From assembly GCA_900290245.1 (NCBI GenBank), contig OKRB01000090.1:830-64829 (forward strand): DNA of 64,000 nt. The letters are read 5' to 3'. The position numbers were made by a program, and so were the translations under genes. Source of the stretch: Candidatus Sulfuritelmatomonas gaucii (GTDB lineage: Bacteria > Acidobacteriota > Terriglobia > Terriglobales > Acidobacteriaceae). The notes under the pieces are model-generated. The model had not been told where the DNA came from, ran no database searches, and was given only the letters and a program-made list of their open reading frames with translations. Of this stretch, positions 1-64,000 are shown in pieces (within the stretch, counting starts at the first letter, position 1; every line of letters begins with the position of its first letter).

Positions 1-960
1 GGCGACGGAGAAGAGGCGCTTACCGTCAGCGTCAGTCGCCAGTGCGCGAGCCTGCTCCTTGATGAAGTGGCTGCGCGGATCGCTGACGGTGTAGACCGGG
101 TGGCCGAAACCGATAATGACCTCGTGGTTGGCAATGCGGCGGCGAATGTCGGCCTCGGCTTCGTCGGCTGATGCGTAGCGCTGCTGAATTTCGAGAGCGA
201 CTTCATTGGCGCCCCCGTGCTTGGGTCCTTTGAGCGCGCCAATGGCGCCCGCGACGCATGAGTAAAGATCGGAGCCTGTTCCGGCAATCACGCGAGCCGT
301 AAAAGTAGACGCGTTGAATTCGTGCTCCGCGTAGAGGACGAGCGAAACCTGCATGGCGCGGATCCACTCGGCACTGGCTGGCTCGCCGTGCAACAGGTGA
401 AGAAAATGCGCGGCCAGCGAATCGCTGTCGGCATCGGTCTCGATGCGCCTGCCATTGCGCGCAAAGTGATGCCAATAGAGGAGCATCGAAGGCAGCGAAG
501 CCAGAAGCCTGTCGGCAATATCGCGCGCTTCGGCGGCATTGTGATCGTCGGCCTCGGGCTGCACGCAGCCCAGCACTGATACGCCTGTGCGCAATACGTC
601 CATGGGGTGCGCCGAAGCGGGCAGCAACTCGAGTGCCCGCTTGACTTCATGCGGCAATCCGCGCAGGCCGAGCAGCTTCTTGCGATAGGCGGCCAGATCG
701 GCAGTGTTGGGCAATTTGCCATACACCAGCAGATGCGCGACCTCGATGAATTCGCAGTGCGCGGCCAAATCGGCGATGTTGTAGCCGCGATAGTGCAAGT
801 CGTTGCCGCTCTGGCCGACGGTGCAAACCGCAGTTTCGCCCGCCACCGTACCCGATAGCGCCACGGACTTTTTGGGTTTGAAGACAGGGCCCCCGGGCGA
901 CTGGTTCTTGTCATCGAGGTGAACAGGCGCCGGCGCACGCCCCGCTTCTTGAACGCTCAT
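1..960 (-). CDS. prpC: 2-methylcitrate synthase (partial, C-terminus beyond window)
   Basis: Condenses propionyl-CoA with oxaloacetate in the methylcitrate cycle; cytoplasmic. The frame is open from an ATG at 960 to the window edge, giving 320 codons out of the roughly 370-390 usual for the family, so the C-terminus is missing only because the window ends. Visible citrate-synthase features are HYRGYNIADL near residue 45, the histidine-containing GPKHGGANE segment near residue 240 and GFGHPVY near residue 290. The last two carry the catalytic histidines. Citrate synthase proper is the alternative, but the short N-terminus and the adjacent prpB, 49 bp upstream on the same strand, favour PrpC. 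No prpD or acnD is visible here. Confidence 0.9.
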   Translation of the reverse strand, partial: MSVQEAGRAPAPVHLDDKNQSPGGPVFKPKKSVALSGTVAGETAVCTVGQSGNDLHYRGYNIADLAAHCEFIEVAHLLVYGKLPNTADLAAYRKKLLGLRGLPHEVKRALELLPASAHPMDVLRTGVSVLGCVQPEADDHNAAEARDIADRLLASLPSMLLYWHHFARNGRRIETDADSDSLAAHFLHLLHGEPASAEWIRAMQVSLVLYAEHEFNASTFTARVIAGTGSDLYSCVAGAIGALKGPKHGGANEVALEIQQRYASADEAEADIRRRIANHEVIIGFGHPVYTVSDPRSHFIKEQARALATDADGKRLFSVA

Positions 961-1009
961 GAATTGACCCCCAGCGAGGATTAAGCTAACGAATCAATGC
1001 AGGAAATGT

Positions 1010-1948
1010 CTACTCAGGCTTTTTGCCCCGCCCCTTCGCTGCTCCGTTTTCTTGTTCCCTGCTTTTTGCGAATAACTCGTCGAGCTTCTGCTCGTAGGCG
1101 TGATAGCCAAGATAGCGGTAGAGATCGTCGCGCGACTGCATCAGCGGCAGCACGCTCTTTTGCGTGCCTTCGGTGCGAATAGTCTCATAGACCTTTAGCG
1201 CCGCGGCGTTCATAGCGCGATAAGCCGCGCAGCAATAGAGAATGATATCGACGCCGGCACTGGCGAGCTCGTCGCGCGTGAAGAGCGGCGTTTTGCCGAA
1301 CTCAGTAATGTTGGCGAGGATTGGCACGCCTGCAGCCTTGCGAAATGCCGTGTACATCGCGAGTTCCGTCACTGCCTCGGCAAAGATCATGTCCGCGCCT
1401 GCAGCCACGTAGACCTGCGCGCGCTCGATTGCCCGGTCCATGCCTTCGCCGGCGAGCGCGTCCGTGCGCGCCATGATCACAAATTGTGAATCCGTTCGCG
1501 CGTCCACCGCCGCTTTGATGCGGTCAACCATCTCCGCGGGTGGAACAAGCTCCTTGCCCGGCCTGTGTCCGCAGCGCTTGGCGCTGACCTGGTCCTCGAT
1601 GTGCACGGCGGCCGCGCCGGCCTTGATCATCTGGCGAATGGTGCGCGCGATGTTGAACGCTCCACCCCATCCGGTGTCGATGTCGACCAGCAGTGGCAGC
1701 GCGCAGGCATCGGTGATGCGGCGGACGTCGGTCAGCACGTCTTCCATGGTGCTGATGCCCAGGTCAGGGATGCCGAGAGAATTGGCGGCCACGCCTCCAC
1801 CGGAAAGATAAATGGCGCGGAAGCCTGTGGCCTCGGCCAATCGCGCAGCGTAGGCGTTGATGGCGCCCACCACCTGCAAGGGCTTTTCAGCCGCGAGCGC
1901 CGCACGAAAGCGCGCTCCCGCTGTTCCATGGTTGCGATCGTCCGCCAC
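1010..1948 (-). CDS. prpB: 2-methylisocitrate lyase
   Basis: Cleaves 2-methylisocitrate to pyruvate and succinate, the last step of the methylcitrate cycle. The 312-aa protein is full length for the ICL/PEP-mutase superfamily. It shows the metal-binding DIDTGWGG segment (about residues 89-96), HIEDQ and the catalytic KRCGH loop (about residues 124-128), which distinguishes methylisocitrate lyase from carboxy-PEP mutases. The start is GTG at 1948, behind a good AGGAAGG ribosome site a few bases upstream. It lies 49 bp before prpC on the same strand, so the two are probably cotranscribed for propionyl-CoA disposal. The KRCGH motif makes isocitrate lyase less likely but does not exclude broad activity. 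Confidence 0.92.
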
Positions 1949-2093
1949 GAGCCTTCCTCTGGCGCATCATAACAGGGTTTTCACAGGGATTTCCCGCGAC
2001 CGGCTTCCGAAAGGTAGCCGCGCGGTGCGACAATCGACCCGTCGGGGCCGTAGCTCAACAAAACAAGGCTCTGGCCGGAGGAGAAGCAATCCT

Positions 2094-2642
2094 ATGAAAC
2101 GTGTTCTCGTATGTATGGGCCTTCTGTTTGCAGCGACGACTCTTCTTGCCCAGCAGACAGCGCCGCCCAAGAGCCCGCCGGAAACAGCGTCGGCGACCAT
2201 CCAGGGCAAGACCATCTCCATCAACTACAACTCGCCGCGTGTGAATGGGCGTGAAGGCCAGATTTTCACTAAAGACGGACTCATCGCGAAGACCCATAAG
2301 TCGTACCCCGTTTGGCGTGCCGGAGCCAACGCGGCTACCACGCTGAAGACTGACGGCGACATTACGATCGGCGACCTCAACGTTGCCGCCGGCACCTACA
2401 CTCTGTTTGTAGACATCTCCAACCCTTCGCAGTGGACGTTGATCGTGAACAAGAAGACTGGCGAATGGGGACTTGCCTACGACAGTTCGCAAGATTTGGG
2501 CAAAACACAGATGACGATGTCGAAGCCCCAATCGATGGTCGAAGACCTCACGTACACGTTGACCGACGATGGCGGCGGCAAGGGCACGCTGACGCTGGCG
2601 TGGGAAGATGTGACCGCTTCGGTACCGATTCAAGTACATTGA
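2094..2642 (+). CDS. DUF2911 family secreted protein
   Basis: A 182-aa protein with a clear Sec signal peptide (MKRVLVCMGLLFAATTLLAQ). After cleavage it has a compact beta-rich domain. YPVWRAGANAATTL and GTYTLFVDI are typical of DUF2911 proteins, which are common in Acidobacteriota and Bacteroidota; their function is unknown. The frame extends upstream, but ATG 2094 is chosen because a GGAGGAG ribosome site sits about 8 bases before it and the signal peptide begins there. It is transcribed divergently from prpB and looks monocistronic. Its location is predicted to be periplasmic or extracellular. Confidence 0.85.
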   Translation: MKRVLVCMGLLFAATTLLAQQTAPPKSPPETASATIQGKTISINYNSPRVNGREGQIFTKDGLIAKTHKSYPVWRAGANAATTLKTDGDITIGDLNVAAGTYTLFVDISNPSQWTLIVNKKTGEWGLAYDSSQDLGKTQMTMSKPQSMVEDLTYTLTDDGGGKGTLTLAWEDVTASVPIQVH

Positions 2643-2691
2643 CGGCCGATTTGCCCGGCTCGGCATGCACGCAGCGAGGGTGGCAGGTTCG

Positions 2692-2720
2692 TTCAGGATT
2701 TGCCGCCCTCCCGCTACAAT
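2692..2720 (+). promoter_or_regulatory. Predicted promoter of the zinc-ribbon gene
   Basis: A -10 box TACAAT lies at 2715-2720, with a weak -35-like TTCAGG at 2692-2697 and a 17-bp spacer. The same TACAAT hexamer recurs upstream of several other plus-strand genes here (20344, 47623, 56710, 14991), which suggests a housekeeping sigma factor that tolerates poor -35 boxes. Inferred from sequence only. Confidence 0.35.
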
Positions 2721-2761
2721 AGAGAGTGTTGATTCATTCCTTGCCGAGGGGTTAAGAAGCT

Positions 2762-3100
2762 TTGCCGTTGTACGCATATCGCTGCACGCAGTGCGGCCAT
2801 CGATTCGAGAAAATTCAGCGATTCAATGACGAGCCGGAGAAGGTGTGCCCGAAGTGCGGCGGCGCGCTGGAGCGGCCGTTGACGGCGCCGGGACTGCAAT
2901 TCAAAGGCGCCGGATGGTACGTGAACGATTACGCTCCGAAGAGCAGCGCGCCCGCGGGCGAAGCCGCGCCTTCGGAAAAGAAACCGGCCACGGAAAGCAA
3001 ATCAGAGAGCAAGTCAGATACCGCAAGTGCTGGAAGCAGCGGCAAAGACAACGCCTCCGGTTCAACTTCTACCTCGACTCCGAGCCCCAAGAAGGATTGA
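2762..3100 (+). CDS. FmdB family zinc-ribbon protein
   Basis: A 112-aa protein. Its N-terminal 45 residues form the FmdB/CxxC regulatory zinc ribbon: PLYAYRCTQCGHRFE followed by CPKCGG, i.e. two CxxC pairs at about residues 8-11 and 29-32 that would bind one zinc. The C-terminal half is a low-complexity Ser/Lys/Ala-rich tail, presumably disordered. The start is TTG at 2762; this frame start gives the canonical MPLYAYRC family N-terminus, and GAGG lies about 10 bases upstream. FmdB-type proteins are often annotated as regulatory, but a defined target is lacking for most. A TACAAT promoter lies about 45 bp upstream. Confidence 0.85.
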   Translation: MPLYAYRCTQCGHRFEKIQRFNDEPEKVCPKCGGALERPLTAPGLQFKGAGWYVNDYAPKSSAPAGEAAPSEKKPATESKSESKSDTASAGSSGKDNASGSTSTSTPSPKKD

Positions 3101-3114
3101 TCGAACGGCATGGG

Positions 3115-3129
3115 GCCAGATGATCTGGC
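3115..3129 (+). terminator. Stem-loop after the zinc-ribbon gene
   Basis: A perfect 6-bp stem (GCCAGA / TCTGGC) with loop TGA lies 14 bp after the stop codon. It is extended by weaker outer pairing (GGCAT / ATGTGCC). No U-tract follows, so it may be a weak or Rho-assisted terminator or a 3' stabilising hairpin. Confidence 0.3.
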
Positions 3130-3186
3130 TCATGTGCCCTGACGTGCCGGCATAGGATAATGGAGCCTGAATTCCAGGACTCCTCA

Positions 3187-4605
3187 ATGCCTCCTGATGG
3201 TTCGCTAGAGGTTCAGCCACAAACAGACAGTGCGAGCGCAGATCGCGCGTCTTCCAGGGAAAACTTGTTCCGCTCGCTGGCCGCCGTCGCCGCGGTGTTG
3301 TTCGTAGCTGGGATCGTCGCGGAGCGACTGCACGCCAGCGCTGACATGGCGGCTGCGTTGCGCTGGGCCGGCATTGGCTTGTTCGTTCCTGTTGCCTTGC
3401 GGCGGCGATCGCTGTTGGTGTGGACGTTCTTTGCCATGGTGGTCGGGGCGGAGCTCGGCGTTGACGCGCCGCACTTCGCTGCGCAAACCCGCTTTTTGGC
3501 GGACATTTTTCTGCGCCTCATCCGCATGATTGTGGCTCCGCTGATCTTTGGCGGCCTGGTAACTGGAATCGCGGGGCACGGGGAATTGCGCGCGGTGGGG
3601 CGTGTCGCGCTCAAAGCGGTCATATTCTTTGAGGTGGTCACAACGCTGGGCATTTTTCTTGGCGCGATCGCCATTAACCTTTCGGGAGCGGGATGGGGCA
3701 TCGCGCTGCCTGCCGCAGGACAGACCCTGGTCTCCCAGGCACACGCGCCCGGATGGCAAGACATCGTTCTCAACGTTTTTCCTGAAAACATTGCGCAAGC
3801 CGTAGCGCAGAACCAGATTCTGCAGGTGGCAGTGTTCTCGCTGCTGTTCGGCGTGGCTTTGGCGATGCTGAAAGAACCGCGTCGCGCACCACTGGTCAAC
3901 GTGCTGCAATCGCTCACGGATGTAATGTTCGCCATCACGCGCGTCGTTATGTTGATGGCGCCGGTCGCGGCGGGAGCGGCGCTGGCGTACACGGTGGGCA
4001 GCATGGGACTGCTCACGCTGCTGCCGCTGGTCAAGCTTGTGGTGACGTACTACGCGGCGCTTGGGGTCTTTGTTCTGTTGGTGCTGGCGCCGATCCTGTT
4101 TATTGCGCGAATTCCGCTGCGACGGTTCTGCGCGGCTATCGGCGAGCCTGCGGCCATCGGATTTGCCACCACAACTTCAGAGGCCGCGCTGCCGCTGGCC
4201 ATGGAACGCATGGAAGAGTTCGGCGTGCCGCGCTGGATTGTTTCGTTCGTCATTCCCACCGGCTACAGCTTCAACATGACCGGATCGAGCCTGTATCTCT
4301 CCATGGCTGCAATCTTCGCCGCGCAGGCGGCGGGAATGCACCTGACCATAGGCGAGCAACTTGTAATGGTGTTCACGCTGATGCTTACGAGCAAGGGCGT
4401 AGCCGGCGTGCCGCGTTCAGTGCTGGTAATCCTGATGGGGACCGCGGCCGCGTTCCATATTCCGACGACGGCAATCATGATCATCCTCGGCGTGGACACG
4501 CTGATGGATATGGGCCGTACTGCGATGAACGTGATTGGCAACTGCATGGCCAGTGCAGTAGTGGCGCGATGGGAAGGGGACCTGCCGGAAGCAGGGACCA
4601 AGTGA
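3187..4605 (+). CDS. Dicarboxylate/amino acid:cation symporter (DAACS family)
   Basis: Secondary transporter of the GltP/DctA (SLC1-like) fold, predicted to import dicarboxylates or acidic amino acids with Na+ or H+. The 472-aa protein has about eight membrane helices and two re-entrant hairpins. Recognisable blocks are FATTTSEAALPL (hairpin 1), PTGYSFNMTGSSLY (helix 7), LTSKGVAGVP (hairpin 2) and LMDMGRTAMNVIGN (helix 8). The usual NMDGT/NLDGT motif reads NMTGS, so the aspartate is lost. An in-frame ATG at 3160 exists, but 3187 is preferred because AGGA lies 7 bp before it and a TAGGAT -10-like box overlaps the upstream ATG. Its substrate cannot be fixed from sequence. Confidence 0.85.
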   Translation: MPPDGSLEVQPQTDSASADRASSRENLFRSLAAVAAVLFVAGIVAERLHASADMAAALRWAGIGLFVPVALRRRSLLVWTFFAMVVGAELGVDAPHFAAQTRFLADIFLRLIRMIVAPLIFGGLVTGIAGHGELRAVGRVALKAVIFFEVVTTLGIFLGAIAINLSGAGWGIALPAAGQTLVSQAHAPGWQDIVLNVFPENIAQAVAQNQILQVAVFSLLFGVALAMLKEPRRAPLVNVLQSLTDVMFAITRVVMLMAPVAAGAALAYTVGSMGLLTLLPLVKLVVTYYAALGVFVLLVLAPILFIARIPLRRFCAAIGEPAAIGFATTTSEAALPLAMERMEEFGVPRWIVSFVIPTGYSFNMTGSSLYLSMAAIFAAQAAGMHLTIGEQLVMVFTLMLTSKGVAGVPRSVLVILMGTAAAFHIPTTAIMIILGVDTLMDMGRTAMNVIGNCMASAVVARWEGDLPEAGTK

Positions 4606-4652
4606 CCAGGGGAGTGGCCTCTGCGTGGTGCTTTCTATCGTTGAGATAATGA

Positions 4653-7130
4653 GTGAGCATGTCTTTGCTTGATCCCATTCCGTCGCCGGTGCAGCACGCC
4701 GATCTGGTGGCGCTCGAGTGGGAGCCACTGCTGGCGCTCGTGGCGGGCTTTGCCGCGTCGCCGGTAGGCCGCGCGGCGATTCTTGCGCTGCATCCTTCAA
4801 CAGATGAAGAGTGGATCGGCCTCCAGCACAAGCTGGCCGGCGAAGTCCGGCTGCTGCTCAACGAGCAAGTCTCGATTCCTCTCGGAGGCTTGGTCGATCC
4901 GACAGAACTCGCTGCGAAAGCGCAGATTGCCGGCGCGGCTCTGGAGACCGCGGAACTTCAAGCCGTGGCGCGGCTGGCCAACGATGTAGCGTCGTGGCAG
5001 GCGCTGCTGCGCGAGCCGCCCGTGCGGCTCGTGGGCAAGCTGCCAGGGCTCTCGGAGCTTTCGGCGTCACTAACCAGCAGCCTGCGGCCTCTCGCCGAAT
5101 CCATCGAGCGCAAAATTCAACCTGACGGCTCGCTGGCCGACGATGCATCGCCGGAGCTGCATCGCCTCCGCCGCGAGCAGGAGCGGCAGCAGAAAGTGAT
5201 TGAGGAGAGCCTGCGCACGGCGCTGCACAAGCTCTCCGGTGAGGGCGCCACGCAGGACGACGTCATCACCATTCGTGGCGAGCGTTTCGTGATTCCCGTG
5301 CGCGCGGAACTCAAGCGGCGCGTGACGGGAGTGATTCACGGGGCGAGTTCGTCAGGCCAGACGGTTTACGTGGAGCCGCTTGAAACCATCGAGCAGAATA
5401 ACGAACTGGTGCGGCTGATCGAGGAAGAGCAGGAGGAGATTCATCGCATCTTTGTCGCGCTCACGCGGCAAGTGTCCGGCTATGCCCACAGTTTGGTCGA
5501 AGGTGCGCGCGTGCTGGCGTTGGTCGATAGCTTGCTGGCGCGGGCACGCTTTGGCCGCGACTTTGATTGCGTAGCGCCGACTTTTGGACCCGAGTCGCTA
5601 CTGGTTGAAAGCGCTCGGCACCCACTTCTCGAAAAGAGTCTGCGAGCGGCGGGCGGGACAATTGTCCCGCTCATTCTCGAGCTGACGGCGGACGAGCGCC
5701 AGCTCATCATCAGCGGGCCCAACACTGGCGGCAAGACGGTGGCGCTGAAGACCGTGGCCCTGCTGGCGATGATGGCGCAGGCGGGAATTCCTGTGCCCGC
5801 AGCTTCCGCAAGCTTCCCGGTTTTCACGGCGTTCCTGGCCGACATTGGCGACGCGCAGTCGATCGAAGCGGCGCTGTCGACGTTCTCCGCGCATATCACG
5901 AATCTCGACCGGCTCTCCCGCCTCGCGGACGCTCGTTCGCTGGTGCTGCTCGATGAGTTGGGTTCGGCGACTGATCCTGAGGAAGGCGCGGCGCTGGCTG
6001 TGGCCGTGGCCGCGTATTTTCTTGCGGCCGGAGCGTGGTCGATGATCTCGACGCATCACACGTCGCTCAAAGTCTATGCGGCCAACACGCCGGGCGTGCG
6101 CAACGCCGCGGCGGGGGTGGATGAAAAGACACTGGTGCCCAACTACCAGTTTCATCTTGGCGTGCCGGGCGCGTCGGCGGGCATTCAAACCGCGCAGCGG
6201 CTGGGGCTGAATGCGGCGATTATCTCGGGGGCGCGGGAGCGGCTGGGCTCGCAGCAGGCTGACGTCGCGCGGTTCCTCGACAAGCTGCACAAGGAACTGG
6301 CGGAACTCGAAGAAGAGCGCAAGACGACGCGCGAGCAGCAGTACGCGCTGAACCAGGAGCGAAAAAAGCTGGAGCGCGAAGGCGACGCGGAGGTCCGAAG
6401 CCGCGTGCGCGAGCTCGAAGGCAAGCTGGCCTCGCTGCTGAAGGATTTCGAATTTCAAATGCGCGAGAATGTGCGCGCGGTTGAGGACCGTGCAGCGCAA
6501 CAGAAGCTATCCAAAGAAGCAGAACGGCGGATCAACAGATTGCGGCGCGAGTTTCAGGAGAGCTTTAACCAAACAGTCGTAGCGCATCGCACCGGCGCGG
6601 ACCAGGGAGACCAGAACGCCCAGCCGCATGTGGTGCGTCATGTGGCGGCGGGCGACCAGGTGCGCTTGAGGTCGATGGGCAAAGTGGCCGTGGTGCAGCG
6701 CGAGATTGAGAAAGACCTGTTCGAGGTCGCGCTGGGGCCTATCAAAATGCGCGTCAAGCGGGATGATATTGCCGAGGTGCTGCGCACGGTGGAGTCTCGG
6801 ACGAGTTCAGCACAAAGTCCACTGGCGGCTGCGAGCAAGCAGATGGGCGTGCACGTCTCTGTGACAAGTGCGAACACCGACGAGATGCGCACGGAGATCA
6901 ATTTGATCGGCCGCACCGTCGATGAGGCGACCGACGAGCTCGAAAAATATCTCGACCGCGCGTTTCTTGCGGGGCTACCGCGGGTGCGTGTGATTCACGG
7001 CCACGGTGCCGGCATCCTGCGTCGCGGCGTACGCGAGTTTCTGAAAAACCATCCGCACGTCGCCGGAATCGAAGAGGCTCCGCAGAATGAGGGCGGGCAG
7101 GGAGCAACCCTGGTTGAGCTGCGGCAGTGA
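4653..7130 (+). CDS. mutS2: Endonuclease MutS2 with Smr domain
   Basis: Homologue of MutS2/RqcU, which acts in suppression of recombination and/or on collided ribosomes. The 825-aa protein has an N-terminal core/clamp region. Next is a P-loop ATPase with Walker A GPNTGGKT at about residue 355 and Walker B LVLLDELGSATDP at about 433. A long charged coiled coil spans about residues 530-640. The C-terminal Smr nuclease domain (about residues 745-825) has the HGHG motif in RVIHGHGAGILRRGV. The canonical LDLHG/LDLR-type Smr strand reads INLIGRT. GTG 4653 and ATG 4659 are both plausible starts, two codons apart. No partner genes are adjacent. Confidence 0.93.
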   Translation: MSMSLLDPIPSPVQHADLVALEWEPLLALVAGFAASPVGRAAILALHPSTDEEWIGLQHKLAGEVRLLLNEQVSIPLGGLVDPTELAAKAQIAGAALETAELQAVARLANDVASWQALLREPPVRLVGKLPGLSELSASLTSSLRPLAESIERKIQPDGSLADDASPELHRLRREQERQQKVIEESLRTALHKLSGEGATQDDVITIRGERFVIPVRAELKRRVTGVIHGASSSGQTVYVEPLETIEQNNELVRLIEEEQEEIHRIFVALTRQVSGYAHSLVEGARVLALVDSLLARARFGRDFDCVAPTFGPESLLVESARHPLLEKSLRAAGGTIVPLILELTADERQLIISGPNTGGKTVALKTVALLAMMAQAGIPVPAASASFPVFTAFLADIGDAQSIEAALSTFSAHITNLDRLSRLADARSLVLLDELGSATDPEEGAALAVAVAAYFLAAGAWSMISTHHTSLKVYAANTPGVRNAAAGVDEKTLVPNYQFHLGVPGASAGIQTAQRLGLNAAIISGARERLGSQQADVARFLDKLHKELAELEEERKTTREQQYALNQERKKLEREGDAEVRSRVRELEGKLASLLKDFEFQMRENVRAVEDRAAQQKLSKEAERRINRLRREFQESFNQTVVAHRTGADQGDQNAQPHVVRHVAAGDQVRLRSMGKVAVVQREIEKDLFEVALGPIKMRVKRDDIAEVLRTVESRTSSAQSPLAAASKQMGVHVSVTSANTDEMRTEINLIGRTVDEATDELEKYLDRAFLAGLPRVRVIHGHGAGILRRGVREFLKNHPHVAGIEEAPQNEGGQGATLVELRQ

Positions 7131-7208
7131 GACACACTGCGCCGCCGACGAGTCAGCTTTTCCCGTCAACGATTCAATTGAGTCGAGCGATCTGACCGAT
7201 AGCGTCTC

Positions 7209-9224
7209 TCATTCCTTGCGCGGATTGCCTTTGAGAGGTGGAGTTGCTGCCGGTTTGTCCGCGTCGATTGAGGCGCCCGGTCCGACTTTTTGCATCAGGA
7301 GCGCGCCGAGTCCTTCCAGGACTCCGCCAACCGAACCGCCGCCACCCGTGACCAGAGTGTTGGGCATAAATGGGACGTTGCTCCGGGAGAGAGCCTCGAT
7401 TGCGTTAACGAGGGCCGTGGCTCCCTGGCCCAATGCCGCGACCTGCTTCTGATAAGCCTCGGCGCGTGCCAAACCCACGGCCCTTACCTGCGCGCCTTGC
7501 GCAGTACCAGTCCGCTCAATATAGGTGGCTTCACCGTCGGCCTCAGCCTTGCGAGCCTCAGCATTGTTCATTTTGATGCCGACGCCGACCGCAGCTTGCG
7601 CAAGCTGTGCCTGCATATCGGCAGTGCCCCTTGCCTTCTCCGTCTCAATGCGCTGATCCTGCGCCTGCCTCTGCATCTTGAAGGTTTCCACTTCCTGATG
7701 AGCGACCTCGCGCTCCGTGAGCACAGTGACCAGTGCCGCTGGGTAGATCACGTCCTGGATGTAGACGCCGCGGGTTTCGATCTCGTACTCGGCGAGTTTC
7801 TTCTGGATGTAGGCGAACGCTTCTTCCTGAACCACTTGACGAGTCTGGATAAACTTTATGGCTTCCATGCCGCCAATCTTGTCGCGGAAAAGGTTGCCAA
7901 CGGCGGCCTGCAGGACCTCGTTCACCAGGTTCTCCATGGAGCCGACCATCGAGATAACGCGAGGGGCTTTGGTGTCTGGAACGTGGATGAGGACCTGGAG
8001 GTCGATGGAGAAAACGAAGCCCTCATTGCTTTTGGCGATGATCGGTTCGAGGCGAGCGTCGAGGCCGTGGGCTCCCGTGACATCCTTGGCCCAGTCGAGT
8101 TTGAGGATGGCGGTGAGCACAACCTTGGCGTCGTAGATCCGGGGGTTGATCGGATACTTGCCGGTTCTCAATGCTTCCTGCCAGATGCCTTGGTGGCCCG
8201 GCCGCACCAGGCTGCCGAATTTGAATCCGACGCCAGACGTGTCCTGGGTCGGCAGGCCGACGTAGGCCTTGATAACAGCGACCTGGCCTTGTTCAACGAC
8301 CAGCATCGGCACCTGCTCAACGCGCACCAGAAACGGATTCAGGTTGTAGGCGCCGTAAAGAAGCGGATCGTGCTGCAACCCGATCTTGCCGCCGGCATCG
8401 AGGAATTGCTGGAAGTCCTGGTAGTTGTTGTGCAACGTGTTTTTGCTGCCGAGGATGGAGGCGATGAGCTGGAAATCGGTGGTGTCGGCTTTCTTCTCGA
8501 GTTCTGCTACGTCGTCGAATGTCCCCAATCGGCTGGCGATGGCGCCGGCTTGCAGTGGCTGGCCTTCGAGGGTGGTCACGATACCGATCATGTCGACGAC
8601 CTTGCCACTTTCGGCGGGGCGCGGCGCGATGCGCGTGACCTCAAGCTGACGTTCATCGAGGCCGAAAGCTTCGAAGGTGAGCCTGCCTTTTTCAGCGGCC
8701 TGCTTGCGGTATGCGTCGGAGATGGGGACGCCGAAGACTTGGGGCTTGGTAATGATCAAAAAGGCGACTGGATGAACCGGCGCCAGCATGCCAGGGGAGA
8801 GAACCGGTCTTTGCACACCCTTCTGGCCGCCGCTCGAAACGAACGTTGAGATGTCGGTAAAGTTGCCAAACTCGGCTTTATATACGCCCGACTTTGCGCC
8901 AATGGGCGTTGGTCCACCCACCTGCGCGATCACTACGCCAATTTGGCCTGCGGGCACCTGTACCCACGGATGTTTTTGAACCGCGTAAAGCAGGCAGAAC
9001 TTGAAGCGCAACCCGGGCATAAGCAATTCGGCCTGGTAGCCCGCTTCACCCTTGAAGGCCACCGGACTGTCGCCCGGCAGTTTTGCGCCAAATCGCTTGC
9101 GCACCAATCCGATTTGCGTTGGTCCGATGCTGTAGATCGATTTAAGAAGGAGAACGATGAAGACCAGGACCAGGACAGCGATTACGAATTCCAAGAGCGC
9201 GAGAGACGTTGGACTTGCAAACAT
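7209..9224 (-). CDS. SPFH/band 7 (flotillin-like) membrane protein
   Basis: A 671-aa protein anchored by one N-terminal transmembrane helix (about residues 5-32). A large region follows with band-7/prohibitin-type repeats, including an SPFH core around residues 370-520 (MENLVNEVLQAAVGNLFRDK). An Ala/Glu/Gln-rich coiled coil lies at about residues 520-600 and a Gly-rich tail after it. SPFH proteins assemble as membrane scaffolds that organise microdomains or protease access. The start is ATG 9224, with a strong GGAAGGG ribosome site; a longer frame adds 10 residues without support. A GATAAT/TTTTGC promoter lies upstream. It is longer than classical flotillins (about 400-500 aa). No NfeD partner is seen. 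Confidence 0.82.
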   Translation of the reverse strand: MFASPTSLALLEFVIAVLVLVFIVLLLKSIYSIGPTQIGLVRKRFGAKLPGDSPVAFKGEAGYQAELLMPGLRFKFCLLYAVQKHPWVQVPAGQIGVVIAQVGGPTPIGAKSGVYKAEFGNFTDISTFVSSGGQKGVQRPVLSPGMLAPVHPVAFLIITKPQVFGVPISDAYRKQAAEKGRLTFEAFGLDERQLEVTRIAPRPAESGKVVDMIGIVTTLEGQPLQAGAIASRLGTFDDVAELEKKADTTDFQLIASILGSKNTLHNNYQDFQQFLDAGGKIGLQHDPLLYGAYNLNPFLVRVEQVPMLVVEQGQVAVIKAYVGLPTQDTSGVGFKFGSLVRPGHQGIWQEALRTGKYPINPRIYDAKVVLTAILKLDWAKDVTGAHGLDARLEPIIAKSNEGFVFSIDLQVLIHVPDTKAPRVISMVGSMENLVNEVLQAAVGNLFRDKIGGMEAIKFIQTRQVVQEEAFAYIQKKLAEYEIETRGVYIQDVIYPAALVTVLTEREVAHQEVETFKMQRQAQDQRIETEKARGTADMQAQLAQAAVGVGIKMNNAEARKAEADGEATYIERTGTAQGAQVRAVGLARAEAYQKQVAALGQGATALVNAIEALSRSNVPFMPNTLVTGGGGSVGGVLEGLGALLMQKVGPGASIDADKPAATPPLKGNPRKE

Positions 9225-9262
9225 ATTCCCTTCCTTATTCCGATCGAAACGCACAAATACCG

Positions 9263-9290
9263 ATTATCCTTTTCACGATGGAACGCAAAA
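9263..9290 (-). promoter_or_regulatory. Predicted promoter of the SPFH gene
   Basis: On the minus strand, TTTTGC (9285-9290) and GATAAT (9263-9268) are separated by 16 bp and sit about 40 bp upstream of the ATG at 9224. It lies in the 93-bp gap after acnA, so the SPFH gene is probably transcribed on its own or from an internal promoter. Confidence 0.35.
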
Positions 9291-9317
9291 GGATGGGCGC
9301 AGGTCGCGTTGACGTCG

Positions 9318-12131
9318 CTATTTTGCGGCGAGCTGCCGCAGGACGTACTGCAAAATGCCGCCGTGCTTGAAGTATTCGATCTCTTGCGGCGTGTCGATGC
9401 GGACCGTTGCATGGAGCAGCCTTTTTTCGTCGTTCGGACTCGTCGCGCTGACGGCGACGCTGCGGCCGTTGGCGAATTTGTCGGCGAGGCGGTCGCAGAA
9501 GCCGAGAATGCTGTAGATTTCTTCGCCTGTCAGCCCCAGCGATTCCGCACTCTTGCCGGCTTCAAACTGCAGCGGCAGAATGCCCATGCCCACGAGGTTT
9601 GAGCGGTGAATGCGCTCGAAACTTTCAGCGAGCACAGCGCGCACGCCCAGTAGGTTGGGACCTTTGGCAGCCCAGTCGCGCGAGGAGCCGGAACCATACT
9701 CCTTGCCGGCAATGATGATTAGCGGGACGCCGCGCTTTGCGTACTCCACGCTGGCGTCGAAGATCGACATCTGTGTTCCCTCGGGCAGTAGGCGCGTCAC
9801 GCCGCCCTCGGTGCCGGGCGCGAGCTTGTTGCGCAGGCGCACGTTGGCAAAGGTGCCGCGCACCATCACCTCGTGATTTCCGCGGCGCGACCCGTAGCTG
9901 TTGAAGTCGGTGGGCTTCACGCCGTGGGCCGATAGATATTGGCCTGCGGGGCCGTTGGCCTTGATGGAGCCGGCGGGCGAAATGTGATCGGTGGTGACGG
10001 AGTCGCCCAGAAGAGCGAGCACACGCGCATCCGCGATGTCGGTCACGGGCGGCGGAGTCATGGTCATACCGTCGAAGTAGGGCGCCTTGCGGATGTAGGT
10101 GGAATCAGGCTCCCACTGGTAAACGTCGCCGGTGGGAAAGCTGAGGCCCTGCCAACTCGCATCACCCTCGGTCACGGTCGCGTATTCGCGGCGGAAGCCT
10201 TCGCTGGAGACGGCGTGTTCGATGGCTTCAGAGACTTCTTTCTGCGACGGCCAGATATCGCGCAGGTAAACGGGCCGTCCGCCCTTGTCCGTGCCGAGCG
10301 GATCAGCGTCGAAGTTGTGGCTGATTCTGCCGGCAAGCGCGTAAGCGACGACGAGCGGCGGCGACATGAGGTAGTTGGCGCGGACATCCACATTGACGCG
10401 CCCCTCGAAGTTGCGATTGCCGCTGAGGACACTGACAGCGACGAGGCCGTGGTCTTCAATGGATTTTGACACGTCGGAGGGTAGCGGCCCACTGTTGCCG
10501 ATGCACGTGGTGCACCCGTAGCCGACCACGTTGAAGCGCAATTTCTCAAGATAAGGCAGCAGGCCGGACTTCTGGTAGTAATCGGTGACCACGCGCGACC
10601 CTGGCGCGAGCGAGGTCTTTACCCACGGTGGAACGCAGAGGCCTTTCTCGACAGCTTTCTTCGCGAGCAGGCCGGCGGCAATCATCACGGATGGATTCGA
10701 TGTGTTGGTGCAACTGGTGATGGCGGCGAGGACCACCGAGCCGTGATCGAGATACTTGTCGGGGTCGATGTTGAATCGCTCTTTCACCGTCGTGGTGACG
10801 TGTAGAGGCGTTCCGGTCGGCGCGGAGGAAGTGTCGGGTCCTTCGTTGTCTTCGGCGGCCACCGCGGAGTCGGTGACGGTGGAGCGCTCCCAAGCGGCAG
10901 CGGTCCGTGTCCCCAGCGGCTTCGCCGTCAGCGCGAGAAGCGAGGGTAGTTGCTGCGCAAAGCTGGTGGCCGCATCCTTCAGCAACACCCGATCCTGCGG
11001 CCGCTTGGGCCCGGCGACACTGGGCTCAACGTCGCCGAGGTCGAGCGAGAGAGTCTGCGTGTACTCCGCTTCAGGTGCGCCGGCGGTGTGGAAGAGGCCC
11101 TGCTCCTTGTAGTACGCCTCCACAAGCGCGATCTGCTCTTCGCTGCGTCCGGTGAGGCGCAAATAGCGGAGGGTCTCTTGATCAACCGGGAAGATGCCGC
11201 AAGTGGCGCCGTACTCGGGAGCCATGTTGCCGATGGTGGCGCGGTCGGCGAGCGGCAGTTGCGTCAGCCCGTCGCCATAGAACTCGACAAATTTGCCAAC
11301 CACCCCAAGCTTCCGCAGCGCCTGCGTAATAGTAAGCACGAGATCGGTGGCTGTGGCGCCTTCGCGCAGCTTGCCGGTGAGCTTGTAGCCGACCACCTGC
11401 GGAATGAGCATGCTCACAGGCTGGCCGAGCATGGCCGCCTCGGCCTCTATGCCGCCCACTCCCCAGCCAAGCACGCCGAGCCCGTTGATCATCGTGGTGT
11501 GCGAATCGGTACCGACCAGCGTGTCAGGATATGCAAGCCATTCGCCGTTGACCTCAGTAGTGAAGACGACGCGGGCAAGGTACTCAAGATTCACCTGGTG
11601 GCAGATGCCCATGCCTGGCGGCACTGCGGAGAAATTTCGGAAAGCCGACTGGCCCCACTTGAGAAAGGCGTAACGCTCGCGATTACGCTGGAATTCGAGC
11701 AGCGAGTTCGCCTCGTAGGCTGCGGCAGTGCCGTACTCATCCACCTGCACGGAGTGGTCGATGACCAGCTCAGCGGGCGCCAGAGGATTGACGCGCTCGG
11801 GATCGCCGCCGAGAGTCTTGATGGCATCGCGCATGGCGGCCAGGTCGACGACAGCGGGGACGCCGGTAAAGTCCTGCATCAGGACGCGGGCAGGCATGTA
11901 AGCGATCTCGCGGCTGGGCTCGGCCTTCGCGTCCCACTTGGCCAGGAATTCGATGTCGGCGGCGGTGACGTTCACGCCATCCTCGCGGCGCAGCAGGTTT
12001 TCGAGCAGGATCTTGAGGCTGAACGGCAGGCGCGCGAGGTTGAAGCCGCGCGCGGCCAGCGCCGGAAGGCGATAGATGGTGTAGGATCGGCTGCCGGATT
12101 TAAGCACGGCTTTCGAGGAGAAGCTGTTCAT
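9318..12131 (-). CDS. acnA: Aconitate hydratase A
   Basis: Cytoplasmic [4Fe-4S] enzyme interconverting citrate and isocitrate. The 937-aa protein follows the IRP/AcnA architecture, with cluster ligands in [13 protein letters not shown] (about residue 475) and [14 protein letters not shown] (about residue 540). The swivel domain carries [17 protein letters not shown] and [15 protein letters not shown]. The protein is slightly longer than the usual 890-900 aa because of an acidic, low-complexity insertion at about residues 395-450. The start ATG at 12131 has AAGG 10 bases upstream. AcnA-type aconitases can also act on methylcitrate-derived intermediates, which matters because prpC/prpB lie 8-9 kb away without prpD in view; that link is inference. 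Confidence 0.95.
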
Positions 12132-12480
12132 CGGAGCGAAGCCTTTCTATCCGCATAGAGAACGGATGGAGTTCGATAACGAGCGGCGCCAGCGGGGATC
12201 GCGGTGCCGAGGAGCTGGTGTCGCTCGCGGAGTCAGGTTGGCGGCGCAAACCATCAGCGCGGGCCAAAAACTTGTCGGAAACAGATTAATTAGCGGACGC
12301 GGTCAGCGTCCACGGTCGTGGCGGCCGCGGCGAAAACGCTTGAAAAGGACCGAACCGGCTTTGGGAAGGCGGCGCATGGGATACAGAAAAATTCTAGCGC
12401 AGGCGCGGGCGCGGTGGAAAGACCTTGCCTGCGGATCGGCCAGCAGCTAGGCTCATACCGTGCTCCCGGGGGGTGAATGC
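12132..12480. other. Divergent intergenic region acnA / secreted hydrolase
   Basis: This 349-bp stretch holds no convincing gene. It contains a small ATCCG/CGGAT hairpin near 12140-12165, just upstream of acnA, and one good promoter for the rightward gene (12425-12453). The rest is GC-rich without recognisable motifs. The 94-aa open frame inside it has arginine-rich, non-natural composition. Confidence 0.5.
12425..12453 (+). promoter_or_regulatory. Predicted promoter of the MetX-like gene
   Basis: TTGCCT (12425-12430), a 17-bp spacer and TAGGCT (12448-12453) place transcription start near 12460. That is about 20 bp before the ATG at 12481 and its GGGGG ribosome site. Confidence 0.4.
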
Positions 12481-13617
12481 ATGCTGTTTCGCGTAGCCAG
12501 GTTTCTTTTCGCCGCTTCATTGCTGATTCTAATTGCTGCCAGCGCTCAGACCATGTCGATGCCCGAGGCAAAACCGCCGGCAACCGCGGCGTCGCCGGCC
12601 GCAAGCAAGTGGCCGGCAGTCGACGGGACGGTGGTGCTGCCGGACTTTCGATTCGGCACAGGCGAGACGCTGCCCCAGCTCAGGCTGCATTACCTCACGC
12701 TGGGCACGCCGCATCGCAACGCCGCAGGCCACATGGATAACGCGGTGCTGTTGCTGCATGGGACGGGCGGAAGCGCGCACTCATTGCTGAATCCGGTGTT
12801 TTCCGATGTGCTGTTCGGCCCGGGCGCGCCGCTCGACATCACGAAGTACTTCCTCATCCTGCCCGACGATATCGGACATGGACAAAGCTCGAAGCCGTCG
12901 GATGGGTTGCACGCGCATTTTCCCGCGTACGACTACGACGACATGGTGCGCAGCCAGCGGATGATGCTCGACGAGATGAAGATCGATCATCTGCGGTTGA
13001 TCCTGGGAACCTCGATGGGCTGCATGCAGAGCTTTGTATGGGGCGAGACGTATCCCGGATTTGCCGATGCGTTGATGCCTTTGGCATGCCTGCCGGTGCA
13101 GATAGCGGGGCGCAACCGCATGATGCGCTACATGGCAATGGAGGCCATCAAGCAGGATCCGGCATGGATGGATGGCGAGTACAAGACCGAGCCAGTGCAA
13201 GGCCTGCGCACGGCGAACGAGATGCTGCTCATCATGGGATCGAGCCCGCTGCAAATGCAAGAGCGGGAGCCCACGCGGGAGGCGGCAGAGCAGTATGTGA
13301 ACCGTGACCTCGACCGCGTCATGGCGCACGCCGATGCCAATGACATGATCTTTCAGCTCAACTCCAGCCGGAATTACGATCCCAGTGCGCACCTCGACCG
13401 CATCACAGTGCCGGTCATGTGGATCAACTCCGCCGACGACTTCATCAATCCGCCCGAGTTGGGTATCGCAGAAAAAATGGTGAAGCAAATGCCGAACGCG
13501 CGCTTTGTGCTGATTCCCATCTCCGACGCAACACGCGGCCACGGCACGCACACCGTCGCGTCGGTGTGGCAGAACTACCTGATCGAGTTGTTGAAAGAGT
13601 CGGAGCCGAAACCCTGA
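12481..13617 (+). CDS. Secreted MetX-like alpha/beta hydrolase
   Basis: A 378-aa alpha/beta-hydrolase related to homoserine O-acetyltransferases. An N-terminal signal peptide (about residues 1-22, FLFAASLLILIAASAQ) predicts export, unlike cytoplasmic MetX. The catalytic triad is visible: nucleophile elbow LGTSMGCMQ (about residue 179), aspartate in NSADDF (about residue 319) and histidine in GHGTH (about residue 356). The usual MetX GGSMGG elbow is altered to GTSMGC. ATG 12481 is preferred over an upstream GTG (12460) because a G-rich ribosome site precedes it and the signal peptide starts there. It stands alone, away from methionine genes, so it is more likely a periplasmic esterase or acyltransferase of unknown substrate. 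Confidence 0.8.
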   Translation: MLFRVARFLFAASLLILIAASAQTMSMPEAKPPATAASPAASKWPAVDGTVVLPDFRFGTGETLPQLRLHYLTLGTPHRNAAGHMDNAVLLLHGTGGSAHSLLNPVFSDVLFGPGAPLDITKYFLILPDDIGHGQSSKPSDGLHAHFPAYDYDDMVRSQRMMLDEMKIDHLRLILGTSMGCMQSFVWGETYPGFADALMPLACLPVQIAGRNRMMRYMAMEAIKQDPAWMDGEYKTEPVQGLRTANEMLLIMGSSPLQMQEREPTREAAEQYVNRDLDRVMAHADANDMIFQLNSSRNYDPSAHLDRITVPVMWINSADDFINPPELGIAEKMVKQMPNARFVLIPISDATRGHGTHTVASVWQNYLIELLKESEPKP

Positions 13618-13711
13618 CGCGCAGGTGACGAGCGTGCCACCGGAGGTTGCGCGAGTCCGATGGCGAATCGGGTGCGCAGGAAACGCCGCCTATGCGGGGG
13701 TAGACGCTAAC

Positions 13712-14863
13712 CTACCGCGGCTGCATGTTGTAGAGGAAGTAAGCGCGCAGCTCGAGATACGGGCCGTGGAACTCACGCGGCAGCGGTGGATAGCTGGAGC
13801 CGGTGATCGCGCCCCAGGCCGCGCGGTCAAGCCCGGTGTCACCGGAGCGGCCGTCCAGTGTCATATCAACGACCTGGCCGTTGGGCAGAACCTTGAAGCG
13901 AATCGCCACGACGCCCGACTTGAGGATGGGCGGGTTCACCTCGTCGGGAATTAGCGGATCCCACGTCATCTGCGTGATGTAGTGCCAGCGCGTCAGCCAG
14001 GAGCTGAAGTCGACGCCTTGCGTGTCCGACAGGATGTCGGGCGCTCCTGTGCCTGCGCCAGGGTGCATGGAGAGACCGCCCGACGGCATGTTGGATCCCT
14101 GCTGCCCGTGGCCGTGCATGGAGTTCATCATGTCCTGGCGAAGCTGGTCGGATGGATTCTGCGAGCCCATGGCGAAGTTCGGCTTGGCGGGAACGGCCGA
14201 AGGACGCGGCGCCTCAGGCTGCGGCGACTGCGGACTTGGCGGAATGGGCTGCGAGGCCTGCGGCTTGGGCTCGACCGGAGCTTGCTGTTGCTCAGCCGGC
14301 GGCGGCGGCGCCTCGCTCTTGAACTCGTCCAGTGTCTTCTTATCGATCAGCGGCTGCTTGGGCAAGGGCTTGGGAGCGACCTTCTGCCGTTGCTTCAAAA
14401 TGTCAGGTGGCAGGTTCAGGAAGGTCTGATCGCTGTGCTCTTTCAGCGCGTCGAAGGGGTCAACGACCTTGGGCACCTTGAAAAGATAGATCGGAATCCA
14501 GGTAATCGCGGAGAGCAGGAAGACGTGAATCAGGATGGCCAGCCACAATCCCTCGCGCAAGCGGCTCCAGCGCCGCTCATCTTCGAGCTCACTGATCATC
14601 TCTAGGAGCTCGTGGGTGTCGTAGTCGACCCAGCGCGATCCGCGAACCACGCGAGGACGGGCGACGCTCGGCTCGGAACCTGGTTCCAGCTCCGCCTCGG
14701 GCTCCGGCTCAACGTCAACCGCAGGCGCCGGATCAAGCGATGCGGTCAGGCCGAGAATCCCCCCCGGAATAGCAATTTCCCCTGCAGGGCTGCCAGTTTT
14801 CGGGGTCGAGTCGGCTGGTCCCTTGGGCTCGTTCACTTCTGCTGGCGCTTCGCTGGTGGGCAT
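13712..14863 (-). CDS. TonB-family energy transducer-like protein
   Basis: A 383-aa protein with TonB organisation. An N-terminal acidic cytoplasmic stretch of about 100 residues comes first. One transmembrane helix follows at about residues 105-130 (LWLAILIHVFLLSAIT). Then comes a Pro/Glu/Lys/Gln-rich periplasmic linker (about residues 150-260). The C-terminal domain (about 290-383) has TonB-C-like features: VVAIRFKVLPNGQV and LDRAAWGAITGSSYPPLP. The N-terminal cytoplasmic extension is unusually long for TonB, where the helix normally starts within the first 20-30 residues. No ExbB/ExbD or receptor gene is adjacent. It is divergent from the VTT gene and convergent with the MetX-like gene. 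Confidence 0.78.
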   Translation of the reverse strand: MPTSEAPAEVNEPKGPADSTPKTGSPAGEIAIPGGILGLTASLDPAPAVDVEPEPEAELEPGSEPSVARPRVVRGSRWVDYDTHELLEMISELEDERRWSRLREGLWLAILIHVFLLSAITWIPIYLFKVPKVVDPFDALKEHSDQTFLNLPPDILKQRQKVAPKPLPKQPLIDKKTLDEFKSEAPPPPAEQQQAPVEPKPQASQPIPPSPQSPQPEAPRPSAVPAKPNFAMGSQNPSDQLRQDMMNSMHGHGQQGSNMPSGGLSMHPGAGTGAPDILSDTQGVDFSSWLTRWHYITQMTWDPLIPDEVNPPILKSGVVAIRFKVLPNGQVVDMTLDGRSGDTGLDRAAWGAITGSSYPPLPREFHGPYLELRAYFLYNMQPR

Positions 14864-15041
14864 GCGGTACTAAGGAGCGGCTCACGGCATGTGCATCGCT
14901 GGCCGGCTCCGTTTAGAGGTCCTTCCTGTCTATTCTCTCATCCTTCACATTGCCGCGCGACACGGCATCGATCCGTAACTCAGCGCCTCGTACAATGATA
15001 CTTACTGAATTGACGCAGAATGAGGCGGAAAGGGACGGCGT

Positions 15042-15662
15042 TTGAAGCAGTTTTTTGCGCGGATCGTGGCGGAATGGAAGCTGGTGATTCTGCCGGCGCT
15101 GTTCAAAATGGGGTTCTGGGGCGTGGGCGCGGTCGCGGTGCTCGACTCCTCGAGCATTCCCGTCCCCATTGATGCTGTCATTGCCGTCTACGTATGGAAC
15201 GACAAACGCCATTTCTGGCTCTATTGCCTGATGGCGGCTGTCGGTTCGGCGATCGGCGGGCTGTTGCCCTACTGGCTGGGCCGCGCCGGCGGCGAGTTAT
15301 TCCTGCTCAAGCGAGTCAACCGCGCTCGATTTGACTATTTGCGCCACCGCTTTCAGCGGCAGGAGTTCCTTGCCGTCCTTATCCCGTCCATGATGCCCCC
15401 GCCCACACCCTGGAAGATCTTTGTCTTCGCGGCCGGCGTTTTTGAGATGCGGGTCGTTGATTTCATGCTGGCCGTAACCCTCGGAAGGTTTGTGCGCTGG
15501 TTTGTCCTATCGCTGCTGGTGCTCAAGCTGGGGCCTGGCGCGGTGGACCTGGTCGCACGTCACGCCCTCGCGTCTATGCTCGTGCTCGCCCTGCTCGTTG
15601 TGACCGGATTTGTGTGGTGGTGGCGGCGAATGAGGCGCCCCGGCAACCCATTGGAAACATAA
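15042..15662 (+). CDS. DedA/VTT-domain membrane protein
   Basis: A 206-aa polytopic inner-membrane protein of the DedA/SNARE-associated (VTT) type. Members take part in lipid carrier or phospholipid flipping and membrane homeostasis. Features are the re-entrant region SSSIPVPIDAVIAVYV (about residues 40-55), a conserved GLLPYWLGRAGG (about 75-86), and a second loop MMPPPTPWKIFVFAAGVF (about 122-139) equivalent to the family P-x-P-x-K segment. Four or five hydrophobic helices and a basic C-terminus are visible. The start is TTG at 15042, supported by AAGGGACGG about 8 bp upstream. A TACAAT -10-like box lies at 14991. Confidence 0.82.
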   Translation: MKQFFARIVAEWKLVILPALFKMGFWGVGAVAVLDSSSIPVPIDAVIAVYVWNDKRHFWLYCLMAAVGSAIGGLLPYWLGRAGGELFLLKRVNRARFDYLRHRFQRQEFLAVLIPSMMPPPTPWKIFVFAAGVFEMRVVDFMLAVTLGRFVRWFVLSLLVLKLGPGAVDLVARHALASMLVLALLVVTGFVWWWRRMRRPGNPLET

Positions 15663-15737
15663 GGCTTCGATGCGACATGCGAGGAATGGGTGAAGGCCGG
15701 GAAGCCGAAGCCTCTGCCACGCGTCCAAGGGGTAGAA

Positions 15738-16826
15738 ATGCTCAGATCGCTTCTTCTTGCGGCACTTGCCTTGAGCGCGCTGGCTGTCCGCGCAGCCCAG
15801 CGCGTGACAGTCGAGCAGTTGCGGCAGTGTCTAGCCCAGCAGCAGGCAGCCCGCGAAAGCGACGCCGAGGCGGCATTGCAGCTCAGCTCGCTGGAGCTGA
15901 GTGAGAGGCTGACCGGTGAGACTCTCGCCCGGCTAAAGTCCGAGTTTCATCCCGGCGAAAAAACCATCGAGGAACTGGAACTGCTGGCCGATCTGTCGGC
16001 GTTTTTTGATCCTCCTGCGCCCGAACTGCCGCAAAAGGCAGCGCCCGATGCAGTGGCGCAACAGGAGATGCTGCGAGAGGCAACAAACTTCGCCACCAAC
16101 ACGCTGGCGCACCTGCCGGATTTTCTTGCCACGCGCACTACTTTCAATTACGAGGACATGCCGGTATTGACGGACGACAGCAGCTTTCAAAGTGGGCTGC
16201 ATCCGGTAGGTTCGTCGGTCCGTGAGGTGGCCTACCGCAAAGGCCTCGAATTTTCGAGCGGCGCGCCATCGGCTCGAGCTGCGGGCGCTCCAGCAGCAGC
16301 CGCGCCCTCGCTCAGTTCCGCCGGCGAGTTCGGTCCGATCCTGGCCACCGTGATGACCGACTCCGCCCAGGGCAATGTCACCTGGAACCACTGGGAGCAG
16401 ACACCCGACGGCCCGGCAGCCGTCTTCAGCTACGGAGTACCGCAGGAGGCATCGCACTACAAAATTGACTTCTGCTGCTCGCGCAATCCCGTCACGCGGA
16501 CGATGGACTCCTACCACGGGACGCCAGCCTATCGGGGAACCATTACCGTGGACCCATCAACCGGCGCTGTCTTGCGCCTCACGCTTGAGGCTGATCTGGA
16601 GACGCTCGTTCCGCCCGAGCATTTTGCGCTGGTCGTGCAGTACGGAGAGGTTGAGATCAGCGGAGACAGCTTGATTTGCCCGCTCGAAAGCGCCGCGATT
16701 TTTCGCGCTGTCATCGAAGCGAGAAAGCGCACCTGGAACGTGATCCATATCAACCACGCGAGCTTCACCAACTATCGGCGCTTTGGATCGACAGCGAAGA
16801 TTGTGCCGGATGCGGCGGCGCGCTGA
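15738..16826 (+). CDS. Secreted protein of unknown function
   Basis: A 362-aa protein with a clear signal peptide (MLRSLLLAALALSALAVRAA). I do not recognise a named domain. The mature part begins with an alpha-helical, Glu/Leu/Ala-rich region (about residues 25-110), then an Ala/Pro/Ser-rich linker near residue 190. A beta-rich C-terminal half follows, with two adjacent cysteines (FCCSRN, about residue 250). The overall style matches secreted acidobacterial proteins of unknown role. ATG 15738 is used because the signal peptide starts there; the frame extends 16 codons upstream without support. It lies 75 bp after the VTT gene on the same strand and may be cotranscribed. Confidence 0.7.
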   Translation: MLRSLLLAALALSALAVRAAQRVTVEQLRQCLAQQQAARESDAEAALQLSSLELSERLTGETLARLKSEFHPGEKTIEELELLADLSAFFDPPAPELPQKAAPDAVAQQEMLREATNFATNTLAHLPDFLATRTTFNYEDMPVLTDDSSFQSGLHPVGSSVREVAYRKGLEFSSGAPSARAAGAPAAAAPSLSSAGEFGPILATVMTDSAQGNVTWNHWEQTPDGPAAVFSYGVPQEASHYKIDFCCSRNPVTRTMDSYHGTPAYRGTITVDPSTGAVLRLTLEADLETLVPPEHFALVVQYGEVEISGDSLICPLESAAIFRAVIEARKRTWNVIHINHASFTNYRRFGSTAKIVPDAAAR

Positions 16827-16904
16827 GCGGACGGCACAAGCTCCCACCATTGCGCGGCATGCCTGCAAGATCAAACAAATTTGAAGTCGGCGAAAGCGAG
16901 GCCG

Positions 16905-17447
16905 TTACTTCACCGCAGCTTGCTCGGCGCCAGCGAGGTTCATGCGCCGCACCAGCACTGGCGCGCCGAGCGCAACCGCGAGCACGATGGACGTGGCGAC
17001 AACATCGTTGCGATAGAAGGGAATCGCGGCCGCGTAGCAGGTGACGAGACCGGCGAATGTATGCGGATAGGGGCTCAAGCTGCTGGCCCAGAAGCCATAG
17101 TTCGAGACAACAAAGAACGAGGTCGGCCCGAGAATTGCGCCCGCAGCCCCGCGCACGAAGGTCGTCTTCGCGTGCAGCAGGATTTGGCCGAGCGCGATGG
17201 CGGCAGCGTACCACGCCCACGTGGTGACGTACGCCTGCCAGTGGAACTGATAGTGATAGACATAGGTGGTCAGGGCGAAATCGCTCGCCATGAGGATGGC
17301 AACCGGCGCCAGCATCTCGCGCCACGAACGGCGTGCTCCGAAATAGACCAGCGAACCTGTGACCGCCGTGAAATTCAACAACGGCAAATGGCCCGCAACC
17401 AGGTAACGGCTCGCTACGCCAAGCAACACCAGCACATATGCAAACAT
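16905..17447 (-). CDS. DUF6580-like multi-pass membrane protein
   Basis: A 180-aa very hydrophobic protein with five or six predicted helices. Small aromatic-rich loops such as YVYHYQFHWQAYV and FFVVSNYGFWASS resemble the conserved hypothetical DUF6580 family, related to ECF-type membrane components; that assignment is from memory of the pattern and is moderate. The start is ATG 17447 with GAGG 5 bp upstream. An in-frame GTG two codons earlier is possible. A good promoter lies about 90 bp upstream (17534-17562). It is convergent with the unknown secreted protein gene. Confidence 0.65.
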   Translation of the reverse strand: MFAYVLVLLGVASRYLVAGHLPLLNFTAVTGSLVYFGARRSWREMLAPVAILMASDFALTTYVYHYQFHWQAYVTTWAWYAAAIALGQILLHAKTTFVRGAAGAILGPTSFFVVSNYGFWASSLSPYPHTFAGLVTCYAAAIPFYRNDVVATSIVLAVALGAPVLVRRMNLAGAEQAAVK

Positions 17448-17533
17448 GACCACCTCATCTTGTTAGTCGTGAGCCTATTTTCGCGGTCACGCAGAAAAGG
17501 CCGAGCCCGCGCAGGAACAATGGCGCTCCCTTC

Positions 17534-17562
17534 ATTGTGACGTCAGGCACTGTTTACGTCAA
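17534..17562 (-). promoter_or_regulatory. Strong predicted promoter with TGACGTCA palindrome
   Basis: On the minus strand TTGACG (17557-17562), a 17-bp spacer and CACAAT (17534-17539) form the best -35/-10 pair in the window. An 8-bp palindrome TGACGTCA overlaps the spacer and -10 region (about 17537-17544). Further TGACG copies lie just upstream, which suggests an operator. Confidence 0.5.
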
Positions 17563-17687
17563 CAAAAAGAGTTTTGCGTCGTCAAAATTTCTTCATGCGA
17601 AGTGAACGAGAATACGGGATACTGCGCCAGCACTCCGCTATTGCAATGCCGCACGAATGAGGAGTTGAAATCGCCTGTAGATCCCCC

Positions 17688-18857
17688 TCACTTTTGCGCG
17701 CGGCCGCTCATCACTTCGCCGGCCTCCTCACGGCTATCGACGATGTAGACCCAGCCGCCAAGTGGAGCACGGCCCGCGGAATTGCGCGACGCCAGGAACG
17801 AGTAGTGAAAGCGGAGGTCTGAGAACTCGACCGTGGTCCATGTGCGGCCGGGAGGAAGATTCGGTGGATCAAGACCGGCGACCGGCTCCTGTCCAACATC
17901 GCGCACCACGGCCCAGGTTCCCCAATCGAGATAGACACGCCCCAGCAGCGTGCGCTTTGCCGCTTCGACGGCGGGCGTGTCGGCGGGTTTGTAGAGCACG
18001 TCGCGATTCGGATCGCTGTCGATAGAGCTGGTTCGCGTATTGATCTCGGCGGTCTGAAAGAAATCGGCGGTCTCAAGCATCGTGTGCCAGCGAAAGGGAT
18101 TGACGGGGTAAGGCTCTGCGGCCATGCGCAGAACCGGTTCCGAGGCCACATCCGCGTTCTGGAACAGCGCCAGCGCCCGCCCATGTTCAGTCCATCGCCA
18201 GCAGCCGAGGAGCACCATTCCGCCGAGGGCGAAGATCGCCCACCCGCGCCCGCGAAACCGCTTGCGGCGTGCGCCGATCTCGCGATCGGCCAGTCCGAAC
18301 ACCCACGGCATGAAGAATGCCAGGAAAAACAGCAGCCACAGGGTCGGCTCGGCGATAAACATGAAGCTGCCCGAGTACCAATGATCATTGAGCGGGAAGA
18401 AGGGACGGACCCCGTAGTTGTTGGTCCAGTCGAGAAGGATATGCGTGAGCGAGGCGATGAATGTGGACAAGTAAAGCCAGCCCCAGTGGGCGGGCTGGCG
18501 CGCAGCGACGAGCGACGGAATCACAATTGGTGGGGGTTGCGCCATCCCACCTTGATCCTCCGTTGCGGCGGATGGCACGACCGCCGCAGCCGTGTCCCGC
18601 CTGCGCGCATATCGCCATCGATCGAAGAGCCACACCGCACCGGTAATCACGCCGGCGACCACCGGCACCGCCCAGAAAGTATGCGTGATGCCGCGATGAT
18701 GCTTCAGCTCTTCCACCGGCCCGACGAATCCCCAAAAGATGTCCAGATCGGCGGCCTCCGCCGCCAGCACGCAGGCGAGCGTGGCGTAAGCTGTCTTGCG
18801 ATTCAATCCGGTTCGGCCAATGCATGCGCCGGTGAGGAAATGAGTGACGGGTTCCAT
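17688..18857 (-). CDS. Membrane-bound metal-dependent hydrolase (YdjM/DUF457 family)
   Basis: A 389-aa polytopic protein. The N-terminus MEPVTHFLTGACIGRTGL and the downstream ADLDIFWGF and HHRGITHTF segments carry the His/Asp residues typical of YdjM/DUF457 inner-membrane proteins, annotated as metal-dependent hydrolases. LTHILLDWTNNYG (about residue 140) completes the motif set. Four or five helices span about residues 60-240, and a roughly 150-residue hydrophilic C-terminal domain follows. The start ATG at 18857 gives the conserved N-terminus. It lies 34 bp downstream of the M29 aminopeptidase gene on the same strand, so cotranscription is likely. The physiological substrate is unknown. Confidence 0.8.
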   Translation of the reverse strand: MEPVTHFLTGACIGRTGLNRKTAYATLACVLAAEAADLDIFWGFVGPVEELKHHRGITHTFWAVPVVAGVITGAVWLFDRWRYARRRDTAAAVVPSAATEDQGGMAQPPPIVIPSLVAARQPAHWGWLYLSTFIASLTHILLDWTNNYGVRPFFPLNDHWYSGSFMFIAEPTLWLLFFLAFFMPWVFGLADREIGARRKRFRGRGWAIFALGGMVLLGCWRWTEHGRALALFQNADVASEPVLRMAAEPYPVNPFRWHTMLETADFFQTAEINTRTSSIDSDPNRDVLYKPADTPAVEAAKRTLLGRVYLDWGTWAVVRDVGQEPVAGLDPPNLPPGRTWTTVEFSDLRFHYSFLASRNSAGRAPLGGWVYIVDSREEAGEVMSGRAQK

Positions 18858-18891
18858 TCAGTCGTGCGTTCCGTTATCGAATCATAGCCGT

Positions 18892-20145
18892 TCAGGCCCA
18901 CTCGCCCTGGCGCATCAGCGGCTCGGCAGTGCCGGAGGCGGTGACGCCGTCGATATCGAGCTGGCCGGAGCCGATCATCCAGTCCACGTGAATGAGGCTC
19001 GAGTTGGCGCCGCGCGCGGCGAGTTCTTCCGGCGAAAGCTTGTCGCCATTGCGCACGCATGACGAATAGGATTGGCCCAGCGCGATATGCGAGGCGGCGT
19101 TCTCGTCGAACAGCGTGTTGAGAAAAACGAGGCCGCTTTGCGCGATGGGCGAGGAGTGCGGTACCAGCGCCACCTCGCCGAGGTGCCGCGCACCCTCGTC
19201 GGTGTCGATCAGTTTTTGCAAGACCTCCTGGCCGCGCGTGGCGCGTGCGTCAACAATGCGCCCATGCTGGAATCGCACCTGGATGCCTTCAATCATGGTG
19301 CCCTGGTGCGAAAGCGGCTTGGTGGCTGTGATGGTGCCGTCGGCGCGATCCTTGTGAGGCATGCTGAAGACTTCCTCGGTGGGCATGTTGGGGATGCAAT
19401 AGACGCCGTTACCCGCGGTTGTGCCGCCGCCAAGCCATTCGTGATCGTCGGCCAGGCCCAGGCGGAAATCGGTGCCCGGTCCGCGATAGCGCAGCGCGGA
19501 GTAGCGCTTCTCATTCAGAAAGGCAGCGCGTTTGTGCAGCTCCGCGTCGTGCGTCTTCCATGCGCTCACGGGATCGACCCTGTTGACGCGCGTCGTGGCG
19601 AAGATGGCCTCCCACAGCTTGGCCAGGGCCACATCGGGCGCATAGTTCGGGAACATGGCCGTAGCCCAGGCCGGCGTGGCGCTCGAGACGATCGTCCAGT
19701 TGATCTCGTGGCGCGTGATCAGTTCAAGCGCAGGCCGGTAAGCCTTGGAAACGGCGCGATTGGCGCGGCCAACTTTATCGGGATCTTCGTTGGAAAGCAG
19801 CGTTGGGTCGGCCCCGGCAATGGCGAGCCGCGCGGCTCCGCTCTTGAACGCCGCAGCCATTCCATCGTAGAGCCACCCGGCCGCATGATCGAAGCTCGCG
19901 TCGGGTGCAAAACGATAGCGCAACAGCGCGGACGCATCATCAGCATAGAGCGTCGTGACTAGCGAGGCGCCGGCGCGATAGGCGTGCTCGGTGATGCGAC
20001 GAGCCAGCGGCATCGCGTCAGTGGACGCGGTCATCACCAACTCCTGCCCGGATTTGAGTCCAAGCCCCACATGTACGGCAACGGCGGCAAGTTGATCCAG
20101 GTTTTCGGACTGCGTGCGGGTCTCAGCGACAGCGGTCGGCGTCAT
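18892..20145 (-). CDS. Aminopeptidase, peptidase family M29
   Basis: A 417-aa cytoplasmic metallo-aminopeptidase of the AmpS/AmpT type, which trims N-terminal residues from peptides. The C-terminal catalytic half contains the metal ligands in EGIQVRFQHGRIVDARAT, the E-[VA]-ALVPHSSPI segment, LNTLFDENAASHIALGQSY and HVDWMIGS. ATG 20145 is chosen with GAGGATGG upstream; a longer frame adds 10 residues without a ribosome site. It is divergent from the M3 oligopeptidase gene across a 245-bp gap, pairing two peptide-degrading enzymes. Confidence 0.88.
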   Translation of the reverse strand: MTPTAVAETRTQSENLDQLAAVAVHVGLGLKSGQELVMTASTDAMPLARRITEHAYRAGASLVTTLYADDASALLRYRFAPDASFDHAAGWLYDGMAAAFKSGAARLAIAGADPTLLSNEDPDKVGRANRAVSKAYRPALELITRHEINWTIVSSATPAWATAMFPNYAPDVALAKLWEAIFATTRVNRVDPVSAWKTHDAELHKRAAFLNEKRYSALRYRGPGTDFRLGLADDHEWLGGGTTAGNGVYCIPNMPTEEVFSMPHKDRADGTITATKPLSHQGTMIEGIQVRFQHGRIVDARATRGQEVLQKLIDTDEGARHLGEVALVPHSSPIAQSGLVFLNTLFDENAASHIALGQSYSSCVRNGDKLSPEELAARGANSSLIHVDWMIGSGQLDIDGVTASGTAEPLMRQGEWA

Positions 20146-20390
20146 CAATGATCCATCCTCGGAGATTCTTCTCATTTCGGCCGCTGCACCTAAGCGTTCG
20201 CGTCGCGGCCCGTTGACTTCATTCTATGCGGTCAATGACGGCGCGAGTGTGGATGGGGACGAACCGCGCGGGATCGGGGACGAGATGCGCGGAGCAGACG
20301 CGAGATTGTGCGCGAAGCACTGCGCGTTCGCGGCCTGCTCGCCTACAATCATCGGTGGATTCTTTCGGCCATTCGAGGGGCCTATACGTC

Positions 20391-22568
20391 ATGATGACAC
20401 TTTCGATTTGGATCAAAAGGCGAATTCCAGCCTCAACTGCAATGATTGCCTTCTGTGTCTGCGCCGCTGCATTTTGTGCCGCACAAACGCAAACTTCAGC
20501 CGCAAGCTTTGGCCCGGACAACCCGTTTTATGCGCCCAGCACGTTGCCATTCCTGGCGCCGCCGTTCGACAAGATCAACGACAGCGATTACGAGCCGGCG
20601 ATGGATGCGGGCATGGCGCAGGAGCTCAAGGAAGTTGACGCGATTGCCAACAACCCCGCGCCGCCTTCGTTTGAAAACACGGTCGTGGCGCTGGAGCGTA
20701 CCGGGCAATTGCTGGACCGTGCGTTTGAAGCCTACAACTGCGTGACCGCGGCCAACCTCGATCCGGAGCTCGAAAAGGTGCAGGCGTACGAAGCGCCGCG
20801 CCTGGCGGCGCAAGCTGACGCGATTCATCTCAATGCCAAACTCTTTGCTCGCATCAAGTCCATTTATTTGAAGCGCCAGTCTCTCCATCTCGATCCGGAG
20901 TCGCTGCGTCTGGTTGAGTACGATTACCAGCAGTTTGTGAAGGCGGGCGCCAATCTCTCAGACGACGACAAGGCAAAGCTGAAGAAGCTCAATGAAGAAG
21001 ATGCCACGCTTGAAAATACCTTCATGAGCAAGCTGCTGGCCGCGACTGAGGCAGCCGCATATACCACGACGGATGCTAGCACGTTGGCTGGCCTGAGCCA
21101 GGCGCAACTGGAAGCGGCTGCGGAAGCGGCGAAAGCCCACAAGGAACAAGGGTGGCGCATTCCGCTGCAGAACACGACGCAGCAACCCGACCTGACTGAT
21201 TTGACGAACCGCGATACGCGGCATGCGATCTTTGAGAATTCCTGGAGCCGCGCCGAGCGTGGCAATACGAACGACACACGTTCGACAATTGCGCGCTTGG
21301 CGCAGCTTCGCGCACAGAAAGCTGCGCTGATCGGGTATCCCAACTACGCGGCGTGGGATCTGACAGACCAGGTGGCGAAGACGCCGGATGCGGCTTTTCA
21401 CTTTATGGATGCGCTGGCGCCTGCGGCCGCAGCAAACGCAGCGAGCGAAGCAAAAGACATCCAGGCGTTGATCAATTCTCAGAATGGGGCCCAGCAAGGA
21501 GGATTCACGCTGGAGCCGTGGGACTGGGAGTTTTATTCCGAGCAGCTGCGCAAGGCGAAGTTCGATTTGAACGAATCGGAAGAGAAGCCCTACTTCGAAC
21601 TGAACAACGTGCTTGAGAACGGCGTTTTCTATGCGGCGCATGAACTCTACGGCCTCACTTTCAAGGAGCGACACGATATTCCGGTGTGGCAGCCCGATAT
21701 GCGCGTGTTCGAGGTTTATGACGCTGAGGGCAAACCGCTGTCGCTTTGGTACTGCGATTACTTCAAGCGCGACAACAAGAACGGCGGCGCTTGGGAAGAC
21801 GTGCTGGTGAACCAGTCGAAGCTGCTCCACCAGCTGCCGGTGGTTTACAACGTGGCCAACTTCGAAAAGCCCGCGCCCGGCCAGCCCGCGCTGCTCACCT
21901 TCGACGACGTGACCACGATGTTCCACGAGTTTGGCCACGCGCTGCACAGCATGTTTGCGGATACGGAATATCCGAGCCTGTCGGGCACTCAGGTGCCGCG
22001 CGACTTTGTCGAGTTTCCGTCGCAATTCAATGAGCACTGGGCCACTTACCCGGCGGTTCTTGCGCACTACGCGCGCAATTACAAAACCGGCGAACCCATC
22101 CCGCCTGAGCTCGCGGCCAAGATCATGAAGTCTCAAACCTTTAATCAGGGCTACGAATTCGCTGAGATTCTCGCGGCCGCGGAGCTCGACATGCAGTGGC
22201 ATACGCTGCCGGCGAACGCGTCGCTTCAGGATCCCGACAAGTTTGAGGTGGATGCGCTGAAGAAGAAAGATCTATGGATCCGCGATGTGCCGCCGCGCTA
22301 TCGCTCCAGCTACTTCCTGCACATCTGGAATGAGGGATACCAGGCCGGCTACTATGCCTACCTATGGAGCGAAATGCTCGACGATAATGCATTCCGGTGG
22401 TTCGAGGATCACGGCGGCATGACCCGCGCCAACGGCGACCGCTTCCGGCAGATGGTGCTTTCGCGCGGCAACACCGAAGACCTCGAGAAGATGTATGACA
22501 AGTGGCTGGGCGGCACGCCGACGACCGGGCCGATGCTGAAGTTCCGTGGGCTGAAGGAAGGGAACTGA
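20391..22568 (+). CDS. Exported M3 family oligopeptidase (Dcp-like)
   Basis: A 725-aa zinc metallopeptidase that cleaves short peptides. The catalytic HExxH is in MFHEFGHALHSMF (about residue 512), and the third ligand lies in the following EFPSQFNEHW region. The N-terminus has a signal-like hydrophobic stretch (STAMIAFCVCAAAFCAA) ending in AQ, so it is probably periplasmic, unlike cytoplasmic oligopeptidase A. ATG 20391 has GAGGGG nine bases upstream; 55 codons of upstream open frame are rejected. The length matches the peptidyl-dipeptidase Dcp group (about 680-730 aa). A TACAAT box at 20344 may be its -10. Confidence 0.9.
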   Translation: MMTLSIWIKRRIPASTAMIAFCVCAAAFCAAQTQTSAASFGPDNPFYAPSTLPFLAPPFDKINDSDYEPAMDAGMAQELKEVDAIANNPAPPSFENTVVALERTGQLLDRAFEAYNCVTAANLDPELEKVQAYEAPRLAAQADAIHLNAKLFARIKSIYLKRQSLHLDPESLRLVEYDYQQFVKAGANLSDDDKAKLKKLNEEDATLENTFMSKLLAATEAAAYTTTDASTLAGLSQAQLEAAAEAAKAHKEQGWRIPLQNTTQQPDLTDLTNRDTRHAIFENSWSRAERGNTNDTRSTIARLAQLRAQKAALIGYPNYAAWDLTDQVAKTPDAAFHFMDALAPAAAANAASEAKDIQALINSQNGAQQGGFTLEPWDWEFYSEQLRKAKFDLNESEEKPYFELNNVLENGVFYAAHELYGLTFKERHDIPVWQPDMRVFEVYDAEGKPLSLWYCDYFKRDNKNGGAWEDVLVNQSKLLHQLPVVYNVANFEKPAPGQPALLTFDDVTTMFHEFGHALHSMFADTEYPSLSGTQVPRDFVEFPSQFNEHWATYPAVLAHYARNYKTGEPIPPELAAKIMKSQTFNQGYEFAEILAAAELDMQWHTLPANASLQDPDKFEVDALKKKDLWIRDVPPRYRSSYFLHIWNEGYQAGYYAYLWSEMLDDNAFRWFEDHGGMTRANGDRFRQMVLSRGNTEDLEKMYDKWLGGTPTTGPMLKFRGLKEGN

Positions 22569-22574
22569 GCGGGG

Positions 22575-24659
<2,085 letters not shown>

Positions 24660-24675
24660 CTTGTCTGCGCGAAGG

Positions 24676-24771
24676 TCAGGCACGCGTTCGCGCGGCGGAC
24701 TGCGAATGAGAACGGCTGCTGAAAAACAACGGCAGCAACGCCGCAAACGCCAGCACCAAATCGATCCACAT
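24676..24771 (-). CDS. 31-aa single-span membrane peptide
   Basis: Short reading frame with MWIDLVLAFAALLPLFFSS as a hydrophobic N-terminal helix and a Ser/Arg-rich tail. The support is a near-perfect AGGAGGG ribosome site 5 bases before the ATG at 24771. It lies 23 bp downstream of the 24795-25424 gene on the same strand, consistent with translation from the same mRNA. The peptide resembles other one-helix bacterial micropeptides; no function can be assigned. The opposite strand is the ligA downstream gap, so it is not a shadow of a larger gene. Confidence 0.5.
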   Translation of the reverse strand: MWIDLVLAFAALLPLFFSSRSHSQSAARTRA

Positions 24772-24794
24772 GACAACCCTCCTGCTCTCCCAGT

Positions 24795-25424
24795 TCACGC
24801 GCGGGAACGGCGGCGTGCCGCGATATCCGGACGATTCTCGACGGCGCGCAGTTCGCGCTCGCGCTCCCTCTCCCAGGCTTCGGCGTGCCAGTTCCGCGAA
24901 CTGTAGCGCGGCTCGACAGGGCCTGGGGGAATTTCCTCAGGTTGCGGGCGCAATGGCATGATGACGATATCCGGCTGCGGCGGGAACGCCGGCCTGGTCG
25001 AGACCGGCATTGGCGGAGTAAGCAACCGCGCCGAAGATTCCGGCTCTCCGGTCCGCGCGCGAAGGTCCGCGTCTCGATCCGAAGAAGTGAGAGCTGCTTT
25101 TTGCAGACCCTGCTTTCGCGGCGGGTCGGGCTCTACATAAGCGGTGGCAGAAGTCAGGCTCGTGTCGCAAACAAGCGATGATTCCGCTTCGACAGGCTCC
25201 GCGGCGCGGTGCGCCCGCATGTCCATGCATTTGGCCATAAACTCGTCCACCAGCTTGTGCAGGCAGGTTTGCCCGCAGAGATGCTTCGCGTCGGCACGCA
25301 GCCGGTGGCGCGAAGTCCATCCACCGATGCGCAGCTCGCCAGCCTGTTCATAGGCAACAAACCAGTGGTTGGTCTGCCGCTTCTCTGTGCCGCAGATGTC
25401 GCACGAGATTGCCTGCCGGATCAC
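24795..25424 (-). CDS. Conserved hypothetical protein with Cys-rich N-terminal domain
   Basis: A 209-aa protein. The first about 70 residues form a compact domain with CDICG near residue 8 and CGQTCLHKLVDEFM near residue 53, a likely zinc-binding arrangement, with a conserved-looking TNHWFVAYE between them. The rest is proline/arginine-rich, presumably disordered, and ends in a charged (REREREL) helix. GTG 25424 is chosen because GAGGGA precedes it by 6 bases and the CDICG domain begins there. I have only a general impression that similar proteins occur in Acidobacteriota. Function is unknown; DNA- or RNA-linked roles are possible from the zinc ribbon look. Confidence 0.65.
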   Translation of the reverse strand: MIRQAISCDICGTEKRQTNHWFVAYEQAGELRIGGWTSRHRLRADAKHLCGQTCLHKLVDEFMAKCMDMRAHRAAEPVEAESSLVCDTSLTSATAYVEPDPPRKQGLQKAALTSSDRDADLRARTGEPESSARLLTPPMPVSTRPAFPPQPDIVIMPLRPQPEEIPPGPVEPRYSSRNWHAEAWERERERELRAVENRPDIAARRRSRA

Positions 25425-25789
25425 CGTGATTCCCTCAGTCTGCGCATCACATATGCCGAGTTGCCATTGCCTGCCGTGACCTTGCTTCCTGTCGTCCGCG
25501 CCGCAGAAGCTAATGCGAACGTGCCGGCGCAACCGGGCGAGAGACTCTGAAAGCCGTCTTCTTTTAGTTCATCGCGCAAAAGAGGGAAATGGATGAGTCG
25601 TGCCACCGTGGATTCCGCGTGCGATCCAAATTGGAACGCGAATTGGAGAATCGTTCCGAATTGGATGCGAGCATGCCGGGTGTGGAAGCAGAAATCCCGC
25701 GGATCAGCAAAAGAGCGCGGACATTGCCGCGCTCCGTCAGAATTCAACAATTCATTGGAAAGACGCCGGAAGATCCGGCAGCGCTGTGA
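25425..25789. other. Intergenic region between zinc-ribbon gene and VWFA gene
   Basis: This 365-bp gap lies upstream of the 24795-25424 gene and downstream of the VWFA gene, both on the minus strand. It holds a clear minus-strand terminator (25707-25734). It also has a patch around 25620-25670 with three copies of the word AATTGGA at 13- and 20-bp spacing. A 66-aa frame (25589-25789, plus) overlaps the terminator and is not considered a gene. Confidence 0.5.
25707..25734 (-). terminator. Rho-independent terminator of the VWFA gene
   Basis: Read on the minus strand, an 8-bp perfect stem GAGCGCGG / CCGCGCTC with a 6-base loop is followed at once by TTTT. It starts 56 bp after the VWFA stop codon at 25790. 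Confidence 0.75.
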
Positions 25790-26836
25790 CTACTGGCCCG
25801 TTGCGAAGTAGCCTTTGCGCGCGTGCACCTGGTAGCGGCGATCGTAGCAATAGAGATAAATCGTGCGGAAGGAGCCGTCGGCCGTGAAGTCGGCAGGCGT
25901 ATAGACGAGCGCATACTGGCTGCGCAACTCCTCTTCGATGGCTTTGAAACTTACCGCCATGTCTTCCACCGACGGCGGGTAAAAGGTCTCGCCGCCGGTT
26001 TCTGTGGAGAGCGATTCAAGCACTTTGTCGCCGGGGCCGCGGCTAGGCGTCCAGTTAGTGCTGATAGCGTAGATGATCGTGTCGGCGCGCTCGCATTCCT
26101 TGATGGCCTCGGGCAGGTAGACGCGGCTCTGGTTATCGTCGCCGTCGGAAATGAGGATGATGGCCTTGCGTACCGGTTCCGGCCCGCGCTCGCTGAGCAG
26201 CTTGCTCCGGCACGCAGTGTAGACGGCGTCAAACAGCGCGGTGCCGCCGCCCGGGCTCAGTTTGTTGACGCCGGTCTCCAACGTATCCATATCGTTGGTC
26301 CAGTCGGCCGTCACTGTCGGCGTCACGTCAAAGCCCATCACGAATGCACGGTCGGCGCGCGCTTTCAGTACCTGCAGCAGAAACTCAATGGCCGACTGCT
26401 GCTCAAACTGAAATCGGGAGCGTATCGAGGAGCTGGCGTCGACCACAATGCCCACGCGGAGCGGTAGGTTGATCTGCTGGTGGAACGAGTCAACCTTCGC
26501 CGGCGCTTTCTGATTATCAAGCAGGGCGAAGTCGTTCTGGTTCAGGTTCGGAATGTAATGACCGCGCCTGTCGGTGACCGTGAAGATGAGCGGAACTTCG
26601 TTGACTTGGATCTTGAAGATCTGGGAATTGGCATCCGACGGAGTGCTCGCAGCGGCCGGCGGGGCCGCGGGAGCTTTTGCCGGTGCAGCGGCTTGAGCGG
26701 GCGGCGGGGTCGCGCTTTTTTCTGGCTGCTGACCGAGCGCGTTCGTCCAGCAGAACGCACCCGTGAGCGCGACGGACAGAAGCCGCTGCCCCCAACGGCG
26801 TGCGACCGTCTGAGGCGTGGAAAGTTGCATCGTCAT
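25790..26836 (-). CDS. VWFA-related Acidobacterial domain protein
   Basis: A 348-aa exported protein. A signal peptide (about residues 15-35, ending ALGQ) is followed by an Ala/Pro-rich linker (40-70). Next comes a small beta region (IFKIQVNEVPLIFTVTDRRG), then a von Willebrand A domain. Its metal site is visible as D133, S135 and S137 (VVDASSSIRS), and ILISDGDDNQS lies about 100 residues later. This order is characteristic of the VWFA-related Acidobacterial family (TIGR03436 type), a strong lineage marker. The role is likely adhesion or protein-protein interaction outside the cytoplasm. The ATG at 26836 lies 7 bases after an extended -10 box, suggesting a leaderless mRNA. Confidence 0.9.
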   Translation of the reverse strand: MTMQLSTPQTVARRWGQRLLSVALTGAFCWTNALGQQPEKSATPPPAQAAAPAKAPAAPPAAASTPSDANSQIFKIQVNEVPLIFTVTDRRGHYIPNLNQNDFALLDNQKAPAKVDSFHQQINLPLRVGIVVDASSSIRSRFQFEQQSAIEFLLQVLKARADRAFVMGFDVTPTVTADWTNDMDTLETGVNKLSPGGGTALFDAVYTACRSKLLSERGPEPVRKAIILISDGDDNQSRVYLPEAIKECERADTIIYAISTNWTPSRGPGDKVLESLSTETGGETFYPPSVEDMAVSFKAIEEELRSQYALVYTPADFTADGSFRTIYLYCYDRRYQVHARKGYFATGQ

Positions 26837-26843
26837 TACTTGT

Positions 26844-26852
26844 ATTCTAGCA
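26844..26852 (-). promoter_or_regulatory. Extended -10 promoter of the VWFA gene (leaderless geometry)
   Basis: On the minus strand TGCTAGAAT (extended TGn plus TAGAAT) ends 7 bases before the ATG at 26836, with no ribosome site in between. Transcription would begin at the start codon itself. Confidence 0.4.
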
Positions 26853-26876
26853 ATCGCGGAGCTTCCTGGCAGAGTT

Positions 26877-26895
26877 CCGGGGGTTGACGCCCCGG
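26877..26895 (-). terminator. GC-rich stem-loop after the lgt-rluD operon
   Basis: A 6-bp CCGGGG/CCCCGG stem with a 7-base loop lies about 53 bp after the rluD-type stop. There is no U-run on the minus side (a TTTT follows on the plus side), so termination strength is uncertain. Confidence 0.3.
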
Positions 26896-26947
26896 GTACT
26901 TTTGTCAGAGCGAGGCGCAGCCCGCTGACTCAAACTGAATTGCAGGT

Positions 26948-27979
26948 TTAGACTGCCTCCAGCCTGCGAAGGAAAGCAGTCAGATCCTCGGGAAGTGGCG
27001 CCTCAAGCTTGAGCAACTTGCCGGTAAGTGGGTGAGCGAATTCGAGCTTTGCCGCGTGCAGGAAGTTGCGGCCCAGGCGCAGAGTGTCCAGGTCCGATTT
27101 TCGGCGAGCTCGCTGCTCCTGCTTCGTGCCTGCCTGCGCGGTCAACTGCGCCGCTCCGCCATAAAGCGTGTCGCCCACCACCGGATACCCAATAGACGCC
27201 AGATGCACGCGGATCTGGTGCGTGCGCCCGGTCTCAATCCTCACGCGCAGCATCGTGAACTTGCCGAAACGGGTGGCAAGCCGGCGCACGACTTCGTAGT
27301 GCGAAATCGCTGAACGCGCATGTTCGCTCGGGCGCGTGGTCATGCGCGTGCGGCGAACCGGATCGCGGCTGACCCCGGCGCTGATGGTCCCTTTTTCGCG
27401 CGCGATCGAGCCTTGCACCAGCGCAAGATAGGTCTTTTGCATACGCCGCCCGGCAAACATCGCGCACAGCGCCGCGTGAGCCTGGTCGTTCTTGGCCACG
27501 ACAATCAGCCCGCTGGTGTTCTTGTCGAGACGGTGCACAATGCCGGGGCGTAATGCCCCGCCCGTCGCCGAAAGCGTCTCGAACCGGTGCAACAGCGCAT
27601 TCACCAGCGTTCCCCGGCTGCGCGCGTCTTCGGTCAACCCGGAGCCTGCGTGCACCATCATGCCTGCAGGCTTGTTGATCACCGCCATGTCGTCATCTTC
27701 GTAGACGACGTCGAGCGGAATGGCTTCCGGCACTGCCTTGAGTGGCGCAGGATGCGGTTCACCGGTGATTAGAATGCGCTCGCCACCGCGCAGTTTGAGC
27801 GACGGCTTTGCCCGTTCGTTGTCCACCAGCACATCGCCCTGGTCGATGAGGAGCTGCACGCGCGATCGGCTCACGGACGCAAACTCCATCGCCAGAAAGC
27901 GGTCGAGGCGCTGGCCGCGTGCCTCGGCGGGAACGCCAATCTCGCGCAACGCCTGCTGGGAGTCACGTGCAACGGTCAT
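26948..27979 (-). CDS. RluD-type 23S rRNA pseudouridine synthase
   Basis: A 343-aa RluA/RluD-family enzyme that converts uridines of 23S rRNA to pseudouridine. An N-terminal S4 RNA-binding domain (about residues 20-75) is followed by the catalytic domain with aspartate D152 in HRLDKNTSGL. The conserved RIETGRTHQIRVHLA and YGGA segments follow. The start codon overlaps the stop of the upstream Lgt-like gene (ATGA), so the two are translationally coupled. Alternative in-frame upstream codons would run deep into the Lgt-like gene and are rejected. The exact target uridine (RluD versus RluC-like) cannot be settled by eye. Confidence 0.92.
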   Translation of the reverse strand: MTVARDSQQALREIGVPAEARGQRLDRFLAMEFASVSRSRVQLLIDQGDVLVDNERAKPSLKLRGGERILITGEPHPAPLKAVPEAIPLDVVYEDDDMAVINKPAGMMVHAGSGLTEDARSRGTLVNALLHRFETLSATGGALRPGIVHRLDKNTSGLIVVAKNDQAHAALCAMFAGRRMQKTYLALVQGSIAREKGTISAGVSRDPVRRTRMTTRPSEHARSAISHYEVVRRLATRFGKFTMLRVRIETGRTHQIRVHLASIGYPVVGDTLYGGAAQLTAQAGTKQEQRARRKSDLDTLRLGRNFLHAAKLEFAHPLTGKLLKLEAPLPEDLTAFLRRLEAV

Positions 27980-28827
27980 GCCTTGCCTCCGTCGCCCGTG
28001 ACAGGAACCGCCGGAGGGCCGGGCGCGGCCGGATTCTCGACACCACTCGCTGCGCCACGTTCGCGCAACACCAGGGCACCCGCGAGCACCAGCAGAACCG
28101 CCGCAATCTGCGGGCCGTCGAGCGCGCCTTGAAACAGCGATCCGCGTCCGGCCGGGTCGCGCCACATCTCGGTGAAGTAAATTGCCACGCCCGCGCCCAT
28201 CATCCCGAGGCCGGCCACGTCGCCTTGGCGGCGCTGAAGCGACAGCCAAACATACAGCAGAACGGCGAGCGCAAGAAAGGCCATCGCGTTATACACCTGC
28301 ACAGGATGCAGTGGAATGCCGAGTGGCGTGCCGCTCCAGATGGCGGCGAGCGGGTTGGCATAGGTAACGGCCCAGGGCAGGGCGGGACCGGCTTCAACGC
28401 CGTAGCCGGAGCCGGAGGCGAGCGCGCCCAGCTGCTCAAAGGCGAGGCCCAGTGCCAGCGGTGCGGCAAGAGCATCGGCCGTGCCTGCCAGGGCCAACCC
28501 TGCGCGACGTGCGTACCACGCCGCGCATGCGGCGCCCACAATTGCTCCTACCGCGGCCAGCAGCGGGTGGTGCACCATGGCGAGGCCAAGCACCCATCCA
28601 GGATGGCTCCGCAGCGCATGCAGGTTGACGACGACGAGCAGAAGCCGCCCGGCAACCAGCACCGCAAACAAGCTGAGGATGCAGAGATTCCACACCTTGG
28701 CCGGGTCCAGTCGAACCACGCGCGCGGTACGATGTGCCAGCGCCAGCCCGAGCAGGACGCCCAACGCGGCGGTCGCGCCATAAGTCGGGATCAGAATCGA
28801 TCCAACGTGAAAGAGTACAGGATGCAC
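27976..28827 (-). CDS. Divergent prolipoprotein diacylglyceryl transferase (Lgt) homologue
   Basis: A 283-aa protein with about seven membrane helices. Lgt-like landmarks are HPVLFHVGSILIPTYG at the N-terminus, PWAV (about residue 151), HPVQVYNAMAFL and a WRDP segment near the C-terminus. However, the signature Lgt blocks are eroded. The HGG segment that carries an essential histidine reads MVHHPLLAA. The GR(I/L)xNFxNGE segment with the essential arginine reads FEQLGALASGSGYG. It may therefore be a non-canonical or inactive member, with the true lgt elsewhere. GTG 28827 gives the family N-terminus; a ribosome site is not obvious. It overlaps the downstream rluD-type gene by 4 bp. Confidence 0.75.
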   Translation of the reverse strand: MHPVLFHVGSILIPTYGATAALGVLLGLALAHRTARVVRLDPAKVWNLCILSLFAVLVAGRLLLVVVNLHALRSHPGWVLGLAMVHHPLLAAVGAIVGAACAAWYARRAGLALAGTADALAAPLALGLAFEQLGALASGSGYGVEAGPALPWAVTYANPLAAIWSGTPLGIPLHPVQVYNAMAFLALAVLLYVWLSLQRRQGDVAGLGMMGAGVAIYFTEMWRDPAGRGSLFQGALDGPQIAAVLLVLAGALVLRERGAASGVENPAAPGPPAVPVTGDGGKA

Positions 28828-28905
28828 TTCAAGACAGGATAAGGGATTCGGCGAGGCACAGCAGGCGAGCCGAGCGGCGGGAAAAATAGAAATCCGGCCC
28901 ACTGG

Positions 28906-28990
28906 GCCGTGGATAATGCGCCGGTGAACCCGTCCTAAGACGGTGGAGCTCCCCGCGGTTCATTAGGCATTCCGGACTGGCGGACACGGC
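28906..28990 (+). ncRNA. Candidate structured RNA, possibly 6S-like
   Basis: Nested pairing is visible by eye: GCCGTG 28906-28911 with CACGGC 28985-28990, and CGCCGGT 28919-28925 with ACTGGCG 28976-28982 (one GU pair). Inside is a hairpin CCGTC-ctaa-GACGG (28930-28943) followed by a GCTCCCCGCGGTT-containing strand. Hairpin plus GCTCC-GCGGTT order resembles part of 6S RNA, and outer arms such as ACAGGA/TCCTGT could extend it to about 180 nt. The strand is uncertain, because such a fold is also possible on the minus strand. It could equally be a leader of a neighbouring gene. Confidence 0.35.
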
Positions 28991-29329
28991 ACACAGAACC
29001 GATGATCGAGTCGAGCTCCTGTTCAATGAATGTAGGTTCAACCAGCGTTGATCACCCACCTGCTTTGCAGGCCGGTTTCTATTGCGGATAGTAGGGGCGA
29101 TGCCGAGAAATTGCAAGTCTTGTGTAACGGGGCCAATGTGTGGTACGGTCTTACCCGGCTTTTTCTGGAACCGATTTCCCGAATCGGTGCGATCTGGCGA
29201 CCATCCGGTATCGGCGGGGTATTGGGCTCCCACCACCCCGTCAATCAAGAAGTAACCAGGGAGACCGTTACCTTCAGTGGCCCTTCAAACACAAATTTGT
29301 GCTTGCCGAAGACGCATCGACAATCCATG

Positions 29330-29373
29330 ATTGTAATTAGATTGTAACGGGATTGTAACTGGATTGAATTCGC
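29330..29373 (+). repeat. Four 11-bp phased direct repeats (Pho-box-like)
   Basis: ATTGTAATTAG, ATTGTAACGGG, ATTGTAACTGG and a partial ATTGAATTCGC follow each other with an exact 11-bp period. This spacing is the hallmark of PhoB/OmpR-type response-regulator sites, where dimers bind head-to-tail. The array lies 140 bp upstream of a phosphoesterase lipoprotein gene, a plausible phosphate-starvation target. The regulator identity is inference. Confidence 0.5.
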
Positions 29374-29513
29374 CACGGCGAAACAACCGCTGAGGTTCCG
29401 TTTTCAGGAGACTTACTCCGCTTTCCCCCAACGGAGCGTCTCTGGTGATTTCAGTCACTTAAATCCGGAAGCATCGACCGTATTCTTGCGGGATCAGGCG
29501 TAAACGGGGGAAC

Positions 29514-30872
29514 ATGGGCCTGGAAAAGCGGCATCTGCAGCGTGGCCTTGGGGCTTGGATGCGATCGCATCGCAAGCACTCGTTGGGCCTTCTTTGTTTC
29601 CTGACAGCGGGTGGGGCACTGTTTGTCTGGCTCACCGGGTGCAATGCTTCCATCATGCTCGGCCCCTCGCCGCCCGTGCCCGCGAGTACGGTCTCTCCCA
29701 TTGCCGGTTCGCCCATCCAGCACATCATCGTGATCATGCAGGAGAACCGCAGCTTCGACAACCTGTTCAATGGTTTCCCCGGCGCCGACACGGTGCAAAG
29801 CGGAATGAGCAACGGCAAAGTGATTCCGCTGAAGCCGGTCTCCCTCGGCGATTCGCGCGGCCTGCAACACTCCCACGCGCATTGGTGGCAGGATTGGGAC
29901 AACGGCAATATGGACGGCTTCGAGCACAATGGCGGTAGCCCGTCCACGCTTCCGTACTCCTACGTTCCTGAAAAGGACGTCGAACCCTATTGGAATCTGG
30001 CAAGGCAGTACGTGCTTGGCGACCGCATGTTCCAGGCCAACACCGGACCCAGCTTTGTGGCGCACCAGTACATGATCGCGGGCCAGTCGGCGAATGTGGC
30101 GGAAAACCCCAGCGGCTCGATTTGGGGCTGTGACGCGCATCCTGGTACGACCGCCGCAATTCTGGGCCCGAACGGAACGGTACTGCCCGGAGTTTTTCCG
30201 TGCTTCGACTACCAGACCGCTGCCGATCTGCTCGATGAGAAGGGCGTAACCTGGCGCTACTATGCTCCGTCGAGCGGCGACAGCTTCTTCATCCTGTCGG
30301 CTTATGACGCGATCCGTCACATCCGCTATGGCAACGACTGGAACGACAATGTGATATCGCCGTCAAACCGGGTACTCACCGACATCGCGGCCGGCGAGCT
30401 CGCGCAGGTGACCTGGATCGTTCCTGATTGGGCGCACTCCGATCATCCCGGGTCGGGAACCGAAGGCCCCGATTGGGTGGCTTCGATTGTCAATACCGTG
30501 GGCAAGAGCCAATACTGGAATTCAACGGCAATCTTCATCTCCTGGGACGACTGGGGTGGATGGTACGACCATGTCGATCCGCCCAAGATGGACGCCATGG
30601 GGCCTGGTTTCCGCGTGCCGCTGCTCATTGTTTCGGCGTATGCCAGGCACGGGTACGTCACTCATCGAATGCATACCGCGGCCGGGTTCCTTGCATTTAT
30701 CGAGAACAACTTCGATCTGGGTACGCTGGGCACGCGCGACGCTGGGGCCGACAGATTTTCCGATTGCTTCGACTACACCCAGAAACCCGATTCGTTCATG
30801 CAGATTCCGGCCAAAGTCACGGCCGATCGGCTGGTGCAGGAGCAGGATAGCGGCCCACCCGACGACGATTAG
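29514..30872 (+). CDS. Phosphoesterase-family lipoprotein (PF04185 type)
   Basis: A 452-aa predicted lipoprotein; the lipobox LTGC puts the lipidated cysteine at residue 43 after a long basic N-region. The catalytic domain starts near residue 68 with HIIVIMQENRSFDNLF, whose ENRSFD motif is the metal/nucleophile block of the phosphoesterase family (phospholipase C and acid phosphatase AcpA). Later blocks are NTGPSFVAHQYMIAG and FISWDDWGGWYDHVDPP (metal-binding Asp/His). The likely role is release of phosphate from extracytoplasmic phosphoesters. The start is ATG 29514 with GGGGGA just upstream. Phased 11-bp repeats upstream suggest phosphate control. Confidence 0.88.
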   Translation: MGLEKRHLQRGLGAWMRSHRKHSLGLLCFLTAGGALFVWLTGCNASIMLGPSPPVPASTVSPIAGSPIQHIIVIMQENRSFDNLFNGFPGADTVQSGMSNGKVIPLKPVSLGDSRGLQHSHAHWWQDWDNGNMDGFEHNGGSPSTLPYSYVPEKDVEPYWNLARQYVLGDRMFQANTGPSFVAHQYMIAGQSANVAENPSGSIWGCDAHPGTTAAILGPNGTVLPGVFPCFDYQTAADLLDEKGVTWRYYAPSSGDSFFILSAYDAIRHIRYGNDWNDNVISPSNRVLTDIAAGELAQVTWIVPDWAHSDHPGSGTEGPDWVASIVNTVGKSQYWNSTAIFISWDDWGGWYDHVDPPKMDAMGPGFRVPLLIVSAYARHGYVTHRMHTAAGFLAFIENNFDLGTLGTRDAGADRFSDCFDYTQKPDSFMQIPAKVTADRLVQEQDSGPPDDD

Positions 30873-30961
30873 ATCACTCTCCAGGCAGAACGTTCCGCAT
30901 CGACACGGGGTGTCCACCCCTGATGAAGCCAGGCAAGGTATGCCGGTGAATGGGGGTTTTT

Positions 30962-32584
30962 TCAGGACAACTTCGCAGATGGCGTCGCGCCGAGCCGTTT
31001 GGTGACAATCCAGAGCCGCGCGAGCGTGCCTGCCAATGCGGCAAGCCCTGCGTACCATACCGCGAATGCAACGTGCACGACCCATGCCGGTGCAACGCCC
31101 ACCCGCTTCAATAACCAGGGAAGAATATTCCATGTCGTAATGTGGACATAGTCCCAGGGATCCTCAGTCATGGCGTGATTGTTGAGGCCCCACGCGTCCA
31201 TCTTTCCCAGGGCGAAGGCGACGATGTTCTTGATGCGCAGGGCAATCACGAATGTCGGGTGACCCAGCGTCTCCATCTGGTAGATCTCGAGCGGCAACCA
31301 GAAAGCAAGCGAGGCAGCCTGCACTACTGCGCTGGCTGCGACCAGAAATACTCCGATGCCCCAGACGAACCGGCCGAATTCGCGGCGGTAGCGCAGCAGC
31401 AGCGGAACCGCCAGCAGCGCCGCCAGCTCCACCGACGTGGAAACATAGCGGTCACCCCAGGCAAAGTCGCCGCTCCACACGGTATAGCGCGCGTAAAAGC
31501 AGATATATGCCAGCAGCATGAAAAGCGTTGCGATCCCATACGCACGGATGGCGGGGCTGAAGCGCTTCCACCCGATTACGGCAACGAGGATGGCGAGGAT
31601 CAGCAGTGGGTCGAACAGAAAGATCGATTTCTCCGGAGCGAACAGCGCGCCGAAGAAGCCGGCGTGGAACGGAGTCTCAAAGGGATAATTCGCCGGCAGC
31701 GAGGGATCCCGCAGCCGCGCCTCTTTCGCCACCACGCTTACATAAGTGTTGAAGAACGATCCAAATCGGTAGAACTGGTACGCGCGGTCAAGCAGGCCGA
31801 AGAAAATGTAAACGGGCAAAGCAGTCGCCAGATAAATCCGGCACCGGCGCCATAACTCACGGCCACGCCGTTTTTCCCACCAGAGCACAAGAAGCACAAA
31901 AAGGCCGCCGGCCACCAGATCCAGGCCGGTGGTCAGGCGCGTGAGCAGGTTCAGTCCGAACGCCGCCGAGCCCCAGAACAGAGCGCGCCGGCTGCCGGTC
32001 TGCAACCACTCGTACTGCCATAAGAAGCCAGTGAGCGTGAGGAGAAAGATATAGTTGTTCTCCATCATGTTCTGCGTGTAGTGCAGATGCGTGGTGCAGA
32101 TCAACAAAGCGAGAACGCCCGCGACGGCATGGTTGACAGTGAAGCCCAATTGCCGCAAAAAACGGAAGCACACCAGCGCGGTCAATACGGCGAGGAGCAT
32201 GTTGGTGACGTAACTGACGAAAATATCACGCACCGACGGGTCGTCCCCATAGCGGGCAAAGATGGGCAGGTGCGCGATCGCGGTGCCGACCATATCCTGA
32301 GGCAGCATGAGCAGCGATTGGCCAATGCCGTACCATGTCTGCAATTTGCCTCCGCACCCGTGCACCCCGAACTCGGGATATTCGTCGGGAAACACCGGAG
32401 GCGACGAAGTCCAAAACGCATGCGTTGCGTTCAGTCGGTGGGTCGTGTCAGAGGTCCCAAGCTCACCGGATTGCACCACGAACGCAATCAGGCCCGCGGC
32501 CAACGCGAGCAGGAACTGCGGATTGCTGAACCACGAGCGACAAGTGCGCATGGTCTTGCGCGTAGATTGAGCATCGTTGTCCAT
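30962..32584 (-). CDS. Polytopic membrane protein, glycosyltransferase-39-like
   Basis: A 540-aa protein with about 11 hydrophobic helices and large extracytoplasmic loops. After the first helix, the loop with an acidic start (SGELGTSDTTHRLN) and a charged HGCGGKLQTWYGIG segment resembles the first loop of GT-C/PMT-type glycosyltransferases that use lipid-linked sugars. The match is weak, and no DE or DD signature is certain. AGGA sits directly before ATG 32584, and a TAGAAT -10 lies 14 bp upstream. It is convergent with the phosphoesterase gene. Role is unassigned. Confidence 0.65.
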   Translation of the reverse strand: MDNDAQSTRKTMRTCRSWFSNPQFLLALAAGLIAFVVQSGELGTSDTTHRLNATHAFWTSSPPVFPDEYPEFGVHGCGGKLQTWYGIGQSLLMLPQDMVGTAIAHLPIFARYGDDPSVRDIFVSYVTNMLLAVLTALVCFRFLRQLGFTVNHAVAGVLALLICTTHLHYTQNMMENNYIFLLTLTGFLWQYEWLQTGSRRALFWGSAAFGLNLLTRLTTGLDLVAGGLFVLLVLWWEKRRGRELWRRCRIYLATALPVYIFFGLLDRAYQFYRFGSFFNTYVSVVAKEARLRDPSLPANYPFETPFHAGFFGALFAPEKSIFLFDPLLILAILVAVIGWKRFSPAIRAYGIATLFMLLAYICFYARYTVWSGDFAWGDRYVSTSVELAALLAVPLLLRYRREFGRFVWGIGVFLVAASAVVQAASLAFWLPLEIYQMETLGHPTFVIALRIKNIVAFALGKMDAWGLNNHAMTEDPWDYVHITTWNILPWLLKRVGVAPAWVVHVAFAVWYAGLAALAGTLARLWIVTKRLGATPSAKLS

Positions 32585-32675
32585 TCCTGCTTTCTTTTAT
32601 TCTATGTGGGATTCGCCGAATAGCGTGCGACAGTACACGCATGAGATGCGTCGGCAACCGCCAGAGAATTAGTGG

Positions 32676-34253
32676 CTAGCTTCGTGACTCGACGGGTGTG
32701 GCAAGGCGCGGGGCTCGACGCTTTCTTCCTGCGCCATTGCCGTCGGGCGCCGGGGCAGATGCTTGATGCGAAGCTTGCCGCGAGCCTGGGGATCTGGTTT
32801 CGCCCAGGGCGTGCAGCCGCATGAAGTTGGTCGAGCCGGACTTGGTGCGCGTGCCGGCGACGATGGCCACAACTTCTCGCGGGCGTACGTAGCCGCCCTT
32901 TTCGAGAAGCGTCTCAGCCCAATGCACCTGCGCTTCAGTAGTGTTCACCCGGGGGCAGTGCATCGGCGTGGTGCCCCACAACAAGTTGAGCCGATTGACG
33001 GTGACTTCGAGCGGGCTCAGCGCAAAGATGGGCGCGCTAGGGTGGTATTTCGAAAGTTGCCGCGCCGTCGAGCCTGATTCCGTGAAAACGGCAATGGCGC
33101 GCAGGTCCAGATCGTCAGCCGCGTGCGCCGTGGCCTCGCAGATCGTTTCTGGAATGGAGAGGCCGCTGCGGTGCTCATGGGCCACGATGGTGCCCGATTC
33201 CTTCATGTGCAATTCGGTCTCTGTGATGATGCGCGCCATCATGGCGACTGATGCGACGGGGTACTTGCCCACCGCCGATTCTCCGGAGAGCATCACGGCA
33301 TCCGTACCGTCGTAAATCGCGTTGGCCACATCAGAGACTTCAGCACGCGTAGGCCGCGGATTCTCGATCATCGATTCGAGCATCTGCGTGGCCGTTATCA
33401 CGGGCTTGGAGTACTCCGCAGCGCGGCGGATGATGTGCTTCTGGATCGCCGGCACTTTTTCCGGCGGCACTTCAACGCCGAGGTCGCCGCGGGCCACCAT
33501 GATGCCATCGGAAACCTGGAGAATCGCCTCAAGATGTTCGACCGCCTGCGGCTTTTCCAGCTTGGCGATGATCCAGGTATCGGCGCCGTGAGCGGCGACG
33601 CGGTTGCGGACCAGGGCAACGTCTTCCGCGGTGCGCACGAAGGAGACGGCGATGGCGTCAAAGTCGTGCGCCAAAGCGAACTCCAGGTCGATGGAATCCT
33701 TCTCGGTGAGCGAGGGCGTGCGCACCAGCACGCCGGGAAGATTAATACCCTTGCTCTCGCCGAGCATTCCGCCGTTGACAATGTCGCACACCACGTCGTC
33801 GCCGACCACTTCGTGCACGCGAAGTTCGATCAGGCCGTCGGAAAGCAAGATGCGCGAGCCCTGCTCCACATTCTCGGCAAGCGTCTTGAACGTGGTGTTG
33901 ACCGCGGAGGCCGTGCCTGGAACCTCGCGCGGCGTGATGGCGAGCCGGTGCCCGGCCTTGAGCAGAACAGGCTGATGGTCCTTGAGCAGCCCCGTGCGGA
34001 TCTTGGGCCCTTGCAAATCGGCCAGGAGGCAGACTGGCTTGCGTTCCTCCTTGCTGACGCTGCGGATCTTCTGGATGACCGCAACCTTGCGCTCGTGCGT
34101 GCTATGGGAAAAGTTGAGCCGGAACACATCGACTCCGGCGCGAATCATCTCGCGAATCACGGGCTCGGTGTTCGAGGCTGGTCCAACCGTAGCTACGATC
34201 TTGGCGCGGCGCTGCGCGGGGATCTCGGTCAACGTTAGATCAGAAAATGGCAT
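32676..34253 (-). CDS. pyk: Pyruvate kinase
   Basis: Transfers phosphate from PEP to ADP in the last step of glycolysis. The 525-aa protein shows KIVATVGPAS at the N-terminus, RLNFSHSTHE, the active-site block IIAKLEKPQAVEHL and MVARGDLGVEVPPEKVP. ITATQMLESMIENPRPTRAE-type metal and substrate residues and the C-terminal allosteric domain with TESGSTARQLSKYHP follow. About 50 extra C-terminal residues, rich in Arg/Ala/Pro, extend beyond the family's usual end near residue 475. ATG 34253 is preferred (GGAG 9 bp upstream); the longer frame to 34286 lacks a ribosome site. Confidence 0.95.
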   Translation of the reverse strand: MPFSDLTLTEIPAQRRAKIVATVGPASNTEPVIREMIRAGVDVFRLNFSHSTHERKVAVIQKIRSVSKEERKPVCLLADLQGPKIRTGLLKDHQPVLLKAGHRLAITPREVPGTASAVNTTFKTLAENVEQGSRILLSDGLIELRVHEVVGDDVVCDIVNGGMLGESKGINLPGVLVRTPSLTEKDSIDLEFALAHDFDAIAVSFVRTAEDVALVRNRVAAHGADTWIIAKLEKPQAVEHLEAILQVSDGIMVARGDLGVEVPPEKVPAIQKHIIRRAAEYSKPVITATQMLESMIENPRPTRAEVSDVANAIYDGTDAVMLSGESAVGKYPVASVAMMARIITETELHMKESGTIVAHEHRSGLSIPETICEATAHAADDLDLRAIAVFTESGSTARQLSKYHPSAPIFALSPLEVTVNRLNLLWGTTPMHCPRVNTTEAQVHWAETLLEKGGYVRPREVVAIVAGTRTKSGSTNFMRLHALGETRSPGSRQASHQASAPAPDGNGAGRKRRAPRLATPVESRS

Positions 34254-34441
34254 GCGAGACGTCTCCGCGATCGCTTCAAGTTGCACCCAAAAAGTTTTCG
34301 AACAGGTGAAAGAGGCAGAGGAGCGCTACTGGCCTCATTGTAAATGGCGCGACAGGGCGCGCGCCGCAGGCACACCGCAAACTGATCCTCCGCCCTGGTG
34401 AGGGGGAGCGACTTCCCCAGAAACGTCAAGAAATAAAAAAC

Positions 34442-35326
34442 TTAGCCGGAAATTCGTGCGGCATGCTCGCGAGCCCGGGAATGCGTCGCAAGCTGATTCT
34501 GTCGATCCCAGTAAAGGATTCCATTCAGCTCCGCGCCAAGCAGCACGCTGAACGAAGTGAGATAGAGCCAGACCAGGGTGGCAATGCCCGCGGCAAACGA
34601 GCCATAGAGCCGCGTGTAGTTAGCGACGCTGGTCACGTACCATCCGTACACCAAGGTTGCCGGAAACCAAATGATGGTGCCGGCAACGGCTCCCGGCACA
34701 ACCCACAGCCAGTGCTCCGTGCGGCGGGTTCCGAAATGGTAAAGGGCCGTGAGCACGGTGACGATGGTCAGGAAGGTCACCGACCACCGCACCATGCGCC
34801 AGAAAAAGATGACCATGTGGCGCAGTTCGTGGCCTGCCCGGTCGATCATCCAAACTTCGATCTGGTGGCCGAAGACGACAACCAGCGAGGCCAGCGCAAG
34901 AGGAACCAGGGCAATGGGCACGAGGAGCAGCGCCCGCCCGCGGCGTCCCCAGAAGGTCCAGTCTTCCGGTGGAAGATGGTACGCGCGGCGGAAACCCTCC
35001 ATCAGCGAGAGCATCACTCCAAGACCGGCAAAAAGAGTAAGGGTAGCAGCCGACAGGACCAGTTGCATGGAGTGGTGATGATGCGAAAGCACGGACGTTT
35101 GCACAAGATCGAGTGTGTCCGGGGGCAAAAACTGCTCCAGCACGGCGCGCGTCTCGCCTACCATCGTGGGCCCCGCCTGAACCTGTGAAACCAGTGTGGT
35201 AATCACCAGGACAGCCGGAAAGAACATGAGCATGCCGGAATAGGCGGCTGCTTTGGCCGTATTTACGACGTCATGGGCCAGGGCCTGGAGCAGAGCTTCG
35301 CGGATTCGTGCCAAATAGGGCTTCAT
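34442..35326 (-). CDS. YihY/BrkB-family inner membrane protein
   Basis: A 294-aa membrane protein with six helices. Family landmarks are the N-terminal amphipathic segment followed by KAAAYSGMLMFFPAVLVI (about residues 25-42), the central EGFRRAYHLPPEDWTFWGRRG loop (about 110-130), and WVVPGAVAGTIIWF and YGSFAAGIATLVWLYLTSF near the end. The family was once annotated as ribonuclease BN, but that activity belongs to a different protein; the present name is only a family label. It is upstream of pyk on the same strand with a 188-bp gap. The stop is followed by a T-rich stretch on the minus strand. Confidence 0.88.
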   Translation of the reverse strand: MKPYLARIREALLQALAHDVVNTAKAAAYSGMLMFFPAVLVITTLVSQVQAGPTMVGETRAVLEQFLPPDTLDLVQTSVLSHHHHSMQLVLSAATLTLFAGLGVMLSLMEGFRRAYHLPPEDWTFWGRRGRALLLVPIALVPLALASLVVVFGHQIEVWMIDRAGHELRHMVIFFWRMVRWSVTFLTIVTVLTALYHFGTRRTEHWLWVVPGAVAGTIIWFPATLVYGWYVTSVANYTRLYGSFAAGIATLVWLYLTSFSVLLGAELNGILYWDRQNQLATHSRAREHAARISG

Positions 35327-35624
35327 TGACGCTATAAGTCAGAGTAGAGCATTTCCCCGGGGCGCAGCGATAAGTGTCTGCGAAAACAATCATCGCCAAT
35401 TAGGCACAGTAAGGAACTCCATATCAATGCGAGACGCGCCTGCCGCTCGAGTAGACTCGGGCCACGGCGAAAGACAACTCGCTGCCTAAGCCGGGGCATC
35501 GAACAGTGGCTGAAGAGCGTGGCGGCTCGGGCACGCGTAGGCGCCGTCCTGTCGTCTTTCAGCCCGTAAGGTGGGCAAGTTGCCGATCGGCTTCTTTGCG
35601 TTGCAGAGAAAGGAGGGAAGCGGA

Positions 35625-36311
35625 ATGTCACAATTTCGGATGATCAGGTACTCATGCTTGACCTCATTGATAGCGGCAACAGCATTGTGGGCGGCGGGAA
35701 CAGCCTTGGCGCAGCAGCCCGGAGATAATGGCTCAATGGGTTCGCCGAACCAACAAAACCCTCAGCCGGGACAGACACAACCGGGCCAGCCGGGCGCTCC
35801 GAATAGCCCGGGCATGCCCAGCGATCGCATGCCTTCAGCGGGAGATGCGACCCCGCAGTCGCTCGAAGATCAGTCGTTCCTGCGCAAGACGCTCGAAGAC
35901 AGCGTGGCAGAGGAGCAGATGGGCCAACTGGCGGCTCAGAAATCCCCTAGCGACGATGTGAAGCAGTTCGGCCAGAAGATGGCGCAGATTCACGAGGAGC
36001 TTAACAACCAGATCAAGCCGGTTGCGAAGCAGCTTGGCGTCGATGAACCCAAAAACCCGTCGAAGAAAGACAAGCAGGAGATCGAGAAGATGCAGGCGCT
36101 CTCCGGCCCCGACTTTGACTCCGCGTTCCTGAAGGCCATGCTCAAAGACCAGCAGACGGATGTGAAGGGCTTCAAGGACGAGGAGCAGTCGGCGCAGAAT
36201 CCCACGGTCCAGAAGCTGGCCAAGCTCGACGAACCGGTGCTCAGCCAGCACCTGCAGATTCTGCAACAGCTTGCCAAAGAGCACAACGTCGAGGTGGAAA
36301 GCAAGAAGTAG
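35625..36311 (+). CDS. DUF4142 family secreted protein
   Basis: A 228-aa protein with a signal peptide ending near residue 27 (AAGTALAQQ). A Gly/Pro/Gln-rich low-complexity stretch follows (about 30-70). An all-helical DUF4142 domain spans about residues 80-225, beginning DQSFLRKTLEDSVAEEQMGQ. The domain folds as a ferritin-like four-helix bundle in known members and is often linked to stress or cell-envelope functions. ATG 35625 is chosen for the AAAGGAGGG ribosome site and signal peptide; 18 upstream codons are dropped. It is a monocistronic gene, convergent with the hydrogenase-like operon. Confidence 0.85.
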   Translation: MSQFRMIRYSCLTSLIAATALWAAGTALAQQPGDNGSMGSPNQQNPQPGQTQPGQPGAPNSPGMPSDRMPSAGDATPQSLEDQSFLRKTLEDSVAEEQMGQLAAQKSPSDDVKQFGQKMAQIHEELNNQIKPVAKQLGVDEPKNPSKKDKQEIEKMQALSGPDFDSAFLKAMLKDQQTDVKGFKDEEQSAQNPTVQKLAKLDEPVLSQHLQILQQLAKEHNVEVESKK

Positions 36312-36319
36312 CGAACAGG

Positions 36320-36404
36320 CAGCGGAGCTGGCAGAATGAGCGCGGCTAACGATTTGCCGCGGTCCGCAATTTAGCTGGCTCCGCTAACTCCGCGAGCTCC
36401 GCTG
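36320..36404. repeat. Inverted repeat with 9-bp tandem words between convergent operons
   Basis: CAGCGGAGCT (36320-36329) and AGCTCCGCTG (36395-36404) form 10-bp perfect arms. Between them the right arm is built from three 9-bp units (TCCGCTAAC, TCCGCGAGC, TCCGCTGTC). It lies exactly between the stops of two convergent genes, so it may act as a bidirectional transcription stop or be a REP-like element. Confidence 0.45.
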
Positions 36405-36407
36405 TCG

Positions 36408-37490
36408 CTACCGATCCGTACAGGAATAGCACGGGTCGATGGAGGCCTGGATCAGCGGCGTATCGGCGAGCCGCGCGCCTCGTACCATCCAGCGGACAGC
36501 CGGCATGTTGGCGAAGGTGGGCGTGCGCACGTGCACTCGGGCCGGATTGCGCGAGCCTTCTTTCCAGCTCACGCTGTACATCACCTCGCCCCGCGGCGCT
36601 TCCACGCGGCTTGTGGCTGTGCCGGTGACAAAGGCGAACTTGTCGGCGCCGGTTGAGATTTCGCCGGGCGGGATGTTGTTCAGCGCTTGGCGCAGGATTC
36701 GGCAGCTCTCCATGATCTCGAGGGCGCGGACGAAGAGACGGGCGCGCACGTCACCGGCCTGCTCGACCGGAACCTCGAACTGCATCTCGGCATAGGCTGC
36801 ATACGGCGCGTCGCGACGCAAATCCTGATTCACGCCCGAAGCGCGCGCGGTGGGCCCGACCACGGCGCAGGAGACCGCCTTTTCGTGCGTGAGCACGCCG
36901 ATGCCGGCGCAACGCGAGCGAGCCGTCGAGCTGGTGGTGAAAATCGGAATCACGGTGCGCGTCATCTCGCGCTCGAGGTCGTCGATCAGAGCCAGAAGCG
37001 CGGTCGGATCCTCGACATCGCGGTTCACGCCGCCTATGCAATTCATGGAGTAGTTGACGCGATTGCCGCTGATGGCCTGCAACACGTCCATCACCTTTTC
37101 GCGCAGCGCGAAACAAGTCATGAACATGGTTTTGAAGCCCATAAGCTTGGACGCGATGCCCGCCCAAAGCACATGCGAATGCAGCCGCTCCAGTTCCGCC
37201 ATGATGACGCGAATATATTTGGCGCGCGGCGGAGCTTCGACGTTGGCCAGCTTTTCCATGGCTTGGCAAAGCGTGAGCGTATGGATGAACGAGCAGATGC
37301 CGCAAACGCGCTCCATGAGCGCAATGACTTGAAAGTAATTGCGTGTTTCGGCCAGGTGCTCGATATTGCGGAAGTTGAACCCTATGTGCAGCTCAGCGTC
37401 GCGAACGGTTTCGCCCTCGCAGATCATGTCGAGCTTGTAGGGTTCTTCAAGACCCGGATGGTACGGCCCCATGGGAATCTTGTAGCTCAC
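36408..37490 (-). CDS. Group 4 [NiFe]-hydrogenase-like large subunit
   Basis: A 360-aa protein of the HycE/EchE/NuoD family. Both metal-binding motifs of true hydrogenases are present. C63 and C66 lie in ERVCGICSFIH; C354 and C357 lie in DPCYSCTDR, which forms the very C-terminus. NuoD of complex I lacks these cysteines, so this subunit should bind Ni-Fe. No C-terminal extension follows the second motif, so no maturation protease would be needed, as reported for some group 4 enzymes. The GTG start overlaps the NuoC-like stop by 4 bp (GTGA). Last gene of a six-gene operon. Hyp maturation genes are not in the window. Confidence 0.88.
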   Translation of the reverse strand: MSYKIPMGPYHPGLEEPYKLDMICEGETVRDAELHIGFNFRNIEHLAETRNYFQVIALMERVCGICSFIHTLTLCQAMEKLANVEAPPRAKYIRVIMAELERLHSHVLWAGIASKLMGFKTMFMTCFALREKVMDVLQAISGNRVNYSMNCIGGVNRDVEDPTALLALIDDLEREMTRTVIPIFTTSSTARSRCAGIGVLTHEKAVSCAVVGPTARASGVNQDLRRDAPYAAYAEMQFEVPVEQAGDVRARLFVRALEIMESCRILRQALNNIPPGEISTGADKFAFVTGTATSRVEAPRGEVMYSVSWKEGSRNPARVHVRTPTFANMPAVRWMVRGARLADTPLIQASIDPCYSCTDR

Positions 37491-37945
37491 TTTGCCACCT
37501 CCTTTTGCGCAGGCACGCCAGTCGGAGCTGCCATTTCGCGCAGGTTCACGCCCAGCTTGTCGCCGGCGCGCAGCAGCAGCGGCTCGTATTCGCGTCCTGT
37601 GAAATCGATGGCAAAGCCCTCGTGCACTTCGCGCTCAATCCAGTCGGCAGCCTCGCACAGATCGTAAATACTCTCGAACTTGGCGCTCTCCAGCGTGTCG
37701 CCCGCAATCACGAACGGAAAACCGATCAGCCGCCCCTCGAGGTCCCAGTGATACTCGAGCCGGAATCCCTCGGTACCGGGCAACTGGTAAGCAGTAATGG
37801 TGACGAAGCGCGCGCCGACGGCGTTCATCAGCACGGCGAGCTCTCGAACGCTTACGGTGCCTGGGTTCAGCCAGTGCGTGCCGCGGCTTTCCACCCACGG
37901 ATCACGAACGCCCAGTGTCTCGCGAATGCTGTCAAGATCAATCAT
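37487..37945 (-). CDS. NuoC-like (30 kDa) subunit of hydrogenase-like complex
   Basis: A 152-aa protein equivalent to the NuoC domain or the N-terminal part of HycE. It has SVRELAVLMNAVGARFVTITAY, YHWDLEGRLIGFPFVI and, near the end, the YDLCEAADWIEREVHEGFAI block. That block corresponds to the PS00542-type region of complex I 30 kDa subunits (S.aeWfERE.yDlfGI), here without the usual DLFGI ending. It links the large subunit with the electron-transfer arm. The ATG overlaps the stop of the ferredoxin gene (ATGA), and the stop overlaps the large-subunit start. Confidence 0.82.
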   Translation of the reverse strand: MIDLDSIRETLGVRDPWVESRGTHWLNPGTVSVRELAVLMNAVGARFVTITAYQLPGTEGFRLEYHWDLEGRLIGFPFVIAGDTLESAKFESIYDLCEAADWIEREVHEGFAIDFTGREYEPLLLRAGDKLGVNLREMAAPTGVPAQKEVAK

Positions 37946-38406
37946 TGTGCGCCTCCCTCTTGCGGCGTTGTCGCCGCGAGGACAGTCGGCCCGGCGGATG
38001 GAGCTACGGCGGGTGCAGCGGGCTTTGGCGCCGGCGGTCTGCGCGCCACGGTGTAGGACTTCTTCAGCGCGCCCTGCGCGAAATAAACGGGCGGGCACGC
38101 CTCCTGCTGGCTCAGCGCATGTTCCGTGCGCCCTTCCTTGAGTGCGTGATCGATGCAGCCCTCCACGCAGCGGCCGCAGAAGGTGCACTGGCCCGGGTTG
38201 TAGCTCCAGATGAACTCGCCTTTGCCCGCCTTGAACTCGATGGCGCGCGACGTGCAGCGAAAGCGGCAGATGGCACAGCCGGTGCAAAGCTCGGGATCGA
38301 ACTGCACGAGGCCGCGGAAGCGCGCCGTAACCTTGGGCCGCGCAGGAAAGAGCAGGGTTTGGTAGCCGCGCCGCAGATTCTTCCACATCATGGTGAGGAT
38401 GTTCAT
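37942..38406 (-). CDS. 2[4Fe-4S] ferredoxin-like subunit of hydrogenase-like complex
   Basis: A 154-aa protein with two CxxCxxCxxxC motifs: C41, C44, C47 and C51 (CTGCAICRFRC), and C74, C77, C80 and C84 (CTFCGRCVEGC). These would carry electrons between ferredoxin and the small subunit, as NuoI, HyfH or EchF do. The about 60 C-terminal residues are Ala/Pro-rich and not part of the cluster domain. The start is ATG 38406, overlapping the NuoH-like stop by 4 bp; 20 codons of upstream open frame are dropped. No formate dehydrogenase gene is present, so soluble ferredoxin is the likely electron carrier. Confidence 0.87.
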   Translation of the reverse strand: MNILTMMWKNLRRGYQTLLFPARPKVTARFRGLVQFDPELCTGCAICRFRCTSRAIEFKAGKGEFIWSYNPGQCTFCGRCVEGCIDHALKEGRTEHALSQQEACPPVYFAQGALKKSYTVARRPPAPKPAAPAVAPSAGPTVLAATTPQEGGAQ

Positions 38407-39317
38407 GACCAGAACCTCATGAGAATTGCCGATGAGATGGCAAGAACCGCGAAGATGAGCGTGCACTGCCAGTAGAAGCGCACGCTGGAATCAATGGCCA
38501 GGCGCGCCGTCGCTGCGGCGAGAACAGAAAGCAGCAGAACCACCGCGAACGAAATCGCGATGAAGATGCACGCTGCGATCCACACCGCGTGCACATGCGG
38601 AGCGACGAGCGTGGCCACGAGACCCACGCCGGCCACCCATTCCAGCCCATGTGCTAGTTCCCACATGGCCAGCTCCGCGCCCGCATACTCGGTCATCGGA
38701 CCTGCATAGATTTCCTGCTCGGCGTTGGGCAGCGAGAAGGGATTAATGTGCAGCTTCGCTGGCAGGCACACGAGAATGGCCGCTACGCCCAGCCAGAGCA
38801 GCGGCGTTGCGGGCAGAGCCGCAAGAGCTTCGAGCCGGAAGGTGTGCTGCGAAGCGGCGATGGAAACGATGGCCAGCAGAAAGACGATGTTGTAACTGAC
38901 GCTCAATGCTGCTTCGCGAGCCGAGCCGATCTCGGCAAAGATCGACCGCGACGAGAATCCGGCGGCGATGATGCACACCGAGGGCAGCTCGAGCAGAGCC
39001 AGCAGCAAGATGAGGTCGCCCTGGAATCCGCCGGACGACGGCAGCACAGGCAGCAGGCCGACCGCGCCCGCCGCTGCGGAGACCGCGATCAACGGCCACG
39101 CGCGCATCAGCATGCCGCCGATACCCGTGCGCGGCGGCGTCTCTTTGCCGAGCAGCTTCACGAAGTCAAAGAACGGCTGCATGAAGGGAGGGCCAACGCG
39201 CTCCTGCATCAGTGCCACTGATTTGCGCTCGACCCACAGGAAGAACCACGCAGCCGGCATCGCGAAGACCAAGCCGGGAAAGATGAGCAGACGGGCGAGG
39301 GCAGTGATTAAGGTCAT
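38403..39317 (-). CDS. NuoH/HycD-like membrane subunit
   Basis: A 304-aa polytopic protein with eight helices. It contains the NuoH signatures ERKSVALMQERVGPPFMQP (about residues 30-48) and the charged loop IFAEIGSAREAALSVSYN (about residues 125-142). NPFSLPNAEQEIYAGPMTEYAG (about 190-211) is equivalent to the NuoH quinone-site acidic loop. It anchors the hydrophilic subunits and couples to the antiporter. The start overlaps the small-subunit stop by 4 bp, and the end overlaps the ferredoxin-like gene by 4 bp. Confidence 0.9.
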   Translation of the reverse strand: MTLITALARLLIFPGLVFAMPAAWFFLWVERKSVALMQERVGPPFMQPFFDFVKLLGKETPPRTGIGGMLMRAWPLIAVSAAAGAVGLLPVLPSSGGFQGDLILLLALLELPSVCIIAAGFSSRSIFAEIGSAREAALSVSYNIVFLLAIVSIAASQHTFRLEALAALPATPLLWLGVAAILVCLPAKLHINPFSLPNAEQEIYAGPMTEYAGAELAMWELAHGLEWVAGVGLVATLVAPHVHAVWIAACIFIAISFAVVLLLSVLAAATARLAIDSSVRFYWQCTLIFAVLAISSAILMRFWS

Positions 39318-39805
39318 GGCTGCACCTCCCCTACGAAGGTCACGACGGGCTCAGCGTTTTGCGGATTGTTGCCGCGCTTAGCCAGGATCTCCGCCGCCTT
39401 GGCCACGCCCTGGATGATGGCATCAGGCCGCGGCGGGCAGCCGGGAACGTAGACGTCGACCGGCACATGCTTGTCGAGCGGGCCCTCAAGCGTGCGGCTG
39501 TCGATGAACACGTTGGTCGTAGCCGGGCAGGAGCCGATGGCGATCACCGCCTTGGGGCCCGGCACCTGGTCGTAAACGGTTTTCACTGCGCCTACGGCCT
39601 TGCGCGTGACCGGGCCGGTGACGCAAAGGATGTCGGCGTGCCGCGGGCTGCCTTGCAGCAGAACGCCCAACTGCTCGGCGTCATAGCGCGGCGAGAGCGC
39701 AGCAACAATTTCGATATCGCAGCCGTTGCAGCTGCCCGAGTTCATGTGAAAGAGCCAGGGGCTGCGGCGGCGCGCGGTGCACATCAATCGTCTCCAGAGC
39801 TTCAT
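39314..39805 (-). CDS. Hydrogenase-like small subunit (NuoB/HycG/EchC-type)
   Basis: A 163-aa protein carrying the proximal [4Fe-4S] cluster. The four ligands are visible: C26 and C29 in SGSCNGCDIE, C93 in GSCPAT, and C123 in PGCPPRPD. The CxxC spacing is that of group 4 hydrogenases; complex I NuoB has adjacent cysteines instead. The start is ATG 39805, overlapping the antiporter-fusion stop (ATGA). A 13-codon longer frame would read inside the previous gene and lacks support. Confidence 0.9.
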   Translation of the reverse strand: MKLWRRLMCTARRRSPWLFHMNSGSCNGCDIEIVAALSPRYDAEQLGVLLQGSPRHADILCVTGPVTRKAVGAVKTVYDQVPGPKAVIAIGSCPATTNVFIDSRTLEGPLDKHVPVDVYVPGCPPRPDAIIQGVAKAAEILAKRGNNPQNAEPVVTFVGEVQP

Positions 39806-42800
39806 GGCCGCACCCCCCGGAGCATTTGCAGCGCATTCGGCCAAACGCCAGCGGCGACGAGCAGCACCACGAGCACGACGATTGCAGCCTTCAAGGCGAA
39901 CGGCTCGCGCGTTGCCGATGCGGGTGGAGCGTCTTCACGCGGCGGACCCCACCAGTTGCGCGCAAGCGCCAGCGCATATGCAATCAGCGCGAAGATCGAC
40001 GAGAGGATGAAGAGAGCGAACGGCACATGGCCGATGGCAAGGGCCGACGTGTAAAGCCGCCAGCGGCCGGCGAAGCCCAGCATCGGCGGCACTCCAAGCA
40101 TGGCCAGCATGGCAAATAAAAAGCCAAACGCACTCACCGGGTAGCGCGTAGCGAGCGCGATGGGTTCGCTGTTGAATTCGCCCGCAGCTTCAGGAGCAGC
40201 AAGCGAGATGAAGAGAAGCGCTTTCGCCAGCGCATGTGTTGAAGCTGCGATGATTGCGCCTTGCACGCCGATCACGCTGGCCGACGATGCCCCAAGAAGC
40301 AGGAAGCCGACGTCCTCGACAGTGGAGAGAACCAGCAACCGTTTCAAGCTGCGTTGCGTGAGCATCAGCAACGCGGCCAGCAGCGAAGTGAGAATGGCAG
40401 CGCAAATCACCAGCGGTAGCGGTGTCAGCAGCCCGGGAATCTCCTGCGTGCCCAGGAGAAACTCGCCGAAAGCTGCCATATCGACCACGGCGATGATCAA
40501 GCCCAGCGCCAGTGCGGGCACTTCGTCGGCCAGTGCGAGAAGCCAGAAGCAAAGCGGAATCGCGGCGAGCTTGACGGCAATGCCGGTGAGCAGAAACGCA
40601 CGCGCTGAGTCGAGCTGACCGAAGTTGATGAACAGGCGGCTCGCGACCATCGATCCGACGGAGATGACCACGACCGTCATGTAGGTAAACTTGGCAGCTT
40701 GCGATCGTGCCGCGCGAACCACCGGCAGAAGCGACAACGCCGCTCCGAGTTCGAGGCATGTGAGGCGTGCCCAGGGCGCGGACAAGGTGAGTCCGAGAAC
40801 TGTTATTCCGCCAACAGCCAGCATCGACTGCCAGAGGAAGAGTCCCTTTCGCGGAGAGCTGACGAGTGAAACAACCGCGAGAGCCATTGCCGCCACAACG
40901 ATGCTCCACACCAGCATCGGCGGAACTTGCTCCAGCGGAGTCACCACCGGGAGGCCTGTGAATGCGGTTCCCGGCAGAACCCAGCGCACCAGTCCGAAGA
41001 CTGCGGAAACAAAGACGAGGAGGAGAATGACAGCATCGCGCTCCATCCAATCCGACGCGATGCCGAGCCAGCGCGAGACCGCCTGAATTCCGGTCCACAC
41101 ACCCAAATACGCGCGATCGACATTGGACCAGCGGAAGAACGAGCGCCAATGCTCCTGAAAAATCTCAGAGAAGTCGCCGGCCGTGAGACGTCCCTGGTCA
41201 GAAAGCGGTTCGCCACCTGTGAAGATGCCGCCACCACCCCAACCCGCAGAGGAGCTGCCTCCCGCCCCCGCCATCATCGCGCCGCCGACGACTGTAGCCG
41301 CTGCCGGCCGCGCCGCATAAGCAATCGCGTAGATCGCGCCGCCGAGCACAACTGAAACGAGCGCCAGCACCAGGCCGCCCGTCGAAGAGAAGCTGCCTGC
41401 GTCCGCCGAAAGGCCAAGCCACGTCACGTGCACGCCCGCGCCCATGCCGAGCGCGGCGAGAATCGGATTGAGGAAATAATTCACGGCCAACTGCGGCGCG
41501 ACGCCAAGCACGACGCTGCCTGCAGCCAGCAGTCCCATGCCCCATACCATCGACGGCGGTGACTCGTGCGCGTCCTTGGTGTTCTCGGTGGTGGGTCCGA
41601 GGAACACGGCGCTGGTCGCCTTCACGCCCATAAACACGGTGCCCAGGCTCGCGGCCCACGCCACCATCGCAGGCACAGCCCATCCGGCCTGCAGCGCCGC
41701 GGCATAGAGCATCCACTTGCTGGCAAAGCCGCTCATCAGCGGAATGCCCATCATGCTGCCCACGCCGATCAACCAGGAAAGAGTCGTCTGCGGCATCTTT
41801 CCGGCAAGGCCGCCGAGCTTATTCATGTCGCGCGTGCCCGACGCGTGCTGCACCGAGCCTGCCGTTAAGAACAGCCCGCCCTTGAAGAAGCCGTGATTCA
41901 GGCAATGCAGCAGCCCTGCCGTGATAGCGAGCGGCGTGCCGATGCCCAGGCCCATCATCATGTAGCCGATCTGGCTCACGGTGGAGTAGGCCAGCATGCG
42001 CTTCAAATCGGTCTGTACCATGGCATACATCACGCCCACCGCCATGGTCACCGTGCCCACCCACATCAGGCTCTCGCCCCACGCGGCGGGCCAAACGCCA
42101 AAGCTGTGCATGCGCGCCGCGAGATAAACGCCGGCCTTCACATAACACGCCGCGTGCAGCAGCGCGCTCACCGGTGTGGGCGCCGCCATCGCTTCAGGGA
42201 TCCACGTATGCAGCGGAACTTGTACGCTCTTGGCCACCAACGCGATCAGCATCAGCGCGAAGACTCCGCTCGTCATGCTGTGCGCCACCGCGGGATCGGT
42301 CCACAGCGCCGTACCGGCGCGATGATAGATGACCAGAATCGCCGCCAGCAGCCCATAGCCCGCGATGTGCGTCATCAGCAGCACTTTGCGCGCGCCGTTC
42401 ACGGCTTCGCGGTTGGTGTACCAGAAGCCGACCAGCGAGAACGAGCAGAGCCCCACCACTTCCCAGCAGAGATAAAAAATGAACAGGTTGGCGCTAAACA
42501 CCAGCGTGATGAAGCCGGCGATGAAAACCAGCATCGTCGAGTAGAACCGCGTGGCCGATTTGTCGTGCGCCATGTAGCCGATCGAATAGAGCAGCACCAG
42601 GCCGCCGATGCACGCTCCCATAAAGGCGAAGAGCACGCTGAGCGCGTCCACATGCAGGACGAAGGCAAGCGGCCCGTCCCACGGCAGCGGCTTCAGATCG
42701 ATACCCTGGCCGCTGCGTACCAACGGCGCGATGCCGATAACGGCGGCAACTGCGGGTAAGCAGGTGAGAAAAGCGAGGATTCCCTTTGTCCGGGCTGAGA

Positions 42801-42882
42801 AAAGGCGCGCGACCAGAATCTGCAGCGCCGCGCCCGACAATAACGCACATGGAGCAATCAGAATCAGAGTTGCTGCGTCCAT
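39802..42882 (-). CDS. Fused double antiporter-like subunit (NuoL-like + NuoN/MrpD-like)
   Basis: A 1026-aa membrane protein, about twice the usual antiporter subunit. The first half (residues 1 to about 500) is NuoL/HyfB-like, with the transmembrane glutamate E141 (LCWEVVGLCSF) and lysine K218 (LVAKSVQVPLHTWIPEA). A Gly/Ser-rich, flexible linker (about 530-560) and a short helix pair follow. The second half (about 650-1000) repeats the fold: LELGAALSLLPVV, VKLAAIPLCFWLLALADEVP and THALAKALLFISL keep a core Glu and two Lys. Two proton or sodium channels in one chain are implied. It is the first gene of the operon; the start ATG 42882 lies at the edge of a divergent 237-bp gap. Confidence 0.85.
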   Translation of the reverse strand: MDAATLILIAPCALLSGAALQILVARLFSARTKGILAFLTCLPAVAAVIGIAPLVRSGQGIDLKPLPWDGPLAFVLHVDALSVLFAFMGACIGGLVLLYSIGYMAHDKSATRFYSTMLVFIAGFITLVFSANLFIFYLCWEVVGLCSFSLVGFWYTNREAVNGARKVLLMTHIAGYGLLAAILVIYHRAGTALWTDPAVAHSMTSGVFALMLIALVAKSVQVPLHTWIPEAMAAPTPVSALLHAACYVKAGVYLAARMHSFGVWPAAWGESLMWVGTVTMAVGVMYAMVQTDLKRMLAYSTVSQIGYMMMGLGIGTPLAITAGLLHCLNHGFFKGGLFLTAGSVQHASGTRDMNKLGGLAGKMPQTTLSWLIGVGSMMGIPLMSGFASKWMLYAAALQAGWAVPAMVAWAASLGTVFMGVKATSAVFLGPTTENTKDAHESPPSMVWGMGLLAAGSVVLGVAPQLAVNYFLNPILAALGMGAGVHVTWLGLSADAGSFSSTGGLVLALVSVVLGGAIYAIAYAARPAAATVVGGAMMAGAGGSSSAGWGGGGIFTGGEPLSDQGRLTAGDFSEIFQEHWRSFFRWSNVDRAYLGVWTGIQAVSRWLGIASDWMERDAVILLLVFVSAVFGLVRWVLPGTAFTGLPVVTPLEQVPPMLVWSIVVAAMALAVVSLVSSPRKGLFLWQSMLAVGGITVLGLTLSAPWARLTCLELGAALSLLPVVRAARSQAAKFTYMTVVVISVGSMVASRLFINFGQLDSARAFLLTGIAVKLAAIPLCFWLLALADEVPALALGLIIAVVDMAAFGEFLLGTQEIPGLLTPLPLVICAAILTSLLAALLMLTQRSLKRLLVLSTVEDVGFLLLGASSASVIGVQGAIIAASTHALAKALLFISLAAPEAAGEFNSEPIALATRYPVSAFGFLFAMLAMLGVPPMLGFAGRWRLYTSALAIGHVPFALFILSSIFALIAYALALARNWWGPPREDAPPASATREPFALKAAIVVLVVLLVAAGVWPNALQMLRGVRP

Positions 42883-43119
42883 GCCTTCATGTTGAGCGTG
42901 CGGACGTTACAGGTGATGTGACCGCGCACACACCAACGAAATCAGGGATTCGAAACTCGATCGCCAATCCCGCATTATGGGATCAAATCAAGCGCCGCGC
43001 GACTCCGATTTCTCCACGGCCACAGACGCAGCAAACGGGATTTTCGCAAGACGGCGCTCAGGGCTTCCGCATGCGCCGTGCGTTGCATGCCCTAAAATAC
43101 GACGGAAGGTTCAACCGTC

Positions 43120-46100
43120 ATGATTTCTTCTTTGAAGCTCCGCTGCCCCATCGTTGCGTTTTCGCTTTTTTGTCTTGGAACGGCACTGGCCGCTCTACCC
43201 GCACTGGGCCAGCATGGGAAACCGGTTTCGCAACCAGGCTCCAATCTGCCCGCCGCGTCCCGCGCCATCATCGACCGGCTTGAGAGCCTCTCGCAGTTGC
43301 CCGTGGGCGTGTGGAAGATGCACGCCGGCGATCTGGCTCACGGCGAAGATGTGAACCTTGACGACAGCGGCTGGCAAACGGCGACCATGCGCGCCGACAC
43401 CTCGATGGATGCCGAGTGGTTTCGCCAGACATTTTCGATTCCGGAAACACTGCATGGCTACGACCTGACCGGCGCGCGCGTCTGGTTCCAGTTCCATGCC
43501 AATGCCAACGGACCGATCCCCGAGATTCTCTACTTCAACGGCCGCCGCGTGGCCTTGGGCGAGGACTTGGAGCCGACTGTGCTGTTTGACGACGCCAAGC
43601 CCGGCGACAAGGTTGTGGTCGCGGTCAAGTTGCTTGCCACGGTTGACGTCAAGCAGTTCCGCGGCGCCACGCTGCGCATCGATTTTCCCGAGAGCCGCCC
43701 CAATCCCGAAGACTTGGCGCAGGAGTTCCTGACGGCTGCGGTGCTTTTCCCGTCGATGTCTGCAGTGGCGGGGGTCGATCCGCATGACGTTCTCGTTGCC
43801 GCGATCTCGACCGTGAATCTAGCCGCATTGGACGCGAAGGATCAGAACAAGTTCGACGAAAGTCTCAAAGCTGCGCACTCCAAACTCGAAGCGCTGCTTC
43901 CGCTCGAGCAGCAGTTTACCTATCACGAGACCGGCAATGCGCACATCGACGCAGCGTGGCTGTGGCCGTGGACGGAAACCGTGGACGTGGTGAAGCGCAC
44001 CTTCTCCACCGCGCTGCAGTTGATGGACGAGTATCCCGACTACACCTACACCCAGTCCGCTGCGGCCTACTACGAATGGATGGCCGACAAATATCCCGAC
44101 ATCAACGCCCAGATCAAGAAGCGCATCCAGGAAGGCCGTTGGGAGGTAGTCGGCGGCATGTGGGTCGAGCCCGACCTGAACATGCCCGGCGGCGAATCGC
44201 TGGTGCGGCAGATCCTGGTGGCCAAGCGCTGGTTCAGGCAGCAATACGGAGTGGACGTGCGCATCGGCTGGAACCCCGATTCGTTTGGGTATTCGTGGCA
44301 ATTGCCGCAGATCTACAAGAAGAGCGGCATCGACTACTTTGTCACGCAGAAGATGACATGGAACGACACCAACGAACTCCCGTTCAAGCTGTTCTGGTGG
44401 GAGTCGCCCGACGGATCGAAGGTGCTCACCTATTTTCCCCACGACTACGTGAACACCACACTGAACCCGGTGCGCCTGGCAAGCGATCTTGCGGTTGCGC
44501 GTGAGCGCTCGCCGGGCATGACCGACATGATGGACCTTTACGGTGTAGGTGATCACGGTGGCGGACCCACGCGAGCCATGCTCGATGAGGGATTCCATTG
44601 GAGGGATCCGGGCGCGGCGGCCGTAGCTGCCGACGGCGGCGCGCCGGTGACGCCGAAATATGAGTTCGGCACCGCGCAAAGCTACTTCTCGACGGTTGAA
44701 AAAGAAATCGCCCCCGACAGCCCAACGTTGAATTACCAGTCGATTGCCAGGGGCTATGAGGCTCCGGCGGAAGTGTCGGGAAAAGTTTCGATTCCGACGT
44801 GGGATAGCGAGCTTTATCTCGAATATCACCGCGGCGTCTACACTACGCAGGCCATGCACAAACACAACATGCGCACGTCAGAGGAGGAACTGCTGAACGC
44901 GGAGAAGTGGTCGTCGCTGGCATGGGTCCTGGCCGGACGGGCATACCCTTCGGACGGATTGACTGAAGATTGGAAAAAGGTCCTCTTCAACCAGTTCCAC
45001 GATCTGGCCGCCGGCTCGGGCATCGCCGACATTTATAAGGACTCACGTCAGGACTACCAATGGGTGCGCATGTCGACGGATGCGATTTCGTCGGCAGCGC
45101 TGAAGACCATGGCAGAGCACGTCAATACCGCGGGCGACGGGATTGCGGTTTTGGTCTACAACCCGCTGGGCTGGGAGCGCTCGGGTGATGTGCATTTCAA
45201 AGTGCAACTGCCCGATGCAAATATTGCAGGCGTCATGGTGGTTGATCCTGCCTCATACAACAAGGGTGTACTTCCGGAGCAGGAAACTGTCGACGCGAAG
45301 ACAAATGTGGCCGAGTTGACAGTGAATCTTCCGGATGTTCCAGCGCTGGGTTACAAGGTCTTTCATATTGTGCCGGTGACAGGCGGTTTGGACCGCCGCG
45401 TTACGGCATTGGACCAGGCAAACACGATCGCGCTCGGATACAAAGGGCTGCGGCTGGTGGTGGACAAGCAGAGTGGTTGCATTACGAGCCTGAAGTTGGA
45501 CGGCTACGAGACATTCGCCCCCGGCGCATGCGGCAATCAGCTTCAGTTTTTCAAGGACCTTCCAAAACAGTACGACGCCTGGAACATCGATCCCGGCACG
45601 CTCGATGTGTCGCCGATGACCGTCAGCAAAGCCGATTCGGTGGAGCTGTTCGGTGGGGACGCCATCCGCGTCACCTATCACTGGCAGAGCTCCAAGTTCG
45701 TACAAACGATTCGACTCAAAGGTGACATCGTCGACATCGACAACGACATCGGCTGGCACGAGAAACACATCCTGCTGAAAGCAGCGTTCCCGCTCAGCGT
45801 CACCAGCAACTTTGCCACCTACGAAATTCCCTATGGCTCCATCGAGCGGCCGACGACGCGCAACAATAGCTGGGAAAAAGCGCAGTTTGAGGTTCCGGCG
45901 CTCCGCTGGGCCGATCTCTCGGGCGCAGGACCAGACGGCAAGGTGCACGGCCTGAGCCTGCTCAATAAAGACAAGTACGGCTACGACGCCGCGGGCAACG
46001 TGCTGCGGCTCACGCTGCTGCGCTCGCCCACATGGCCCGATCCCGATGCCGACCAGGGGCATCAGCATTTCCACTACGCAATCTATCCGCACGCAGGCAC

Positions 46101-46482
46101 GTGGAAAGACGCGCTCACGGTGCGCCACGGCTGGGAGTACGACTATCCGCTCCAGGCCGTCGTAACCACTGCCCACCCCGGCTCGCTGCCACCTGAGAAT
46201 TCATTCGCATCGGTCTCGCCCGACAACGTTGTGCTCTCGGCGGTGAAAAAAGCCGAAGATGCAAACGGTCTCATCTTCCGCGCATACGAGTGGGCAGGGA
46301 AGGAGACGACGGCAGAGTTTCACGTGTCGCCGGGTGCAACCAGCGCGACGGTTACAAATCTGATGGAACAGCCCGAAGGCGACCCGCTCCCGATCGCGGA
46401 CAACGTAGTCAAAGTCCCAATTCATCCCTATGAAATTCTGACGATCCGCGTGGATTATCCGAAGGCAGGAAGTAGCCAATAG
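43120..46482 (+). CDS. Secreted GH38 alpha-mannosidase
   Basis: A 1120-aa glycoside hydrolase family 38 enzyme, predicted to trim alpha-mannosides. A signal peptide (about residues 1-27) precedes an N-terminal beta-rich region. The catalytic domain starts near residue 270 with HETGNAHIDAAWLWPW (zinc-binding His/Asp). The nucleophile aspartate is in GWNPDSFGYSWQLP (about residue 388). The LYGVGDHGGGPTR segment adds a zinc His (about residue 475). The C-terminal half holds the usual beta domains. GGAAGG lies 10 bases before ATG 43120, and a TAAAAT box lies at 43093. It is divergent from the hydrogenase-like operon. No other sugar genes are nearby. Confidence 0.92.
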   Translation: MISSLKLRCPIVAFSLFCLGTALAALPALGQHGKPVSQPGSNLPAASRAIIDRLESLSQLPVGVWKMHAGDLAHGEDVNLDDSGWQTATMRADTSMDAEWFRQTFSIPETLHGYDLTGARVWFQFHANANGPIPEILYFNGRRVALGEDLEPTVLFDDAKPGDKVVVAVKLLATVDVKQFRGATLRIDFPESRPNPEDLAQEFLTAAVLFPSMSAVAGVDPHDVLVAAISTVNLAALDAKDQNKFDESLKAAHSKLEALLPLEQQFTYHETGNAHIDAAWLWPWTETVDVVKRTFSTALQLMDEYPDYTYTQSAAAYYEWMADKYPDINAQIKKRIQEGRWEVVGGMWVEPDLNMPGGESLVRQILVAKRWFRQQYGVDVRIGWNPDSFGYSWQLPQIYKKSGIDYFVTQKMTWNDTNELPFKLFWWESPDGSKVLTYFPHDYVNTTLNPVRLASDLAVARERSPGMTDMMDLYGVGDHGGGPTRAMLDEGFHWRDPGAAAVAADGGAPVTPKYEFGTAQSYFSTVEKEIAPDSPTLNYQSIARGYEAPAEVSGKVSIPTWDSELYLEYHRGVYTTQAMHKHNMRTSEEELLNAEKWSSLAWVLAGRAYPSDGLTEDWKKVLFNQFHDLAAGSGIADIYKDSRQDYQWVRMSTDAISSAALKTMAEHVNTAGDGIAVLVYNPLGWERSGDVHFKVQLPDANIAGVMVVDPASYNKGVLPEQETVDAKTNVAELTVNLPDVPALGYKVFHIVPVTGGLDRRVTALDQANTIALGYKGLRLVVDKQSGCITSLKLDGYETFAPGACGNQLQFFKDLPKQYDAWNIDPGTLDVSPMTVSKADSVELFGGDAIRVTYHWQSSKFVQTIRLKGDIVDIDNDIGWHEKHILLKAAFPLSVTSNFATYEIPYGSIERPTTRNNSWEKAQFEVPALRWADLSGAGPDGKVHGLSLLNKDKYGYDAAGNVLRLTLLRSPTWPDPDADQGHQHFHYAIYPHAGTWKDALTVRHGWEYDYPLQAVVTTAHPGSLPPENSFASVSPDNVVLSAVKKAEDANGLIFRAYEWAGKETTAEFHVSPGATSATVTNLMEQPEGDPLPIADNVVKVPIHPYEILTIRVDYPKAGSSQ

Positions 46483-46592
46483 GGTGTAGGCAACGGAAAG
46501 AAGAGACGAGAGAACGATCCGTCGATGATCGGCATCCGGGCGGAAGAGGCATGTTCGGATCGGAGGCCTGAAAAGCGATAGCGAGAAGTTCC

Positions 46593-46655
46593 GAGCTACC
46601 GGCTACAAGCTACAAGCTCCGGACTGGCCCCTGACAACTGACCACTGACCACTGA
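46593..46655. repeat. Short CTGAcCA / CTACAAG tandem words
   Basis: GCTACAAGCTACAAGCTCC is followed by CTGACAACTGACCACTGACCACTGA (7-bp unit ACTGACC). The same word families occur in the nuo intergenic gaps (62.1 and 62.8 kb). It looks like slipped-strand or REP-like intergenic filler. Confidence 0.5.
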
Positions 46656-46690
46656 ATTTGTTACCCTGAATGCAGCAAGGAGCCTGTACG

Positions 46691-46798
46691 ATGCACATCA
46701 CTTCCCCGTTTTTTGTGGTCCCGGTCATCCTCGCCGTCTTTGCCGCGTCGATTCTGTGGGCCACCAGCAGCAAAGAAGACAAGCCGTCGGAGCACTGA
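46691..46798 (+). CDS. 35-aa single-span membrane peptide
   Basis: Small gene with MHITSPFFVVPVILAVFAAS as one predicted transmembrane helix and a charged SKEDKPSEH tail. Support is an AAGGAG ribosome site 8 bases before ATG 46691 and a proper helix-plus-hydrophilic-tail layout, as in other bacterial membrane micropeptides. It stands 208 bp after the mannosidase stop and 91 bp before the lipoprotein gene on the same strand, so it may lead that transcript. Function is unknown. Confidence 0.5.
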   Translation: MHITSPFFVVPVILAVFAASILWATSSKEDKPSEH

Positions 46799-46889
46799 GC
46801 TTTCCGCCCGGCGTCGAGAGCCGCCTCTCGCCGATTCCGGGAACCTTTTGCCCCCCGCAGGCGTATAACGTCCCCAGAGGGCGATTGCC

Positions 46890-47528
46890 ATGAGAGGGAA
46901 CACATTGCTCAACGCCGCGGTCCTGGTCGCTTGCCTGGGCTTAGCCGCCAGCCTTTCCGGGTGCAAAATCCACGTGGATAAGGGCGCCAACGGCGAGGAC
47001 AAGGATGTGCGCGTGGACACTCCCTTCGGCGGCATCCACGTCAACACCGACCAGACCACGGCCGCCGATCTCGGCCTCCCGGTCTATCCCGGTGCGCAGG
47101 TCGCGCCCGACAAAGACAATGACAAGTCGGCCGACATTCACATGGGTTTCGGCGAGTGGGAGTTGCGGGTCAAGGTGGTCAACTACTCCACTGCCGACAG
47201 CCAGGACAAGGTCGTCGCTTTTTACAAAAAGGCGCTCGACCGTTTTGGCGACGTAATCACCTGCCAGGACAACAATCCAGTGGGCACGCCCACGTCGACG
47301 ACGGAAGGGCTCACGTGCTCCGACAGCGGGCAGAACGTGCAGATCGACGATCACGGACAGAAGCATGGATACCACTCCGGCCACAACGGCTTCGAGTTGA
47401 AGGCCGGCTCCAAACGCCACCAGCACATCGTCGGCTTTGAGTCTTCAGCTCCGGGCCAGACCCGTTTTGCGCTGGTCGCGGTGGATCTGCCTTCGCAATT
47501 CAGCGGGAACTCCGGCAAGAGCGACTGA
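46890..47528 (+). CDS. Lipoprotein of unknown function
   Basis: A 212-aa protein with a lipoprotein signal; the lipobox LSGC puts the lipid anchor at about Cys25. The mature part has an acidic, Asp/Gly-rich region with DTPFGGIHVNTDQTTAADLG. A compact domain follows, reading GLPVYPGAQV, NYSTADSQDKVVAFYKKALDRFG and later LKAGSKRHQHIVGF. The Y-P-G-A and DKVVAFYKKAL pattern resembles small secreted domains common in Acidobacteriota. AGAGGG precedes the ATG by about 8 bases. I cannot assign a function. Confidence 0.75.
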   Translation: MRGNTLLNAAVLVACLGLAASLSGCKIHVDKGANGEDKDVRVDTPFGGIHVNTDQTTAADLGLPVYPGAQVAPDKDNDKSADIHMGFGEWELRVKVVNYSTADSQDKVVAFYKKALDRFGDVITCQDNNPVGTPTSTTEGLTCSDSGQNVQIDDHGQKHGYHSGHNGFELKAGSKRHQHIVGFESSAPGQTRFALVAVDLPSQFSGNSGKSD

Positions 47529-47597
47529 GGTTTTGCGCACCGTAGTTTGCTCGCCACATCGGCATCGACAGGTGAATCCGGGCTCCGGCGCCTGCCG

Positions 47598-47628
47598 TGG
47601 ACAACCGGTTGCATCGATGCCCTACAAT
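47598..47628 (+). promoter_or_regulatory. Predicted promoter of the M28 peptidase gene
   Basis: TACAAT at 47623-47628 with a TGGACA-like -35 (47598-47603) and a long 19-bp spacer. The gene starts at 47669. Confidence 0.3.
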
Positions 47629-47668
47629 GGTCCATCAATTCACACAGCAGCAACCGGAGCCCAACCTC

Positions 47669-49468
47669 ATGGCGTTCAATCTGATTCGTTTTCCCGCTGT
47701 GGCCCTGTTGGCCGCTGCCCTCCCACTCTACGCTGCCAACAAGCCCGCGCCTGCGCCCGCACCGCCCCCACGAGTCGATCCCTACGCCGAGGTGCAGCCC
47801 GCTACCGAATCGCTCGAGCTGAACATGTACCAGCGCATTCGCAACGAGGGCCTGAACGACTCGCACGTGATGGAGTTTGCCGGCGCTTTGATGGATGACA
47901 TCGGCCAGCGCCTGACCGCCTCGCCCAGCGCGATGAAGGCCAACGAATGGACGCGCGACACGCTGACCAGGATGGGCCTTGAGAACGCGCACCTCGAAGA
48001 CTGGGGCGAGTTCGGCATGGGCTGGCAGCAATTGAACGCGTGGGCGCGCATGGTGACGCCGGATCCGGCTGTGCTGATTCTGCAAGCCACGCCGTGGTCA
48101 CCCGCCACCCCGGGACCGGTGACCGGCGATGTCGTTTACGTCAGCATCCAGGCAGACAAAGATTTTGATCAATACAAGGGAAAGCTGGCCGGAAAGATCG
48201 TTCTCTTTGGTCCCATGCGCGATGTTCCGCCAGAGGACAAGGCCCTCTTGGAGCGCTACAGCGACCAGGACCTCGACGAGATTGCCAAATATCCGCTGAA
48301 TGCCTCCGGCCGGGGCGGCCCGGCAGCAGCGACGCCCGACCTGCAAGCCCGCTTGCGCGCCTACGTAGAGCGCACGAGGTTGATCGGCAAAGTTGCGCAG
48401 TTCTTTGCCGATGAAAAGGTGGCCGCGGTCATCGAGCCCAGCCGCGACGGCAGCAACGGCGGCGGCTCCGGCGGAACGCTGTTTGACGATAACGGAGCCA
48501 CGCTCGGCCGCAGGCCCTATCTGGCCAGCGAGCGTGTCAAGGTCCCCGTAGCCGTCGCGGCCATTGAGAGCTACGGGCGCCTTTACCGGCTCACGCAGGA
48601 TCATGTGCCGGTAAGCGTCGAGATCAACATCGACACTAAATTTACCGGCGAGCATGAACACGGCTTCAACACCATTGCCGAGATTCCCGGCACCGATCCC
48701 AAGCTGAAGGATCAGGTGGTGATGCTCGGCGGCCATCTGGATAGTTGGATCGCCGGAACCGGCGCCACCGACAACGGAGCGGGAACCATTGTGGCCATGG
48801 AGGCGGTGCGCATTCTCAAAGCGCTCGACGTGAAACCGCGGCGTACCATCCGCATTGCCTTGTGGACCGGCGAAGAGCAGGGCATCTTTGGATCGCGCGG
48901 CTATTGCCGCGACCACTTCGGCTCCGCCAAGCTCTCTACCGCGCCTGACCAGGTGAACCTGCCGGACTACATGCGGCGCACCGAAGGCCCGCTGGAGGTG
49001 AAGCCCGAACAGAAGTTGATCTCCGCGTACTTCAACGTGGATAACGGCACCGGCAAGATTCGCGGCATCTACACGCAGGGCAACGCCGCGATCGTGCCCA
49101 TCTTTGACCAGTGGATCGCGCCCCTGAAAGACCTGGGCGTGACCACAGTGACCGAGCGCAATACGGGCGGCACCGATCACCTGAGCCTCGACGCCGTGGG
49201 CATTCCGGGCTTCCAGTTCATTCAGGACATGCTGGACTACGAAAGCCAGACGCATCACTCGAACAACGATGTGTATGAGCGACTGCAGGCCGCCGACCTG
49301 AAGCAGATTGCCACCGTCGAGGCAATCTTTGTTTACAACGCAGCGATGCGCGATCAGATGATGCCGCGCAAGCCGCTGCCGCAACCCGACCAGGAAGAAA
49401 AACTGCGCGCGCCTATTCCCGATCTTTATCCGGGAGCTGTGCCACCGCCTGATTCAGGCAAGCCGTAG
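47669..49468 (+). CDS. Exported M28-family peptidase (carboxypeptidase Q-like)
   Basis: A 599-aa zinc peptidase with a signal peptide (FPAVALLAAALPLYAA) and a Pro/Ala-rich linker after it. A protease-associated (PA-like) insertion occupies about residues 130-320. Metal-site motifs of M28 follow: GGHLDSWIAGTGATDNGAG (His, Asp), LWTGEEQGIFGS (catalytic Glu pair), DNGTG, and QTHHSNNDVYE (last His). It is predicted to act in the periplasm on peptides or dipeptides. ATG 47669 is chosen for the GGAG 8 bases upstream and the signal peptide. A strong terminator follows at 49501. Confidence 0.88.
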   Translation: MAFNLIRFPAVALLAAALPLYAANKPAPAPAPPPRVDPYAEVQPATESLELNMYQRIRNEGLNDSHVMEFAGALMDDIGQRLTASPSAMKANEWTRDTLTRMGLENAHLEDWGEFGMGWQQLNAWARMVTPDPAVLILQATPWSPATPGPVTGDVVYVSIQADKDFDQYKGKLAGKIVLFGPMRDVPPEDKALLERYSDQDLDEIAKYPLNASGRGGPAAATPDLQARLRAYVERTRLIGKVAQFFADEKVAAVIEPSRDGSNGGGSGGTLFDDNGATLGRRPYLASERVKVPVAVAAIESYGRLYRLTQDHVPVSVEINIDTKFTGEHEHGFNTIAEIPGTDPKLKDQVVMLGGHLDSWIAGTGATDNGAGTIVAMEAVRILKALDVKPRRTIRIALWTGEEQGIFGSRGYCRDHFGSAKLSTAPDQVNLPDYMRRTEGPLEVKPEQKLISAYFNVDNGTGKIRGIYTQGNAAIVPIFDQWIAPLKDLGVTTVTERNTGGTDHLSLDAVGIPGFQFIQDMLDYESQTHHSNNDVYERLQAADLKQIATVEAIFVYNAAMRDQMMPRKPLPQPDQEEKLRAPIPDLYPGAVPPPDSGKP

Positions 49469-49500
49469 CATCCAGCACATCGGATGAGCAACCAACCATG

Positions 49501-49540
49501 AATCCGCTCCGCCGGAGTGCACGGCGAGGCGGATTTTTTT
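49501..49540 (+). terminator. Rho-independent terminator of the M28 gene
   Basis: A long stem (AATCCGC with GCGGATT, then CGCCG with CGGCG, two mismatches) is followed by TTTTTTT. It lies 33 bp after the M28 stop codon. Confidence 0.8.
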
Positions 49541-49641
49541 GTGTTCAGCACTCAGCCGTCAGTTTCTCAGCTTCACCTCTTTCGTTCATCGCGCTTGCCC
49601 GATTTCGCGTGAGAAACGTCCGACAAAGCAACAGGCCTGAA

Positions 49642-49743
49642 CTGTTAACAGCTAACAGATCGCAAGTAGCGCGCGTGGCCGACCTGTTAACAGCTAACAG
49701 AACACCCATTGTCGTCTGCTGCGATCCGTTAACCGCTAACAGA
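49642..49743 (+). repeat. Three 18-bp repeats at exact 42-bp period
   Basis: CTGTTAACAGCTAACAGA at 49642-49659 and 49684-49701, and the variant CCGTTAACCGCTAACAGA at 49726-49743. The two 24-bp intervals are unrelated to each other. Each repeat contains the palindrome TGTTAACA and a CTAACAG half. The period equals four helical turns, so proteins bound to all three would lie on one face of the DNA. This suggests cooperative regulator sites controlling the operon that starts at 49998. Confidence 0.6.
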
Positions 49744-49849
49744 TTTCGCGCATTCGATGCGCTTTTTCATGCGCACAGCACACACGCGCAGAGCGCTCCC
49801 AATATCGTGAAAGTTTTCAAGAGATTGCGTTGCTTTTTCGCCCCATTTC

Positions 49850-49872
49850 GTGACCACCATCACTGCGGTCAC
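49850..49872. promoter_or_regulatory. Inverted repeat, possible operator
   Basis: GTGACC (49850-49855) and GGTCAC (49867-49872) are perfect 6-bp arms separated by 11 bp. The element lies about 125 bp before the first gene of the CoA-transferase/Vor operon. The spacing suits a dimeric repressor or activator. Confidence 0.3.
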
Positions 49873-49997
49873 TATGGCCAAAGCGCAGAATAACGCGGGC
49901 CTGAAGGAAGGCGAGTGCAGCACCCGGAGGCATGACCCGTGATGGGACAAATGACGCCGATGCACATCGCATGGTTGATGTGCGGAGGCGGCTCAAA

Positions 49998-51320
49998 ATG
50001 ACCTGGAGCGATGACTACCGGCGCAAGTGCATGAGCGCCGGGCAGGCGCTGCAAGCAGTCGCTTCGGGCAATCGCGTATGGATCCAATCAGGCTGCGGCA
50101 CTCCTTCTGTTCTTGTTGATGCGCTGGTAGCGCGCGCCAGCGAACTGCGCAACGTTGAAATTGTCCATATGAAGACGCTGGGCAGCGCGGACTACACGCG
50201 GCCCGAGTATGAAGGTCACTTCCGCCACCGCGGATTGTTCCTCGGCGACAACGTTCGTGAAGCAGTGGCCAACGGCCGCGCTGATTACACTCCCATCTTC
50301 TTGAGCGAGATTGAAGGCCTCTTCGAGAGCGGCGCTCTCCCGCTCGATGTCGTCCTCATGCAGGTGTCGCCACCGGACGCGCACGGGTTTGTGAGCCTGG
50401 GCACGACAGTGGATTGCACTCTGACCCTTGTGCGCTACGCAAGGATCGTGATTGCCGAAGTAAACCGGCGGATGCCGCGCACACACGGCGAAACCAATGT
50501 GCACATAAGCCACATCTCCGCCATCGTGGAGAGCGATCGGTCTCTGCTTGAGTTGGAGGCGGAGCCGTTCAACAGGACGCACATGCGCGTGGGAGCCAAT
50601 GTGGCCTCGCTGATTCCCGATGGAGCCACTCTGCAGACTGGTATCGGCGGCATTGCGGATGCGGTTCTGCGCTGCCTCGGCGATAAGCACGACCTGGGAA
50701 TCCATACCGAGCTCGTCCCGGACGGGGTGGTCGATCTTATGGAAGCGGGCATCATCAACGGCGAGCGCAAGACTCTGCATCGCGGCAAAGCTGTGGGCGC
50801 ATTTGTGCTGGGCTCGCAGCGGCTGTTTGATTTCGTTCATGAGAATCCCAGCTTCGAGTTCCGGCCCATCAGCTATACCAACGATCCATTTGTGGTGGCG
50901 CAGAATGACCGCATGGTGGCGATCAATGGAGCGCTGCAGGTGGATCTCACGGGGCAGGTGTGTGCCGACTCGATCGGCACGCGGCCGTACAGCGGGATTG
51001 GAGGCCAGATTGACTTTATTCGCGGCGCGGCACGCTCGCGCGGCGGCGTGCCGATTATTGCGTTGCCATCAACGGCGAAGCACGGCGCCGTATCGCGCAT
51101 TGTGCCGGTTTTGGATCCCGGCGCTGGGGTCGTCACCTCTCGCGCCGATGTTCATTATGTGGTGACCGAGCATGGCGTCGCTTATCTGCACGGAAAGACG
51201 CTGCGCGAACGGGCTGAAGCGTTGATCGCGATCGCGGAGCCGAAGTTCCAGGCCGAGCTCGAAGACTTTGCGGTGCGCGCGCATTATTTGGAACGTAAAC
51301 CGGCCGCAGCGCTGGTTTGA
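49998..51320 (+). CDS. Acetyl-CoA hydrolase/transferase family CoA-transferase
   Basis: A 440-aa enzyme of the acetyl-CoA hydrolase / 4-hydroxybutyrate CoA-transferase family, which moves CoA between acyl groups. Visible are the N-terminal fold ([13 protein letters not shown]) and the C-terminal domain with [20 protein letters not shown]. The likely catalytic glutamate is in [10 protein letters not shown] (about residue 238). [21 protein letters not shown] closes the protein. ATG 49998 follows a GGAGG site; an upstream ATG at 49932 lacks one. First gene of the Vor-type operon, where it could release free branched acids from acyl-CoA while conserving the CoA bond. Confidence 0.87.
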
Positions 51321-51349
51321 GCTGCGGAACTCCGGAGGGGATAACAAAG

Positions 51350-51652
51350 ATGACCGACGCAAAGAAGCCGGATCGAGGTCAGTTGCGGATCGATGTGGAC
51401 GAGTGCAAGGGCTGCGGCCTTTGCATTGAAGCCTGCCCGCCGAAAGTGATCAGCATGAGCGAGCGGCTCAATCACTATGGCTATCGCACGGCGATCTATG
51501 GGGGCGCAGGCTGTACGGGCTGCGGCATCTGCTTCATGATCTGCCCGGAGCCGGGTGCAATTACGGTGCTGCGGCTGGCAAGCAAGTGCGTTGGCCTGGC
51601 GGCCGAGGCGAACGCTGCGGGTCAGGAGGCGGCGTCATGCGCAAGCAACTGA
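51350..51652 (+). CDS. 2[4Fe-4S] ferredoxin-type subunit of 2-oxoacid oxidoreductase (VorD/KorD-like)
   Basis: A 100-aa iron-sulfur subunit. Two CxxCxxCxxxC motifs are seen: C19, C22, C25 and C29 ([15 protein letters not shown]), and C55, C58, C61 and C65 ([11 protein letters not shown]). It would accept electrons from the thiamine-diphosphate subunit and pass them to soluble ferredoxin. ATG 51350 has GGAGGGG 8 bases upstream. It lies 29 bp after the CoA-transferase and overlaps the alpha subunit gene by 16 bp. Confidence 0.9.
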
Positions 51653-52716
51653 TGAAGGGCAACGAAGCCATCGTCAAGAGCGCCATCCTTTCCGGCTGCC
51701 GCGCCTTCTACGGATATCCGATTACGCCGGCAAGTGAGATCGCCGAGGCTGCGGCGGTATTCATGCCCAAGGCCGGCGGCGTGTATGTGCAGGCGGAGAG
51801 CGAAGTGGCGGCGATCAACATGCTCTACGGCGGGGCGTCGGCCGGCATTCGCGCCATGACCGCGTCGAGCGGCCCCGGCATCAGCCTCATGCAGGAAGGT
51901 ATCAGCTACATGGCCGGGGCGGAGTTGCCCTGTGTGATCGCCGACATTACGCGCGGCGGCCCGGGCCTGGGCAACATTGCCGCCGAGCAGGGTGACTATC
52001 ACCAGGTGGTCAAGGGCGGCGGCCACGGGAATTACCGCACGATCGTGCTGGCTCCGCACTCGGTGCAAGAGATGGCGGACCTGACTGCGCTGGCGTTTGA
52101 GCTGGCCGACCGCTACCGCAACCCGGTGGTGATCCTGGCCGATGGGTTTGTGGGCCAGATGATGGAGCCCGTCGCATTCCCGCAAAAAGCGATCGGATCG
52201 TCGATGCCGCCGTGGGCCGTTGCCGGCACCGCGGAGACGCGACCCAACATGATCAACTCTCTGCACATGGACGTGGACGATCTGGAGCGGCACGTTCGCG
52301 CGCTTGAGGCCAAATACAAAATCGCCGAGCAGCGCGAAGCCCGAGCCGAAGAGTGGTGCACGGCCGATGCTGAGATCGTACTCGTCGGCTACGGCATTGT
52401 GGGCCGCATTTTGAAGGCCGTCACCGCCGAGGCTCGCGCAAACGGCCTGAAAGTGGGAGTGCTGCGGCCCATCACGCTGTATCCCTTCCCAGTTGTGCAA
52501 TTCCAGCGCTTGGCATTCAATGCGCGCGCCTTTCTTGTGGTTGAAATGAGCAACGGCCAGCTCGTTGAAGACGTGAAGCTGGCGCTGAACGGCTCTCGCC
52601 CGGTCGAATTCCTGAGCCGCGTGGGCGGCAACGTGCCGTCGCACGAAGAGGTGCTGAATTTCGTTCACGGGTTGGCACGGCGAACCGTAGATGAGGAGCG
52701 GATGGCAAATGTCTAG
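51637..52716 (+). CDS. 2-oxoacid:ferredoxin oxidoreductase alpha subunit (VorB/KorA-like)
   Basis: A 359-aa alpha subunit of the thiamine-diphosphate-dependent 2-oxoacid:ferredoxin oxidoreductase family. The N-terminus [16 protein letters not shown] with [14 protein letters not shown] is like that of VorB, the branched-chain (3-methyl-2-oxobutanoate) type. [21 protein letters not shown] and the C-terminal domain [10 protein letters not shown] follow. AGGAGG precedes ATG 51637. The operon partners, a branched-chain aminotransferase and glutamate dehydrogenase, favour branched-chain 2-oxoacids over 2-oxoglutarate, but the substrate is not provable from sequence. Confidence 0.88.
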
Positions 52717-54328
52717 CGAGCATGTCACGAGCGCCGAATCGTATCAGGGCACGACTCCAGTCGTGCCGAACGAGGCCGAAAAACCGGCGGGCTTTAGCCC
52801 CAGTGAAAGCGCGGACCCAACTCTCGACTACACAGTCGCGCACGGCAGGGCCAAGGCCTTTTACGAGCACTACGAGCGCAAGGATGAACTGCAGCACCAG
52901 ACGCACTATTGTCCCGGCTGCGGCCACGGCACCGTGCACAAGATGCTGGCCAGGGCCATCGACGATCTGGGCGTGCAGGATAGGACGATCCTCGTCGGGC
53001 CGGTGGGCTGCTCGGTCTTTACCTATTACTACTTCGACGTGGGCAACGTGCAGGCCGCGCACGGACGCGCGCCGGCCGTGGCCACGGCGATGAAGCGCAG
53101 CCGCCCCAATAGCATCGTGATTAGCTACCAGGGCGACGGCGATCTCTCGGCCATCGGCTCGGCGGAGATTCTGCATGCCGCCAACCGCGGCGAAAACATC
53201 ACGGTGATCTTTGTCAACAACGCCATTTACAGTATGACCGGCGGGCAATGCGCGCCCACCACGCTGCTGGGCCAGAAGAGCACGACCACGCCGGACGGTC
53301 GCAGCGCCGCTACGGAAGGCTATCCGCTGCACGTCAGCGAGTTGCTCAGCACGCTCGAAGCGCCCGTCTATATTGAGCGCGTCGCCCTTGGCGACAACAA
53401 GCAGGTGGCGCAGGCCTCGCGAGCCATTAAGCGCGCGCTTGAAAATCAGGTGCGCGGACTCGGATTCAGCCTGATCGAAGTGCTTTCTCCGTGCCCGACC
53501 ATCTGGAAGATGACGCCGGTGGACGCGCAGCGCTGGGTCCACGATGTGATGGAGAAGACCTTTCCGCTTGGAGTGTTTTGCGACCGCACCAAAGAGCGGA
53601 CGCCGCAGCCACACGCTCTGGAAAGTTCTGCAGCACCCGGCACTCTACCAAAAGCCGCACCAACGCTCGCAGACATTCCTGGAATTCTCGGCGTCGCAGA
53701 AGAAAACTTGCCTGAGGGCAATGCGCACGCCGTAGTATCCGAGCACGACATCGACCTTCAGGTGCGTATCGCTGGCTTTGGCGGGCAGGGAGTTTTGCTT
53801 CTCGGCGAAGTGCTGGCCGAAGCTGGCCTCGATGCCGGGCTCGAGGTTTCGTGGCTGCCTTCGTATGGGCCCGAGATGCGCTCGGGCACATCGAACTGCT
53901 GCGTGCGGATCGAAAGCGAAACCATCGACTCGCCGCTGGTGAATTCGCCGAACGTTCTCGTGGCCATGAACGAGCCGTCGCTGCGCAAGTTCGATAAAAG
54001 CGTGCGTCCCGGCGGATGGGTGATCTACAACGGCGACGAATTTCCCGCCAACTGCGCGCGCGACGATGTGCATGTGCTCGCCTTGCCCTTCACGCATCTG
54101 GCCGACGAGTTGGGCGACACGCGGGCCTCGAACATGGTGATGCTTGGAGCGTTGCTTGAGATCACAGGCGTACTGCCGCAGGCCAGCATTGACGCGGCAT
54201 TGCGCCGATTAGTGAAAAACCCGCGCTGGGTGGAACTGGACGAGCGCGCTATGGCGCGGGGACGAGAACTGTACAAAGAGTCGCTCCTGGGAGGTGTGAA
54301 ATGCGTGCCGATGGCGATCCAAACCTGA
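52709..54328 (+). CDS. Fused beta + gamma subunit of 2-oxoacid:ferredoxin oxidoreductase
   Basis: A 539-aa protein joining two subunits that are usually separate. Residues about 40-300 are the TPP-binding beta subunit: C68 and C71 in [13 protein letters not shown], and a [11 protein letters not shown]-type metal/TPP motif followed by [13 protein letters not shown] Pro/Ala-rich linker spans about 310-345. Residues about 353-539 are the gamma subunit ([32 protein letters not shown]). Start ATG 52709 overlaps the alpha stop by 8 bp and has GAGGAG upstream. The first 40 residues are a poorly conserved extension. The end overlaps the aminotransferase gene by 28 bp. Confidence 0.88.
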
Positions 54329-55281
54329 TTGTCTATTTCGGCGGGCAGTATGTGCCCATGCGCGAGGCGAAAGTCGGAATCCTGACGCATGCCTTGCACT
54401 ATGGAACTGGCGTCTTCGAAGGGATTCGCGCCTATTGGAGCGAAGACGAGCAGGAGCTGTTCGTCCTGCGCGCTGTGGAGCACTTTGACCGCTGGAAGAA
54501 GAACAGCGGAATCCTGCACATGAATGTGCCGCCGGCCGAGGAGTTGTGCACCATCACCGCGGAGCTGGCGCGGCGCAACAATCTTCGCACCGATCTCTAC
54601 ATCCGGCCGCTGGCCTACAAGTGCGCCGAGCGCATCGGCGTGGCCATCGACGATCAGGATGCCTTCGCCATCGTGGCCATTCCCTTTGGCGAGTATCTGC
54701 ACAGCGAGAACGGCCTCCACGCCGGTGTCAGCTCGTGGCGGCGCATCGACGATAATGCCATTCCGCCGCGCGGCAAAATCTGCGGCGCTTACGCCAACAG
54801 CGCGCTGGCCAGTGACGATGCGCGACGTTGCGGATTCGATGAGGCGATCCTGCTCAATGAGAGCGGCCATGTGACCGAAGGCGCAACCTGCAATCTTTTC
54901 ATGTTGCGCAAGGGGCGCCTGATCACACCTCAGGTTACGGAAAATGTACTCGAAGGCATCACGCGCGATTGCGTGGCGGTATTGGCGCAGCACGAACTTG
55001 CGCTTGAGATTGTCGAGCGGCCCATCGACCGCAGCGAGCTGTACATCTGCGACGAGTTGTTCCTTACAGGAACGGCCGTGGGCCTCGCTCCCGTGGTGCG
55101 CGTTGATCATCGCGCCGTGGGAGACGGCCAGATCGGCGCGGTTACGCGGCGCCTGCGGCAGTTGTACTTCGACGCCGCGCGTGGCCATCTGCCGCAATAC
55201 CGCAAATGGCTGCTTCCGGTTTATGGCAGCGGGCGTGTCAGGCAGGATGCGGCGCGAATGAAAGAACCAAGTTTCGCCTGA
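54301..55281 (+). CDS. ilvE: Branched-chain amino acid aminotransferase
   Basis: A 326-aa PLP fold-type IV enzyme that transfers amino groups of Val, Leu and Ile to 2-oxoglutarate. Key parts are HALHYGTGVFEGIRAY (about residues 30-45), the PLP lysine in GKICGAYANSAL (about residue 159), and GFDEAILLNESGHVTEGATCNLF with the conserved Glu (about residues 175-200). The start ATG at 54301 overlaps the previous gene by 28 bp and has GGGAGG upstream, so it is translated with the Vor subunits. In this setting it would feed branched 2-oxoacids to the oxidoreductase. Confidence 0.93.
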   Translation: MRADGDPNLIVYFGGQYVPMREAKVGILTHALHYGTGVFEGIRAYWSEDEQELFVLRAVEHFDRWKKNSGILHMNVPPAEELCTITAELARRNNLRTDLYIRPLAYKCAERIGVAIDDQDAFAIVAIPFGEYLHSENGLHAGVSSWRRIDDNAIPPRGKICGAYANSALASDDARRCGFDEAILLNESGHVTEGATCNLFMLRKGRLITPQVTENVLEGITRDCVAVLAQHELALEIVERPIDRSELYICDELFLTGTAVGLAPVVRVDHRAVGDGQIGAVTRRLRQLYFDAARGHLPQYRKWLLPVYGSGRVRQDAARMKEPSFA

Positions 55282-55364
55282 GCGAGTGCGGAGGCGCGTG
55301 TCCCAGGCTTCAATTTTTATACCTGGGATATTGCCCCGTGCGGCCAGGCAAGGAGGAAACACGA

Positions 55365-56624
55365 ATGCCAACAGCAGTAATTCAAAACAACGCGTATGAC
55401 GTGGCCATGGAGAATTTCGATACAGCAGCAAACGCCATCGGCCTCGACAAGAATACGCGCGAGATGATCAAGTATCCCGAACGCATGCTCCTGGTGAGCG
55501 TACCGGTGCGCATGGATGATGGATGCATTCACCACTTTGAGGGCTTCCGCGTGCAGCACAGTTCGGTGCGCGGACCCGCCAAGGGCGGCATCCGCTACCA
55601 TCCGCAGGTAACACTCGACGAAGTGAAGGCGCTGGCCACGTGGATGACGTGGAAGTGCGCCGTGGTGAACATTCCGTTCGGCGGTGCGAAAGGCGGCATC
55701 ACATGCAACCCGAAAATGATGTCGCCCGGCGAACTTGAGCGTATGACGCGCCGTTACACCAGCGCGATTCTTCCGCTCATCGGGCCGGAACAGGATATTC
55801 CCGCGCCCGATGTCTACACCAACTCCCAGACCATGGCCTGGATCATGGATACCTACAGCATGACCAAGGGCTATATGATCCCCGGCGTGGTTACGGGCAA
55901 GCCCATCAGCCTGGGCGGCTCGCTGGGACGTAACGAGGCCACTGGTCGCGGCGTCTTCTTCACCATCGAGTGCGCCTGTGAGCATCTCCATATGTCTCTA
56001 AAGGGCGCAACTGTTGCCGTGCAGGGATTCGGCAATGCAGGCTCGATTGCTGCGCAGTTGCTCTACGAAGCAGGCGCGAAGATCCTTGCGGTCAGCGACT
56101 CGACAGGCTGCGTCTACAACCGCGACGGCCTCAACATTCCGGAACTGATCGCCATGAAGTCGCTCTGTGGCCATGTCGAGGGGTTCCCGGAGAGCGAACC
56201 GATCCTGCCGCACGAACTGCTCGCCATGCACTGCGACATCCTGATCCCAGCCGCACTTGAAAATGCACTTCATGCCGAGAACGCGGGCACGGTGCGTGCG
56301 AAGATCATCGCCGAAGCAGCCAACGGGCCCATCACGCCTGCAGCGGACAGAATTCTCGAAAGCAAGGGCGTTTTTGTCATCCCGGATATTCTGTGCAACG
56401 CGGGCGGTGTCACGGTTTCGTACTTCGAGTGGGTGCAGGATGAACAGCACCTGTTCTGGGAAGCCGCCGACATCTACAAGCGCCTCGATCGTGTCATGAA
56501 GACGGCCTTCCGCGACGTGCTCAAGATCCACCTTGAGAAGAACGTACCAATGCGGATCGCAGCCAACATGCTCGGCATTGGCCGCGTAGCCGAAGCCGTT
56601 CAGATTCGCGGAATCTATCCGTAA
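55365..56624 (+). CDS. Glutamate dehydrogenase (Glu/Leu/Phe/Val dehydrogenase family)
   Basis: A 419-aa dehydrogenase releasing ammonia from glutamate to 2-oxoglutarate with NAD(P)H. It has the substrate-binding lysine region GPAKGGIRYHP (about residues 70-80), the catalytic lysine in IPFGGAKGGI (about 105-114), PAPDVYTN, and the Rossmann fold VAVQGFGNAGS (about 218-228). NAGGVTVSYFEW follows near residue 345. ATG 55365 follows AAGGAGG; 53 codons of upstream open frame are rejected. Last gene of the operon, 83 bp after ilvE. It would regenerate 2-oxoglutarate for the aminotransferase. Confidence 0.93.
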   Translation: MPTAVIQNNAYDVAMENFDTAANAIGLDKNTREMIKYPERMLLVSVPVRMDDGCIHHFEGFRVQHSSVRGPAKGGIRYHPQVTLDEVKALATWMTWKCAVVNIPFGGAKGGITCNPKMMSPGELERMTRRYTSAILPLIGPEQDIPAPDVYTNSQTMAWIMDTYSMTKGYMIPGVVTGKPISLGGSLGRNEATGRGVFFTIECACEHLHMSLKGATVAVQGFGNAGSIAAQLLYEAGAKILAVSDSTGCVYNRDGLNIPELIAMKSLCGHVEGFPESEPILPHELLAMHCDILIPAALENALHAENAGTVRAKIIAEAANGPITPAADRILESKGVFVIPDILCNAGGVTVSYFEWVQDEQHLFWEAADIYKRLDRVMKTAFRDVLKIHLEKNVPMRIAANMLGIGRVAEAVQIRGIYP

Positions 56625-56651
56625 CCTGTAGCTGGCAAAACCTACCCGCCT

Positions 56652-56682
56652 CATCCTTTCCGCACCGCTCGAGGAAAGGATG
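56652..56682 (+). terminator. Long perfect hairpin after the Vor operon
   Basis: CATCCTTTCC (56652-56661) and GGAAAGGATG (56673-56682) form a 10-bp perfect stem with an 11-base loop, 27 bp after the glutamate dehydrogenase stop. The following sequence is GC-rich without a U-run, so it may be a REP-like element or a Rho-dependent end. Confidence 0.45.
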
Positions 56683-56748
56683 GGGCACACCTTCCTCTTC
56701 GTGTCCTTGTACAATTCAGGTGGCATGACACCGCGCTTTTCGCGGCAG

Positions 56749-56770
56749 CTTTTCATCGCCTGTTCATCCG
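56749..56770 (+). promoter_or_regulatory. Two 11-bp phased direct repeats before the second phosphoesterase
   Basis: CTTTTCATCGC and CTGTTCATCCG are adjacent with an 11-bp period, 36 bp before the ATG of the YncE/phosphoesterase gene. CTGTTCAT is close to the E. coli PhoB half-site word CTGTCAT. A TACAAT -10-like box lies upstream at 56710. Confidence 0.35.
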
Positions 56771-56805
56771 CACGACATTCAATAGTCTATTGAGGGTCAT
56801 CCCTG

Positions 56806-59640
56806 ATGCCGCCGAAATTTCCCTTTTTCGCATTTGCCCCAATCTTTTTGTTCAGCACAAATTCTCTTGGCGCCCAAACCATCAATCTGCCTTCAAGTAA
56901 AGAATTGATCGGCGATGCGCCCGGCCACCCCCAGCGCCTCAACAGCCTGCCCATCTCCATGGCCGTCTCGCCTGGCGGCCGTTACGTCGTGACGGTGAAC
57001 GCGGGTTACGGAACATACGAGTCACAGTATCAGCAGTCTTTTGCCGTTCTTGACACACAGACGGGCGCGCTTGCCGATTTTCCCGATGCGCGCACATCCA
57101 TACGGGCGAAGCAAACGCTCTACTCAGGGCTGGCCTTCAGCCGCGACGGAACCCACATCTACGCCAGCATGGCTTCGCTCCAGGATCCGAAGGGCGACAA
57201 TGACGGAGATACGGGCAGCGGCATTGCCGTTTACAGTTTTACCGGCGGAAAGATCGCGCCGGAGCACATGATCCGCCTGCCCATCGTGCAGCTTCCCGAT
57301 GGGCGCCATACCCTTCTGCCCGCGGGAAAGCAAAGCAGCGAAGGCGTGCCATATCCGGCGGCAATCACCGTGCTGGGCGAGCCCGGCCGCGAAAAGCTGC
57401 TTGTCGCCGAAAACCTGACTGACGACGTCGTTCTACTCGATGCGGCGACCGGCGCGATCGAGAAACGATTCGATCTCTCCGAGAGCGATGCTGTACCGTC
57501 AACCTATCCCATCGCTTTGGCCGTTACGAAGGATGAAAAGCGCGCGTTCGTCGCGCTGTGGAATGCCTCGGAGATCGTGGAACTCAACCTCGACCGCGGC
57601 GCCGTCGCACGCAAGCTCGCGCTGCTCAAGCCATCGAATCCCATCGCGCCAGGAACACATCCTTGCGCCTTTACGTTTTCGCCGGACCAGAAGACACTTT
57701 ACGTGGCGCTCGCCAATCGCGACGCTGTCGCATCGGTGAATGTTGGCGGTGGGCAGTTCCAGGTGAAAGGTTATTTCGACACGCGCCTGCCCGGCCAGAG
57801 CTACTTTGGCGCCGAACCCGACGCGCTCGCGGTGAACGCCGATGGCAGCCGGCTGTATGCGGCCAACATGGCGAGCGACGCGGTTGCCGTGATCGGCACG
57901 AAAAAGCTCACCGCGAAGGCCGCAAAGGCCGGGATGGTTGAGCCGGATGGATTTGTGCCCACGGAGTGGATGCCCGTTTCCATGGCCTTTCTTCCGTCGC
58001 CAGCAGGCGGCAAGCTTTACGTCGTTACTGCGAAGGGCAAGGGAACCGGGCCGAACAACGTTCCTCAGCCTCGCGTGGAGACCGTGGACCGGAACTGGAT
58101 GGCGCGGCCGAATACTTACATCGCAACATTGCTCTATGGCTCGCTGGCATCGATCGACGAAAGTGACATCGCGCCTAATCTCCCCGCCTGGACCGCGAAC
58201 GTGATCGCCTCGAATCGCATGAAAGCCGCGCAGGAACAGATCACCTTTGCGGACGGTACGCACGACCGCATTAAACACGTCATCTACATCATCAAGGAGA
58301 ATCGCACCTACGACCAGATCCTCGGCGACCTGGAGGAGAACGGCAAGCAGGTAGGCGCCGGAGAAGCAAAATGGGCGATGTACGGCGCGGCCGTCACGCC
58401 CAACGAACACAAACTCGCGCTGCAGTTCGGCGTGCTTGACAGCTTCTTCGATTCCGGCGAAGTTTCTGGGGACGGCCACGTCTGGTCGACGGCGGCGATC
58501 GGCACGGATTATCTCGAAAAGACCTGGCAGCAGAATTATCGCGGCTCACAGCGTACATACGATTACGAAGGCGTGGTGGCCGACGGCTACCCATTGCTGC
58601 AGAAGATCGCCGACGTGAACGAGCCCGCCAGCGGATATCTCTGGGGCGATCTGGCCGCGCACGACAAGACCTATTACCACTTCGGCGAATACATTTCGTC
58701 GAAGTTCTGCAACGAAAATGCGGTGGCCGACTCATCGATGGGGCCGATGTGGGCCGGCCCGATGTGCGCGGCAAAAGGGATTGCACCCGGCGAATTAATT
58801 CCCGCGGCGTGGGGCGGCAGCGTGAATAGGTGGCCGTGGACCATTCCGCTGCTTGCCTCCGACACCCCCACCAAGGCCGAGTTGGCGGGCCACTTCGCGC
58901 CTGAAGCGCCGGACTTCAATCTCCTGGTTCCGGACCAGATCAGGGTCAATATTTTCCTGCTCCATCTCAAGCAATGGGTTACCGACAAAGAACAGGGCCA
59001 CGACACCATGCCGAACTTCGTCATGCTGCGCCTGCCCAACGATCACACCGCAGGAACGCGCCCCGGCGGCCCTTCACCCAAATCCTCCGTTGCCGACAAT
59101 GATCTTGCCGTTGGCCGCGCGGTCCAGGCCATCTCGCACTCGCCGTACTGGGACGACACGGCATTCTTTATTCTCGAAGACGACGCGCAGGCCGGTGCCG
59201 ATCATATCGACGCGCATCGCAGCATCGCCCTCGTCATCAGCAAATATGCGCCGCACGGTCCGGACAACAACCCATTCGTCGACAGCCATTTTTACTCGAC
59301 CGTAAACGTGGTGCGCACCATGGAAGCGCTGCTCGGCCTCCCGCCCATGAACAACAATGACGCTTTCTGCTCCATGATCTCCTCGCTTTTCACCGGCCCC
59401 GGCGATCAGCCGCCGTATACGGCGGACTATTCCAATGAGCAAAATGGATTGATCTATACGGCGAATCCGAAAAACGCCGCAGGCGCGAGCGCCAGCATGA
59501 AGATGGACTTTAGTCACGCCGACCGTGCTCCAACCGAAAAACTCAACATCATTCTGTGGAAGGACGCCATGGGCAATGCGCCGATCCCGGCCATGTTGAA
59601 GGCGCGAAGCAAGAAATCCGCAGACGATGACGACGATTAG
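56806..59640 (+). CDS. Secreted YncE-like beta-propeller / phosphoesterase two-domain protein
   Basis: A 944-aa exported protein. A signal peptide (about residues 1-24) leads into a YncE/SMP-30-like beta-propeller (about 40-470) with repeated blades such as YVVTVNAGYG and LLVAENLTDDVVLLDAATG. The C-terminal part (about 490-900) is a phosphoesterase domain beginning HVIYIIKENRTYDQILGD, where ENRTYD matches the ENRSFD block of the lipoprotein at 29.5 kb. IDAHRSIALVISKYAPHG carries later metal ligands. The likely role is phosphate-ester or phospholipid hydrolysis outside the cell. GAGGG precedes ATG 56806. Confidence 0.85.
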   Translation: MPPKFPFFAFAPIFLFSTNSLGAQTINLPSSKELIGDAPGHPQRLNSLPISMAVSPGGRYVVTVNAGYGTYESQYQQSFAVLDTQTGALADFPDARTSIRAKQTLYSGLAFSRDGTHIYASMASLQDPKGDNDGDTGSGIAVYSFTGGKIAPEHMIRLPIVQLPDGRHTLLPAGKQSSEGVPYPAAITVLGEPGREKLLVAENLTDDVVLLDAATGAIEKRFDLSESDAVPSTYPIALAVTKDEKRAFVALWNASEIVELNLDRGAVARKLALLKPSNPIAPGTHPCAFTFSPDQKTLYVALANRDAVASVNVGGGQFQVKGYFDTRLPGQSYFGAEPDALAVNADGSRLYAANMASDAVAVIGTKKLTAKAAKAGMVEPDGFVPTEWMPVSMAFLPSPAGGKLYVVTAKGKGTGPNNVPQPRVETVDRNWMARPNTYIATLLYGSLASIDESDIAPNLPAWTANVIASNRMKAAQEQITFADGTHDRIKHVIYIIKENRTYDQILGDLEENGKQVGAGEAKWAMYGAAVTPNEHKLALQFGVLDSFFDSGEVSGDGHVWSTAAIGTDYLEKTWQQNYRGSQRTYDYEGVVADGYPLLQKIADVNEPASGYLWGDLAAHDKTYYHFGEYISSKFCNENAVADSSMGPMWAGPMCAAKGIAPGELIPAAWGGSVNRWPWTIPLLASDTPTKAELAGHFAPEAPDFNLLVPDQIRVNIFLLHLKQWVTDKEQGHDTMPNFVMLRLPNDHTAGTRPGGPSPKSSVADNDLAVGRAVQAISHSPYWDDTAFFILEDDAQAGADHIDAHRSIALVISKYAPHGPDNNPFVDSHFYSTVNVVRTMEALLGLPPMNNNDAFCSMISSLFTGPGDQPPYTADYSNEQNGLIYTANPKNAAGASASMKMDFSHADRAPTEKLNIILWKDAMGNAPIPAMLKARSKKSADDDDD

Positions 59641-59798
59641 GACGGCGGTTGCGCTGATGGGCGTCAGATTCCACCAAGTCTCTTGCCGCCCATCTCGCCC
59701 TCACCGCTCTATCCACGCTCTTCCCGTATTGTGTGACAGCCCGCAAGCCAGGCGATTATTCTGTCAACGGCAAATTCGCAGCTCAGGGAGTCTTCCCC

Positions 59799-61415
59799 AT
59801 GGCGCAATCCGTTGCTGTTCCCGGTGTCGAGTTCCTCGCACCGGTCGATGAAAGCTACGCCGCAATCCTTACACCAGAAGCGGTGGCCTTCGTTGCTGAC
59901 CTTCAGCGCACGTTTAACGCTCGGCGCAAGGCGCTGCTCGACGCGCGACATGAGCGGCAGAAAAGGATCGAAGGCGGCGAGAAGCCCGACTTCCTCAAGG
60001 AAACGAAACAGATCCGCGACGCCGAGTGGACGGTGGCACCTTTGCCCAAAGACATTCTCGACCGTCGCGTCGAGATCACCGGCCCCGTTGAACGCAAGAT
60101 GATCATCAATGCGCTCAACTCCGGCGCCAAGGTCTTCATGGCCGACTTTGAGGATTCCAGCACGCCCACCTGGAACAACCTGATTGAAGGCCACATCAAT
60201 CTGCGCGACGCCATCCGGCGCACCATCACATATTCCGATCCATCATCGGGAAAAGAGTACAAGTTGAACGAAAAGACGGCTGTCCTCTTCGTGCGTCCGC
60301 GCGGCTGGCACCTTGAGGAGCGCCACGTACTCGTTGATGGCGAACCGATGTCCGGCTCGATCTTCGACTTTGGGCTCTATTTCTTCCACAATGCCAAGGA
60401 GCTGCTCAGTCGCGGCAGCGGCCCTTATTTTTATCTGCCCAAGATGGAGAGCCATCTCGAAGCACGATTGTGGAACGACATCTTTCTACGTGCGCAGGAG
60501 AAGATCGGGCTGCCCAAGGGCAGCATCAAGGCCACCGTGCTGATCGAAACCATCTTGGCCACGTTTGAGATGGACGAAATTCTTTATGAACTACGTGAGC
60601 ATTCGGCAGGCTTGAACTGCGGCCGCTGGGACTACATTTTCAGCTTCATCAAAAAGTTTTCCAGCGATCCGCACTCCGTACTCCCCGACCGCGCGCAGGT
60701 CACCATGACCACGCATTTCATGCGCAGCTATTCCAGGCTCGCCATCAAAACCTGCCATCGGCGCAACGTGCACGCCATGGGCGGCATGTCAGCGTATATC
60801 CCTGTGAAAACCGATCCGGTGGCCAATGAAAAAGCCATCGCGCAGGTGCAGGCCGACAAGGAGCGCGAAGCCGGCGATGGCCACGACGGCACGTGGGTTG
60901 CGCATCCCGGACTGGTGCCCGTGGCCACGGAGATCTTCGATCGCCTGATGCCGCAGCCCAACCAGATCTCAAAACAATTGCCCGACTACAACGCCACCGC
61001 CGCAGACCTGTTGCAGGTTCCCGAGGGCACCATCACCGAAGCCGGCCTCAAGCAGAACGTCGCCGTCGGCCTCGGATACCTGGAAGCGTGGCTGCGCGGC
61101 ATTGGCTGCGTGCCGCTCTTCAACCTGATGGAAGACGCGGCCACCGCGGAAATCAGCCGTGCGCAGCTTTGGCAGTGGCTGCACAACGAGGCAAAGCTAA
61201 GCGATGGCAGGGTCGTGGACGCGCCCCTCGTGGAAAACATCATCGCCAACGAGCTGAGCCGGCAAAAGTCACAGGTGGACGCCGCGCGCTACTCCGCCTA
61301 TGAGAAAGCGGCGAACCTGATGCGCGACCTGGTTCTCGCCCCACTGTTCACTGAGTTCCTAACGCTGCCCGCCTACGAGCGCATTCTGAAGGACGAGAAG
61401 CTGGTCCCGGCCTAG
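59799..61415 (+). CDS. aceB: Malate synthase A
   Basis: Condenses glyoxylate with acetyl-CoA to malate. The 538-aa protein has the MSA-type size and motifs: [14 protein letters not shown] (about residues 112-125), [14 protein letters not shown] (catalytic Arg, about residues 166-180), and [20 protein letters not shown] (metal Glu/Asp, about 247-266). [11 protein letters not shown] and [12 protein letters not shown] complete the set. AGGGAG is 9 bases before ATG 59799. No isocitrate lyase gene is in the window, though prpB is a distant relative. It may work with a glyoxylate source elsewhere. Confidence 0.95.
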
Positions 61416-61648
61416 CGCCGAACAACGGTTCGAGCAGCCCTGGCTGCCCTCAGTCTGGTGTGCCAATTTACAGCCTGCGCTACGCCGGGCCATCCATCCC
61501 TCGCGCACCCGAGATCCGCCAGCCAACGGTTCACAGGATGGGATAAATGGCACAAAACGCCCCCCGAACGTCGCAGACCCCCGCAACGCCTTGGCCAAAT
61601 CCCACCCCAAGCTGGTAGCTTGAAAGAGAAGGATTTTCTTTTCCCGCA

Positions 61649-62020
61649 ATGGTTTCCAGTCCCTACTTTTCACTGGCGGTTTTGTTTGTTGCGGCGCTTG
61701 CATTTGGCCTGGCTCCGCTGGGGCTGGCTTGGCTTTGGGCACGGCTGTTTGCGCCGCCCAAGCCGAACGCCACCAAGAACGCCATTTACGAGTGCGGCCT
61801 GGTGTCGAAGGGCGATGCCTGGGTGCAGTTCCGCTCGGCCTATTACCTCTACGCCATTATCTTTCTCATTTTCGATGTGGAAGCCGTTTTCCTTCTGCCC
61901 TTTGCAGTGGCGTTTACAGGGTTGGGCGCCGCGGCCTGCATCGCCATGCTGGTGTTTGTTCTCCTATTAGTAGAGGGGCTCGCCTGGGCGTGGGCCAAGG
62001 GCGTGCTGACGTGGGCGTGA
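61649..62020 (+). CDS. nuoA: NADH-quinone oxidoreductase subunit A
   Basis: A 123-aa three-helix membrane subunit of complex I. NAIYECGLVSKGDAWVQF (about residues 45-62) is the conserved first loop, with the Glu-Cys-Gly that lies near the quinone pocket. FDVEAVFLLPFAVAF follows, with the helix-2 Asp/Glu pair. The start ATG 61649 has only a weak ribosome site. First gene of the nuo operon. The 233-bp gap upstream of it contains a GCAGCC/GGCTGC hairpin (about 61435) and no clear promoter. Confidence 0.92.
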   Translation: MVSSPYFSLAVLFVAALAFGLAPLGLAWLWARLFAPPKPNATKNAIYECGLVSKGDAWVQFRSAYYLYAIIFLIFDVEAVFLLPFAVAFTGLGAAACIAMLVFVLLLVEGLAWAWAKGVLTWA

Positions 62021-62141
62021 GAAATGCAGGGACCAGGGAATAGGGAACGGTTTTTTGTGCGTTCGATGAAGGATGAACTCTTCGAACAGCATTTTACTGA
62101 TCGCTGACCACTGATCACCGACAACTGGAGCGATGCGACCG

Positions 62142-62750
62142 ATGGATCAACAACTGAAGATCGAGCTGGGCAAGCAGGGCGTCTTCGTCACCACCATCGA
62201 GGAGCTCTATAACTGGGGCCGGCGCAGCTCGGTGTGGCCCATGCAGTTCGGCCTGGCCTGTTGCGCTATTGAAATGATCGCCACCACCATGGCGCGCTAC
62301 GATATGGCGCGCTTCGGCGCAGAGGTCTTCCGGCCGTCGCCGCGGCAGGCGGATTTGATGATTGTCTCCGGCACGGTGACCAAGAAAATGGCGCCGCAGG
62401 TGGTGCGGCTCTACAACCAGATGGCCGAGCCGCGCTATGTGATTGCGATGGGCGCGTGCGCCATCTCGGGCGGCCCCTTCAAACAGGGCTACAACGTGCT
62501 CAAAGGCATCGATCGCTACATCCCGGTGGATGTGCATATTCCCGGCTGCCCGCCCCGGCCTGAAGCGCTGCTGCAGGCGTTCATCACGCTGCAAAAGAAA
62601 ATTGACGGGCAGCATTTGACAGGCGAGGATCGCCCGCGCTTTCTCGATCCCAACGCCCAGGGCGAGTTTTCTGTGCCGGACCAGGGCGAACATGATTTAG
62701 AGCCCACTTCAAACACCGGAGTTTGGCCGGTGCCGATCACGATTCGATAA
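62142..62750 (+). CDS. nuoB: NADH-quinone oxidoreductase subunit B
   Basis: A 202-aa subunit holding cluster N2. The adjacent cysteines (GLACCAIEM, about residues 42-43 of the protein) and GACAISGG plus PGCPPRPEA give the four ligands. The CC pair separates it from the hydrogenase-like small subunit at 39.3 kb. ATG 62142 (GGAG 11 bases upstream) is chosen over ATG 62133, where GGAG is only 2 bases away; either adds or removes three residues. A roughly 35-residue C-terminal tail after residue 165 is extra to the core. Confidence 0.95.
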
Positions 62751-62802
62751 AGGCAGAGAACAGGGGAACAGGGAATAGAAGACCGCTTGATGTGGCGAGG
62801 GT

Positions 62803-62840
62803 TTGGCTGAGAGCTGAAAGCTGAAGGCTGGGAGCTGATT
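62803..62840 (+). repeat. AGCTGA-type tandem words before nuoC
   Basis: GCTGAGAGCTGAAAGCTGAAGGCTGGGAGCTGA is made of five copies of a GCTGA/GCTGG word at 6-8-bp spacing. The last copy (GGGAGC) also serves as the nuoC ribosome site. Related A/G-rich words (GGGAACAGGGAATAG) precede it at 62765. Confidence 0.55.
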
Positions 62841-62842
62841 TT

Positions 62843-63544
62843 TTGAAATCTGTCGAAGAAATCAAGGCGGCAATCGAATCGGCCGTTCCGGGCGCTGCAG
62901 TTGAGGTTGTGCCCAACCCCGGACCGGCGGCGCAGCACTCACTCCGCATTGCGCCGGAGCACGCGATCGACATCGCACAGTTCCTTCGCGACGATCCCGA
63001 ACTAGCCCTCGACTTCCTCTCCAATGTAACCGGAGTTGACTGGCCCGACAAAGAGATCGCGGAAAAAGTGAAAGTAACACGTGAAGTAAAGAAAATGGTC
63101 GATGGCCCCGACGGCAAAGTCGAGCAGACTGTCCAGGAAACCGTTGACGAGACGCGCAAACGCGTCGAGCCGGGCTGCCTTGAAGTGGTCTTCCACCTGT
63201 ATTCCATTGCGAAGACGCATGGCCCGCTTGTGATCCGCATGCGGACGAAAAACCGCTCGGACCAAGTGGAATTGCCGTCGGTCACCCCCATTTGGCGCTC
63301 GGCAGAGTTCCAGGAGCGCGAAGTCTTCGATCTCTATGGAATCGTGTTCACGGGCCATCCGGACCTTCGCCGGATTCTCATGTGGGACGAATTCAAGGAC
63401 TATCCCATGCGCAAGGATTACGTTGAGCCCGACGATTTTGAGTACGAGCCCACGCCGCACGATGAGGTGCTCAAGCGCGCCCAGAAGCACAAAGGCAGGG
63501 AACAGCAAACAGGGATCAGGGATCAGGAACGAGTCGCTGAATGA
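62843..63544 (+). CDS. nuoC: NADH-quinone oxidoreductase subunit C
   Basis: A 233-aa 30-kDa subunit of complex I. The family signature region [19 protein letters not shown] is split at about residues 153-171, followed by [23 protein letters not shown]. An insertion (about residues 75-105, rich in Lys/Glu/Val) lies in the middle of the domain. The start is TTG 62843, with the GGGAGC word upstream. The last about 20 residues ([17 protein letters not shown]) are encoded by a GGGATCAGG-type repeat, so the C-terminus seems recently extended. The stop overlaps the nuoD start (ATGA). Confidence 0.92.
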
Positions 63545-64000
63545 GTCTCGCGGAAACAAAATCGGAGAAAGTCGCGGGCTGGAATCGGCCGCCGGTCGTT
63601 GAGCCGGATGGCGAAGGCGAACTCCTCGAAGTCGCCATGGGACCGCACCATCCCTCGACGCACGGCGTCTTCCGCATGGATGTGGCCCTCGACGGCGAAC
63701 GCGTCATCCGCCTCAAGCCGGTCTTCGGCTACCTGCATCGCAACCACGAAAAGATCGCAGAAGGCGCATCCTATCTGGCGTCGATGCCGTACACCGATCG
63801 CCTGGACTATTTCTGTTCGCTCACCAACAACTGGGCTTATGCGCTGGCCGTGGAAAAGCTCTCGGGCCAGGAGGTTCCTGAGCGCGCCGAATACATTCGC
63901 GTCATCCTGGCCGAGCTCACGCGCATTCAGAACCACGCGTCGACGATCGGCTTTCTGCTCCAGGAGATGGGCGCCAGCGGCACGCCGCTCATGTACGCCT
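63541..64000 (+). CDS. nuoD: NADH-quinone oxidoreductase subunit D (partial, cut by window end)
   Basis: The first 153 codons of the 49-kDa subunit of complex I. The start ATG 63541 overlaps the nuoC stop by 4 bp. Visible landmarks are [23 protein letters not shown] (split; about residues 30-52) with the quinone-site [21 protein letters not shown] (about 61-74), and [16 protein letters not shown] (about 120-135). Unlike the 36.4-kb large subunit, the Ni-Fe cysteine motif is absent here, as expected for complex I. The remaining about 250 residues lie beyond the window. Confidence 0.95.

Follow-up and report, generated by a model that had tools for sequence, protein, structure and literature searches.

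A six-gene operon of Candidatus Sulfuritelmatomonas gaucii probably encodes a ferredoxin-driven, energy-converting [NiFe]-hydrogenase

Candidatus Sulfuritelmatomonas gaucii, a soil bacterium, carries an operon that probably encodes an energy-converting [NiFe]-hydrogenase of six subunits, a ferredoxin:proton oxidoreductase that would evolve H2 and pump ions in the manner of T. kivui Ech2. Its gene set, gene order, metal ligands and clade are observed, whereas ferredoxin as donor, direction, coupling ion and activity are what we infer from them. Ferredoxin-driven proton reduction, or its reverse, had been proposed as the enzyme's job in a sequence-only reading, and is still the job that the sequences best suggest. 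If true, Acidobacteriaceae of peat, bog and permafrost could dump electrons as H2 while conserving energy, and this H2 would feed hydrogenotrophic partners.

The operon and its subunits

The operon lies at positions 36408-42882, on the minus strand, of the window (the whole stretch of DNA analysed, 64 kb in length) and consists of six intact open reading frames for a complex I-like [NiFe]-hydrogenase in which every metal ligand is present:

36408..37490, minus strand: [NiFe] large subunit (NuoD/CooH-like), 360 aa, GTG start, no C-terminal extension
37487..37945, minus strand: NuoC-like subunit (CooU-like), 152 aa
37942..38406, minus strand: 2[4Fe-4S] NuoI-like subunit (CooX-like), 154 aa, all eight ligand cysteines
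38403..39317, minus strand: NuoH-like membrane subunit (CooK-like), 304 aa, PF00146 (2.3e-50)
39314..39805, minus strand: NuoB-like small subunit (CooL-like), 163 aa, PF01058 (4e-29)
39802..42882, minus strand: membrane subunit of two fused antiporter-like units, 1026 aa

The earlier claim of six minus-strand genes with 4-bp overlaps is borne out by these coordinates, all five junctions overlapping by exactly 4 bp (ATGA or GTGA). Both CxxC motifs that it had described in the large subunit (C63/C66 and C354/C357) can be read directly in the protein, which ends immediately after DPCYSCTDR and matches Pfam PF00346 and PF00374, each above cut-off. The NuoC-like subunit matches Complex1_30kDa (PF00329, 9.8e-08, above cut-off) through a reading frame longer than the 152-aa gene. 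C26, C29, C93 and C123 of the small subunit are the predicted ligands of a proximal [4Fe-4S] cluster. Two CxxC motifs, a four-cysteine small subunit, and NuoH-like and antiporter-like subunits are all features of a group 4 [NiFe]-hydrogenase.

The 1026-aa subunit joins a NuoL/Mrp-type antiporter unit (residues ~1-490) to a second antiporter-like unit (~650-1021), which in Chloroflexi and Azospirillum relatives are encoded by split genes of 616-617 and 396-397 aa. Key residues are kept among relatives in both the first unit (E141 in 32/32, K218 in 33/33, H330 in 34/34, K389 in 32/33) and the second (K771 and K887, each in 31/31). Both units are predicted to fold as NuoL/NuoM/NuoN-type antiporters: the full-length model (pLDDT 77) has a top VIA Z of 47 that covers unit 1, and unit 2 folded alone reaches pLDDT 90.5 and Z 36.

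The large subunit is under purifying selection, with a median dN/dS of 0.10 (55 pairs of 11 genes). Across 45 related loci every ligand cysteine is conserved wherever its position aligns: C63/C66 are kept in 45/45, C354/C357 in 43/43 aligned loci, the four small-subunit cluster cysteines in 40/40 (one of them in 41/41) and the eight cysteines of the 2[4Fe-4S] subunit in 43/43.

Electrons from reduced ferredoxin would enter at the 2[4Fe-4S] subunit, the probable entry point, and pass via the small subunit, with its one [4Fe-4S] cluster, to the NiFe site, where protons would be reduced. The energy released would drive the movement of ions, probably H+, via the NuoH-like subunit and the two fused antiporter-like units.

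Phylogeny of the large subunit

The large subunit falls within a clade of 39 rows (support 100/100) that in the best tree is separate from the NuoD, formate hydrogenlyase, Ech-like and CooH-like rows. It does not group with the NuoD-like rows, which lack both CxxC motifs, in agreement with the earlier expectation for a tree of this kind, here one containing no Ehr reference. A complex I copy or a cysteine-less relative is rejected on the two motifs together with the position apart from NuoD. Complex I genes do occur on the same contig (B, C, D, H, L, M, M and N-like, with no obvious nuoEFG between them); what the sequence-only reading took for a full complex I operon at 20 kb distance only starts within the window, at ~62.1 kb, and continues past its end. 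Formate hydrogenlyase (group 4a) is likewise rejected, there being no linked formate dehydrogenase (FDH) and no C-terminal extension, and the protein lying outside the HycE clade.

Deeper placement is looser. The four CooH-like rows cluster in a clade apart (100/100), two of them (L178 and L194) with their neighbouring genes seen and the other two (L162 and L174) so called by likeness alone; the Ech-like rows form another (100/99). In AU tests, joining the window's clade with the CooH rows alone (p-AU 0.285), with the Ech-like clade (p-AU 0.336) or with the row L190 (p 0.294) was not rejected, and its grouping with Clostridia has a support of only 68/0. CooS was found in 0/385 alphaproteobacterial genomes and therefore no R. 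rubrum CooH served as reference; in place of named Ech2, R. rubrum CooH and M. barkeri Ech sequences, the CooH and Ech comparison rows came from the genome G410 and from loci of the phylum of genome G796.

Gene order and upstream donor genes in the clade

Gene order is constant throughout the clade: antiporter, small subunit, NuoH-like, 2[4Fe-4S], NuoC-like and large subunit (M-S-K-X-U-H). Among non-Acidobacteriota loci, all 17 whose upstream sequence is long enough have a donor gene directly upstream, as do four Acidobacteriota loci; it encodes a tungsten-type aldehyde oxidoreductase (AOR) in 16 cases, a CO dehydrogenase (CODH) in three and a molybdenum aldehyde oxidoreductase in two. The upstream pair, guessed wrongly from ORF sizes to be NuoE/NuoF, consists of a 4Fe-4S protein and one of these enzymes (AOR, CooS or molybdenum aldehyde oxidoreductase). 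No linked donor was found at the window locus or at 12 other Acidobacteriota loci; within the 64-kb window there was no match to AOR, the upstream 4Fe-4S protein, HycB/CooF-like 4Fe-4S seeds or molybdenum aldehyde oxidoreductase. Since the Acidobacteriaceae branch is one in which no operon-linked donor was found, its enzyme probably draws electrons from a soluble ferredoxin pool.

We tentatively view the clade as a respiratory hydrogenase of the plug-in kind, most often partnered by AOR in an 'aldehyde hydrogenlyase' that would convert aldehydes to acids with H2 evolution and ion pumping; the donor may have been exchanged for CODH or molybdenum aldehyde oxidoreductase, and the Acidobacteriaceae may have dropped it to leave a free-standing ferredoxin-driven pump. 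Such a clade would show one hydrogenase core rewired to aldehydes, CO or ferredoxin by swapping an upstream cassette, in a little-described family many of whose members have built-in aldehyde or CO partner enzymes that are absent from the window's branch. No donor-swapping operon family was met in the literature searched, in which group 4 hydrogenases of peat Acidobacteria are already reported. Strains of Azospirillum, Levilinea and Longilinea are among the relatives' records, and the aldehyde:H2 prediction is therefore testable in cultures.

Maturation genes and electron sources

The genome (94% complete) encodes HypA on contig C140, with an adjoining CobW/HypB-family gene, and HypF on C36, so that the hyp maturation genes to be looked for elsewhere in the genome, according to the sequence-only reading, are present as regards HypA, HypF and the CobW/HypB family. 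They likewise serve two other hydrogenases of this genome. In a Holophagaceae genome (G805, locus L082) the clade's large subunit is the only PF00374 match above cut-off, the other being sub-threshold and without the cysteines; there hypA begins 14 bp after the large-subunit gene and hypF follows 0.8 kb further on.

Pyruvate (PFOR) and branched-chain (VorB-type) 2-oxoacid:ferredoxin oxidoreductases are both encoded in the genome and would feed the soluble ferredoxin pool. The VorB-type enzyme, a possible source of reduced ferredoxin, lies in the window among genes of related function:

49932..51320, plus strand: acetyl-CoA hydrolase/transferase, possibly part of the 2-oxoacid cassette
51586..54328, plus strand: 2-oxoacid:ferredoxin oxidoreductase, VorB-type alpha (51586-52716) and fused beta-gamma (52691-54328)
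54301..56624, plus strand: branched-chain transaminase and glutamate dehydrogenase, adjoining the VorB genes

As a syntenic partner this cassette is rejected, since no relative examined has it close to the operon; only two relatives (L065 and L087) have PFOR at a distance of 10 kb or less.

Direction and donor of the reaction

The same enzyme, whose NiFe site could equally take up H2, might instead run in reverse, oxidizing H2 at the expense of the pmf to supply biosynthesis or anaerobic metabolism with reduced ferredoxin. Ech enzymes are listed as reversible in the HydDB table (PMC5037454), H2-dependent ferredoxin reduction by purified Ech2 is described (PMC9356269), and the genome has other hydrogenases as well as 2-oxoacid:ferredoxin oxidoreductases that could use the product. 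Against this, many relatives' donors (AOR, CODH and molybdenum aldehyde oxidoreductase) yield electrons of low potential, in keeping with H2 evolution, and we regard the reverse direction as unlikely.

A formate, aldehyde or CO dehydrogenase from another locus could dock to the hydrogenase as its donor, an arrangement like that of formate hydrogenlyase or of CODH complexed with a hydrogenase. Relatives do carry AOR, CODH or molybdenum aldehyde oxidoreductase in the operon, two (G407 and G410) encode CooS on separate contigs, and the group 4 enzymes of peatland Acidobacteria have been assigned, in the account consulted, to formate (4a) or CO (4c; PMC6018796). The genome itself, at its 94% completeness, has no CooS and no AOR domain, and a CO-linked or an AOR-linked enzyme in it is rejected on these grounds. 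The earlier statement that no formate or CO dehydrogenase is linked holds: CODH is absent genome-wide, and the three FDH-model matches are all on other contigs and below cut-off, the best FDH-alpha match reaching 271 of 666 bits in a protein that scores slightly better, also below cut-off, as a DMSO-reductase-family subunit. A gap in the assembly could hide a donor, and an unlinked donor is on balance improbable.

NADH, alone or with ferredoxin, might donate electrons through a NuoEF-like partner in a confurcating hydrogenase, a reading that we hold to be very improbable. In one clade locus (L061) the operon is flanked by divergent genes for NuoE and for a 1053-aa flavoprotein of the NuoF-GltD type, and contig C36 bears a NuoF-bearing group 3 hydrogenase cluster; but among the clade loci searched the whole NuoE/NuoF pair occurs in L061 only, similar matches in L065 and L072 belong to group 3 hydrogenase clusters, and the window has none. 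NADH is moreover too weak a donor unless assisted. Least probable is that the operon is non-functional and decaying, left over from a complex linked to CO or to aldehydes. In favour of this are the missing donor genes, the broken large-subunit frames in L063 and L069 and, by analogy, the negligible transcripts described for a CooH-like enzyme without CODH in Sulfurospirillum multivorans (PMC5357620); against it are the six intact genes, the invariant ligands, the low dN/dS and retention of the operon in many Acidobacteriaceae MAGs.

Comparison with known systems

The solved structures closest to the large subunit are those of Pyrococcus MBH (group 4d; MbhL 6cfw_L, 4e-81) and E. coli FHL-1 (4a; HycE 7z0s_E, 3e-68), and the predicted fold of antiporter unit 1 matches HycC. 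The window operon differs from both in having no Mrp gene set, HycB, fused NuoC-NuoD or C-terminal extension, and FHL-like rows form a separate clade. With Ech (group 4e) it shares a six-subunit core and the absence of a C-terminal extension; the loci from the phylum of G796, which we take to be Ech from their gene order, differ in being arranged M-K-S-(U)-H-(X) and in having just one antiporter match.

CooMKLXUH (group 4c) is likewise made of six subunits, one of them a very large membrane protein (CooM is 1255 aa in Rubrivivax; PMC4257681), and has the X-U-H order, and the CooH-like rows similarly lack a C-terminal extension. The window differs in its order (M-S-K-X-U-H, not M-K-L-X-U-H), in having no CooF or CooS, and in a large subunit only ~39-41% identical to those of L178 and L194, which have the canonical Coo order and form their own clade with two further rows. 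An example of the AOR-linked relatives is plasmid AZO_p2 of Azospirillum lipoferum 4B, whose large subunit is 54% identical and whose M-S-K-X-U-H core has a split M; it differs in being preceded by genes annotated as divergent hypA, a 4Fe-4S protein, an aldehyde ferredoxin oxidoreductase and a ubiquitin-like small modifier.

T. kivui Ech2, set beside the window's enzyme by its published description rather than by sequence, differs in having eight subunits, including HycB2, and the order D-E-HycB-A1-A2-C-B-F, its D-E genes thus standing at the opposite end from those of the window (PMC9356269). Its antiporters A1 (69.4 kDa) and A2 (42.6 kDa) are the size of the products of the split antiporter genes in the window's clade, its block order A-C-B-F by locus tags equals M-S-K-X, and its ferredoxin-driven pumping of H+ is reported as demonstrated (PMC9356269).

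The hydrogenase operon of the window

Judged from its sequence, the window enzyme is a true group 4 [NiFe]-hydrogenase. As the sequence-only reading had described, it is encoded by six overlapping minus-strand genes, which are intact from window position 42882 down to 36408 and share a 4-bp overlap (ATGA or GTGA) at 5/5 junctions.

Features of the window
From 42882 downward, minus strand, first gene: M, 1026-aa antiporter fusion
After M, minus strand, second gene: S, NuoB-like small subunit, 163 aa
Third gene, minus strand: K, NuoH-like protein, 304 aa
Fourth gene, minus strand: X, 2[4Fe-4S] NuoI-like protein, 154 aa
Fifth gene, minus strand: U, NuoC-like protein, 152 aa
Down to 36408, minus strand, last gene: H, large subunit, 360 aa
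49932-56624: acetyl-CoA hydrolase, VorB-type 2-oxoacid:ferredoxin oxidoreductase, branched-chain transaminase and glutamate dehydrogenase

All six proteins have above-cut-off Pfam domains of complex I type, with Fer4 for X. The large subunit keeps both of the CxxC motifs claimed for it (C63/C66 and C354/C357), and its C-terminus lies directly after DPCYSCTDR. Among the best 60 of 116 matches, its closest solved structures are MbhL of the Pyrococcus group 4d hydrogenase (MBH; 4e-81) and HycE of E. coli formate hydrogenlyase (FHL; 3e-68), both ranking above complex I chains. Divergent from the operon lies a GH38-type alpha-mannosidase (Pfam; 43120-46482); ORFs likened to it by eye alone occur upstream of the operon in the extracted loci L056 and perhaps L063 and L069.

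Residue conservation was scored in 45 loci of the clade of large subunits grouping with the window's, with the window and duplicates excluded; many loci are partial, so n varies by position. Cysteine is kept at C63 and C66 (45/45), at C354 and C357 (43/43), at the four small-subunit positions (40/40; C123 in 41/41) and at the eight positions of X (43/43). Small-subunit C9 and C61 and C104 of X vary, as expected of non-ligands. Pairwise comparison of 11 large-subunit genes from Acidobacteriaceae (55 pairs, Nei-Gojobori) gives a median dN/dS of 0.10 and a maximum of 0.21, at a median dS of about 1.0. The large-subunit frame is broken in two MAGs (L063 11005-11007; L069 10129-10134), by assembly error or decay.

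M is a single gene in most Acidobacteriota examined and two genes (about 617 and 396 aa) in several Chloroflexi and Azospirillum lipoferum. Modelled whole (pLDDT 77), M resembles NuoL, Mrp and HycC chains in its N-terminal part, up to about residue 490 (Z up to 47). Residues 594-1026, modelled alone (pLDDT 90.5, pTM 0.91), match NuoM, NuoN and ND4 chains at Z 33-36 over about 367 residues (model 56-428), the alignment beginning about 60-80 residues into those chains. In the aligned clade loci, the charged antiporter-family residues are conserved in unit 1; in unit 2, K771 and K887 are invariant (31/31 each), H883 is present in 28/31 and an Arg near the last Lys position in 27/32; after complex I work, we take these to be proton-path residues.

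Phylogeny of the large subunit

The tree comprised 77 large subunits: two PDB chains, and 75 chosen from 176 extracted stretches with duplicates counted. Its rows were drawn from the best 80 of at least 567 confirmed matches in one scan and from genomes sampled in two sets. The window falls inside an 11-row Acidobacteriaceae group (100/100), to which the next node adds two further Acidobacteriota (13 rows; 100/99). Around these stands a 39-row clade (100/100) whose other members are Anaerolineae and other Chloroflexota, Actinomycetota, Nitrospirota, Thermodesulfobacteriota and Azospirillum-type Pseudomonadota. Outside it fall the NuoD-like rows, in line with the earlier claim that the large subunit is not a complex I copy, and likewise the rows resembling FHL (HycE among them; 100/99), Ech (100/99) and CooH (100/100). 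A 50-row node (96/95) unites the clade with the CooH-like rows, a Clostridia group and the single locus L190. AU tests reject no join (p-AU 0.285 with CooH, 0.336 with Ech, 0.294 with L190), and the tree program gave a long-branch warning. The 39-row clade is solid, and its nearest kin at deeper nodes may be any of CooH, Ech and L190.

The Ech-like rows were labelled by the order M-K-S-(U)-H-(X) of their genes and the CooH-like rows by M-K-L-X-(U)-H-F-S, an order taken from one paper (PMC4257681), rather than by named reference sequences. Neighbours were seen for two of the four CooH-like rows, L178 and L194, and the extracted stretch of L194 contains no CooS. L178, from the Acidobacteriales MAG that also holds L072 (G410), is a cluster in the canonical cooMKLX(U)HFS order, its cooS cut by the contig end, which that genome has in addition to its window-type operon. 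In three loci from the phylum of genome G796 (L170, L195, L176), the reading frame of the group 4 large subunit contains TGA codons and its first CxxC motif cannot be read, which suggests selenocysteine-containing group 4 hydrogenases. In the Clostridia group (L098-L135; 47-51% identity), 37/38 loci have a HypA-like match, in most cases immediately behind the large subunit, and several small genes precede the antiporter gene.

Electron-donor modules across the clade

The order M-S-K-X-(U)-H holds in every clade locus with a whole or nearly whole operon; U is detected in 34 of the 45 loci, is divergent and undetected in 5, and the other 6 start inside the operon. Upstream donor genes were surveyed wherever 2 kb or more of sequence precedes M, in 34 loci (the window, the same-genus genome G345 via L064, and 32 others). 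Aldehyde ferredoxin oxidoreductase (AOR), a tungsten enzyme, occurs in its tungsten-type form with a 4Fe-4S protein in 16/34, the CO dehydrogenase (CODH) CooS in 3/34, and a molybdopterin-dependent aldehyde oxidoreductase with a 4Fe-4S protein in 2/34 (in L078, NF045668 at 1624 bits against a cut-off of 1100). None of these was found in 13/34 by tblastn with known donors as seeds. Model scans covered three AOR proteins, two of CooS and two of the molybdenum enzyme; the other calls came from tblastn seeded with these, which may overlook a donor of unfamiliar type. All 17 non-Acidobacteriota loci in this survey have a donor; the 13 donor-less loci are all Acidobacteriota, namely ten Acidobacteriaceae including the window, L070, L072 and L082. 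At least five donor changes are needed on the clade tree (30 rows of known state, without L063, L069, L087 and L090, whose large-subunit rows are broken, cut or near-copies). The clade is well supported, with seemingly exchangeable donor modules, none of them found in the window's branch.

The deposited annotation of Azospirillum lipoferum 4B plasmid AZO_p2, typed conjugative, lists hypA, 4Fe-4S, AOR, ubiquitin-like modifier, NuoL, second antiporter, NuoB, complex I subunit 1, 4Fe-4S, NuoC and large subunit; its complete AOR-linked operon (L202 886-10080) is a candidate aldehyde hydrogenlyase. Divergent from the hydrogenase operon in L061 (317-4014) are NuoE and a 1053-aa NuoF-GltD-type flavoprotein, a pair found whole in no other clade locus searched.

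Genomic context

The genome (5.3-Mb assembly, 94% complete) contains no CooS, no AOR and no above-cut-off formate dehydrogenase (FDH), which extends genome-wide the earlier remark that neither FDH nor CODH is linked to the operon. CooS occurs elsewhere in the genome in one of six Acidobacteriaceae relatives tested (G407), and in G410 as two contig-end pieces. Candidate ferredoxin sources are a 1227-aa PFOR on contig C36, the VorB-type (branched-chain 2-oxoacid) enzyme at 51586-54328, which sits in what is probably a cassette for oxidising branched-chain amino acids (49932-56624), and a third POR_N match on contig C131. PFOR lies less than 10 kb from the operon in L065 and L087, and in L065 HypF and a group 3 hydrogenase are also inside that distance. 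On C36 (L037), a stretch of roughly 16 kb takes in the PFOR, a group 3-like hydrogenase with NuoF-/NuoG-like genes, and HypF.

The search for hyp genes proposed with the sequence-only reading found HypA with a CobW/HypB-family neighbour. These alone do not prove maturation of the window enzyme, since PF00374 finds three large subunits in the genome: the window's, one of group 1 type, and one of group 3 type with NuoF- and NuoG-like neighbours. Stronger evidence for maturation of the clade enzyme comes from the Holophagaceae genome G805, where the clade member is the sole PF00374 match above cut-off (the other, weak match being a cysteine-less NuoD-like protein), hypA starts 14 bp downstream and hypF follows 0.8 kb further. 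HypA was found in 14/19 genomes searched, the five misses being MAGs; all 19 have PF00374 matches, and most also hold other hydrogenases.

The full complex I operon previously reported nearby does start near the window end (62133-64000) and continues on the contig (L198). In it, a second NuoM-like gene gives the run L-M-M-N, and nuoEFG are not evident over this span. A NuoG-like 777-aa protein is on contig C29. In G345, a complex I operon of this type is convergent with the hydrogenase operon, about 140 bp apart.

Proposed mechanism and comparison with known systems

If the enzyme works like its homologues MBH, FHL and complex I, electrons would come in at X and travel through the small-subunit cluster to the NiFe site, and conformational or electrostatic coupling would drive the membrane arm. 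The window enzyme is most likely ferredoxin-driven.

Peatland Acidobacteria MAGs have group 4 hydrogenases assigned, in two reports, to 4a and 4c (PMC6018796) and to 4b and 4d (PMC9599518); these may or may not belong to the clade. In the accessible parts of the open-licence literature, no account turned up of an M-S-K-X-U-H hydrogenase family that pairs with AOR, CODH or a molybdenum aldehyde oxidoreductase. Donor exchange is known in principle: CODH is reported to pair with a 4a enzyme in Parageobacillus (PMC6036681), and a role for AOR in feeding an MBH via ferredoxin has been proposed in Wolframiiraptor (PMC9246946). The nearest biochemical anchor for the window enzyme is T. kivui Ech2, which, when purified, reportedly produces H2 from ferredoxin and pumps H+, not Na+ (PMC9356269).
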